From a virus: a stretch of 41,240 nucleotides of DNA. The first letter of the stretch is position 1, and every line of letters begins with the position of its first letter. This document shows positions 1-41,240 of this stretch, in pieces. The notes beneath the pieces are model-generated. The model searched no databases, was not told the origin of the DNA, and worked only from the letters and a program-made list of their open reading frames with translations. Position numbers and translations under genes: made by a program. The stretch lies in the IMG/VR virus record IMGVR_UViG_3300010885_011541, positions 1-41,240 of that record. One strand, 5' to 3'.

Positions 1-2
1 CA

Positions 3-2066
3 GATAAAATGCTTAACGACCCAGACAACACTTATAGAAAAGGCAAACGTGCAGATTTAATTTGTAAGTCAGGCAGTGTTGATCCAAAAAATCGTGTTAA
101 AACTGCCTACGGTACATTTGAGTTTTATATCGACGATGTAAAAATACAAAGTCAGATAGGACAGGAACGCGGCGCAAACACCAATGCAGTTGGTAACATA
201 ACATTTAAAATCGTTGAACCGTATAGTATGGGTTTGTTTTTTCAAGCACTACAAGTTGCCGCACAAAAAAATGGACATGGTAATTGGAACGAAGCTCCGT
301 TTTTATTGACCATTGATTTTAGAGGCAATAAAGAAACTGGGCAAATGGATAATATTCCAGGTACTAGTAGACAAATTCCTATCAAGTTTTCAACTATGTC
401 AATGAAAGTTACCGAACAGGGTTCGGTCTACGATTGCACTACACTAGTTTATAACCAACAAGCAATAGCAGATGCTAATGCCAAGTTTCAAAGCGACATG
501 GCTATTGCAGGCCGAACTGTTCAAGAATTATTACAAACTGGAGAAAAAAGTCTCCAGGCAATAATTAATAACAAATTAAAAGAAGTTGCTATTATAAACG
601 GAATTAAAAAACCTGATCAAATCCTTATTTTATTTCCCAAAGCTCTCGCATCAAAATCAACAAGTTCTACCAGCTCAGACAGCGCAAGTCAAACAACTAA
701 TACTGCTACAACAACTCCTGCGGTTGCTGTAGATCAAGGAGTACTTGACAAACTTGGAGTTAGTCAGGGTCCGGATTCAAACCTTATACAAAGTACAACA
801 ACTCTTAACGGTATTGGCGCCGCCAAAATGGGATTTAGCGAAGCCCGCAAAGGTGACGCTCCTATGGGAAAAGACAATGCAGTTTATAATCCAACTACAA
901 AAATCAACGAGCGTAGTAAGAATACAGTTAATCCAGAAGTAAGCGATTTCAAGTTTAGACAAGATACTGACATACTAAATGCTATCAGTCAAGTTATTAT
1001 GGCCAGTACCTATGTTGATAAGACTTTAGATAAGTCTCAAGTAACTCCAGAAGGATACAAAGGATGGTGGAACATAGACGTTCAAACATACACCAACGGA
1101 GAAGTGAACGAAGCTACCGGTAAAAAACCAAAAATATTGGTATATAGAGTTGCAGAATATCAAGTACATGCTAGTTCAGCACCTACAGCACCAAACACAA
1201 AACCGCCAGGATACGAAGAATTAAAAAAACAAGCAGTCAAACAGTACAATTATATCTACACAGGAAAAAACGTTGATGTTTTAAAGTTTGAAATCAGTTA
1301 TAATGCCAATTTTGCCAACTTGATGCCTGCAGACGGTGGCAAGAAAACGCAAGATAAAGAAAATAAAGGCAGTGACGGTGTGGAAGATAAAACTGAACCA
1401 GATATTAAATCTCTGTCAGGTGGCAAACGTCCTAGTACTAAACCAGGAACTGCGCCTACATCGGTTAGTTTTACACAAACAAAGTTTAAATCAGATAAAC
1501 TTGGCGGTGGCGGAAATGAGACTGAGTCGACACGGGCGGCAAGAGCGTTTAATGACAGCATAACAAAAGGTACGGATATGACTACCTTGGATATGGAAAT
1601 TATTGGAGATCCATATTTTATTGTGCAAAGCGGCACTGGTAATTTTACAGCACAACCTACACAATATTCTAATCTCAATAGCGATGGCAGTATAAATCAT
1701 CAAAGCGGTGAAGTGGATATTTTAGTAAACTTTAGAACACCAGTTGACATCAATCAAAGCACTGGGTTATATGACTTTGGCAAAAATGCAAGTGCTCCGG
1801 TTGCTATGTTCAGTGGTCTGTATATGGTTAGGGTGCTAACTAGTACATTTAGTAAAAATGAATTCAAGCAAGTACTGCAACTGCAACGCAGACCATTACA
1901 AGAATTAAGCGGTCCAGGCACAACAAACGGCGTATTAAGTGTTTCTAATAAAGAGCCTGCTCCTAAGAATTCACAGACTCCGTCGGTGGCAACAACATCA
2001 CCCACAGAATTACGAACTCCGGCAGAAGTACAGGCCAGCAAAGATTTAGGTGATTTCGCAGGATAA
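3..2066 (+). CDS. Baseplate hub protein, gp27-like candidate (5' end probably outside window)
   Basis: The reading frame is open to the left edge. The first ATG is at 9, but only eight bases precede it and no ribosome binding site can be seen, so a few residues may be missing. About 685 residues are visible. The N-terminal part (residues 10-100) has a conserved-looking beta-rich segment with YGTFEFYIDDVKI and VEPYSMGLFFQALQ, a style seen in hub/tail-tip proteins of marine T4-like phages. A Ser/Thr-rich low-complexity linker lies near residues 215-240, and a Lys/Gly/Pro-rich stretch near 440-500. A second conserved-looking block, MTTLDMEIIGDPYFI, lies near residue 525, followed by a beta-rich domain to about 635 and a Pro/Ser/Thr tail. 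The protein is longer than T4 gp27 (391 aa). It sits directly upstream of the gp5-like spike, where a hub protein would be expected. I infer it forms the hub ring that holds the spike; the exact T4 counterpart is not proven by sequence reading alone. Confidence 0.65.
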   Translation, partial: DKMLNDPDNTYRKGKRADLICKSGSVDPKNRVKTAYGTFEFYIDDVKIQSQIGQERGANTNAVGNITFKIVEPYSMGLFFQALQVAAQKNGHGNWNEAPFLLTIDFRGNKETGQMDNIPGTSRQIPIKFSTMSMKVTEQGSVYDCTTLVYNQQAIADANAKFQSDMAIAGRTVQELLQTGEKSLQAIINNKLKEVAIINGIKKPDQILILFPKALASKSTSSTSSDSASQTTNTATTTPAVAVDQGVLDKLGVSQGPDSNLIQSTTTLNGIGAAKMGFSEARKGDAPMGKDNAVYNPTTKINERSKNTVNPEVSDFKFRQDTDILNAISQVIMASTYVDKTLDKSQVTPEGYKGWWNIDVQTYTNGEVNEATGKKPKILVYRVAEYQVHASSAPTAPNTKPPGYEELKKQAVKQYNYIYTGKNVDVLKFEISYNANFANLMPADGGKKTQDKENKGSDGVEDKTEPDIKSLSGGKRPSTKPGTAPTSVSFTQTKFKSDKLGGGGNETESTRAARAFNDSITKGTDMTTLDMEIIGDPYFIVQSGTGNFTAQPTQYSNLNSDGSINHQSGEVDILVNFRTPVDINQSTGLYDFGKNASAPVAMFSGLYMVRVLTSTFSKNEFKQVLQLQRRPLQELSGPGTTNGVLSVSNKEPAPKNSQTPSVATTSPTELRTPAEVQASKDLGDFAG

Positions 2067-2070
2067 TAAT

Positions 2071-3741
2071 ATGGCAGAAAATGATTTAGATTATAGTAGT
2101 GCAAATCAACCAGATCCTAAACCTGGTCCGTTTCTTGCCAAGGTAGTCAGTAACATTGATCCTACTTACATGGGCGTACTAGAAGTTGAAATACTACACC
2201 CAGTGGGAGGTTCAACTTCACAAGGACAACTACATCAAGTAAAATATATGAGTCCGTTCTTTGGACAAACTAGCGTAGTGTACAATGGCGAAAATACTGA
2301 TTATAATAATACACAAAAAAGTTATGGTATGTGGGCAGTACCTCCAGACGTTGGCGCAACTGTTGTAATAATTTTTATTGACGGAGATCCTAAGAGAGGA
2401 TACTGGATAGGTTGTGTACCCGATGAAAATATGGATTTTATGGTTCCAGGTCTTGCCGCCACACAGAAAGTAGTTGAAGATGTTGATAGTGATATGGCTG
2501 GAAATCTAGGAAGAGTTCCAGTTGCAGAGTATAATAAAGAAGATCCGGTAAACAGTAGTCCTGCAAATTCTACAGCATTATTAAAGCCTAGACATCCGTT
2601 TACTGATGTATTGGATGCGCAAGGTTTATTGTTAGATGACACTCGGGGCATAACAACAAGTAGCGCACGTAGAGAAAGTCCCAGCATGGTGTTTGGCATC
2701 AGCACACCGGGCCCTTTAGATAAACAAGATGGTGCTCAAACAGGTAACTACGGAAAGCCTGAACATATTGTTACAGGTGCACCTGTTAGCAGACTTGGCG
2801 GCACAACATTTGTAATGGATGATGGCGATGATAAGTTTTTAAGAAGAACCGCGCCAACAGACGGCCCACCTGATTATGCTAGTTTAGAAGAAGGCGAAAC
2901 TGACGGCGATGTAACTATGCCGCATAACGAGCTTGTTAGAATTCGCACAAGAACTGGCCATCAAATATTATTTCATAATACTGAAGATTTAATTTATATT
3001 ACCAATGCTAGGGGAACCACATGGATTGAATTAACTAGCGATGGTAAAATTGATATCTATGCACAGGACAGTATTAGTGTGCGTACTCAGAATGATTTAA
3101 ACTTTTATGCTGACCGAGATATCAACATGGAAGCAGGACGTAATTTTAATCTTAAAGTTGCAGAGCGCCATCAAACAGAAGTAGGTATGGATAAGATTTG
3201 TATTGTTAACGGAAACGTTGCAATCAAAGTAGATGGCACCCAAGACGAAACAATATCCGGAGCACACTCGCAATCTTTTGAATCAACATGGGATGTTACT
3301 ACAGGTGATCAAGCTAACATGACTATAGGTGGCGGACTTGATCTCAACACTAGCGGAGACAATAAATTAACTTCAGGCGGCAATATGGAAATTGGTGCGG
3401 CTAATACTACAATTTCCGGAGGAAATATTAATCTTAACGGACCAGCTGCCGCAACAGCCGGCTCTGCTACAGCCGCAACACCACCAGAACCTCTTCCGAC
3501 TATAGATAGTCCTACAGAAGTAGAAGGGGAAACAATAACAAGCATCATGGCTCGAGTTCCTACTACTGAACCGTATCCGCATCATGAAAACTTAGACGGA
3601 ACCATGTTTAAACCTGATGCTACTGATAGAGAAGCGGCTACAGCTATCGACGTTCCAACAGCCTGGAAAACCTATTCAACAACAACAGACACTTTTGCAC
3701 GTAACCCACCGCCAGCAACCGATAATCAAGTTGAAGTATAA
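2071..3741 (+). CDS. 5: gp5-like baseplate central spike/hub protein without lysozyme domain
   Basis: This protein forms the membrane-puncturing spike at the tail tip. I chose the ATG at 2071 because AGGA at 2060-2063 lies 7 nt upstream; an in-frame GTG at 2050 would add seven residues and overlap the hub gene. The product is 556 aa. Residues 10-120 resemble the gp5/VgrG N-terminal OB fold (PFLAKVVSNIDPTYMGVLEV, then the YGMWAVPPDVGATVVIIF and YWIGCVPD segments). From about residue 290 to 465 come short alternating repeats (GRNFNLKV, GNVAIKVDG, GGNMEIG, GGNINLNG) typical of a trimeric beta-helix needle. An Ala/Pro linker follows, then a C-terminal segment with RVPTTEPYPHHEN. T4 gp5 carries a lysozyme domain between the OB fold and the helix; no glycoside hydrolase motif is seen here, so peptidoglycan cutting must come from another protein. 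The gene starts 4 nt after the hub gene stops, implying co-translation and a shared complex. Confidence 0.88.
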   Translation: MAENDLDYSSANQPDPKPGPFLAKVVSNIDPTYMGVLEVEILHPVGGSTSQGQLHQVKYMSPFFGQTSVVYNGENTDYNNTQKSYGMWAVPPDVGATVVIIFIDGDPKRGYWIGCVPDENMDFMVPGLAATQKVVEDVDSDMAGNLGRVPVAEYNKEDPVNSSPANSTALLKPRHPFTDVLDAQGLLLDDTRGITTSSARRESPSMVFGISTPGPLDKQDGAQTGNYGKPEHIVTGAPVSRLGGTTFVMDDGDDKFLRRTAPTDGPPDYASLEEGETDGDVTMPHNELVRIRTRTGHQILFHNTEDLIYITNARGTTWIELTSDGKIDIYAQDSISVRTQNDLNFYADRDINMEAGRNFNLKVAERHQTEVGMDKICIVNGNVAIKVDGTQDETISGAHSQSFESTWDVTTGDQANMTIGGGLDLNTSGDNKLTSGGNMEIGAANTTISGGNINLNGPAAATAGSATAATPPEPLPTIDSPTEVEGETITSIMARVPTTEPYPHHENLDGTMFKPDATDREAATAIDVPTAWKTYSTTTDTFARNPPPATDNQVEV

Positions 3742-3759
3742 TAAACTTGGAGAATAAAA

Positions 3760-4191
3760 ATGACAATATACAGTAAAGTACTAACAACTGCTAATACCAA
3801 TAACACTCAAGATACTATGGTTCAGAGATATCGTGGATTTAGTACGGTTAGTAAAAGCACTAATAATTTTGCATTATATGATTTTGAATTAATTAAACAG
3901 GATTTGTTAAATCACTTTTATGTACGTCAGGGCGAACGTTTAATGCAACCTAATTTTGGTACAATCATATGGGATTTATTATTTGAACCCTTAACACCTG
4001 AAATACAAGACCTTATTTTGCAAAATGTAAATGAGATTTTCAGCAGTGATCCCCGTGTGCAAGCTACAAACATACTTATTACACCCTACGACAGCGGTTT
4101 ACAAATTGAATGTAACTTAAAATATTTTTTATATAATCTCGAAGAGACGTTGAAACTGAAGTTCGATCAAGCTAACGGAATTACACGATAA
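3760..4191 (+). CDS. 25: gp25-like baseplate wedge subunit
   Basis: This 143-aa protein has the gp25/GPW hallmark in its middle: RQGERLMQPNFGTIIWDLLFEP, read here in two parts as RQGERLMQPNFG and TIIWDLLFEP (about residues 56-77). It is followed by helical and beta segments ending in KYFLYNLEETLKLKF. The length is close to T4 gp25 (132 aa). In T4-like and other contractile systems gp25 sits at the inner baseplate, joins the wedges to the hub and provides the first strand for sheath polymerisation. A GGAG motif at 3749-3752 lies at good spacing from the ATG. The gene is 18 nt downstream of the gp5-like spike and 46 nt upstream of gp6, the classical neighbourhood. Nothing looks truncated. Confidence 0.93.
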   Translation: MTIYSKVLTTANTNNTQDTMVQRYRGFSTVSKSTNNFALYDFELIKQDLLNHFYVRQGERLMQPNFGTIIWDLLFEPLTPEIQDLILQNVNEIFSSDPRVQATNILITPYDSGLQIECNLKYFLYNLEETLKLKFDQANGITR

Positions 4192-4212
4192 ACTACGCAC
4201 TTAAATAAAACC

Positions 4213-4221
4213 GATAAATAC
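4213..4221 (+). promoter_or_regulatory. T4-type late promoter box upstream of gp6
   Basis: The sequence GATAAATAC lies in the 46-nt gap between the gp25-like and gp6 genes. It matches the T4 late promoter core TATAAATA except at the first base and has the following C of the extended T4 consensus. The box ends 16 nt before the gp6 ATG, and an AGGG ribosome binding site (4227-4230) lies between. The same box type recurs in three other gaps of this window (28056, 32887, 35376), which supports a real signal for a gp55-type late sigma factor. Confidence 0.75.
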
Positions 4222-4237
4222 CGTATAGGGATAAATT

Positions 4238-7200
4238 ATGAGCTCAACGGATCGTCAAAATAACCTGTTAGTTAGTGAAGACTGGCAGAAAATATACCAA
4301 TCGTTCAAAAACGCAGATTTTCAAAGCTATGACTTTGATAATCTACGTCGAACAATGATAGAGTACATCCGCACCAATTTCCCAGAAGATTTCAACGATT
4401 ATATTGAGTCAAGCGAGTACTTGGCCCTTATCGACCTCATTGCGTATGTGGGTCAAAGCATAGCTTTCCGCGTTGATTTAAATGCTCGTGAAAACTTTTT
4501 AGAGCTAGCAGAACGTCGAGACAGTGTGCTACGTCTAGCACGTATGATTAGCTATAATGCTAAACGCAATACTCCGGCTACAGGTCTTCTTAAATTCAAT
4601 ACTGTAAGCACTACAGAAACAGTTATTGATAGCAATGGCAGAAATCTAGCCGGACAGTATATTACATGGAACGACCCAAGCAATGCCAATTGGTATAATC
4701 AGTTTATCAGTGTAATTAATGCGGCCTTGCCACTTACTCAACAGTTTGGAAACCCTATCGATTCTGCAACTATCTACGGAGTTCCTACAGCACAGTACAG
4801 ATTTAATGCTAGTAATACTAACGTTCCAATTTACGATTTTGCAAAAACAATTGCAGGACGTAGTATGAATTTTGAAATCACAAGTACTACCTTTAAGGGC
4901 AAAGACTACATTTATGAAGAAGCTCCTAAAGTAGGAAATAAGATAGCCTGTATATATAGTGATGATGGACACGGTGCATCTAGTCCACGCACTGGTTTCT
5001 TTTTTAATTTTGTACAGGGCTCGTTACAAACAGCCACATTTTCAATAACTAATCCAACTGCAAACCAGCAGATAGATATTGCTACTAGAAGTATAAATGA
5101 CACTGATGTATGGCTGTATAGTCTTGACAGTAAGACTGGTTTAGAATCAGACCTGTGGTCAAAAATTCCTACACTTAGTGGAAACAATGTTATCTATAAT
5201 AGTTTAAACAATTCTATTAAAAATATCTATAGTGTAGTAACCAGAGCAAACGATGCAATTAGTCTAGCATTTAGTGACGGTACATTTGGAAACTTGCCTC
5301 AAGGGAATTTTTTAGTATACTATCGAACAAGTAACGGACTAAGTTATAATATAAATCCAGGTGATATTGTTAACGTATTGTTTAACATTCCTTACACCAG
5401 TGCAAACAATCAATCAGAGACATTGTCTATCAGTTTAAGTCTTCCTACTAGCGTAATAAATTCAGCTTCTACTGAAACAAATTCTAGTATTAAAACTAAT
5501 GCACCTCAAACTTACTATACACAAAACAGAATGATAACAGGCGAGGACTATAATATTAGTCCGTTGTCGGCTAACTTACAAGTAGCAAAAGTTAAATCAG
5601 TAAACAGAACTAGCAGTGGTATCAGCAGATATTTCGATTTAGTAGATCCTACAGGCAAATACAGCACTACTAATTTGTTTGGAGATGACGGAATATTGTA
5701 TCAAGAAGTATATACTGCTTCTACTAATTTTTCGTTCGTCACTGATTTAGACATACAAGGTGTTATCAATAATACAGTATACGAGATTTTAAATAGTCCA
5801 GACCTAAGAAACTTTTACTATGCAAACTATTTAGATTATCTAAATGTCAGCGTTACAGCATCATGGGTTAGTGTTACAACTGATAGTAATAGTGTTTCAG
5901 GTTATATTAGTATTCCAGGACAAGGGATTCCTTATAAATTAGGAAGCTATACAGCAACAGATTTAAAATTCGTAACAGCTGGATCGTTAATTAAATTCGT
6001 TCCGCCTCCTGGAAAATATTTTAATACTTACACCAATACATTAATGACTGGAACAGCAACAGTTCCAAATTCTGCAAGTTATTTGTGGGCACAAGTTGTT
6101 AGTGTATCGGGCGACGGCACCGCTAATAATACTGGAATTTTATCCAACGGTAACGGACCAGTTGTACTAGACAAAGTAATTCCAACAGGTGCAGTGGCAG
6201 TACAAATTATGCCACAGTTTAATAGAATTATTAGCCCAACTGTTATTACTTCTATGATCGAATTAATAAAGGCAAACGAAAACTTTGGCTTACGTTATGA
6301 TGCTACATTGACTTCTTGGCAAATTGTATATGCAAACAATTTAGATTTTACAAGTGCATTTAGTTTAGGAAATCAAGGAAATACAACTAGTCAAAATATA
6401 GATGCTAGCTGGATTCTATTGTTCACGTCTAATACTATTCAGTATACTATTACATCACGAAAACTTCGTTATGTTTTTGAAAGCGACAAAGAGTTAACAT
6501 TCTATTTTGATACTAGTGTAAAAGTATACGATTCTACATCTAGTTCTACAATCTTAGACACAATTAAAGTGCTAAGTGTTAACACACAGCCGGATGCATT
6601 GACACCATTTACCGACGATCTTACATGGCAAATTGTGTCAGAGTATATTGGTAAAGATGGATACGTTGATCCTAAAAAGATTGTTGTAACATTTGCAGAT
6701 TCTACAGGAACTGGAGTAGTGGACAACCCACAGCTATTTTCAGACATAGTAAATCCAACAACAAATATTAGCAGTAAGTTTATTGTAGAACAACGATATG
6801 TTATATCAAACGGTCAAGAAGATTACAAATATGTTTCTAATAATCCTACTACTGGCCCCGTAGTAATTTTAAATTCATCGTCAGCTGGCGCCTTTTCTTC
6901 GTATCCTGACGGTACATATTTTTATTTTATCGATACTGCAACAGTAGTCAAGTTGAACTTGACTGGCGTACTTAAACTAGTTCCTACATTGGATTACAAG
7001 GTGTATATCGGCCGAAGTGATTTAAAATTCCAATACATCCACAGCGCAGATTACGACAGTAGAATCGATCCGGGTTCTAGCAATATTGTTGACATCTATG
7101 TACTAACTAAAAATTATGATACACTGTTTAGACAGTGGTTATTGGCCGGCGGAGTAGAACCGTTGCCACCGAGTTCAGACGAATTAAATTCGTTATTGTC

Positions 7201-7699
7201 TCCAAACCTAAACTTAATTAAATCAATTTCAGATGAAATAATTTATCATCCAGTGAACTATAAGTTATTATTTGGAATTAATGCAGACCCTAGTGTACAA
7301 GCTACATTTAACGTTATGATAAATCCAAATAGCGCAGTTTCTAGTTCAGACGTTAAGGCAAGAATTTTAACAGCGATAAACACGTTTTTTAGTTTAGATA
7401 ATTGGGGCTTTGGCGACACATTTTATTTTACAGAATTATCAACCTATGTTATGAATCAATTAACCCCAGATGTAATTAATTTTGCAATAGTACCAACACA
7501 GCCTGGCTCTTATTTTGGTAACTTGTTTGAAATACATTGCCCTAGCGACCAGATTTTAATAAGTTCTGCTACCACCGATAATATTGTCATTGTTTCAGGA
7601 TTTACCAGCACAAACTTAAAAACAATTACGTCTGCACCTTCGTCACTATCGATTAGCACACAAACTGTAACTAGTTCAAAGTTTGGAGGTAACAGTTAA
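4238..7699 (+). CDS. 6: gp6-like baseplate wedge subunit
   Basis: This is a 1153-aa baseplate wedge protein; T4 gp6 has 660 aa, so it is enlarged. The N-terminal 120 residues carry the strongest match to the family: FKNADFQSYDFDNLRRTMIE, then YLALIDLIAYVGQSIAFRVD and NARENFLELAERRDSVLRLA, ending at ISYNAKRNTPA. This N-terminal region is shared by gp6/GpJ proteins. The GpJ-like core includes VVTRANDAISLAFSDGTFGN and the NRMITGEDYNISPLSA segment typical of the family. The central 500-900 region is beta-rich and variable, probably the source of the extra length. The C-terminal part has HPVNYKLLFGINADPSVQA followed by an SSDVKARILTAINTFF helix. In the virion gp6 forms the iris ring joining wedge units around the hub. 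Its start is supported by AGGG at 4227-4230, and its stop overlaps the next ATG by 1 nt, so the next gene is translationally coupled. Confidence 0.93.
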   Translation: MSSTDRQNNLLVSEDWQKIYQSFKNADFQSYDFDNLRRTMIEYIRTNFPEDFNDYIESSEYLALIDLIAYVGQSIAFRVDLNARENFLELAERRDSVLRLARMISYNAKRNTPATGLLKFNTVSTTETVIDSNGRNLAGQYITWNDPSNANWYNQFISVINAALPLTQQFGNPIDSATIYGVPTAQYRFNASNTNVPIYDFAKTIAGRSMNFEITSTTFKGKDYIYEEAPKVGNKIACIYSDDGHGASSPRTGFFFNFVQGSLQTATFSITNPTANQQIDIATRSINDTDVWLYSLDSKTGLESDLWSKIPTLSGNNVIYNSLNNSIKNIYSVVTRANDAISLAFSDGTFGNLPQGNFLVYYRTSNGLSYNINPGDIVNVLFNIPYTSANNQSETLSISLSLPTSVINSASTETNSSIKTNAPQTYYTQNRMITGEDYNISPLSANLQVAKVKSVNRTSSGISRYFDLVDPTGKYSTTNLFGDDGILYQEVYTASTNFSFVTDLDIQGVINNTVYEILNSPDLRNFYYANYLDYLNVSVTASWVSVTTDSNSVSGYISIPGQGIPYKLGSYTATDLKFVTAGSLIKFVPPPGKYFNTYTNTLMTGTATVPNSASYLWAQVVSVSGDGTANNTGILSNGNGPVVLDKVIPTGAVAVQIMPQFNRIISPTVITSMIELIKANENFGLRYDATLTSWQIVYANNLDFTSAFSLGNQGNTTSQNIDASWILLFTSNTIQYTITSRKLRYVFESDKELTFYFDTSVKVYDSTSSSTILDTIKVLSVNTQPDALTPFTDDLTWQIVSEYIGKDGYVDPKKIVVTFADSTGTGVVDNPQLFSDIVNPTTNISSKFIVEQRYVISNGQEDYKYVSNNPTTGPVVILNSSSAGAFSSYPDGTYFYFIDTATVVKLNLTGVLKLVPTLDYKVYIGRSDLKFQYIHSADYDSRIDPGSSNIVDIYVLTKNYDTLFRQWLLAGGVEPLPPSSDELNSLLSPNLNLIKSISDEIIYHPVNYKLLFGINADPSVQATFNVMINPNSAVSSSDVKARILTAINTFFSLDNWGFGDTFYFTELSTYVMNQLTPDVINFAIVPTQPGSYFGNLFEIHCPSDQILISSATTDNIVIVSGFTSTNLKTITSAPSSLSISTQTVTSSKFGGNS

Positions 7700-10600
7700 T
7701 GGCTACAAATAAAAATGCATCCACTGACGGATTCAGTGCAAATCTGTTACCTAAGTTTTATCAAACAGTTGCTAACAAGAAGTTTTTACAGTCTACAATT
7801 GACCAATTATACCAACCAGGCACTTTAACAAAAACAAGCGGATACATTGGTAAAAAGAATGCCAAGGCTAGTACTGGTAAAGATGTATATGTTAATGCGG
7901 CTGATCAAGTAAGACAAAATTATCAGTTAGAACCAGCAATAACAATTAAAGATTCTTTAGACAACATAACATTTTTTAAAGACTATCAGGATTACATTAA
8001 TCAACTAAATGTATTTGGTGCAAATACTAGTAATCACGCTCGTTTAAATTCTCAAGAATTTTACAGCTGGGATCCGCATATCGATTGGGACAAGTTTGTT
8101 AATTTTCAAAATTATTACTGGTTGCCGTACGGCCCTGATGTTATAACAATCTACGGTCATGAAATTCCAATACAGAGTACTTTTACCGTCAAGGTAGAAG
8201 CTGAAGGATCTAACAATCAATTCATATTCACACCTGACGGATTTTCACCGAATCCTGTATTAACATTATACGAAGGTCAGACATACACATTTAATATCGA
8301 TTGCCCAGGAAATCCATTTAGTATTAAGACTGCAAGGACTACTGGACATCTTGATAGATATGTATACCTTAATTCTATTGACAATTATGGTGTGGAGTCC
8401 GGCACAATAACATTTACAGTTCCTGTTAATGCTCCTACAATATTGTATTATCAAAGCGAGAATGACATAAACCTAGGTGGTGTAATACAGATTTTTTCTA
8501 GTAAAGACGATACATCTATTAATGTCGAGTCTGAAATACTAGGCAAGGCTAGTTATGTACTGTCTAATGGAACACCGTTATCTAATGGAATGAAAGTGTC
8601 ATTTAAAGGCACAGTATTACCGACAGAATATAGTACAGGAGAGTATTATGTAGAAGGTGTAGGGTCAGCTATTAAACTAGTAAAATCTAGTGTTTTAGAA
8701 ATTATAAGTCCTTTTACAACTTCAATCGATCAACAGTTTGACTATTTGCCTTTTGATACAGATCCTTGGGATACTGCAACAGGATATGCTGGACAGTTAG
8801 ATTATGTAGTGATTAATAGGGCAAGTAAAGATCACAATCCTTGGAGTCGATACAACAGATGGTTCCATAAAGACGTTATCATTGCCAGTGCAACTTATTA
8901 TAATAATCCTCCTAATCTGGATCAAAACGCACGGGCTAAACGTCCTATTATTGAATTCAATGCAGATTTAAGATTATATAATTTTGGAACTATTGCGACT
9001 GAAGAGATCGATTTAGTCGATACCTTTACCACAAATGTGTTTTCGGTTATCGAAGGATCGATTGGATATAACATCGATGGACAGAAACTAGTTGCGGGTA
9101 TGAAAGTGCTGTTTGTTGCAGACACTGATCCATTAGTCAATAATAAGATTTTTAAAGTTGAATATATTGATGTTAAACATCTGAATACAGGTAGTAATCA
9201 GTTACACTTAGTAGAAGTGTCAGAACCGGTTCTCGATCAAACAGTTCTAGTTCGCGCAGGCGTTGCCAACCAAGGCAGTATGTATTGGTACGATGGTACA
9301 AAATGGAATAAAGGACAATCTAAAACAGTAGTTAATCAGCCGCCGTTATTTGATATTGTAGACTCTGATAAAATAAGTTTCGGAAATAAAACAAAGTACG
9401 TTGGATCAACATTTAAAGGTACTTCGATATTTTCTTACAAAACAGGGACAGGATCAAAAGACTCTATGCTTGGATTTCCTCTAAGTTACCTTAATATTAA
9501 CAACATTGGAGATATTGTATTTAATTTTAACCTTGCAGTAGATACATTTCAATATAAAAATGCAGAAACAAATGTTGTCGTGTCGCAACCAATTAATGTT
9601 GGATTCTTATCTAGTTTAGATTATTCTCTTAAAACAGTATATCTTAACGGCTGGCAAAAATGTAATACTAAAACAGTACAAGCCGCTGTACGAATTTATG
9701 ATAATTCTGGTCTAGTAAATAATTTTGATATTGATATTTTTGATGATATTGATCAGCTTACTGACCTTATTGTTAAGGTGTATGTTAACGGAGTGAGACT
9801 AGACAAATCTTATTGGGATGTTGTTAAGTCGTCAGTTTATTATAGAATAGTTTTAAAAACAGATATTGCAACGACTGATGTTTTAACTATCAGAGCCTTC
9901 TCTAATCAACCGATTAATGCTAATGGGTATTATGAAATTCCTATTAATTTACAAAGTAATCCACTGAATGAGGAGATCGGAGATTTTACCTTAGGCGAAG
10001 TTATCGATCATGTTAACAGCATTATCGATAATATTCCTTCTTTCTTAGATACATCATTAGAATCTAGTAGTGAACAGACTGTAACAAATCAAACATTCGA
10101 TCCCGACCATCCAAACATTCGAGATTTGGGTAATATCACACAGTACGGAACAAAGTTTGTACAACATAGCGGCCCTGCAAGTTTGTCTATATATCATATA
10201 ACTTCGGAATCGTTCAATGTTATTAAGGCATTAGATCAGTCAAGAAACGACTACAGCAATTTTAAAAGATTATTTGTAAACACTATAAGTTCATTAGGCG
10301 TTCATGCGGATCCTGTAACTATGGTAGAATTAGCAATGAATAAAATCAATGCTAATAAACCAAATGTAGCTCCTTATTATCTTAGCGATATGTTGCCTTA
10401 CGGTGCAAATATAACTACTGAGTTGAATGTGGTCGATTATAGAATTCGTAAGTATCCGTTAACTAATCCTTTTAATTTAGATGGAATAACTTCTGCTAAT
10501 TCAAATAAGGCTGTCGGAGTTTATCTGAATGGATTTACAGTAGGAACACAACTACTTTATGGCATAGATTATCTATTTGATTCACAAGGATTTATTGAAA

Positions 10601-13600
10601 TAACAGACAAAGTCGTTTTAACCAACGGTGATACTATTACCACAGTAGAGTATGACAGCACTGACGGCTCTTTCGTTCCGGCGACTCCTACTAAATTAGG
10701 TCTATGGCCAAAATACGAACCTAAGATATACTTAGATACTACTTTAATAAATCCGCAAAATGTTATACAAGGTCACGATGGTAGTATTATTTTAGCCTAC
10801 AATGATTACCGTGATGCTGTTATTTTAGAATTTGAAAAACGAATTTTTAACAATTTAAAAGTTAATTACGATATTTCTATTTTTGATATCTCGTCTATCG
10901 TTCCTAGTTATAATCAAACAACGGCATATTCTAGAACCGAGTACAACGAAGTATTATCGACCAATTTTTATTCATGGGTTGGACTTGTTGGCAAGGATTT
11001 AACAACCCCGTTAAGTTATAATAGATCTAATAGTTTTACCTACAACTATTCTTTCAATAGCGGACCAAATGGATCACCTTTGCCAGGTTACTGGCGTGGT
11101 GTATATCGTTGGTTATTAGACACTGACCGTCCGCAGTTATGCCCGTGGGAGATGTTGGGCTATAGTATAGAACCAGCGTGGTGGGCTACGGTGTATGGGT
11201 CTGCTCCTTATACTAGCGACAATATTCCTATGTGGAATGATATTGCTACAGGAATTATCAGAGAACCAGGTGCTCCATTACGAATTAATGCAAAATATGC
11301 TAGACCATTTTTAAATAATCACATACCAGTAGATAGCGATGGCAATTTAATTAGTCCACAGTTTTCTGGATTAGCTACCGGTTTAGTAGAACCAAATATA
11401 GACAATAATTTTGTATTTGGTGACGGTAGCCCAGTAGAAACCGCGTGGACACGTAGCAGTTATTATCCGTTTAGTGTAATTAAAACAGCATTGTTGTTAA
11501 ATCCTGCAAGTGTGTTTGGTGTATTATTAGATCGTAGCAATATAGAAAGAAATCTAGCAGGGCAATTAGTTTACAAGTTATCTAATTTACGAATTAAGCC
11601 TAAGGATATTGTATTACCTAGCGTGTATTCAAGTAGCACTAGGTTACAGACAGCTGGCCTTGTCAATTATGTAGTAGATTTAATTTTTAACTATATCTTT
11701 AGTAATGACATTCAAGCATACAATTCGTATTTGTCAGATTTATCTAAGATGATTCCTCGACTTAGCTATCGTGTAGGAGCATTTACAAATAAAGATCAAT
11801 TCAATTTATTATTGGAATCAAAAACTCCAAGTAGCACCGGTAATGTGTTTATTCCTGCCGAAAATTACAAAGTGTTCTTGAATAAATCCAGCCCTGTTAC
11901 AAAATTAACATACAGTGGAGTTATTGTTACTAAGCTAACCACAGGCTTTGAAATCAAAGGATACAGTATAACACAACCGTATTTTAAATATTATCAATAT
12001 ACTGGTTCTGGTATTACAATAAACGTTGGCGGAATTTCTGAAAGTTATTCAGAGTGGGATGTAAACCAACAATATATTGCCGGCTCTGTAGTAATGTATT
12101 CTGGAAAATTCTACAGAGTTAATACTACAACAACCACTGGAAATTCTTTTAATTCTGAATTTTTTACAGCGTTGCCTTCGTTGCCTATGAGTGGTGGAGC
12201 AACTGCTACCTTGAGAAATCGATGGGACAAAGAAACTGCAAACGTTGCACCGTACGGCACCTTGTTCAAAACTGTTCAAGATGTTGTGGATTTCTTATTA
12301 GGGTATGGAGAATGGCTGAAAGATCAAGGATTCAAATTCGACAGTTATAATAACAACTATAATACAGTTTCAAACTGGGAAACAAGTTCTAGAGAATTTT
12401 TATTCTGGTCGACACAGAATTGGAGTTCTGGTCAAGAAAAATGGAGCGACTGGGTTCCTGATCAAAAATATAATTACGCAACTATTGTAAAATACGAAGG
12501 CGATTACTATAGCGCATTACAGAATATTCCAGCAAGTCCTACTTTTGATTTTGAAAAATGGAATCTGTTACCAGGGCTTAGTTCTGAAGGTGCAAGTGTA
12601 ATTAGTCTAAGTCCTTCTGCTAATTCTGTTAATTTTAACGCGACACTTTCGGTTGTAGACAGTATTGCAAATAACTTCAATGCTTACGAGATTTTTAAAG
12701 TAAACGGTACTCCTTTTGAAATTGGCAATCTTAATAGCTATCGACAAGGTAATTCTGTTAACTATACACCTCAAACAGCTGATGGAATATTTGGTGCTAG
12801 CTTTTATCTAGTGCAACATGAACATGTTATTATTATTGATAACACTACAATTTTTAACGATGTTATATATAACCCGGCTAGCGGTTATCGACAGGAACGA
12901 TTAAAAATCTCAGGATATGTAACCACCGATTGGTATGGCGGGTTAGATATTCCAGGATTTATATTTGATAGTGCAACTATCAACGACTGGCAGGCCTGGA
13001 AAGACTATGAGGTAGGAGATGTAGTCAGCTATCATAGTTACTATTATTCAGCCAATGTGTTCATCGCAGGTACTGCTGTGTTTGATGATGCAGGCTGGAC
13101 CAAGTTAGATAAGAAACCAACTCCGTCGATATTGCCAAACTGGACAAATATTGCAACACAGTTTACAGATTTTTATGGCCTTGAGGTTGACGGATTCAAT
13201 TCTGCGCAACAAAAAATGGCACAGCATTTAATCGGATATCAAAAGCGTCAATATTTAAACAATATTATTCAAGACGATGTTAGCGAGTTTAAATTCTACC
13301 AAGGAATGATCCGAGAAAAAGGAACACAGAATGTTCTTAATAAACTATTTGGTGTATTAAATTCAGAAAACAAAGAAAGTTTAACGTTTTATGAAGAGTG
13401 GGCACTCCGTGTCGGACAATACGGTGCATCAAATGCCTACGATAGTATAGAATTCGTATTAAAAGAATCATTATATAATAACAATCCTCAGGGCACGTTG
13501 TTAACAAAGAGACTTAACAGCAATGTTAATGCTTTTATTATTCAACAAACTCCTAACGATGTATATGTATCCCCGTTGGGTTATAATTCAAATCCATTTC

Positions 13601-16600
13601 CAGAACTACCTACGGTTATTTACACTACACCTGACCCGTCAGTTGATGTACAAGTGTCGACACCTGTTAATCAGTTTTTAAGAAGTGCTGGCTATGTAGA
13701 TCCAGCAGATGTATTTGCTAGCCTAGGTAGTTTACAAGATTTAGTTAGCCATCCGGCAACCCGAATTACTGTAGGACTTAATTATAAAATATTAACTGTT
13801 GGCACAACTGATTTTACACAGATTGGTGCCGCAAGTAACACAGCGGGAGTTACGTTTACCGCAACAGGTATTGGTTCAGGGTCAGGAACAGTTTGCTTAA
13901 ATATTTCAGAAATCAACGAAGGTGCATACTTCTGGTGTGCATTTGATGGAGCCACTAGTTGGAATGTTTACAGATTTACTGACATTCAGCTTCGAATAAC
14001 TGACATATCTTATGATAAGAATCTACTAACAATCTCAACACAATATGATTCTCCGTTATCTGCTGGAAGTTATATAGGCATTGCCCAGTCAGAATTAATA
14101 CAAGGATTCTATAAAATTGAATCTTCTGTTTTAAATAAAATAACAGTGTCAGCTCCAGGACTAAAAGGTTTTCCTAGCTCTTATCCAAATGCATCTAATG
14201 TAGTCGTATATTCTTTATTAACACAGCGTACCGATTTGATTGACTCTATCGATAGTATACTTCCAAACAGATTAACAGATGGCGACATGGTATGGACTGA
14301 TACAAGCGATAGTGTTACTAATAATTGGGCGACTTGGAAATATAAAAAGGTATTTCAAGATACTGCTATCAATTCACCGGTAACCGCTTCAGGAACATTA
14401 TTTTCTAACTTCATTGCAGTCAATAATTTAGGCACTATGGCCGCAGTATCCGTTGGTGCGACCCAGATTGCTACATACGACAAAATATCGGAGTCAGTAA
14501 GTTGGACGCAACGACAACTGATTCAGCCGCCTTTCAATACTGTAGGATCTCCTGCTTCTAGTACTGTAGTTTCTTCGGCCGCATTTAGCCCCGACGGTAC
14601 TTGGCTTGCTACCGGTAGTCCTTCTGTTGGACAAACTAGCACTTTCTATAAAGGCGTTTATAGTTCTAGTGTAGCTTATCTTAAAAATGATATTGTATCG
14701 TATCAAGGAAAATTCTACCAGGCATTGTTCAATGTACCTGCTACTGACTTGCCTACGCAATCAAGTGTTTTCTGGAATCAGATATTCTATATTCCAGTTT
14801 CTCCAACATCAACTTATACTTCGGGATTTACATCTAACGGTATGATTACGTTGTATAAGAAAGACTCTAACAATAACTATCAGCTGGTAGATTCTATCAT
14901 AAGTCCAGTTATTTCTAATGAGCAATTTGGATCTAAATTAATATTTGACGATATGAATTTATATGTAAGTGCTACTGCCTACAACAATAATACCGGCAGA
15001 GTTTACAAACTTTCATATGATACGATTCCTCAAATTATTGCAATATATGACGAAGTTAATAGTAGCGGAACAACTTTAAAATTAACATCTTCTAAAGGAA
15101 TCTCTGCTGGTATGCTAGTCACTGGACTAGACATTTTAGGAATTAATTCTGCGTTTACATCCAATCAAGTAGTTAACTTTGTTCTTACAAGACTGTTGTT
15201 TGTGCCAGTTGCCGGTGCAATTAATAATATTCTTAACACTAGTTCCACAAGTATAAATCTTTCTAAAATAGTTAAAGATGCTAATGTGTTGTTGTATCAA
15301 AATAGTTACAACTATAACATTCCGGAAGTGACAGTAGTATCAACAGGACTAACTTCTATAAATCAGTTGTCAACAACTCGCCCGCTGATCTCTGGAGGTA
15401 TTATTAATGCCAACTCATTTAATGTATCTTCTATAACTGGAATTGCAGTCGGGTATCTAGTAGTTGGAACAGGAGTGCCGACCGGAAGTTATGTAGGAGA
15501 TATAACACCGGTTTCGGGATCTTTTAGAATTACACTAGTCGATTTCGTAGGAGCAATACAAAACTTTATTGTACAAGGGTCGGGCAATTATCAGTTTTAT
15601 AAAATTAATACTTACAGTTTTGTTGAAATCAAGAGTCAAAAAGATTTAACAATTGGCGACGTGTCGTTGCCTGTTACAACTGCAAGATTTGGAAATCCAA
15701 ATTCAGAAGATCCTGCTTTAAAAATTGCAGATCCTTCGTTAACGTTTACAGTATTTTCTATTGAAAGCGCCAATACAGTTGTATTGTCAAGCGCCCCGGA
15801 CATAGCTCCTAAAGGAGAATTAACATTCTCTACTGTATCGTGGGCGTACAACGGATACAATCAAGGAACATCTGCTAATAGTTATTTTGGTAAACAACTA
15901 GCATTAAGTACAGACGGTACAGCACTGGCAGTATCTGCAACAGTTGGCAATGTTGGAAAAGTTTATGTCTATCAAAATAATAGCTTATTCCAAACGTTTA
16001 CTGGCATTTCGAATACATTTGGTCAAAGCATTTCATTGTCAACTACTGGCAAATATCTTGCTATAAGCGATAATCTATACAGTACAACTACAATTAATCA
16101 ACGAGGAAGTGTCAACATATACGAATTAGGAACCGCAGAATATAAATCAATTTGGAGTTTGAAGCCTCATAATCCGGAAACCAATGGCGAGTTTGGTTCT
16201 AAAATCTCCTTCATGAATGATTTTAATACTCTAGTAGTTTATAGTCAAAATGGTGCAAGCATAATAACAACTACATATGATGTGTATTCAACACCGTTGT
16301 CTACTAGTTCTAATTCTTATGGAACACCGTATGTAAATGATTCTTCTAAGGATAAAAATACTACACTAACTACATTTGATAAAAAATCTACTAATTTTAT
16401 AACCACACAAACTAGTAGCGGCCGAGTCGATGTTTATGATCGATATAATAAAAATTGGGTATACAGTGAAAGTTTAACAAACGTTTTCAATAATACAAGT
16501 GGTTATGGTCAAGGATTTGCAGTTGGTAAGAATAATATTTTTGTAGGATTGCCCTTAGTAAGTGTTGGTAGTCTTACAACACAAGGCAAGTTGATAGTAT

Positions 16601-19600
16601 ATACAAAACCGACCAATCTAGTAACTTGGAACATGTACAAAACAGCATCCACTGTTGCCGATGTTACAAAAATAAAAAATGCATTTCTATACAGTAAATC
16701 AACTAGTCAGTTATTAACTTATCTAGATGTAATAGATCCATTGCAAGGTAAAATCGCAGGTCCGGCAGAGGAAGAAATTAAGTTTAAATCTTTCTACGAT
16801 CCTGCATCATATTCTTACAGCACTTCTAGTGTAGAAGTCACTGTCAACCCTAACAGCTTCTGGTCGTCTGAACAAAAAGGACAACTATGGTGGGACCTAA
16901 GAACAGCCAAGTTTGTTGTTCCATATTTTGAAGATCCTGCTTACAAAAATAATCAATGGAATACATTGGCTCCAGGTGCAAGCATTGATGTATATGAGTG
17001 GGTATCTACTTCGATTCTACCATCTCAGTGGGATGCGCAATCTGCCACTCCGGCAGGTAATTCTATTGGAGTTACTGGTCAAACTTTATACGGTGACAAT
17101 GCGTACTCTGTAACTAAGACTTATAATACTGTAAATAAAACATTTAAAAATACATATTATTACTGGGTTAAAAACAAAATTAATATTCCGAGAGTTGCTG
17201 GTCGAAACATATCAGCACAAGCTGTTGCAAAATTAATTGAAAATCCTAGAGGCCAGGGGTATTCTTATCTAGCCTTGCTGGGCACAAATGCATATAGTCT
17301 TGTTAATGTTTCACAATACTTAAATGACTCGGACACAATTCTAGCTCTTGAATTATGGACAACTGATAAAATACATAGAAATGTACACAGTCAGTGGAAA
17401 TTAATTAGTACAGATACAATAGTACAGTTACCAACTGCAATAGAACAGAAATGGATTGATAGTTTGTGTGGAGTAGACGACGCTGGAAGAAGTGTTCCTG
17501 ATGTATTGCTACCATTGAAATTAAAATATGGTATCGAGAACAGACCAAGACAGGGCATGTTTATTAATCAAGTAGAAGCATTAAAAGAATTTATAGAGGG
17601 CGTTAATTCTGTATTGTTACAAAATCAAATCGTAGACAATTACGATATCTCTAATCTATCAAAGATCGATCCAGTTCCTAATATAGTAACCGGATTATAT
17701 GATAGCTCTATTGATACAGATATAGAACTAAGTTATGCAAACATAAATCTTTTCATAAGACCTGTATTACAACCAATAATCGAAAATGGCAGAATAATTG
17801 GCATTAAAATTATCAACCCAGGCCGAGGCTATTTACAAGCACCGTATGTACAAATCTCAGGTTCAGGCCAGGATGCATTAGTCAGAGCTAATATAGATAC
17901 ATTAGGAAGAATTCAAAGTTTTAATATTATTTCTAAAGGTATTGGATATGATGACACTACAACTGCAACAACCAGAGATTATTCGATCCTAGTAAAAAGC
18001 GATAGTCAAGCAAGTGGCTCATGGAGCATATATTCATTTGATCCAACATACATGGATTCTACTGGTATTGTAGTAGGAAAATGGAGTCGTTCGCTTACAC
18101 AGGCATACGATGTTTCTTTATATTGGTCCAAAGTTGATTGGTATGCAACTGGATACAGTCAATTTACCTCACCTGATTTTTCAGTGCAGTTATTTGTTGA
18201 TTTGAATTTCATAACAACGCAAATTGGAGATATAGTAAAGGTAGTACTAGCAAGTCCCACACAGTGGATGCTTTTAGAAAAATATTCAAATTCTATAAGC
18301 GAAGACTGGACGTTGTCTTATAAAGTTGTAGGAGTACAAGCTGGAACAATCCAGTTTAATTCAAGTATATACCAAACAGATTTTTCTGCGGTTGGATACG
18401 ATTCTGGAACATATGACAGTGGTGCGTTTGACGTAAAGGCATCAACCGAATTAAGAATCATACTTAATACTATAAAAGATAAACTGTTAATTGGTACTTT
18501 ATATTATAATTATTTAGATTTGTTCTTTAGAAGTGTTAGGTATGCTCACAGCGAACAGCCGTATATTGATTGGATATTCAAAACTAGCTTTGTACGAGCA
18601 ACACATAATGTTGGAAGTTTCTCACAACCGGTCTATTATCCAGTTGATAATTTAAATAATTTCCAGGATTATGTTGCCGAAGTCAAGCCTTATAGAACTA
18701 AGATACGTGAATATATTAGTCAATATTCAAATACGACTTCGCCTGAAATGAGTTCGACTGCGGTTACTGACTTTGATTTACCGCCTGCGGTTAGCAACGG
18801 AGCTTTAAATGTAGTCAACACGTTTGTCAATAAAGGTGTAATTTCTGCAGGTAATCCAATAATACAAACTTACCCTTGGAAATTCTGGTTAGATACTGTA
18901 GGATTTAAAGTTGTTGAATTACACATAGTATCTGGTGGTAGCGGATATATTACAACACCGGAGGTTGTGTTCACTAGTCCGTCTGGATCAGGAGCATCGG
19001 CTCAAGTATTTTTTACAAATGGTGTTCTTAACAGAGTTATATTATTAAAATCGGGATCTGGATACTTGTCTGCTCCTTTAGTAGAAGTTAGAGGAGGACT
19101 AAGTGTTGGCGGATCTCCTGCGAAAATAGTTGCAATTATTGGAAAAAGTGTTGTGCGATCAGTATCGACCGCACTTAAATTCGACAGAATAGGTCAAACA
19201 ACTTTTATTAATGATATTAATGCAACTGAAACGTTAACCGGTTCAGGATCTCAACTAACATTTGATTTAACATGGCCACCTGATATAAAGATTAATAAAT
19301 CATCAGTCACTGTTGTTAATAAAAATACATTAACAGCTTATCCGGTATTGACAGAAAACTATAAACTAGTAACAGTTAAATCAAAAATTGATGGTGTTAC
19401 ATACTATTCTGGAAAAATTACTTTTGAATCACCGTTGCAATCTTACGAAGTTGCAACTATAAAATATGTAAAAGATATTATTTTATTAAATGCGGCAGAT
19501 AGAATTAATTTTTATTATAATCCAGAGTCTGGAATGTTAGGTAAAGAATTAAATCAATTAATGACTGGTATCGATTACGGTGGAACTATTGTTGGCAATT

Positions 19601-22600
19601 TAGGATTTACAACCAGCGGAGGATGGGGAGATCAGCCATTTAATACTGACAAGTGGGATTCGTTTGATCCTACATATACAGATTATAAAGTAGTACAAAC
19701 GTCAACACCGACTGTCGATTGGCATTTACCTTATGTGCCTGCGGGCGGCATGAAAGTAAATGTCTATTGGAGTGAATACGTTGCTTTAGAATTGCCAGGT
19801 GACGGAGTTACAGTTAATTTTCCATTCAGTATCTTTTTATATCCTAACGTATTTTTAACTAACACTGCATATTCTAAGAGCTTGTTAGGAGTTAGTACAA
19901 TTGCATCTACGTTAACTGATAATCAATATCCAATTAGTACAACAACAATTGCGGTGGCTAAATCACTTGCAGGTGCAGCCGATCAATCTTCAATCTTAGT
20001 AGATGACCCTGCAAATATCAACGTTAATCAGTTTGTGTCTGGTGTAGGTGTGCCCATCAATACTAAAGTTGAAGCAGTAATAGGTAATCAAATTATTTTA
20101 AGTAATGGCTTGACTTTAAATTCTGCTGGTAATACTTATTCTTTCTTTGAGTTAGGAACATTGTTAACACTAGCATCTACTTCTAATATTTTAGTAGGTT
20201 CTGGAATTATTGGAAAAGTTCCAACGCTACCTGTGCAGGGTGTTAAAATTGAGTCTACACTGGGAGAATTTAGTTGTAGTCCAACACAAATTGTTATAGG
20301 AGATCTAGTAGGAATACAAGGAACTTTAACAGTTAGTACTGCAAACGGTAGTATTGTAGGATTTACAGGACCGTCATTAGCAATTTATTATGTGATAGAA
20401 ACTAACGGATCGACAACATTTACATTATCAAGTGATCCAACAGGCACTCATGTAACAACAACTACTGGTACTGCTGGTGCAACCGCAGGATTGACATTTA
20501 CTATTTTCCAAAATTCTGGAGTATTTACTACTCAGACAGTACAAAAAATAATTGACGGAAGATCTTTGTTACTAAGCAGACCACCAGAATTAATCCCATT
20601 AGATGGCGAAGTAATTTCAATAGTAAACAATTCTGCTGGTTCCAAAACTTTAACAGTGACAGACACTTCTTTGTTACAAGTAAACGATATTTTAACATCT
20701 AATATAGATAACGGTGTTTTTAGTTTAAATTGTTACATAGTTAGCATTGACAGTTCAACACAAATAACATTAAATCAGATTTTATATAGCAATCTTAATA
20801 ACGGAACTCCGTTAACCTTTACTAGAACGCTAGTTGATCCAATTGATGTTAATAATCGACTTCCAGGATATGTGGGGTTTGTGGTTCCACCACCGCTGGG
20901 CACAATTGTAAATATTGTAGGAAACTTGGATCCAATAAGAGTCGACGCTGAAGATTTTGATATTAATACAGGAACATCCGCAACTAATCCATATGCAGTT
21001 ATGGAAACGGTGGTGTCAACTGGAGCTTCGGACCCTGACAACAATAGTAACTATCAAATCACAATTCCATCGGTATTTAAATCTCAAATCAACGGTACAG
21101 TTTCTACAAAAGCGAACGATAAATTCATATTCCGCCAACAGACTAGCGACGGTTCTATTATTCCAACAGATAGAGATACTGACATATCTGGTGGAGATCT
21201 TGCATATTCAACTGCTCGCGGTATTGCCGCAGACGATATTGTTATAGACGGAGACGGGTTAATAACACCGACAAGTAGTCCAGCTCCTGAAGAAGTAGTA
21301 CCCGGCCAAGTTGTTGATACGTTAGCAATTAAAGTATTTGACAAAACTCAAACTGGTTCTGCGGATATAAAAGTTGACAATTTTATCGCCGACGGCCAGA
21401 CCACAAGATTCTTAATATCAGTTCAACCGATAACAAATAATTCAATAATTGTAAAAGTATCTGGACAAACAGGCAACCTTGGTATGCAAACATTAGGAAT
21501 CGATTACGCTATAGATTACGAAGCTAGTGAAATTCATTTTAATGTAGCACCGTCTAGCGGATCAATCATTAGTATTTTTAACATTGGTGTTGCAGGTGAA
21601 AATATTTTAGATTTTGATTATTTTGTCGGAGACAACATCACTAACGAGTTTATAACACAAGCACCGTGGCTCGACTCTTTCACAGGAGTTGTACTAGTTG
21701 ATGGGGTTCCAGCAGATGTACAATATTTTAAAACAGACGAAAATTATATTTTAGTTAAATCGGTTGGTATAAGATTTGTTAACCCGCCTACTTCTAATGC
21801 GTTGATTAATTATTTTATAGTAAGTGGTCCAGAACAAACCTTTGCCATTACGAATACTGAACGTGTACAGACCAATGGCTCTAAAGTATACACTTTAAAT
21901 AATTTGATTGGTAATTTGTTGCCAAACGAAACATTTATGATTGTAAGGGTAGATGATCAAATATTACCTGCTCCTGTAAATTCTTATTTTGTTGTTGAAA
22001 ACGGTAAATTATCATACAGCCTTGACCAGAATAAGGTTCCTCCATATTCAGTGTCTGCTGGTTCTATATCAGTACTATCGGGTAATAATTTATTATTAGC
22101 TGGAAGAGACTATTCTGTAGATTTAAGTGGTATCACTATCAACATTACCACAACAGCATATACAGCTTATGCCGGCGCAATCTTAGTAGTAAGTGTATTG
22201 TCTCCTAATAGCTATACATATAATGCAAGTACTAAACAAATAACATTTACACAAGCATACGATCAGAATAACATCGTTGAAGTTACTACAGCGTATCAGC
22301 ACGATACAATATCTTTAGAAAGAACTGAAGTTATCGTTGAATCCAATGCAACTATAACAGCAAACACTCCGGTATATTATAAGATATCAAATGTATCGGG
22401 TGGCTTAATTACACTTGAAAAACCTGTAATTAACGAAAACTACGTGTGGCTAACAAAAAATTCAATATTATTGACTCCGGGTGTTGATTTTAAACTAAAC
22501 GATGACAACACTACAATTCAATTAGCAAACATTCCGTCAGTAAATGATACTATTGAAATATTGGCCTTTGGTGCTTCCGTGATTCATCCAGGTATTGCTT

Positions 22601-23811
22601 ATATGCAATTTAAAGATATGTTAAATCGAACATCATATACTCGATTATCAGCCGATAAACAAACAACATTGGCATTGCCTTTATTATGGACAGATACCGT
22701 AATTGTGTTGACAGATGCTACTAACTTCCAAGTACCCAGTGTAGCTAATAAAATTCCGGGCGTGATAGAAATACAAGGCGAGCGTATCGAGTATTATTCA
22801 AAAACTGGAAATGTGTTAGGTCAGTTGCGCCGTAGTATTTTAGGAACAGGTATTGCAAAATCTAACCCGGCTGGAACTTATGTTCAGGATATTAGTTCGT
22901 CGGAAACAATCCCGTATAAGGATACAACCAATGTTTATAATCTAGTATCGAACGGCACTAACTATGTTGATTTAGATTTTGTTCCTATCAAAGGATCTTT
23001 ATCTGATTCTTCGGGAATAAAATTTTGGTTTACAAACAACGGATACACATTCTTAGGAGCATTTAACGATGCATTATCTTACGTAATTAAAAACGTTGTT
23101 ATATATAACGAAAATTATTATCGTTGCATAAAATATGTTCCTACAATAGCTGGAAGAGCAGTGTCGATAGATTATTCTCCAGCTTCAACAACATATTGGG
23201 CATTATATGATACAACTATTCCTGTAAACTACGGACAAACCGATTACATAGAAGTGTTCGTCGGCGGATACAATAACATTGGAAATTGGTCAGCTAATAC
23301 AAGTTATGCAGAAGGTGTTTTAGTAAATGTAGGTAGTTACACTTATAGATGCTTATTGGATCATACGAGTACAGATACATTTACAACTGATTCTGCAAAT
23401 TGGACTTTCTTTATAGGTAATATAAGATTGAAAAAATTACCATATTCAGTGTTTAATATTAACAATGGACCAAAGAGTCCCGAAGGCGATGTTCATTTTG
23501 ACGCAGACTTTTCAGCGGATGGTGTATCTAAACAAATTAGATTAACTAATTTGTTAGATATTGGCGTTCAGGTGGCTGTGTATCAGAGAACTGGTGTAGC
23601 ATGGGACGGAAAACAACCAGATGGTAATTTAAATATATTAGAAGATAGCAGTAAGATTGCTGAATTTATCAAGGCAAAACCTGGTATTTGGTATTCACAA
23701 TATAATCAAATAAGTAATACAACGCTAGGTAGACCTGCGCAAAAACAAATAAACTTTGATGCGCCTACTACTTCATTCGATGATAGCGATTTAACAATGG
23801 ATCAAGGATAA
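7699..23811 (+). CDS. Giant modular baseplate/tail structural protein in the gp7 position (5370 aa)
   Basis: One uninterrupted 5370-codon frame starts at the ATG overlapping the gp6 stop, with GGAGG at 7685-7689. T4 gp7 has 1032 aa. The N-terminus (NLLPKFYQTVANKKFLQSTI, then FFKDYQDYINQLNVFG and WDPHIDWDKFVNFQNYYWLP) and C-terminus (PTTSFDDSDLTMDQ) resemble large wedge-region proteins of marine T4-like phages. Visible modules are: a cupredoxin-like domain lacking copper ligands (residues 166-268); six CBM5/12-like Y/W-rich modules near 1451-1497, 1582-1626, 1762-1804, 2316-2362, 5120-5171 and 5194-5238; a YKILTVGTTDFTQIGA fibre module near 2020-2066; a propeller-like block of FGSKL/SPDGTWLATG/GKVYVY repeats (2228-2975); two GSGY-type beta modules (3367-3419, 3741-3802); and GERIEYYSKTGN...LRRSILGTG near 5025. 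No signal peptide or membrane segment is evident. I infer a wedge/peripheral baseplate protein; direct gp7 orthology is uncertain. Confidence 0.8.
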   Translation: MATNKNASTDGFSANLLPKFYQTVANKKFLQSTIDQLYQPGTLTKTSGYIGKKNAKASTGKDVYVNAADQVRQNYQLEPAITIKDSLDNITFFKDYQDYINQLNVFGANTSNHARLNSQEFYSWDPHIDWDKFVNFQNYYWLPYGPDVITIYGHEIPIQSTFTVKVEAEGSNNQFIFTPDGFSPNPVLTLYEGQTYTFNIDCPGNPFSIKTARTTGHLDRYVYLNSIDNYGVESGTITFTVPVNAPTILYYQSENDINLGGVIQIFSSKDDTSINVESEILGKASYVLSNGTPLSNGMKVSFKGTVLPTEYSTGEYYVEGVGSAIKLVKSSVLEIISPFTTSIDQQFDYLPFDTDPWDTATGYAGQLDYVVINRASKDHNPWSRYNRWFHKDVIIASATYYNNPPNLDQNARAKRPIIEFNADLRLYNFGTIATEEIDLVDTFTTNVFSVIEGSIGYNIDGQKLVAGMKVLFVADTDPLVNNKIFKVEYIDVKHLNTGSNQLHLVEVSEPVLDQTVLVRAGVANQGSMYWYDGTKWNKGQSKTVVNQPPLFDIVDSDKISFGNKTKYVGSTFKGTSIFSYKTGTGSKDSMLGFPLSYLNINNIGDIVFNFNLAVDTFQYKNAETNVVVSQPINVGFLSSLDYSLKTVYLNGWQKCNTKTVQAAVRIYDNSGLVNNFDIDIFDDIDQLTDLIVKVYVNGVRLDKSYWDVVKSSVYYRIVLKTDIATTDVLTIRAFSNQPINANGYYEIPINLQSNPLNEEIGDFTLGEVIDHVNSIIDNIPSFLDTSLESSSEQTVTNQTFDPDHPNIRDLGNITQYGTKFVQHSGPASLSIYHITSESFNVIKALDQSRNDYSNFKRLFVNTISSLGVHADPVTMVELAMNKINANKPNVAPYYLSDMLPYGANITTELNVVDYRIRKYPLTNPFNLDGITSANSNKAVGVYLNGFTVGTQLLYGIDYLFDSQGFIEITDKVVLTNGDTITTVEYDSTDGSFVPATPTKLGLWPKYEPKIYLDTTLINPQNVIQGHDGSIILAYNDYRDAVILEFEKRIFNNLKVNYDISIFDISSIVPSYNQTTAYSRTEYNEVLSTNFYSWVGLVGKDLTTPLSYNRSNSFTYNYSFNSGPNGSPLPGYWRGVYRWLLDTDRPQLCPWEMLGYSIEPAWWATVYGSAPYTSDNIPMWNDIATGIIREPGAPLRINAKYARPFLNNHIPVDSDGNLISPQFSGLATGLVEPNIDNNFVFGDGSPVETAWTRSSYYPFSVIKTALLLNPASVFGVLLDRSNIERNLAGQLVYKLSNLRIKPKDIVLPSVYSSSTRLQTAGLVNYVVDLIFNYIFSNDIQAYNSYLSDLSKMIPRLSYRVGAFTNKDQFNLLLESKTPSSTGNVFIPAENYKVFLNKSSPVTKLTYSGVIVTKLTTGFEIKGYSITQPYFKYYQYTGSGITINVGGISESYSEWDVNQQYIAGSVVMYSGKFYRVNTTTTTGNSFNSEFFTALPSLPMSGGATATLRNRWDKETANVAPYGTLFKTVQDVVDFLLGYGEWLKDQGFKFDSYNNNYNTVSNWETSSREFLFWSTQNWSSGQEKWSDWVPDQKYNYATIVKYEGDYYSALQNIPASPTFDFEKWNLLPGLSSEGASVISLSPSANSVNFNATLSVVDSIANNFNAYEIFKVNGTPFEIGNLNSYRQGNSVNYTPQTADGIFGASFYLVQHEHVIIIDNTTIFNDVIYNPASGYRQERLKISGYVTTDWYGGLDIPGFIFDSATINDWQAWKDYEVGDVVSYHSYYYSANVFIAGTAVFDDAGWTKLDKKPTPSILPNWTNIATQFTDFYGLEVDGFNSAQQKMAQHLIGYQKRQYLNNIIQDDVSEFKFYQGMIREKGTQNVLNKLFGVLNSENKESLTFYEEWALRVGQYGASNAYDSIEFVLKESLYNNNPQGTLLTKRLNSNVNAFIIQQTPNDVYVSPLGYNSNPFPELPTVIYTTPDPSVDVQVSTPVNQFLRSAGYVDPADVFASLGSLQDLVSHPATRITVGLNYKILTVGTTDFTQIGAASNTAGVTFTATGIGSGSGTVCLNISEINEGAYFWCAFDGATSWNVYRFTDIQLRITDISYDKNLLTISTQYDSPLSAGSYIGIAQSELIQGFYKIESSVLNKITVSAPGLKGFPSSYPNASNVVVYSLLTQRTDLIDSIDSILPNRLTDGDMVWTDTSDSVTNNWATWKYKKVFQDTAINSPVTASGTLFSNFIAVNNLGTMAAVSVGATQIATYDKISESVSWTQRQLIQPPFNTVGSPASSTVVSSAAFSPDGTWLATGSPSVGQTSTFYKGVYSSSVAYLKNDIVSYQGKFYQALFNVPATDLPTQSSVFWNQIFYIPVSPTSTYTSGFTSNGMITLYKKDSNNNYQLVDSIISPVISNEQFGSKLIFDDMNLYVSATAYNNNTGRVYKLSYDTIPQIIAIYDEVNSSGTTLKLTSSKGISAGMLVTGLDILGINSAFTSNQVVNFVLTRLLFVPVAGAINNILNTSSTSINLSKIVKDANVLLYQNSYNYNIPEVTVVSTGLTSINQLSTTRPLISGGIINANSFNVSSITGIAVGYLVVGTGVPTGSYVGDITPVSGSFRITLVDFVGAIQNFIVQGSGNYQFYKINTYSFVEIKSQKDLTIGDVSLPVTTARFGNPNSEDPALKIADPSLTFTVFSIESANTVVLSSAPDIAPKGELTFSTVSWAYNGYNQGTSANSYFGKQLALSTDGTALAVSATVGNVGKVYVYQNNSLFQTFTGISNTFGQSISLSTTGKYLAISDNLYSTTTINQRGSVNIYELGTAEYKSIWSLKPHNPETNGEFGSKISFMNDFNTLVVYSQNGASIITTTYDVYSTPLSTSSNSYGTPYVNDSSKDKNTTLTTFDKKSTNFITTQTSSGRVDVYDRYNKNWVYSESLTNVFNNTSGYGQGFAVGKNNIFVGLPLVSVGSLTTQGKLIVYTKPTNLVTWNMYKTASTVADVTKIKNAFLYSKSTSQLLTYLDVIDPLQGKIAGPAEEEIKFKSFYDPASYSYSTSSVEVTVNPNSFWSSEQKGQLWWDLRTAKFVVPYFEDPAYKNNQWNTLAPGASIDVYEWVSTSILPSQWDAQSATPAGNSIGVTGQTLYGDNAYSVTKTYNTVNKTFKNTYYYWVKNKINIPRVAGRNISAQAVAKLIENPRGQGYSYLALLGTNAYSLVNVSQYLNDSDTILALELWTTDKIHRNVHSQWKLISTDTIVQLPTAIEQKWIDSLCGVDDAGRSVPDVLLPLKLKYGIENRPRQGMFINQVEALKEFIEGVNSVLLQNQIVDNYDISNLSKIDPVPNIVTGLYDSSIDTDIELSYANINLFIRPVLQPIIENGRIIGIKIINPGRGYLQAPYVQISGSGQDALVRANIDTLGRIQSFNIISKGIGYDDTTTATTRDYSILVKSDSQASGSWSIYSFDPTYMDSTGIVVGKWSRSLTQAYDVSLYWSKVDWYATGYSQFTSPDFSVQLFVDLNFITTQIGDIVKVVLASPTQWMLLEKYSNSISEDWTLSYKVVGVQAGTIQFNSSIYQTDFSAVGYDSGTYDSGAFDVKASTELRIILNTIKDKLLIGTLYYNYLDLFFRSVRYAHSEQPYIDWIFKTSFVRATHNVGSFSQPVYYPVDNLNNFQDYVAEVKPYRTKIREYISQYSNTTSPEMSSTAVTDFDLPPAVSNGALNVVNTFVNKGVISAGNPIIQTYPWKFWLDTVGFKVVELHIVSGGSGYITTPEVVFTSPSGSGASAQVFFTNGVLNRVILLKSGSGYLSAPLVEVRGGLSVGGSPAKIVAIIGKSVVRSVSTALKFDRIGQTTFINDINATETLTGSGSQLTFDLTWPPDIKINKSSVTVVNKNTLTAYPVLTENYKLVTVKSKIDGVTYYSGKITFESPLQSYEVATIKYVKDIILLNAADRINFYYNPESGMLGKELNQLMTGIDYGGTIVGNLGFTTSGGWGDQPFNTDKWDSFDPTYTDYKVVQTSTPTVDWHLPYVPAGGMKVNVYWSEYVALELPGDGVTVNFPFSIFLYPNVFLTNTAYSKSLLGVSTIASTLTDNQYPISTTTIAVAKSLAGAADQSSILVDDPANINVNQFVSGVGVPINTKVEAVIGNQIILSNGLTLNSAGNTYSFFELGTLLTLASTSNILVGSGIIGKVPTLPVQGVKIESTLGEFSCSPTQIVIGDLVGIQGTLTVSTANGSIVGFTGPSLAIYYVIETNGSTTFTLSSDPTGTHVTTTTGTAGATAGLTFTIFQNSGVFTTQTVQKIIDGRSLLLSRPPELIPLDGEVISIVNNSAGSKTLTVTDTSLLQVNDILTSNIDNGVFSLNCYIVSIDSSTQITLNQILYSNLNNGTPLTFTRTLVDPIDVNNRLPGYVGFVVPPPLGTIVNIVGNLDPIRVDAEDFDINTGTSATNPYAVMETVVSTGASDPDNNSNYQITIPSVFKSQINGTVSTKANDKFIFRQQTSDGSIIPTDRDTDISGGDLAYSTARGIAADDIVIDGDGLITPTSSPAPEEVVPGQVVDTLAIKVFDKTQTGSADIKVDNFIADGQTTRFLISVQPITNNSIIVKVSGQTGNLGMQTLGIDYAIDYEASEIHFNVAPSSGSIISIFNIGVAGENILDFDYFVGDNITNEFITQAPWLDSFTGVVLVDGVPADVQYFKTDENYILVKSVGIRFVNPPTSNALINYFIVSGPEQTFAITNTERVQTNGSKVYTLNNLIGNLLPNETFMIVRVDDQILPAPVNSYFVVENGKLSYSLDQNKVPPYSVSAGSISVLSGNNLLLAGRDYSVDLSGITINITTTAYTAYAGAILVVSVLSPNSYTYNASTKQITFTQAYDQNNIVEVTTAYQHDTISLERTEVIVESNATITANTPVYYKISNVSGGLITLEKPVINENYVWLTKNSILLTPGVDFKLNDDNTTIQLANIPSVNDTIEILAFGASVIHPGIAYMQFKDMLNRTSYTRLSADKQTTLALPLLWTDTVIVLTDATNFQVPSVANKIPGVIEIQGERIEYYSKTGNVLGQLRRSILGTGIAKSNPAGTYVQDISSSETIPYKDTTNVYNLVSNGTNYVDLDFVPIKGSLSDSSGIKFWFTNNGYTFLGAFNDALSYVIKNVVIYNENYYRCIKYVPTIAGRAVSIDYSPASTTYWALYDTTIPVNYGQTDYIEVFVGGYNNIGNWSANTSYAEGVLVNVGSYTYRCLLDHTSTDTFTTDSANWTFFIGNIRLKKLPYSVFNINNGPKSPEGDVHFDADFSADGVSKQIRLTNLLDIGVQVAVYQRTGVAWDGKQPDGNLNILEDSSKIAEFIKAKPGIWYSQYNQISNTTLGRPAQKQINFDAPTTSFDDSDLTMDQG

Positions 23812-23815
23812 ACAT

Positions 23816-26452
23816 ATGGCTTTACAATTAATAAACACAGGAACAACTCCAGGTGATAAGACAGGAGATACATTACGCAGTGCAGGTTTGAAAATTAATG
23901 CAAACTTTACAGAAGTATATGCTTCGTTAGTCAACTCCTATACATTGCCTGTAGCAAGCGGTGCAACATTAGGAGGAGTTAGGATTGATGGAACTACAAT
24001 ATCTATTAGTAATAACGGAATTATTTCTGCAAATTATGTAAATTATTCATTACCAATTGCAACGACTAGCGTACTAGGCGGTGTCAAAGTAGATGGAACT
24101 ACAGTAGTAATTAATTCCGGAACCATTTCTGCTCCTTATACATATTCTTTGCCGCAGGCTAGTACTAGTGTAAGAGGAGGTGTAAAAGTTGATGGCACTA
24201 CTATTACTATTAATCCTACAACTGGAATTATTAGTAGTGTATCGAATTATGCACTACCAACAGCAACAACTAGTGTACTAGGCGGAGTCAAAGTTGATGG
24301 AACAACTATTACTATTAATGGTAGTGGAGTAATAACTTCTAATACAACTTATAGTTTACCAACAGCGACAACTAGTGTACTAGGTGGCGTAAAAGTAGAC
24401 GGCTCTAGTGTTACTATTAATAATGGAGTAATTAGTTCAAACTATAGTTTGCCTCAGGCAACAACTAGTGTACTAGGCGGAGTAACAGTAGACGGTACTA
24501 CAATTAGTTCAACAAGTGGCCAGCTAGCAGTTGTTCCTGCTAACATTAAAGCAGTTGCCGCAGCCATGCTAACGGGTGGAACACAATCTGGAATTTCATT
24601 TAGTTATAACAGTGGTACAGGATTAATGTCAACTACTGTTACTGGCGGCAGTGGTGGATCAGGAATTACGGGAGTCACAGTACAGAACGCAGGAGTTACA
24701 GCGGGTGTAGCAAGTGCTGTTACTACATTAAACTTTACAGGTACTGGTGTTACGGCAGGAGTTAGTGGTAATACTGCAACATTGACGATTAACACTGGTA
24801 GTTACACTTTACCTCAAGCAACCACGGTAGTCCTAGGAGGAGTTAAACCGGACGGCACTTCAATTGTAGCCAATAGCGGAGTAATTTCCAGTGTAGTACC
24901 AGTAGCAACAACTAGTGTGTTGGGTGGTGTTAAACCAGATGGATCGACGATTACTATCAGTGGTAGTGGCGTTATCAGTGCGTCTCAATATACTTTACCA
25001 ACAGCCAGTACAGGAGTACTAGGAGGTGTTAAGGTTGACGGTACAACAATTAGCATCAATGCTGGAGTTATCACAGCTAACTACACAAACTATTCATTGC
25101 CAACGGCTAGTACAAGTGTGTTAGGTGGTGTTAAGGTTGACGGTTCGACTATTAGTATTGTTGGCGGAACTATTACAGCTAATTATACCAATTATACACT
25201 ACCAATTGCAAGCCTAAGTGCATTAGGAGGAGTCAAGCCCGATGGCACTACTATTACAATAAATCCAATTACTGGAGTCATTAGCGGGACAAGTAGTTAT
25301 ACTCTACCAACAGCTAGTGTAAGCACATTGGGCGGTGTTAAGATCGATGGAACAACTATTACTATTAATGGATCCGGAGTCATATCAGCTGTTCAAAATA
25401 CATATTCATTGCCTGTTGCAAGTACCAGTGTGCTTGGCGGTGTCAAAGTAGACGGATCGACTATTAGTATCGTTAGTGGAACTATTACAGCTAACTATAC
25501 AAATTATTTATTGCCGACAGCAACTACAACTATATTAGGCGGTGTCAAAGTTGATGGTACAACTATTACTATAAACAACGGAGTAATCAGTTCTTCTTCA
25601 GCATACACTTTACCAGTAGCAACTACAAGCGTTTTGGGCGGAGTTAAGGTCGATGGATCGACTGTTACTATTAATAATGGAGTAATTAGTTCAGCACAAT
25701 ATACATTACCAACAGCAACATCAACTGTGCTTGGCGGAGTTAAGGTCGATGGAACAACAATACTTTCAAATAACGGAATAATTTCTTATTCACTACCAAC
25801 AGCTGGCACAAGTACACTAGGTGGTGTTACAATTGCCGCGGTAGCTACAAGTGGTATTAACAATACTAGTGGTGCAATAAGTTTAGCCACAGCAAGTACA
25901 ACACAGTTAGGTGGTGTTAAGGTTGACGGTTCGACTATCACTATTAGTTCGGGAGTCATAAGTTCAACACAATATACATTACCGACTGCAACAACTAGTG
26001 TATTAGGTGGCGTAAAAGTAGACGGCACGACTGTTAGCATTAGTGGTGGTGTAATCAGTGCGTCAGGTAGTTTATTAAGCAGATCTACAGTAGCAACAAC
26101 TACTGCAAGTTTAGCATCTAATGCCGCTGCCACTGCAACGGTCACTGCCGCAAAAGGATATGCATTATACAGTATTCAAGTCAGTGCTGGAGCTTGGGTA
26201 TCGATATATACCAGTTCAACTGCGCAGTCAAGTGATAGTAGCAGAACAATTACAACAGATCCAACACCAGGTAGCGGCGTAATTGCAGAGGCAATATCTA
26301 CTACTGCAACTACAACTTATTTTACTCCTGCGGTATACGGTTTTAATGCTGATGGAACTCCTAGCACAAATATGTATTTGAGAATTACAAATAATAGTGG
26401 CGGCACAACCGCTATTACAGTAACTATAACATACTTAAAATTAGAAAATTAA
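23816..26452 (+). CDS. Repeat-stalk tail fibre protein
   Basis: The product is 878 aa and begins with MALQLINTGTTPGDKTGDTL, the N-terminal signature of many marine phage fibre proteins (NTG..PGDKTGDTLR.A..K.N.NF.E.Y). Residues 42-750 are a tandem array of 19 units of about 29-35 residues with the pattern Y-LPxATTSVLGGVKVDGTTITI-x-GVIS. One large interruption lies after unit 6 (a Gly/Thr/Val-rich insertion of about 85 residues, nt 24510-24800). The C-terminal 125 residues (ATVTAAKGYALYSIQVSAGA to TYLKLEN) form a distinct beta-rich knob. AAGGA at 23804-23808 precedes the ATG by 7 nt. The gene follows the giant wedge protein by 4 nt and precedes the S53 peptidase by 1 nt. I infer a trimeric beta-stalk with a receptor-binding or virion-decoration tip. 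Confidence 0.85.
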   Translation: MALQLINTGTTPGDKTGDTLRSAGLKINANFTEVYASLVNSYTLPVASGATLGGVRIDGTTISISNNGIISANYVNYSLPIATTSVLGGVKVDGTTVVINSGTISAPYTYSLPQASTSVRGGVKVDGTTITINPTTGIISSVSNYALPTATTSVLGGVKVDGTTITINGSGVITSNTTYSLPTATTSVLGGVKVDGSSVTINNGVISSNYSLPQATTSVLGGVTVDGTTISSTSGQLAVVPANIKAVAAAMLTGGTQSGISFSYNSGTGLMSTTVTGGSGGSGITGVTVQNAGVTAGVASAVTTLNFTGTGVTAGVSGNTATLTINTGSYTLPQATTVVLGGVKPDGTSIVANSGVISSVVPVATTSVLGGVKPDGSTITISGSGVISASQYTLPTASTGVLGGVKVDGTTISINAGVITANYTNYSLPTASTSVLGGVKVDGSTISIVGGTITANYTNYTLPIASLSALGGVKPDGTTITINPITGVISGTSSYTLPTASVSTLGGVKIDGTTITINGSGVISAVQNTYSLPVASTSVLGGVKVDGSTISIVSGTITANYTNYLLPTATTTILGGVKVDGTTITINNGVISSSSAYTLPVATTSVLGGVKVDGSTVTINNGVISSAQYTLPTATSTVLGGVKVDGTTILSNNGIISYSLPTAGTSTLGGVTIAAVATSGINNTSGAISLATASTTQLGGVKVDGSTITISSGVISSTQYTLPTATTSVLGGVKVDGTTVSISGGVISASGSLLSRSTVATTTASLASNAAATATVTAAKGYALYSIQVSAGAWVSIYTSSTAQSSDSSRTITTDPTPGSGVIAEAISTTATTTYFTPAVYGFNADGTPSTNMYLRITNNSGGTTAITVTITYLKLEN
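23939..26067 (+). repeat. Array of 19 in-frame coding repeats in the fibre gene
   Basis: The repeats are coding, about 87-105 nt each, and encode variants of LPxATTSVLGGVKVDGTTITI. Conservation is clear in protein and only partial in DNA because synonymous codons vary (for example ctaggcggtgtcaaagta, ttaggtggtgttaaggtt). Unit 6 lacks the KVDG core and leads into a long insertion; unit 17 has lost the VDG core; unit 8 starts VVP instead of YxLP. The pattern implies old expansion followed by drift, with room for unit gain or loss by recombination. Confidence 0.9.
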
Positions 26453-26453
26453 T

Positions 26454-28031
26454 ATGTCTAATCAAACAACAATTAGTATATACCTTAAAAGAGACAAGCA
26501 TGAAAACGGCATGTCTCTCCAGGAGTATACCGACGCAATTATAGCAGGCACACAACCAGTGCTTAGCCAGGATGCGTTTGCTTATCAATTTGGCGCTATC
26601 GAAGATGAAATGGCAGTGGTTGAGTCTTGGGCCACTACAAATAATTTAACCGTAGTAGAATCAAATCAAGCAACGGCCACTATAAAAGTTCTAGGCTCAT
26701 TTGAACAATTTGATTCTTTGTTTAGCATAACTTTAAAACTTGCCACAACAGAAGATGGGCATGAATATCAGACTCACGACGGTAACGTGGTTGTGCCGAG
26801 TGAAATTGATGATGTGGTTGCAATGATTTTAGGATTTGATAACCAACCAATTTTTTTACATAATGCTGTTGAGTTTGATGAGCAAATTCACACCAATGAT
26901 GACCCAGCGGTGTACCCGACCAAGGCAGCGGTAACACCTGTGCAGGTTGCAACAGCATATGGATTACCAGCTGGCAACGGATATGGTGGTTGCATTGGAT
27001 TATTGGAATTAACTTATAGTGGATATGTTGCAGGATACAATACAACCGATGTGACAAATAGTTTTACCCGCATTGGCCTTACTGCACCAACCGTTGTTGA
27101 TGTGTTGGTAGACGGAGCAACTCGAAGCACTACAAGTGATGCTGAAACCATGCTGGACATTTATTGTGCCGGCGGTGTAGCACCAAAAGCAACTATTGCA
27201 GTTTATATGGCACCAAACAGCGGCCAAGGTTTTTACGATGCAATTCTAGCGGCGTCAACTGACAAAACAAATATGCCAAGCAGTCTTGGAATCAGTTGGG
27301 GAACCAGCACTGAAGGCAATGGAGATTACTTGACCTCAGCATTCCAAGCATGTGTGGCAGTGGGAGTAACTTGTTTTGTGGCAACTGGAGATTCAGGAGC
27401 CAATAATTTAGTAACAGGATATCCAGGAACAAATGCTTATCAAATTGCCAGTGGCGGCACTAGTTTATATCTTAATACTGATAACACTTGGAATAACGAA
27501 GCTGGGTGGTCCGGCGGTGGTGGCGGAATTAGTGCAATAGTTAGTTTACCTAGCTGGCAAACGGGATTAACTTCTACAACTGTAACTGCTAGTACTACGG
27601 GCACAGCAACCACATTGCCTCGTCGAGGCATTCCGGATATCAGTGCGCCAGCAGACCCCAGCACTGGATATCAATTTTATGTCAACAGCGCACTAGTACA
27701 ATATGGAGGCACAAGCGCGGCAGCTCCGTGGTTAGCTGGTATGATTACCCGTTTAACTCAACTATGGGGCCGTAGAACATCATTTGCTAATTCGCTGTTT
27801 TATTCAAATACACAGGCATTTACTGATATAACATTGGGTAATAACCGTAACGGATATACTACAGGATATACAACTACCACAGGTTGGGATGCCGCAACTG
27901 GATTAGGAAGCCCAAAAGGTGCTGAACTTTATAAATTATTCCACACTGGCAGTACTTTTCCCAAACAAAATTATGGATTTAGACCCACTACTGGCTCTAC
28001 ATACCCTAGACGTACGACTGGTGCTAGGTAA
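26454..28031 (+). CDS. S53 family peptidase (sedolisin/kumamolisin type) with prodomain
   Basis: This 525-aa protein is a full serine-carboxyl peptidase. Residues 1-145 match a prokumamolisin activation domain (SLQEYTDAI, then the FGSFEQFD-like segment and VVPSEIDDVVAMILGFDN). The catalytic domain starts about 160 (TPVQVATAYGLPAG). The S53 catalytic residues are all in place: E231 and D235 in SDAETMLDIYCAGG, D313 in ATGDSGA, and S421 in GGTSAAAPW. Other family landmarks are APKATIAVYMAPN, SLGISWG, the Gly-rich GGGGGIS loop, PDISAPADPSTGYQFYV, and the calcium-site segments FTDITLGNNRNG (D458) and GWDAATGLGSP (D479). Spacing is close to kumamolisin. No signal peptide is visible. A 25-residue Thr/Arg/Pro-rich tail follows the domain. 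The gene lies 1 nt after the fibre gene with no ribosome binding site, so it is probably translated by coupling and made late with tail proteins. Its target is unknown; virion maturation or host-surface digestion are both possible. Confidence 0.93.
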   Translation: MSNQTTISIYLKRDKHENGMSLQEYTDAIIAGTQPVLSQDAFAYQFGAIEDEMAVVESWATTNNLTVVESNQATATIKVLGSFEQFDSLFSITLKLATTEDGHEYQTHDGNVVVPSEIDDVVAMILGFDNQPIFLHNAVEFDEQIHTNDDPAVYPTKAAVTPVQVATAYGLPAGNGYGGCIGLLELTYSGYVAGYNTTDVTNSFTRIGLTAPTVVDVLVDGATRSTTSDAETMLDIYCAGGVAPKATIAVYMAPNSGQGFYDAILAASTDKTNMPSSLGISWGTSTEGNGDYLTSAFQACVAVGVTCFVATGDSGANNLVTGYPGTNAYQIASGGTSLYLNTDNTWNNEAGWSGGGGGISAIVSLPSWQTGLTSTTVTASTTGTATTLPRRGIPDISAPADPSTGYQFYVNSALVQYGGTSAAAPWLAGMITRLTQLWGRRTSFANSLFYSNTQAFTDITLGNNRNGYTTGYTTTTGWDAATGLGSPKGAELYKLFHTGSTFPKQNYGFRPTTGSTYPRRTTGAR

Positions 28032-28043
28032 TAAAACTAGCAC
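28021..28043 (+). terminator. Hairpin at the end of the S53 gene (weak terminator or mRNA end candidate)
   Basis: GTGCTAG (28021-28027) and CTAGCAC (28037-28043) form a perfect 7-bp stem around a 9-nt loop that contains the S53 stop codon. No run of T follows (ATTATAAACATT), so it is not a classical intrinsic terminator. Its position, just before a late promoter, fits a boundary between transcription units or an mRNA-stabilising 3' structure. Confidence 0.4.
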
Positions 28044-28055
28044 ATTATAAACATT

Positions 28056-28064
28056 GATAAATAC
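28056..28064 (+). promoter_or_regulatory. T4-type late promoter box upstream of the 202-aa protein
   Basis: GATAAATAC occurs in the 52-nt gap after the S53 gene, ending 19 nt before the next ATG. It is identical over nine bases to the box upstream of gp6 and follows the hairpin at 28021-28043. I infer it starts a separate late transcript covering the 202-aa protein and the fibre genes after it. Confidence 0.75.
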
Positions 28065-28083
28065 AAGATAAAGAGAGACAAAT

Positions 28084-28692
28084 ATGCACAAGGACGCAAC
28101 AGGAATTCATATAGAAGGGCACATTCATATATTTGACCCTACGACTAAAGAAACCTTCGTGAACAAACGTAATGCTATTCATTATGAAAATATGAGTTTA
28201 GCGTTGGCAAAATCGTTGGCAAATACATCAACTGGCGGGTATGTATATCAGATGGCATTTGGCAACGGTGGAACAGCCGTCGATCCTACAGGTATTATTA
28301 CATATTTGACACCAAATACTAGCGGAACTAATGCAAGTTTATATAATCAAAAATATGCAAAAATAGTCGACCCTAATGCCGCAACTAATGTTGACCCAAC
28401 CCGTAATTTTACAGAAGTCCGTCACACAACAGGCACAACTTATTCTGATTTATTTGTTTCTTGTTTACTAGATTACGGCGAGCCCGACAATCAAACAGCA
28501 TTTGATACAGTTAACAGTAACAATAGTTCTTTTACATTTGATGAATTGGGACTAGTAAACTATGATACTACTGGAAATGCCCTATTGTTGACACATGTTA
28601 TATTCCACCCTGTATTAAAAAGTTTAAATCGTTTGATTCAGATCGATTATACAGTACGTATCCAAAGCCTTACCGGCTTGGTATCGGTATAA
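28084..28692 (+). CDS. Virion structural protein, tail/fibre-associated (unknown role)
   Basis: I do not recognise a characterised domain in this 202-aa protein. The N-terminus has a His-rich beta segment (GIHIEGHIHIFDP) followed by KRNAIHYENMSLALAKSLAN. The middle has GGYVYQMAFGNGGTAVDPTG and TEVRHTTGTTYSDLFVSCLL. The C-terminal half (FTFDELGLVNY, LLLTHVIFHPVLKSLNRLIQ, then IDYTVRIQSL) is a beta-rich pattern seen in small structural proteins of marine T4-like phages, where such genes sit among tail fibre genes. No signal peptide or membrane segment is present. The first gene of its own late unit, it has a weak GAGAG binding site, and its stop overlaps the ribosome binding site of the following fibre gene. 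A fibre connector or baseplate attachment role is an inference from context. Confidence 0.6.
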   Translation: MHKDATGIHIEGHIHIFDPTTKETFVNKRNAIHYENMSLALAKSLANTSTGGYVYQMAFGNGGTAVDPTGIITYLTPNTSGTNASLYNQKYAKIVDPNAATNVDPTRNFTEVRHTTGTTYSDLFVSCLLDYGEPDNQTAFDTVNSNNSSFTFDELGLVNYDTTGNALLLTHVIFHPVLKSLNRLIQIDYTVRIQSLTGLVSV

Positions 28693-28702
28693 GGAGCCAT
28701 AG

Positions 28703-30946
28703 ATGACATATCAAGTTCAATTTACTGATTCAAGCAATCCTAATAAACCGCAGATTACAGTACTCGACGGTACTGTTAATAAGACTTCTACTAGCCTTGG
28801 TTTTGTGGGACAACAGTATCCTGGCTATGCTAGTACAATAGCAAACAATTTTTTACATTTGTTAGAAAACTTTGCATCTCCAATCGCTCCAGGATCCGAT
28901 CCTAATAATCCAATGGGTCCTCCTGTGCAAGGACAGTTATGGTATGACACTAGTACAAATATTTTAAAAGTATATGATGGCACAACTTGGACTACCGCAG
29001 GCAGTTTAAAGAAAAGTTCGTCTGCCCCTGCAGTTGCCAATAGTATTGCTGGAGATTTATGGGCCAACACTACAACTAGTCAGCTGTATATCTTCTCAGG
29101 TTCAGCTTGGTTATTAGTCGGACCTCAGTTTAGTACAGGCACTCAGTCTGGACCACTTGCTGAAACAATTATAGATACCGATAACATATCGCATACAGTG
29201 GTTAGCATTTACGCTAACAACATACGAATTTCTATTATTAGTAGCGATCAATTTATACCTAAATCCACTATTGCAGGATTTGATACAATTTATCGAGGCA
29301 CAACATTAAGTAATATAGGTTTAACTAAATTCTGGGGAGTTGCACAAAAAGCAGATGCCTTGTTAGTTAACGGTAATACTATTCCGGCAAGCAATTTTTT
29401 AACTACTGACGGAACTACTACAACTACAAATGCTCCTCTTAATATTAGAACAGATTCAGGATTAACAATTGGATCCAATTCAAGTTTTATATTTGATATT
29501 GAAAATAGTGTTCCTACAATTAAATCAACACTAAGCGGTTCTGGTATAAACTTTAATTTAACACAATCGGCAGTTACTAGTCCAGTATTACACATAAACT
29601 CTAATGGCCGCGTGGGTGTCGGTTTTAGTAATACAGCTCCTGTTTCTACATTAGATGTAAAAGGCGTGTTGACAATCAAGGATGATGTTTCAAATAGTAT
29701 TACAAGTTACCTAAATGTAACAAGTACACTGGATACATCATATACTCCTGGAACTTTATTTACTACAGCCACTGGTAGTATCGTTACACAAGGCGGCATT
29801 ACTATAGCGAAAAAATCAACTTTTGGTGATGACATTACATTTTATGGCCAGGAGTTCTTTAATTACTACGATAATACTGGCGCTCCAATCGCCGCACCTG
29901 TCCTATTACCAGGATATAGTACAAGTTCTACGGAAGCCACTAGTTTAAATATTCCATACATTCCAGCTGGTGTATATGATATTGGTAGCAGTACAAGAAG
30001 TTTTAGAAATATTTATGCTACTAACTTCTCAGGAAACTTTAGCGGAACATTTACAGGAACGCTAGAAGGTAGTATTAGCGGAACAGCCGCAGCCTTAGCA
30101 AGTCCTACGGTTTTTAGTTTAACAGGAGATGTTACTAGTAACAATTTAAGTTTCAACGGACAAACTACAACTGGTACAGCAGTATTCCAAACAAAAATTA
30201 GTCCGGACTTCATTAGTGCGCAATCTGCCGCAACTGATTCTTATGCTAATGACCAATTATTAGTTTATAGATCTGGACAAGGTTTGCTAAGAATGACTAA
30301 AGCAACCCTGTTTAATCACCAAGCATTGGTTCCTATTGCAACAATTTTACCTTTTGCAGGAGCCATTGTTCCTGCAGGTTATCTATTGTGTGACGGTGCA
30401 GAAGTTTTAATTAGTCAATACCCAGGACTATACAGCGTTATAGGATTTACTTACCGAGCGTCAGGCTTGTTAAGAGGATTGGGTACATTTGGATTACCTG
30501 ATCTTCGTGGTCGTTTCCCATTAGGTGCAGATAGTATGAACAACAATATCTCTGTACCTAGTAAAGACGGCTCCGGAACACAAGTTACAACAACATTAGA
30601 TTTGAATGGTAATACTAGTTCAACTGCTAATCGTGTAAATGATGCATCTGCTAAAACTATTGGTTCTGGAAATTCAACTGCTAATGGTACTGTAACTTTA
30701 ATTTCTTCTAATTTACCAGACCATAATCACAGTCTTAATGACGGAACTAGTCAATTCTATGCAGTTAACACACCACGTGAAGCTCCGGATCCTTACGCAA
30801 TTGGTAACGTTGGTACGACAGGTTCGGGAACAGTTGGTTCGGGAATTTTAAATACAGGTAGCGTTAATGGTGCTACTGGTATCCCAGTCAATGTTATGAA
30901 CCCGTATGCCACAATCAACTACATAATCTTTACGGGCGCACTATAA
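28703..30946 (+). CDS. Tail fibre protein with tail-collar (gp12-like) tip
   Basis: The protein has 747 residues. AAGGAG (28691-28696) overlaps the preceding stop, 6 nt before the ATG. Residues 1-195 are an anchor shared with the next two fibre proteins (LENFASP...GQLWYDTSTN...LKVYDGT...GDLWANTTTSQLYI...STIAGF). A beta-rich stalk follows with fibre-type segments such as GRVGVGFSNTAPVSTLDVKG and IGSSTRSFRNIYATNFSGNF. Residues 545-612 form a phage tail-collar domain (PFAGAIVPAGYLLCDGAE to FGLPDLRGRFPLGADS). The tip has an HxH pair (H674, H676 in PDHNHSLNDG) like the metal-binding HxH of T4 gp12, and ends with the typical NPYATINYIIFTGAL. I infer a trimeric receptor-binding short fibre. Its stop overlaps the next ATG by 1 nt. 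Confidence 0.88.
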   Translation: MTYQVQFTDSSNPNKPQITVLDGTVNKTSTSLGFVGQQYPGYASTIANNFLHLLENFASPIAPGSDPNNPMGPPVQGQLWYDTSTNILKVYDGTTWTTAGSLKKSSSAPAVANSIAGDLWANTTTSQLYIFSGSAWLLVGPQFSTGTQSGPLAETIIDTDNISHTVVSIYANNIRISIISSDQFIPKSTIAGFDTIYRGTTLSNIGLTKFWGVAQKADALLVNGNTIPASNFLTTDGTTTTTNAPLNIRTDSGLTIGSNSSFIFDIENSVPTIKSTLSGSGINFNLTQSAVTSPVLHINSNGRVGVGFSNTAPVSTLDVKGVLTIKDDVSNSITSYLNVTSTLDTSYTPGTLFTTATGSIVTQGGITIAKKSTFGDDITFYGQEFFNYYDNTGAPIAAPVLLPGYSTSSTEATSLNIPYIPAGVYDIGSSTRSFRNIYATNFSGNFSGTFTGTLEGSISGTAAALASPTVFSLTGDVTSNNLSFNGQTTTGTAVFQTKISPDFISAQSAATDSYANDQLLVYRSGQGLLRMTKATLFNHQALVPIATILPFAGAIVPAGYLLCDGAEVLISQYPGLYSVIGFTYRASGLLRGLGTFGLPDLRGRFPLGADSMNNNISVPSKDGSGTQVTTTLDLNGNTSSTANRVNDASAKTIGSGNSTANGTVTLISSNLPDHNHSLNDGTSQFYAVNTPREAPDPYAIGNVGTTGSGTVGSGILNTGSVNGATGIPVNVMNPYATINYIIFTGAL

Positions 30947-32865
30947 TGACTTATTCACTTTACTTAACTAACGGTACACTTAAGACAACAGTTGTAGATG
31001 GTACAATTGATCAAACAGCTACCGATTTAGCACTAGTTGGAAAGAACTCAACAGGTTATGGTATATTTTTTAATGATAACTTTATATATCTATTAGAAAA
31101 CTTTGCCAACACTAGCCAGCCTAATAAACCATTAACGGGGCAGTTATGGTACGACACTGGCGAAAACAGATTAAAAGTTTATAACGGTACAACATTTGCA
31201 GTTACCAGCGGAACTATTGTGGCTAATTCTGTTCCGAGTGGAATAACATCGGGAGATTTATGGATTGATAGTGCTAATGGCCAATTGTATTTTAACGACG
31301 GAACTTCAACAACATTGGCTGGCCCTATCTATTCTCGAGGCCAGGGCATTAGCGGTTTTAACGTAGAAACTGTAATCGATGTAAATGGAGTATCTCATAC
31401 AGTTTTAGTTCTGTATGTAGCCGCTACCATCGTAGGTATTTACAGCAAAGACACGTTTGTTCCATCGACTACTATTCCAGGATTTACTAGTACTGCAACA
31501 ATCACAGCATATCAGATAGCTAACTCTTTGATTGTTACAAGTGTGACATCGGGAACACTAGTTGTAGGTCAGACATTAAATGGTGCAAACGTTATTGCAA
31601 ATACTGTAATAACTAATCAAACTTCGGGAACAATTGGAGGAGCAGGTACATATTCTGTTAGTACTTCAAATATTATCGGTAGTTCTGTAGCACCGATTAC
31701 TATGATTGCTACTAGTGATATTATTAAAACTGGTTTTAATACAGGATCGTATCCGGGAATATTATACAGCGGACTAGTTAGCCAGGCACAAAGTTTATTA
31801 GCGGCAAACGGTAGTTTGAAGACAGCAGAAAGTTTCTTAACTACCAGCGACAGCAATACAGCATCTGGTACACTAAGTATTCAAAATAATACGCCGTTGA
31901 TATTAGGTGCCGCATCTAATATGACAATGCAGATTGATCCTAATTCAAATACTTTTACAATAAATTCAAACACATTAGGACAAAACTTTGGTATTAACTT
32001 AAAAAATAGCGGTGGAACATTATCCAACAGTTTGTATATTAATACCAATACGCAACGTGTGGGAATATATACTGCTAATCCAGGAGCTATGTTAGACGTT
32101 GCAGGGGACGTTATTGTTCAAGGTAATCTAACAGTACAAGGTAGTAGCCAAGTTATCAATAGTACTATTGTTTCTATTGCGGATAAAAATATCGAACTGG
32201 CTAAGGTAGCAAGTCCAACTAATACAACGGCCAGCGGTGGTGGTATTACAGTTAAAGGTTTAACGGATAAGTTCATATCCTGGACTGCCACGGCAAATAC
32301 TAGTAGTGCATCTACCAATACCGGTTATTGGAATCTAAGTGACTTTGTTAATGTAAGCACTTCGGGAGCAAATGCAGGCTATTATATAAATGGACAGCAA
32401 GTTTTAAGTGCTACAAGTTTAGGAAACACTATAACTTCTGCTCCTGCGCTTACCAGTGTAGGCACTTTATCTAATCTAGCAGTGTCAAATCTAAGCATTA
32501 CTGGCAATACCATTGCTTATTCTAGTATCCAAGTGTCAGGAAATGTTACATTACTGCCAAAAGGACTAGGATATGTTAGTGTCAGCGGTTTTAAGATAAA
32601 GAATCTAGCAGATCCTTACGATGATACAGATGCCGCTACTAAATTCTATGTGGATGAGGCGATTGCTAAAGCCTCATTGGGCATTAGCTTAGTAACAGCT
32701 GGTCTGTCGGATGCAGAAATTGGATCACAATTGCTACAAAGAATGTTCCCTCCAGGCGAACATCGTGCAAATACCTTGTGCAGAGTACAATGTAATCCAA
32801 GCGGAGTTATTAAACTTTACGCTTTACAAGCCGGAGTTTGGACTTGGGAGCTTGATTTAGCCTAA
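30946..32865 (+). CDS. Tail fibre protein, second copy of the anchor family
   Basis: This 639-aa fibre protein is translationally coupled to the preceding one (TAATG overlap). Residues 1-180 repeat the shared anchor (TTVVDGTIDQTATDLALVGK, FIYLLENFAN, GQLWYDTGENRLKVYNGT, GDLWIDSANGQLYF, PSTTIPGF). Directly after PGF comes a roughly 75-residue module (IVTSVTSGTLVVGQTLNGAN to GGAGTYSVSTSNIIGSS, nt about 31480-31720) that the first fibre lacks and that is also found in the protein at 35407. The stalk has RVGIYTANPGAMLDVAGDVI and NLTVQGSSQVINSTIVSIAD, typical of phage fibres. The C-terminus (FKIKNLADPYDDTDAATKFY, then MFPPGEHRANTLCRVQ to WTWELDLA) is a short tip I cannot classify. I infer an adsorption fibre or fibre-network subunit. 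Confidence 0.82.
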   Translation: MTYSLYLTNGTLKTTVVDGTIDQTATDLALVGKNSTGYGIFFNDNFIYLLENFANTSQPNKPLTGQLWYDTGENRLKVYNGTTFAVTSGTIVANSVPSGITSGDLWIDSANGQLYFNDGTSTTLAGPIYSRGQGISGFNVETVIDVNGVSHTVLVLYVAATIVGIYSKDTFVPSTTIPGFTSTATITAYQIANSLIVTSVTSGTLVVGQTLNGANVIANTVITNQTSGTIGGAGTYSVSTSNIIGSSVAPITMIATSDIIKTGFNTGSYPGILYSGLVSQAQSLLAANGSLKTAESFLTTSDSNTASGTLSIQNNTPLILGAASNMTMQIDPNSNTFTINSNTLGQNFGINLKNSGGTLSNSLYINTNTQRVGIYTANPGAMLDVAGDVIVQGNLTVQGSSQVINSTIVSIADKNIELAKVASPTNTTASGGGITVKGLTDKFISWTATANTSSASTNTGYWNLSDFVNVSTSGANAGYYINGQQVLSATSLGNTITSAPALTSVGTLSNLAVSNLSITGNTIAYSSIQVSGNVTLLPKGLGYVSVSGFKIKNLADPYDDTDAATKFYVDEAIAKASLGISLVTAGLSDAEIGSQLLQRMFPPGEHRANTLCRVQCNPSGVIKLYALQAGVWTWELDLA

Positions 32866-32886
32866 TAATTTTAATGCGTAAACCTG

Positions 32887-32895
32887 CATAAATAC
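32887..32895 (+). promoter_or_regulatory. T4-type late promoter box upstream of the third fibre
   Basis: CATAAATAC, extended to CATAAATACTA, lies in the 50-nt gap after the second fibre gene and ends 20 nt before the next ATG. It matches the extended T4 late consensus from position 2 onward. A binding site AAGGA at 32903-32907 lies between box and ATG. Confidence 0.75.
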
Positions 32896-32915
32896 TAGGA
32901 ATAAGGAACGAGATA

Positions 32916-34448
32916 ATGTCATACACGATTAATCACTATAACGGAGCAATATTAACAACAGTAGCCGATGGCACAGTTGATACTAGCACCGATCTTACCC
33001 TGGTAGGCAAGAACTACGCTGGGTACGGACAAGCGCAAAACGACAATTTTGTTTGGCTATTAGAAAACTTTGCTAATACAGCATCCCCACCTAACCCATT
33101 AGCTGGGCAGATTTGGTTTGATAGCTCTCCGGGAGCTACAAAATTAAAGTTTTTTGATGGAACAAACTGGAGAACAACTGGCGGTGCGGCAATAGGCCCA
33201 TCAAGTCCAACGGGATTAACAGTTGGAGATTTCTGGTTCAATACTACTTCTAATCAATTGTTTGCATATACAAGCGATCCAGTCGCTCCGTTTAAGCTAA
33301 TTGGACCACAAGGCGTATCGGGTGCAGGTTTGACACAGATGCAATCAACTACTGTTCAAGATACTAATGGTAATTCACATGCAATTATCCAGGCTATTGA
33401 TAATAATCAAACTATTTTTGTTATTAGTTCTGATTCTGCGTTCACTTTACAAAATTCAATCAACTCGATTACTGGCTTTGGTCGTATCCAACAAGGTATT
33501 ACACTAGCATATACTGATTCCAACGCAACTGGCGCAGTAGCAGGTGTTACTAATCCTAGTGTTAATCACAGATTCTGGGGTACTGCAACCAATGCAGACA
33601 AATTGAATGGAGTTGCGGCTAGTGGATATGTGCTAGCGGCCAATCCAACATTTAGTAATTCAGTTAACTTTCCATTAGGGTATACAGTTGGAAGTGCAGG
33701 TGCACCTCCACTTAAAGTTTTTATCAACTCGACATCTAGTCACCCAACGGTACAGGGCGCGATTACAGATACTATTGTTTTCCAAACGACCCTAGCTAAC
33801 CAATCATTAGCTTATCCACTGACTATCAAGGGAGCTGATTTGTTACCTGGTGGTAGCCAAGCTAATCTTCCATTTAGTACTGGGGTTAATAATATCGGAA
33901 GTAGCACTTACCAATGGAATAACGTATATGCTACTAATTTCCTTGGAACTGCTACTAACGCAAACAACTTAAATCTTAACGGTTCTTTTGTTACAGCAAA
34001 TACAGCCGCAGTTGCCAATACAATCGCCGCAAGAGATTCTACTAATACAATTTTTGCAACTACTTTTAACGGAACAGCTACCGCTGCCGACTATGCTGAC
34101 TTAGCAGAAAAGTATCTTTGCGATAAAGAATATGCAGTTGGCACAGTGGTATCTGTAGGCGGCACTCAGGAAATGACAGCTTGCAAATCAGGAGATCGTG
34201 CAATTGGTGCAGTTAGTGAAAATCCAGCTTTCATGATGAATCAAACATTAAAGGGTGGACTATATATTGCACTAAAAGGGCGTGTACCAGTTAAGATTAA
34301 AGGTACAGTAGCTAAAGGTGACCGCATTATTGCAGATAATGATGGTTGCGGAATTGCTCTTAATCACAGTCATCAGGATGTATTTGCTGTTGCCTTACAA
34401 TCTAGTGATGACGAAGGTGTCAAACTAGTTGAATGTGTAATTTTATAA
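32916..34448 (+). CDS. Tail fibre protein, third copy of the anchor family, G2-peptidase-like tip
   Basis: The product is 510 aa with its own late promoter. Residues 1-190 are the shared anchor (TTVADGTVDTSTDLTLVGK, FVWLLENFANTASPPNPLAG, QIWFDS, GDFWFNTTSNQLFAY, ITGFGRIQQGITLAY). The stalk is short and contains VNNIGSSTYQWNNVYATNF, the same type of segment as in the first fibre. Residues 392-510 form a distinct tip: TAADYADLAEKYLCDKEYAV, then VVSVGG, AIGAVSENPAFMMN, GLYIALKGRVPVKIKGTVAK and GDRIIADNDG. This pattern is common at the ends of cyanophage fibres and resembles the Peptidase_G2/IMC family of self-cleaving fibre tips, but I cannot confirm the catalytic residues by eye. It could be a plain receptor-binding tip. 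Confidence 0.83.
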   Translation: MSYTINHYNGAILTTVADGTVDTSTDLTLVGKNYAGYGQAQNDNFVWLLENFANTASPPNPLAGQIWFDSSPGATKLKFFDGTNWRTTGGAAIGPSSPTGLTVGDFWFNTTSNQLFAYTSDPVAPFKLIGPQGVSGAGLTQMQSTTVQDTNGNSHAIIQAIDNNQTIFVISSDSAFTLQNSINSITGFGRIQQGITLAYTDSNATGAVAGVTNPSVNHRFWGTATNADKLNGVAASGYVLAANPTFSNSVNFPLGYTVGSAGAPPLKVFINSTSSHPTVQGAITDTIVFQTTLANQSLAYPLTIKGADLLPGGSQANLPFSTGVNNIGSSTYQWNNVYATNFLGTATNANNLNLNGSFVTANTAAVANTIAARDSTNTIFATTFNGTATAADYADLAEKYLCDKEYAVGTVVSVGGTQEMTACKSGDRAIGAVSENPAFMMNQTLKGGLYIALKGRVPVKIKGTVAKGDRIIADNDGCGIALNHSHQDVFAVALQSSDDEGVKLVECVIL

Positions 34449-34457
34449 AGGTATATC

Positions 34458-35351
34458 ATGGCAGTTACTCTAGGCGCAAAAATATATGCAAGTGATTATA
34501 ACGTTTTACAATCAACAATAAGCACGATTATGGGTATTGGAACCGGTATATATGGATATAATCAGACAATACTTAGTTCACAAATTGTAGCTACCGGTGG
34601 ACGCTACCCTGCAATTAAATTAGCTGATTGGATTGCCTTACGAACCGACATCGTAAATGCCTATACACATATTGGACAGCCGGGAGGATTAGTTATTCCT
34701 TCGATACCTACTAGAGCAAACAAAGTAACAGCTACAGATTATAATAATTATTTGGCAATAGCAAATGCAACCTATGTGGCATCTACAACAACTCCACCTG
34801 CCGGTCAAGCAAGTTTACAAACTTTAAGCACCGGTACTAGAACCACTACTTGGAATGGTACAGTAACGCATACGGTAACTCTAACATGGACAGATCGAAA
34901 TGCGGCCCGCGGATTTTTTAATGCCGGTGGCGAAATCAGAATGACGGCAAGTTTGACTGGCTATTCTACTGCCGCAAAAAATTCAGATTGGAGCAAGTTG
35001 TTGAGTGACATGGGTACAATTTCTATTAAGGCCGGCAGTATTGCATGTAGCGGAAGCTATACTGTGCTAGGAACAGGTGGCTTTTACGGTGCAACAACTA
35101 ACCAAACATTAATTTTCCAAAAAGGCGCATCAACTGTTACCTATTTTCCAAATCAATATGATATCTACCTAAGTCAAAATTCTGACGGAAATGTGCTTAC
35201 ATTAGCAATTGCATTTAAAGACCTATCAACAGGCAATCCATCGGTTGACGAAAACGTAGACGGTACTTTGACTAGTACTGTTAAGGCATATTATTCTACA
35301 GGATCTAATGTACAATCTCCATTGCCAAGTGTATTAGCTACTGGACCATAA
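34458..35351 (+). CDS. Virion structural protein, tandem paralogue A
   Basis: This 297-aa protein follows the third fibre by 9 nt (AAAGG before the ATG). Its N-terminal part has YNVLQSTISTIMGIGTGIYG, YNQTILSSQI and LADWIALRTDIVNAYTHIGQ. The middle has TGTRTTTWNGTVTHTVTLTW, ARGFFNAGGEIRMTASLTGY and DWSKLLSDMGTISI. The end has VDENVDGTLTSTVKAYYSTG and stops with ATGP. Each of these blocks recurs in the same order in the next gene, so the two are tandem duplicates. No known enzyme motif, signal peptide or membrane segment is seen. The beta-rich composition and late-unit placement argue for a tail or fibre-associated structural part; the exact function is unknown. Confidence 0.7.
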   Translation: MAVTLGAKIYASDYNVLQSTISTIMGIGTGIYGYNQTILSSQIVATGGRYPAIKLADWIALRTDIVNAYTHIGQPGGLVIPSIPTRANKVTATDYNNYLAIANATYVASTTTPPAGQASLQTLSTGTRTTTWNGTVTHTVTLTWTDRNAARGFFNAGGEIRMTASLTGYSTAAKNSDWSKLLSDMGTISIKAGSIACSGSYTVLGTGGFYGATTNQTLIFQKGASTVTYFPNQYDIYLSQNSDGNVLTLAIAFKDLSTGNPSVDENVDGTLTSTVKAYYSTGSNVQSPLPSVLATGP

Positions 35352-35375
35352 ATTATCTTACCCGAAATATAAGGG

Positions 35376-35383
35376 TATAAATA
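35376..35383 (+). promoter_or_regulatory. T4-type late promoter box upstream of paralogue B
   Basis: TATAAATA, the exact T4 late core, lies in the 55-nt gap after paralogue A and ends 23 nt before the next ATG. It overlaps the right arm of a small TACCC...GGGTA inverted repeat (35359-35377). The AAAGG binding site lies at 35396-35400. Confidence 0.78.
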
Positions 35384-35406
35384 AAGAATATTTTAAAAGG
35401 TAACAG

Positions 35407-36564
35407 ATGGCAACAACAGCTTCATTTCAAGGTTATATTAGTAATGGTACTAGCGGAGTCGCAGGCACCATTTTAAATATAACCACGATGACTGCTGGCA
35501 CTATACAGTTGGGAATGAATGTCAGCAATGCCAGTGTACTGGCAAATACAACTGTTCTTGATTTTATTTCAGGTACAGGCACTACCGGAACATACAAAGT
35601 TAGTAAAAGCCAATCGGTTGGGCAAAGTGCTAGTCCGTCTGTAATGACAGCTACCACAGCCAGCATAATAACTGCTTTAGATTATAATTATATTCAGGCG
35701 ATTGCTAGCTCAGTATTAGGAACACCGAGCGGGACAACAGGCTATAATCAAACAGTATTATCATCACAAATTCCAGGATCTGTTACATCGATTACTGCAA
35801 CACAGTGGAACAATCTAAGAACTGATTTATTAAATTCTTATATCCACCAAGGCAGCATAGGATCTTTGCCCAGTCCAGGAGTACCGACAAAAACTACTTC
35901 GCCGACAGGACTAGTAGCGTCAACAGATTTTTCAAAATACATTGCTATTGCCAATTCTATTAATGCCAATCCATTGACCATAGCCGCATCTGGGCAAGCA
36001 AGTTTGACTACAAACACTTACACAAGAACTACACCGTGGAATACTAATTTAACCCAGACGATAACACTCACTTGGACATCTGCTGGCGATCTCCGAGGAT
36101 TTTTTAATGCAGGTGGTAAGTTTAATTTTTATGCATCACTGATCGGATATCAAGTTTCTGATCCCGGTTATGCAAAATCAGTAGATTGGAATACATTGTT
36201 GACTAACATGAAAGTTATTACAATGAATTACAACAGCACAACATCTACCGGATCGTACACTAGTATTCTTGGTTCTACTGGTTTTTACCAATTAACTACA
36301 TCGAACATTGTTCTTTTTGATAAAACTACAGCTAGCCCAACTTATACTAATAACAAATATACTATTTCAGCTCGTGTAAATAATGTGGCAACTCCCACAC
36401 AGCTAATATTCACAATTCAATTTAACGATGCTTCAGGTCAACCAAATCCACCGTACGGGACTGACGAAACTGTAACAGGCACTTTAACTAGTGTGATGCA
36501 GATATTCTATTCAAGTGGTAATGTTGCTTCGGCATATCCAACTATTAGTAATTCAGGTCCGTAA
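35407..36564 (+). CDS. Virion structural protein, tandem paralogue B with inserted module
   Basis: The product is 385 aa. Residues 90-385 are a paralogue of the preceding protein: LDYNYIQAIASSVLG, GYNQTVLSSQI, WNNLRTDLLNSYIHQGS, QTITLTWTSAGDLRGFFNAG, DWNTLLTNMKVITM and DETVTGTLTSVMQIFYSSG, ending in NSGP. Residues 1-88 are extra. They contain GTILNITTMTAGTIQLGMNV, then VLANTTVLDFISGTGTTGTY and KVSKSQSVGQSASPSVM, which is the same module found after the anchor of the second fibre (31480-31720). It has its own late promoter and is the last late gene before the control switch at about 36577. It is probably a tail/fibre structural part; function unknown. Confidence 0.7.
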   Translation: MATTASFQGYISNGTSGVAGTILNITTMTAGTIQLGMNVSNASVLANTTVLDFISGTGTTGTYKVSKSQSVGQSASPSVMTATTASIITALDYNYIQAIASSVLGTPSGTTGYNQTVLSSQIPGSVTSITATQWNNLRTDLLNSYIHQGSIGSLPSPGVPTKTTSPTGLVASTDFSKYIAIANSINANPLTIAASGQASLTTNTYTRTTPWNTNLTQTITLTWTSAGDLRGFFNAGGKFNFYASLIGYQVSDPGYAKSVDWNTLLTNMKVITMNYNSTTSTGSYTSILGSTGFYQLTTSNIVLFDKTTASPTYTNNKYTISARVNNVATPTQLIFTIQFNDASGQPNPPYGTDETVTGTLTSVMQIFYSSGNVASAYPTISNSGP

Positions 36565-36576
36565 TCTCCTAATGTC

Positions 36577-36606
36577 TTGACAAGATAACTACTATAGTGT
36601 TATCAT
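36577..36606 (+). promoter_or_regulatory. Sigma70-like promoter of the glycosyltransferase cassette
   Basis: TTGACA at 36577-36582 is a perfect -35 hexamer. TATCAT at 36601-36606 is a one-mismatch -10 hexamer at 18-bp spacing (a 17-bp spacing would give TTATCA). The start codon at 36627 follows, with GGAG at 36617-36620. No ATAAATA late box is present in this gap, so the downstream cassette is likely read by host-type RNA polymerase, i.e. early or middle rather than late. Confidence 0.6.
36584..36604. promoter_or_regulatory. Near-perfect palindrome overlapping the promoter (operator candidate)
   Basis: GATAAC-T-ACTATAGT-GTTATC: the outer hexamers are exact inverted repeats and the inner octamer ACTATAGT is itself a palindrome, with one extra T on the left. 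It fills the spacer between -35 and -10 and reaches into the -10 box, the classical place for a repressor to block RNA polymerase. It could also form an RNA hairpin, but no T run follows. Confidence 0.5.
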
Positions 36607-36626
36607 AGTACATTACGGAGTTTATC

Positions 36627-36971
36627 ATGGACGAACGAATTGAAAAAGCATTTGAAGTAGTAAATTATATGGCTACGTTATCAAATCAAAAACGTATCAT
36701 TTTAGAAGAATACAATCAAAAATTAATTTATTTTGTTGACGGCGCAACATTCAAAATAACTCAAGATCTAATCAGCTTTGTCAGCACGATGGCAGACAGG
36801 CCATTTGATTTGGTCCTAGTTGATTCAAATAATCTTCCTGTCAAAATCTCAGACCCTAAAAAGTTCTTGAGTGATATTATCACAGTATATTCAAATGCAT
36901 CCGAAGAGTACTTTGAAAAATATTGTTCTATAAAATCCAAAAGAAAAATTGCTGACATGATTGCGCTATGA
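36627..36971 (+). CDS. Small conserved-looking phage protein, unknown function
   Basis: This 114-aa, probably soluble, mostly helical protein starts the accessory cassette. Its segments are MDERIEKAFEVVNYMATLSN, QKRIILEEYNQKLIYFVDGA, FDLVLVDSNNLPVKISDPKK and FLSDIITVYSNASEEYFEKY. I recognise no catalytic motif. GGAG at 36617-36620 lies 6 nt before the ATG, and its stop overlaps the start of the next gene (ATGA), so it is coupled to the first glycosyltransferase. The promoter-proximal position suggests either a partner of the transferases or an independent early protein. Confidence 0.6.
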   Translation: MDERIEKAFEVVNYMATLSNQKRIILEEYNQKLIYFVDGATFKITQDLISFVSTMADRPFDLVLVDSNNLPVKISDPKKFLSDIITVYSNASEEYFEKYCSIKSKRKIADMIAL

Positions 36972-37816
36972 CACATGGAATTGTAATTTTTGCTCAAAAT
37001 AATGCCAGCATTGATTATGTAAAACTTGCCACATTCGCGGCCAAACGGGCACAACACTTTTTAGATTTGCCAGTTAGTTTGATTACAGATGCTAGGGGCT
37101 GGTTAGAAACAAGTCAGCCTGACCATCCGTTCGATCAAGTGATAGATGTAGAATTTTCCAATACTGTACAAAAGCGAACTTTTTTTGATGGTGCATTATT
37201 TTCTAAACATTTAGAATGGAAGAATTTTGCTAGAAATCGTGCATATGATTTAAGTCCATATGATAAGACTTTGGTAATCGATAGCGATTATATTATCAAC
37301 AGTGACAATTTAAAAATTGCATTTGAAAGAGATGCAGAACTACAGATATATTCCAGTAGCACAGATCTGGCCGCTTGGCGCCCACTGCAAGAATTCACGA
37401 GAATAAATCCTTACAGTATTCCATTTTACTGGGCTACTGCTTTTGTGTTTGAAAAAAATATTGCAACTGAAACATTTTTTAATTTAGTTTCTTATATCAA
37501 AATTAATTGGAATTATTTTAGAATATTGTATAATATAGATACATCTTTATATAGAAATGACTATGCTTTTAGTATAGCTATTCACTTAATGAACAATAAA
37601 TCGGTCGGAGATTTTGCTATGGAACTTCCAGGTAGCATGATTTTTACTAAAGATAAAGATATACTAGTTTCTATAAAAGAATCTTCGATGCAATTTTTAG
37701 TAGAAAAAGAAAAATATACAGGAGAATATCTCCTTGCTAAAACTCAAGCACTTGATATACATGTTATGAACAAGCTAAGTCTTAGCAGATTTATCGACGG
37801 AGGTTCTGGTGTCTAA
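36968..37816 (+). CDS. Probable glycosyltransferase with DSD motif (pair 1, copy A)
   Basis: The 282-aa protein starts GIVIFAQNNASIDYVKLATF and carries PYDKTLVIDSDYIINSD, with a DxD-type D105-S106-D107 preceded by hydrophobic residues. This is the nucleotide-sugar/metal motif of GT-A transferases; the layout (N-terminal Rossmann-like strand, DxD near residue 105) resembles GT8-like enzymes. The WATAFVFEKN segment and a late NKLSLSRFIDGG follow. It shares layout and phrases with the next gene (xxFLVLAQN...DxDYI/Q, PYDxTxVxDxD), so the two look like distant paralogues. It begins inside the previous stop (ATGA). The sugar and acceptor are unknown; possible acceptors are virion protein, modified DNA bases or host glycans. 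Confidence 0.7.
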   Translation: MTHGIVIFAQNNASIDYVKLATFAAKRAQHFLDLPVSLITDARGWLETSQPDHPFDQVIDVEFSNTVQKRTFFDGALFSKHLEWKNFARNRAYDLSPYDKTLVIDSDYIINSDNLKIAFERDAELQIYSSSTDLAAWRPLQEFTRINPYSIPFYWATAFVFEKNIATETFFNLVSYIKINWNYFRILYNIDTSLYRNDYAFSIAIHLMNNKSVGDFAMELPGSMIFTKDKDILVSIKESSMQFLVEKEKYTGEYLLAKTQALDIHVMNKLSLSRFIDGGSGV

Positions 37817-38645
37817 AGGTTTTTTAGTATTAGCTCAAAATACAGATGATGTTGATTACATTCAACAAGCATACGCATTGGCATTAAGTATTAAATTACA
37901 TCAAAACGATGTTGATAAATTATCATTGATTACAAATGATGAAGTTCCGGAAGAATACAAAAGTGCATTTGATCAAATAATTCCTATTCCGTATTTTAAT
38001 AAAGACATTAATAGTTTGTTTAAGACAGAACATAGATATCAAATGTACTATGCAACTCCTTACGACGAAACAATAGTATTAGATACTGATATGTTATTGT
38101 TAGATGATATTTCGTTGTGGTGGGATTACTGTAGCAATCATGATATTAAATTCTGCAACAGAATTAAAAATTATAAATTAGAAACAGTAGTCGATACTGT
38201 GCATAGAAAAGCATTTATATCTAACAATTTATCTAGTCCTTATTTTGCATTACATTACTTTAAGAAAAGTGATTACGCAAAAGAATTTTATAAAGTATTG
38301 GAATTTGTATGCAATAATTGGCAATGGTGTTGGTCTAAATTTGCTCCAGAAAATTATCAATCCTGGTCTAGTATGGATTTAGCAGTAGCTATCACTATAG
38401 AAATATTAGGAGCGCATGAACAAGTTTTAGATGTATTGAATCCAATGGAATTTATTCATATGAAACCTCTTTTACAAGGTTGGAACAGTACTCCAGAAAC
38501 TTGGCAGGATTCTGTAAATTATAATTTCACAGGCGACATCCTCACGGTCAGCAATATTCGTCAACACAAACTGTTTCATTATGTAGAAAAGGATTTTTTA
38601 TCACCTAAAATTCTAAAGAAGTTAACGGAGTTAACAAATGGCTAG
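37809..38645 (+). CDS. Probable glycosyltransferase with DTD motif (pair 1, copy B), GTG start
   Basis: The product is 278 aa and starts with GTG inside the last codons of the preceding gene. A strong GGAGG at about 37799-37803 supports this start. The N-terminus KGFLVLAQNTDDVDYIQQAY is followed by LALSIKLHQNDVDKLSLITN and then YDETIVLDTDMLLLDD with D92-T93-D94 as the DxD metal/nucleotide motif. A Trp-rich segment (NNWQWCWSKFAPENYQSWSS) and HMKPLLQGW follow; a late His near HMKP is reminiscent of GT-A enzymes that use a C-terminal His for the metal. Its stop overlaps the next gene by 8 nt. The acceptor is unknown. Confidence 0.75.
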   Translation: MSKGFLVLAQNTDDVDYIQQAYALALSIKLHQNDVDKLSLITNDEVPEEYKSAFDQIIPIPYFNKDINSLFKTEHRYQMYYATPYDETIVLDTDMLLLDDISLWWDYCSNHDIKFCNRIKNYKLETVVDTVHRKAFISNNLSSPYFALHYFKKSDYAKEFYKVLEFVCNNWQWCWSKFAPENYQSWSSMDLAVAITIEILGAHEQVLDVLNPMEFIHMKPLLQGWNSTPETWQDSVNYNFTGDILTVSNIRQHKLFHYVEKDFLSPKILKKLTELTNG

Positions 38646-39258
38646 ACTTAAAAAATTAAAAAATCTTGTTGAAGTTCCGAGCAAATTCTATGCACATTAC
38701 GATTCAGTCACTAGTGAAATTGTGTCTGTAAATAATTTTAGAAACTTAGAATGCCCTAGTGCTGTAGAAATACCGTTTGATACGTACGAACGATTACTAA
38801 TTGGTAAAGATAAATTTGAAGATTTTTATGTAGGAGTTGTAGTAGAAAATGGAAACCTAGTAATGGGTCTAGTATATCGAAAATTATTATTGGAACACAA
38901 TTTTAATAATAGATTATTATCTTGGATAGATGAAAAGACAGAATCTCCTGAGATTGAAATTCACTGGGACGGCGCCAACCAAAAATGGATATTTGTTGCC
39001 TCTGATGAATTTAGACAAAAATATTATGACAATAAAGTCCAGTCTCTTGAATTGGCATTTTTTATAACACTTAGAGGAGATCCTAATTTTTTAATTAGGA
39101 GTATTAATTTTAATTTGAAAAAATTAGTTATGGATTGGACTATTGTAGATTTTGAAACTAAGTGGGAAAATAATATTAATTTAATTTCTATCACTAGTAA
39201 TTTAGCTAGTTTAAAATATTCGTTAACCGTACAGAAAACAGATGACCAAAATTATTAA
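38638..39258 (+). CDS. Unknown protein inside the glycosyltransferase cassette
   Basis: This 206-aa protein has no motif I recognise. It opens with a basic segment (MARLKKLKNLVEVPSKFYAH) and continues with IPFDTYERLLIGKDKFEDFY, VGVVVENGNLVMGLVYRKLL, then EIHWDGANQKWIFVASDEF and FFITLRGDPNFLIRSINFNL. It is beta-rich with no signal peptide or membrane segment. GGAG at 38627-38630 precedes the ATG by 7 nt; it overlaps the preceding gene by 8 nt and the next by 17 nt. The tight overlap on both sides suggests it works with the transferases, perhaps as an acceptor or scaffold, but this is inference. Confidence 0.6.
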   Translation: MARLKKLKNLVEVPSKFYAHYDSVTSEIVSVNNFRNLECPSAVEIPFDTYERLLIGKDKFEDFYVGVVVENGNLVMGLVYRKLLLEHNFNNRLLSWIDEKTESPEIEIHWDGANQKWIFVASDEFRQKYYDNKVQSLELAFFITLRGDPNFLIRSINFNLKKLVMDWTIVDFETKWENNINLISITSNLASLKYSLTVQKTDDQNY

Positions 39259-40141
39259 AATTATTGAGCAAGATATTATATTTCTTAGCTACGACGAACC
39301 AAACGCCGAAAAAAATTATGCTGATTTGTGTAATAAGATTCCGTGGGCTAAACGTGTGCATGGAGTTAAAGGTAGTGATGCCGCGCATAAGGCCTGCGCC
39401 GCATTGAGCGATACTGAATATTTTGTCACAGTAGATGCAGATAATATTGTAGATCCTGGATTTTTAGAAGTAGAAATTGATTTAGATTTGTTAAAATTAA
39501 CACCGGATCATGTATTCAGCTGGTGCGGCAAAGTTCATGTAAACGGACTTATGTATGGCAATGGCGGTTTAAAAATGTGGACACGCAAATTTGTTAATGA
39601 AATGCGTACACACGAAAACTCGGATCCTACTGACACTAAAGGGTTAGTTGAGTTTTGTTTTGATGACAAGTACTATCAGTTCAACGAAAACTACAGCGAA
39701 AGTTTTACAAATGCAAGCCCCTTCCAAGCATGGCGAGCAGGATTCCGTGAAGGTGTAAAAATGAGTTTAGACCAAGGAGCCAAAGTAAAAGACCTTAAAA
39801 AAGTTTGGTGGCAAAACTATCATCGATTGCTTGTATGGTGCAATGTGGGTGCTGATGTCGAAAACGGATTATGGAGTATGTATGGTGCAAGGGAGGGTGC
39901 TTACTTAACTAATTGCACAGATTGGGATTACGCCAATGTACGTGATTTTGAATGGTTAACTAACGAGTGGGAAACAAAGTATAGTAAAATTACTTCTGAA
40001 ATGCTACCTTATGAAATCATGGGCTTGGGAGAAACATTATTATGCGAGTGCGGTTTGGAACTGTTTGATCCATGTGCAGAGTCTAGCAAATTTTTTAAAA
40101 CTGTTTTTAATAATAGTCCAAGAATTATTAGGAGACGCTGA
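39242..40141 (+). CDS. Probable GT-A glycosyltransferase with DAD motif (pair 2, copy A)
   Basis: The product is 299 aa. Key segments are DIIFLSYDEPNAEKNYADL, VHGVKGSDAAHKACAALSDT and YFVTVDADNIVDPGFLE (D65-A66-D67), which is a GT2-like core with the DxD metal motif. Then come HVNGLMYGNGGLKMW, SPFQAWRAGFREGVKMSL and the RLLVWCNVGADVENGLW block. All recur in the next gene, so the two are tandem paralogues. The start inside the previous gene has no good ribosome binding site and is probably read by coupling; the N-terminus is 9 residues longer than its paralogue's. The donor sugar and acceptor are unknown. Confidence 0.75.
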   Translation: MTKIIKIIEQDIIFLSYDEPNAEKNYADLCNKIPWAKRVHGVKGSDAAHKACAALSDTEYFVTVDADNIVDPGFLEVEIDLDLLKLTPDHVFSWCGKVHVNGLMYGNGGLKMWTRKFVNEMRTHENSDPTDTKGLVEFCFDDKYYQFNENYSESFTNASPFQAWRAGFREGVKMSLDQGAKVKDLKKVWWQNYHRLLVWCNVGADVENGLWSMYGAREGAYLTNCTDWDYANVRDFEWLTNEWETKYSKITSEMLPYEIMGLGETLLCECGLELFDPCAESSKFFKTVFNNSPRIIRRR

Positions 40142-40860
40142 TGTACGATATTGTTTTTATATCGTTTAACGAACCAACTGCTAATGAAAATTATCGTAAG
40201 TTGGCCAGTAGTGTATTAACTTTAGATAATTTAATTCATAGGGTTGATGGAGTTAGTGGTATACACCTTGCACATATAGAAGCCGCAAAACTTGCAACTA
40301 CCAAAATGTTTTGGGTAGTAGATGCAGATGCTGAAATCCTTCCAACTTTTAAATTTAAAATTAAATTAGATCCTAGTGAGGAGGATATTGTACATGTATG
40401 GCGAAGTATTAATCCTATTAATGGTTTGGAATACGGTTACGGAGGCGTTAAATTACTACCAAGAGACTTAACATTGTCTATGGATTTAACTAACCCAGAT
40501 ATGACAACAAGCATAAGTCCTAGATTTAAAGCTATGAACGAAACTTCGAATATTACTGCATTCAATGTTAACCCGCTGAGTACTTGGCGTAGCGCATTTA
40601 GAGAGTGTGCTAAATTAGCTAGTAGAACTATCTCCGGCCAGCAAGATGACGAAACTGAATACAGATTAAAAGCATGGACACATATTGGCGGTAATAGTCG
40701 GTATGGCGAATACGCTAAAGGCGGAGCCAGTGCAGGTGAGTGGTTTGGAAAAACTTACAAAGACAATAAAGAAATGTTAGCCAAAATCAACGATTATGAC
40801 TGGTTAGAAGGGCAGTACTATTATCATATAGAAACTTACCCTCCGGAGACTTTTAAATAA
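40141..40860 (+). CDS. Probable GT-A glycosyltransferase with DAD motif (pair 2, copy B)
   Basis: This 239-aa protein is a shorter paralogue of the preceding one. It has YDIVFISFNEPTANENYRKL, HRVDGVSGIHLAHIEAAKLA, MFWVVDADAEILPTF (D61-A62-D63), NGLEYGYGGVKLLPRD, NPLSTWRSAFRECAKLAS and LKAWTHIGGNSRYGEYAKGG. AGGAG at 40130-40134 precedes the ATG by 6 nt, and the ATG overlaps the previous TGA by 1 nt. The C-terminus is about 60 residues shorter than copy A's. It is the last + strand gene, and its end overlaps the 3' end of the opposing thyX by 8 bp. Confidence 0.75.
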   Translation: MYDIVFISFNEPTANENYRKLASSVLTLDNLIHRVDGVSGIHLAHIEAAKLATTKMFWVVDADAEILPTFKFKIKLDPSEEDIVHVWRSINPINGLEYGYGGVKLLPRDLTLSMDLTNPDMTTSISPRFKAMNETSNITAFNVNPLSTWRSAFRECAKLASRTISGQQDDETEYRLKAWTHIGGNSRYGEYAKGGASAGEWFGKTYKDNKEMLAKINDYDWLEGQYYYHIETYPPETFK

Positions 40861-41240
40861 GAGAATTAGTTAACGGAAAAATGGTAGCAATTACTTTGGC
40901 ACAGGCAATTGCTACTTCTTGGTGTTCTTTTTGTGTGCCGTTAGCTGAACGTAATTCAATAAAGTGAATCCAGCTACGTAATGTTCCGTTCATGTACAAG
41001 CGACTTTCTGTAAGGCCTTCTGGTAACACAGCACGAGCCTGTTCTTTTGCTATGCCGTTGGCAATGGCCCATTCGTATTCACGTCGAGCGGCATAGATGA
41101 CTCGCTGTTGAGCTCTGTACCATTCATTCTGTAACAATTGATCATCCACTGCGATGCTGTTCTGTCTGTTTTTATCGTCTTGCAATCGTGCTTCTCTACA
41201 TACAAACGACAGGTCTTTAGTAGGGTCAGCATATCGCTGA
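40853..41240 (-). CDS. thyX: Flavin-dependent thymidylate synthase ThyX (C-terminal part; start outside window)
   Basis: Reading leftward from the window edge, one open frame gives about 129 residues and stops at 40853-40855. It begins with QRYADPTKDLSFVCREARLQ and DDKNRQNS, the ThyX region right after the RHRxxSxNExSxRY signature, of which only the final RY is inside the window. Further family landmarks follow: RAVLPEGLTESRLYMNGTLR, SWIHFIELRSANGTQKEHQE and VAIACAKVI, covering the substrate-binding Arg and the C-terminal helix. ThyX makes dTMP from dUMP using FAD and methylenetetrahydrofolate and is common in marine phages for nucleotide supply. A TTG at 41185 could be mistaken for a start, but the conserved ThyX sequence continues upstream, so it is internal. 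The gene is convergent with the glycosyltransferase cassette. Confidence 0.93.
   Translation of the reverse strand, partial: QRYADPTKDLSFVCREARLQDDKNRQNSIAVDDQLLQNEWYRAQQRVIYAARREYEWAIANGIAKEQARAVLPEGLTESRLYMNGTLRSWIHFIELRSANGTQKEHQEVAIACAKVIATIFPLTNSLI

Follow-up and report, generated by a model that had tools for sequence, protein, structure and literature searches.

The S53 peptidase encoded by the window, a 41,240-bp IMG/VR virus record analysed here as one whole stretch of DNA, probably forms the catalytic head of a baseplate fibre built from modules, in which a C-terminal tail would dock an exchangeable protease on the tip of the fibre; the protease would most likely serve to digest protein on the host surface as the phage adsorbs. 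Docking of the tail on the tip is, by comparison of sequences, the strongly supported part of this proposal. We also think it likely, if with slightly less assurance, that tip and tail represent a general and previously unrecognised virion docking system, with a tip socket and an RPxxGxx(Y/F/W)PR plug for swapping S53, S8 and other cargo via small adaptors, in jumbo phages of fresh water as well as in marine cyanomyoviruses and a cyanosiphovirus. The conserved tail, the tip domain and the exchangeability with S8 are the most informative facts, and all three were absent from the first-pass annotation of this DNA.

An S53 peptidase in a baseplate operon

The baseplate operon of the window lies on the + strand in the order gp5-like hub, gp25, gp6-like wedge, 5370-aa ORF, repeat fibre, S53 peptidase, 202-aa protein and more fibre genes, with the order 5-25-6-giant-fibre resembling T4 5-25-6-7-...-10. 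The gp6-like wedge (4238..7699, +; phrog_10646, E 6e-289), which has jumbo phage homologues, marks the operon as baseplate, and the top-scoring cultured relatives of this protein belong to the jumbo phages Sinorhizobium phage Phosso and Agrobacterium phage Atu_ph07. The operon is a jumbo-phage-like baseplate gene set, and we term the phage large and lake-derived. The giant 5370-aa baseplate protein (7699..23811, +), upstream of the fibre, and the conserved 202-aa protein (phrog_11259; 28084..28692, +) form the left and downstream borders, respectively, of the slot that holds the protease in relatives.

Three minor features of this region were also noted. The interval between the S53 and 202-aa genes (28032-28083) is conserved among relatives and contains gataaatacaag, recalling a T4-type late promoter. 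A downstream fibre gene (32916-34448) encodes a Peptidase_G2 autoproteolytic chaperone domain (PF11962, E 1e-8), indicating that self-cleaving fibre maturation exists in the operon. At the end of the window, the other strand carries the start of a ThyX-type thymidylate synthase (40853-41239, -).

The peptidase gene (26454..28031, +; 525 aa, ATG start) begins 1 nt after the stop of the fibre ORF at 26452. Pfam, phmmer and an AlphaFold model confirmed the prediction of a full-length kumamolisin-type (sedolisin) S53 peptidase with prodomain, catalytic set and Ca-site aspartates; thus the first-pass annotation was correct on all of these points, as it was on the 1-nt spacing, on the shared gene set with gp6 and the giant protein, and on an N-terminus that does not look like a signal peptide. 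The Pro-kumamolisin activation prodomain covers residues 3-130 (26460..26843, +; PF09286, Pro-kuma_activ, E 3e-12) and the catalytic domain, as placed by phmmer to kumamolisin, covers residues 158-496 (26925..27941, +); Pfam Peptidase_S8, of the same clan as S53, matches residues 238-436 (E 3e-12). The best phmmer match was intact pro-kumamolisin (MEROPS S53, PDB 1t1e; E 7e-70, covering residues 6-494), and 1t1e was also the top match of the AlphaFold model (mean pLDDT 73.6) in the PDB (E 3e-36, TM 0.81).

The Glu-Asp-Ser triad and oxyanion Asp, comprising E231 (27144-27146), D235 (27156-27158), D313 (27390-27392) and S421 (27714-27716, all +), align with E78, D82, D164 and S278 in kumamolisin numbering and show no variation among 22 distinct phage sequences. 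D458 is likewise invariant in these 22 sequences and D479 is invariant in a 21-sequence alignment; D458 (plus I459) and D479 align with the C-terminal Ca2+ ligands of kumamolisin, a site that is predicted from sequence comparison. A hydropathy scan, as distinct from a dedicated signal-peptide predictor, detected no hydrophobic stretch at the N-terminus (best 12-aa mean hydropathy 0.85). Relative to the nearest relative, dN/dS was 0.066 overall and 0.068 in the prodomain, and a ratio this low (0.07) indicates that the gene is under purifying selection. Thus the window peptidase is like kumamolisin in its full-length match, prodomain, catalytic set, Ca-site aspartates and fold, but unlike it in being encoded behind a fibre gene of a phage baseplate operon and in having about 27 extra residues as a C-terminal tail; furthermore, some phage S53s are without the prodomain. 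Known S53 peptidases prefer acid pH, which raises the question of where the phage enzyme is active.

We found no S53 match in 50,697 phage records, no matching PHROG family and, in a literature search, no published report of a phage-encoded S53. In IMG/VR, S53 genes occurred in 35 loci, that is, on dozens of contigs, and each of 16 larger contigs checked had one, the gene being split in L035 (7986-9258), where a prodomain-less S53 is broken by a frameshift or an error; its near twin, L032, is intact. The phage S53s have two forms, one with the prodomain (about 525-550 aa) and one without (about 410 aa). When 29 cellular relatives were included in a tree, the S53s of phages formed one clade (support 99), in which the prodomain-less members formed one nested clade (support 100), so that a single S53 acquisition and a single prodomain loss make the simplest history. 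Prodomain loss in several lineages was ruled out, since the tree shows one loss.

The prodomain-less subclade has kept the catalytic residues, the tail and the fibre partner, and the earlier suggestion that the enzyme is made as a zymogen is thus unsupported as an obligatory rule; the prodomain-bearing forms may cleave themselves. Acetobacteraceae, Acidobacteria and Burkholderiaceae are among the sources of the closest cellular enzymes, some of which are labelled as bog or palsa bins, at most a hint that acid-active S53s might belong to phages of acid bog lakes.

The fibre tip and the protease tail

The fibre protein (23816..26452, +; 878 aa) consists of a baseplate-type N-terminus (phrog_958, residues 4-50, E 9e-5), beta-repeats of about 28 aa and a C-terminal tip domain (residues 751-878; 26066..26452, +), the proposed socket for the tail, which was defined as an HMM/tblastn family and modelled with AlphaFold. 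The tip, of about 125 aa, is a predicted beta-sandwich (pLDDT 94.5), and comparison of its fold to the PDB found no close relative (best E 4e-4, TM below 0.5). The N-terminus of the window fibre falls below the PF07880 cut-off (1e-3), which fibres of several relatives pass. Fibres of these relatives resemble T4 gp9/gp10-type fibres by an N-terminal PF07880, and that of the window may do so by the phrog_958 baseplate wedge match; unlike the T4 fibres, which come with no separate protease, the window fibre ends in a tip domain that has an enzyme as its partner. We rejected a head fibre label (PF11133, phi29 gp8.5 type, E 8e-28) that was driven by a short GGVKVDGTT repeat; no stretch passes alone, and the best covers 25 residues.

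Fibres with this tip domain were found next to proteases of two families. A tip-domain fibre was directly upstream of S53 in all 22 distinct genes of the first set, mostly with a 1-nt gap. The cultured cyanophages S-H38, S-CREM1, Sf-FR1, S-WAM2 and S-RSM4 have the same tip, often on another fibre N-terminus, directly before an S8 protease. These cyanophage subtilisin-like proteases (phrog_9158; S-H38, S-CREM1, Sf-FR1, S-RSM4) share with the window enzyme the position after a tip fibre, the tail motif and clan SB, but belong to family S8 rather than S53 and are annotated as subtilisin-like, peptidase or hypothetical. In a tip-selected set, 61 of 66 distinct tip fibres were immediately followed by S8 (41) or S53 (20) and 2 more were cut by a contig end; since this set keeps the matches nearest the window's tip, it leans towards the window's kind of phage. 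There were exceptions: about three tip fibres lack an adjacent protease (the L155/L157/L174/L175 lineage), L162 and L164 have an S53 with an altered tail and no tip fibre on the contig, and in the siphophages S-CRES1 and S-CBS2 the tip is more divergent, with no motif found nearby. In the L155, L157, L174 and L175 lineage the fibre is a 288-aa protein, and one such genome has a tip and an S53 elsewhere (L402), at a distance of 78 kb.

The kumamolisin match stops near residue 494-496, and the remaining residues, about 27, make up the tail GSTFPKQNYGFRPTTGSTYPRRTTGAR (residues 499-525; 27948..28028, +), our proposed docking peptide. The tail is of low confidence (predicted disordered) in the AlphaFold model, is short and basic (0 acidic and 5 basic residues in 497-525), and is kept between S53 forms whose overall identity is only ~41%. 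None of the cellular S53s inspected had it, including those with a tblastn match reaching residue 525, and neither did the other genes of the S53 loci. The DNA pattern of the tail matched 28 stretches over IMG/VR; only two contigs outside the S53 set (L050 and L052) were among them, and we rejected these as coincidental, the ORFs concerned having no relation to S53.

The motif RPx(S/T)Gxx(Y/F/W)PR, which reads RPTTGSTYPR in the window, is common to the S53 and S8 tails. When an HMM of the S53 tail only was compared to 1097 non-S53 phage C-termini, the S8 cargos ranked first (E 3e-8 to 0.1), and a reversed-sequence control yielded nothing comparable (best score 4.4 bits). The sole other good matches were two small proteins whose genes lie a short distance behind tip fibres, one of 142 aa in cyanophage PSS2 and one of 120 aa in marine virus AG-345-F15. 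Similarly, hhalign related the S8 tails to the S53 tails at 96% probability. The shorter pattern G..[YFW]PR occurred near the C-terminus of 64 of 85 distinct proteases versus 3 of 1271 other ORFs, all 3 of which are small proteins of tip loci (Fisher p 4e-87, descriptive only because the sequences are related). The S8s outside the 64 have W/Y/F-PR variants or an internal motif ahead of an added domain, and proteases with an extra C-terminal domain retain the motif immediately before that domain. By appearance, the extra domain that follows the docking motif in the S8 cargos L319 and L320 is cupredoxin-like.

An exchangeable slot and its cargo

We examined the slot between the giant gene and the 202-aa gene in relatives picked by the 202-aa gene; here, as in the other comparisons, the contigs are fragments, the loci share ancestry and similarity guided the sampling. 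The slot was empty in many phages; filled slots held fibre and S53 in some phages, fibre and S8 subtilase in others, or other fibres without a protease. In this neighbour-selected set, a protease was present in 17 of 20 distinct tip-fibre slots and in none of 16 slots with other ORFs, save one extra S53 case (L162). The earlier idea that the peptidase trims the 5370-aa protein is unsupported, because in many relatives with the homologous giant and downstream genes the giant is directly followed by the next gene, with no protease in the slot, although fragmentary contigs may hide a protease elsewhere.

The cargo can differ between close relatives, and the cassette also occurs at other genomic sites. 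In L144, the neighbour genes are 76-88% identical to those of the window, while the S53 is of the prodomain-less subclade and 40% identical. One 345-kb contig has an empty slot, with a fibre and S53 about 72 kb away, and on a 165-kb contig a tip-only fibre occupies the slot and a fibre with a full S53 lies about 78 kb away; in all, the cassette of fibre and protease is kept at three genome positions, on different fibre N-termini. A tree of the tips shows ten changes of cargo label, of which at least four concern S53 across well-supported branches, and therefore homologous tips carry different enzymes. The S8 triad residues, D (VVDAH..), H and GTS, were present in the cargo sequences inspected, as judged by reading the sequences, since simple regex checks were misleading.

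Some tips precede proteins that are not proteases. In seven cyanophage loci (Sf-CH1b, S-SCSM1, S-H9-1, ACG-2014i, S-BM3, AG-345-F15 and PSS2), a non-protease protein of 365-930 aa comes directly behind the tip, and the product of a small gene a little further downstream (77-142 aa) has the motif at its end. Six of these phages (L311-L319; S-BM3, Sf-CH1b, S-SCSM1, ACG-2014i, AG-345-F15 and S-H9-1) have a cargo class of 608-930 aa without a Pfam match and with an N-terminus mostly like MAVTKTEYLVNGGNTGW; each is then followed by a small YPR-ending protein, a candidate adaptor pair.

Proposed mechanism and alternatives

We propose a mechanism in four steps. Fibre and protease constitute a two-gene cassette, in which the fibre ends in the beta-sandwich tip of ~125 aa, as the comparison of loci shows. 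The protease tail, RPx(S/T)Gxx(Y/F/W)PR, probably binds this tip, given the strong statistical association between them, so that any catalytic domain bearing the tail would be mounted on the fibre. As the comparison also shows, S53 with prodomain, S53 without it and S8 interchange behind homologous tips, and other tip fibres pair with non-protease cargo and a small tail-bearing protein. Finally, the mounted protease would be part of the virion and would cut host surface proteins, or protein barriers attached to the surface, during adsorption. In the window form, the prodomain probably prevents activity inside the infected cell before release, and related forms manage without it.

Because the S53 is tied to a fibre with a conserved tip domain, a link to the virion, which the first-pass annotation had raised, is the best reading of the sequences. 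Presence on the particle gains indirect support from S-SCSM1, whose record labels as virion or baseplate proteins the tip fibre, the cargo encoded behind it and a protein with an S8-like domain, such that an S8 homologue sits inside a record-annotated virion baseplate protein. Virion mass spectrometry was done by the authors of the S-SCSM1 paper (PMC9602691), and the S-CREM1 paper likewise reports virion mass spectrometry.

We considered that the protease might instead be an assembly enzyme, which docks to cleave the fibre or another baseplate protein in maturation and whose presence in the virion is incidental. The strict pairing with the fibre is consistent with such a role, as is the fibre processing in the operon indicated by the nearby Peptidase_G2 domain, but two peptidase families of different specificity behind the same tip fit a shared virion substrate poorly, some tip fibres have no adjacent protease, and the slot is empty in most relatives that have the same giant protein. 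We consider this explanation unlikely.

A marginally less probable alternative is that tail and tip are not partners, the Arg/Tyr/Pro-rich tail being a general localisation or surface-binding peptide and the gene order reflecting operon inheritance only. A short and basic tail would suit such a peptide, and the association does come from gene neighbourhoods in related sequences, so that the counts are not independent. Nevertheless, the cassette persists intact even where its genome position or the fibre N-terminus differs, unrelated small proteins bear the tail only beside tips, and P-SSM2, in which an S8 without the motif lies behind a fibre without the tip, is missing both together. That the peptidase is a free late enzyme, not carried on the particle but released at lysis or acting in the cell in nutrient recycling or host protein turnover, as the known secreted and degradative S53s might suggest, is very improbable given an N-terminus that is not signal-peptide-like, a phage-specific tail missing from cellular enzymes, the pairing with a baseplate fibre and the S8 homologue of S-SCSM1.

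If the docked protease does act at adsorption, it would resemble tailspike depolymerases, which cut capsule or LPS, in being a fibre-borne enzyme that clears a surface barrier; it is unlike them in being non-homologous and proteolytic, and in being a separate docked chain rather than a trimeric beta-helix. Phage fibres are known to carry sugar-cutting enzymes; to our knowledge, fibre-borne proteases have barely been described. The pairing of tip and tail suggests a fibre that is a tool holder with exchangeable blades. As a rule, it unites scattered 'subtilisin-like' and 'hypothetical' cyanophage genes into one testable system and predicts which small genes are adaptors, and the pair could provide a natural plug and socket to mount proteins on phage fibres. 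A separate observation concerns L172, in which a lectin-like Laminin_G_3 protein (7252-7935) shares the slot with a fibre that lacks the tip and lies directly behind it, possibly as another exchangeable head.

Follow-up and report, generated by a model that had tools for sequence, protein, structure and literature searches.

An S53 (sedolisin/kumamolisin) peptidase gene in the tail operon of a jumbo phage belongs to a recurrent gene pair, in which the C-terminal domain (CTD) of a fibre is followed at near-constant spacing by a clan SB protease. The protease ends in a conserved C-terminal tag, and proteases of the S53 and S8 families have been exchanged behind CTDs with the tag shared by both types. 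The central result of our analysis lies in these three features (tag, constant pairing of CTD and protease, S8/S53 exchange), all of which had escaped a preliminary description of the same DNA. The DNA analyzed is a stretch of 41,240 nucleotides from the IMG/VR record IMGVR_UViG_3300010885_011541, hereafter called the window, and its relevant features are collected in Table 1.

Table 1. Features of the fibre-protease region and its neighbours in the window
Feature	Position	Strand	Basis or remark
gp6-like baseplate wedge	4238..7699	+	PHROG 10646, E 6e-289
Giant wedge/structural protein, 5370 aa	7699..23811	+	positional counterpart CBB_236
Fibre gene, 878 aa	23816..26452	+	Pfam Phage_head_fibr 8e-28
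CTD of the fibre (126 aa), a putative tip for protease docking	26072..26449	+	
TAA-T-ATG junction, fibre/S53	26450..26456	+	
S53 (sedolisin/kumamolisin) peptidase, 525 aa	26454-28031	+	Pfam, phmmer, Foldseek on AF2 model
Pro-kumamolisin activation prodomain, aa 1-140	26454..26873	+	PF09286
S53 catalytic domain, aa 158-494	26925..27935	+	alignment to 1t1e/1gt9
E231 codon	27144-27146	+	S53 catalytic domain
D235 codon	27156-27158	+	S53 catalytic domain
D313 codon	27390-27392	+	S53 catalytic domain
S421 codon	27714-27716	+	S53 catalytic domain
C-terminal tag GSTFPKQNYGFRPTTGSTYPRRTTGAR, aa 499-525, putative docking peptide	27948..28028	+	
PHROG 11259 structural protein	28084..28692	+	CBB counterpart CBB_230

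The window encodes a complete S53 peptidase

The preliminary description had proposed a complete S53 peptidase with the catalytic set E231, D235, D313 and S421, and both statements proved correct. Pfam places Pro-kuma_activ (PF09286) above its cut-off over residues 3-130 of the 525-aa protein (E 3.4e-12) and a clan SB subtilase model over residues 238-436, while phmmer aligns residues 6-494 to intact pro-kumamolisin (1t1e) as the best solved relative (E 7e-70). A Foldseek search with the AF2 model of the protein (mean pLDDT 72) likewise returned 1t1e first (E 5.8e-36, TM 0.79), followed by kumamolisin-As, TPP1 and sedolisin. The catalytic Glu-Asp-Ser (E231, D235 and S421) and the oxyanion Asp (D313) have aligned counterparts in kumamolisin, and all four are conserved without exception in 34/34 non-redundant phage homologues. 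In the calcium-site segment, where the AF2 model is unsure, D458 and D479 are also invariant (34/34), G477 is found in 32/34 and position 459 is variable. The comparison with the nearest relative yields a dN/dS of ~0.07 (0.062/0.945), and the gene is hence under purifying selection; together with the Pfam, phmmer and Foldseek matches, this value rules out a chance ORF or a misassignment.

At the N-terminus of the protein (MSNQTTISIYLKRDKHENG) no hydrophobic stretch was seen, and there is no apparent signal peptide. The window protein is likely made as a zymogen and may activate itself via its prodomain. The earlier suggestion of a zymogen thus fits this protein, in which the prodomain is present, but it does not extend to the whole family, since a 12-member sister subclade of the phage enzymes (support 100) has lost the prodomain and kept the catalytic residues. 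No separate prodomain gene was found near prodomain-less S53 genes in the sample of loci searched with the window prodomain as query.

An S53 enzyme is unusual for a phage, as had been stated: none was found among 50,697 phage records, and the window protein has no PHROG match. A scan of IMG/VR revealed at least 35 loci with S53; our scans list the best 80 loci, and the counts given here and below thus refer to the closer members of each family. In a phylogenetic tree, the phage S53 proteins form a single clade separate from 79 cellular relatives (SH-aLRT 99.9). A change of frame splits the S53 gene, giving two ORFs, in L035 (contig 3300020733_000017), L058, L086 and L207, which reflects either decay or an assembly error. 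Giant-virus records (Homavirus, Barrevirus) with S53-like proteases near this fold in BFVD represent a separate viral occurrence.

A conserved fibre domain precedes clan SB proteases

The product of the fibre gene consists of an N-terminal T4 gp10-like anchor (~aa 1-45), a long repeat shaft and the conserved CTD, and it matches PHROG 15343 (3e-129, 14 stretches) and PHROG 958 (baseplate wedge). Because of the gp10-like anchor and the baseplate-wedge match, we place the fibre on the baseplate. The AF2 model of the CTD is a confident beta-sandwich (pLDDT 96). Since its fold neighbours are only generic jelly-rolls (best Z 7.9), no function was taken from them.

The fibre stop codon ends at 26452 and the S53 start codon begins at 26454, in agreement with the tail-operon position one nucleotide behind a fibre gene that had been noted before. 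No AGGA, GGAG or GAGG core precedes the window protease start, and among 34 non-redundant S53 pairs the TAATATG junction occurs in 25 and a Shine-Dalgarno-like core in six. The 1-nt gap without such a core makes translational coupling of fibre and S53 plausible.

The same fibre family precedes S53 in 22/22 S53 loci inspected, and five kinds of locus (L007, L010, L022, L029/L031 and L036) hold the fibre and the S53 gene in an otherwise unrelated operon. The part common to the fibres is the C-terminal 126 residues; the N-terminal anchors vary, with the gp10-like motif occurring in 22/70 CTD fibres. A search with the CTD only gave at least 71 unique loci, two of them cut off and 69 uncut. Among the matches listed, a clan SB protease follows the CTD in 68 of the 69 uncut non-redundant loci (37 S53, 31 S8), at a spacing of -1 to +3 nt in 65/68 and of +35 nt in the other three, which belong to one phage type; the commonest spacing is exactly 1 nt. 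No S53 remnant was found in L079, the sole CTD locus without a protease among the 69. Searches starting from S53, from S8 and from the tag all give the same pair of CTD fibre and protease; from the S8 side, a CTD fibre precedes 69/69 proteases with enough upstream sequence among the matches listed.

Some CTDs precede a non-protease or an unrelated gene, and the CTD therefore has uses without a protease. In the cyanophages S-SCSM1, S-BM3 and Sf-CH1b and at the second CTD of the cyanophage S-H9-1 a tagless non-protease lies behind the CTD, and in PSS2, S-CBS2 and S-CRES1 unrelated genes follow 23-33 nt after it. The non-protease (L264:4310-6280 in S-SCSM1, L270 in S-BM3, L183 in Sf-CH1b and L179 in S-H9-1) has 608-767 aa, ends in ARTT and is without a Pfam match. 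For S-SCSM1, the annotation lists both the CTD fibre and the adjacent non-protease as virion proteins, on the basis of a virion MS study (PMC9602691). This annotation supports a virion-borne slot behind the CTD; for the proteases, a place on the virion is presumed.

A C-terminal tag common to both protease families

The tag consensus, [FY]PKxNxxxRPxxGxx[YFW]PR, is common to the S53 and S8 proteases of the module. Residues 501-525 are the most conserved part of the S53 protein, with 81% mean identity to the majority residue compared to 31-73% in other 25-aa blocks, and residues 499-525 are unstructured in the AF2 model (pLDDT <50). An HMM built from S53 tags alone picks up the S8 partners with E down to 6e-9, and an HMM built from S8 tags alone recovers 33/34 S53 partners at E<=0.01, while none of 954 decoy ORFs and none of 353 cellular ORFs reaches E 0.01 with the tag HMMs. 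Since the reciprocal searches and the decoys agree, the S53 and S8 tags are related. The tag was not found in the cellular S53 relatives represented by these 353 ORFs, nor in the other phage ORFs tested.

A protein-blind scan with a DNA pattern of the tag gave at least 77 unique ORFs, i.e. 66 S8, 10 S53 and one cut off. Among the matches listed, a CTD fibre lies upstream of 49 of the 50 tagged ORFs with room for it, the lone exception being a 67-aa S8 fragment, and the tag was present on no other kind of protein. Two matches of the first tag scan (L050/L052) turned out to be one antisense coincidence. L099 (6383-7957) carries an added domain of ~120 aa after the tag, so the tag need not be terminal. 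Domains are also appended past the tag in several S8 partners (L179, L180, L215 and L236); either the tag is functional at an internal position, or the appended domains are further tip domains.

Among the cultured cyanophages, S8 subtilases follow the CTD in S-H9-1, S-MbCM7, S-CREM1, S-CAM1, S-H38, S-RSM4 and ACG-2014e, and they carry the tag in common with S53. The presence of S8 peptidases in cyanomyoviruses is a published annotation (T4-GC518 of P-HM1/P-HM2; PMC3037559). At least three S8/S53 changes are needed on the CTD tree, and the CTD of L224, which is followed by S8, is ~80% identical to the CTDs of L212 and L034, which are followed by S53 after the same 1-nt gap. The simplest reading of the exchange would be that one catalytic domain was replaced by the other before a tag that was either kept or re-acquired.

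The fibre and the protease are an accessory pair in a virion operon

The window derives from a T4-superfamily jumbo phage. The genes for gp25, gp6 and the 5370-aa protein lie upstream of the fibre and S53 genes on the same strand, and for the gp6 and PHROG 11259 products the matches lie in Rak2-like and related jumbo phages, the best of them in Sinorhizobium phage Phosso and Agrobacterium phage Atu_ph07. In Phosso and Atu_ph07 the PHROG 11259 gene comes directly after the giant gene or past two small genes, with no fibre or protease in between, and in CBB it sits elsewhere in the region. In a survey of related phages for the same gene position, as advised in the preliminary description, the fibre-S53 adjacency recurred wherever S53 loci were inspected. 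The operon of the cultured relatives Phosso, Atu_ph07 and CBB contains the giant gene and lacks the protease. MS of CBB virions found CBB_230, CBB_236 and CBB_237 (PMC5259590), the last being the homologue of the window gp6-like wedge. Since relatives exist without the pair and the counterparts of its neighbours are virion-borne in CBB, we regard the fibre and S53 genes as an accessory pair in a virion operon.

Three consecutive fibre-like genes are located at 28703-34448 (starts 28703, 30946 and 32916) and have a common N-terminal segment (PHROG 15511). The one at 28703 ends in a tail collar domain, whereas an autoproteolytic domain of the Peptidase_G2 type closes the one at 32916-34448. Several successive genes at 36968-40860 have no Pfam or PHROG matches and appear glycosyltransferase-like by eye, and beside them lies an antisense ThyX-like gene that is cut by the window end.

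Proposed role of the protease and alternatives

We propose that the fibre gene and the S53 gene form a two-gene module. The beta-sandwich of the CTD would form the tip of the fibre. The protease, encoded by its own gene and perhaps translationally coupled to the fibre across the 1-nt gap, would be held on this tip through its C-terminal tag; mounted on the virion in this way, it would probably cut host surface proteins at adsorption. We consider this proposal probable as a whole. S8 and S53 would be interchangeable behind the same kind of tip since both bear the tag. Adjacency, fixed spacing, shared tag and exchange, taken together, argue for attachment of the protease to the CTD through the tag; the binding of tag to CTD, the location on the virion and the substrate are all inferred. 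A host surface protein is the most likely substrate because the module depends neither on the giant gene nor on the type of operon, and digestion of the host surface seems the best of the three roles proposed earlier. The 1-nt gap and the co-occurrence would also be expected of two genes that are transferred as one cassette while their products never touch, and the tag might serve as a signal for assembly or for self-inhibition.

The tag-bound protease might alternatively process its partner fibre at assembly, e.g. by removal of a chaperone-like piece, in which case action on the host would be unneeded. Such a maturation step would suit the tight coupling of the genes and the way in which each protease is strictly matched to a single fibre domain, one to one; intramolecular fibre proteases do exist, and the neighbouring gene at 32916-34448 has its Peptidase_G2 domain. 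However, the CTD runs to the last codon of the fibre gene and thus leaves no C-terminal piece for removal, CTD fibres without a protease exist, and an enzyme of a secreted type whose place can be taken by either S8 or S53 points to broad cutting more than to cleavage at specific sites. We hence regard fibre maturation as unlikely. Quite improbable, in our view, is a free late enzyme that is made in infected cells and either released at lysis or directed against host proteins, with the fibre linkage reflecting co-transfer of neighbours and the tag being a stability or folding signal: the lack of an apparent signal peptide would indeed keep the enzyme inside until lysis, but under neutral linkage one would not expect to see a near-constant gap, a tag spanning two families and an exchange behind conserved CTDs. 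Processing of the 5370-aa protein, a further role suggested before and in line with the shared operon, is very unlikely, since the module is found in phages without a giant gene nearby, as in the five kinds of locus with an unrelated operon, and since the protease is lacking in cultured relatives that do possess the giant gene.

Comparison to known systems and implications

Compared to kumamolisin and pro-kumamolisin (MEROPS S53; 1t1e, 1gt9), the phage S53 proteins are alike in prodomain, E-D-D-S set and overall fold, and perhaps in the calcium-site segment; they differ in that they have no apparent signal peptide, bear the extra C-terminal tag and are encoded in a tail operon after a fibre, and in that one subclade is without the prodomain. 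The S8 peptidases of PHROG 9158 (e.g. in S-CREM1, S-H38 and S-RSM4) are preceded by the same CTD fibre at a gap of -1 to +2 nt and carry the same tag, but possess an S8 instead of an S53 catalytic domain. In T4-type phages, gp38 is a separate tip adhesin on gp37 and is encoded directly after the fibre gene. Gene order is the only comparable trait, as the tip protein of the module is a tagged protease, not an adhesin, and its attachment is putative. Phage depolymerases and tailspikes are usually fused beta-helix enzymes acting on polysaccharide; they share with the module, as proposed here, a tail-carried enzyme that breaches the host surface, whereas the protease of the module is separately encoded and exchangeable.

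In open-access papers, with few subscription journals and no preprints covered, neither the pairing nor the tag nor an S53 enzyme of a tailed phage was found to be described, and in the searchable open-access literature cyanophage S8 peptidases are mentioned as peptidase annotations only, with no link to a fibre or tag. Hence, the S8 peptidase annotation in cyanophages is already known, and no description of the module itself was found in the literature searched.

If the proposal is true, the module would provide the first home for S53 in tailed phages, a function for PHROG 15343 and PHROG 9158, both listed as 'unknown function', and a short peptide of natural origin with which enzymes could be attached to phage fibres. 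The cultured cyanophages S-CREM1 (fibre SCREM1_164, peptidase SCREM1_165; laboratory host a Synechococcus) and S-H38 (peptidase PQC14_gp095) carry the module, which makes it directly testable. We give a little better than an even chance to the wider view that many aquatic phages of several types use a conserved beta-sandwich tip with a separately encoded clan SB protease bound through a common docking peptide, S8 and S53 being swapped with host or habitat. Most of the tail enzymes known so far act on polysaccharide or peptidoglycan; the module, if widespread, would imply that surface proteins are often a barrier to aquatic phages or a target of them.
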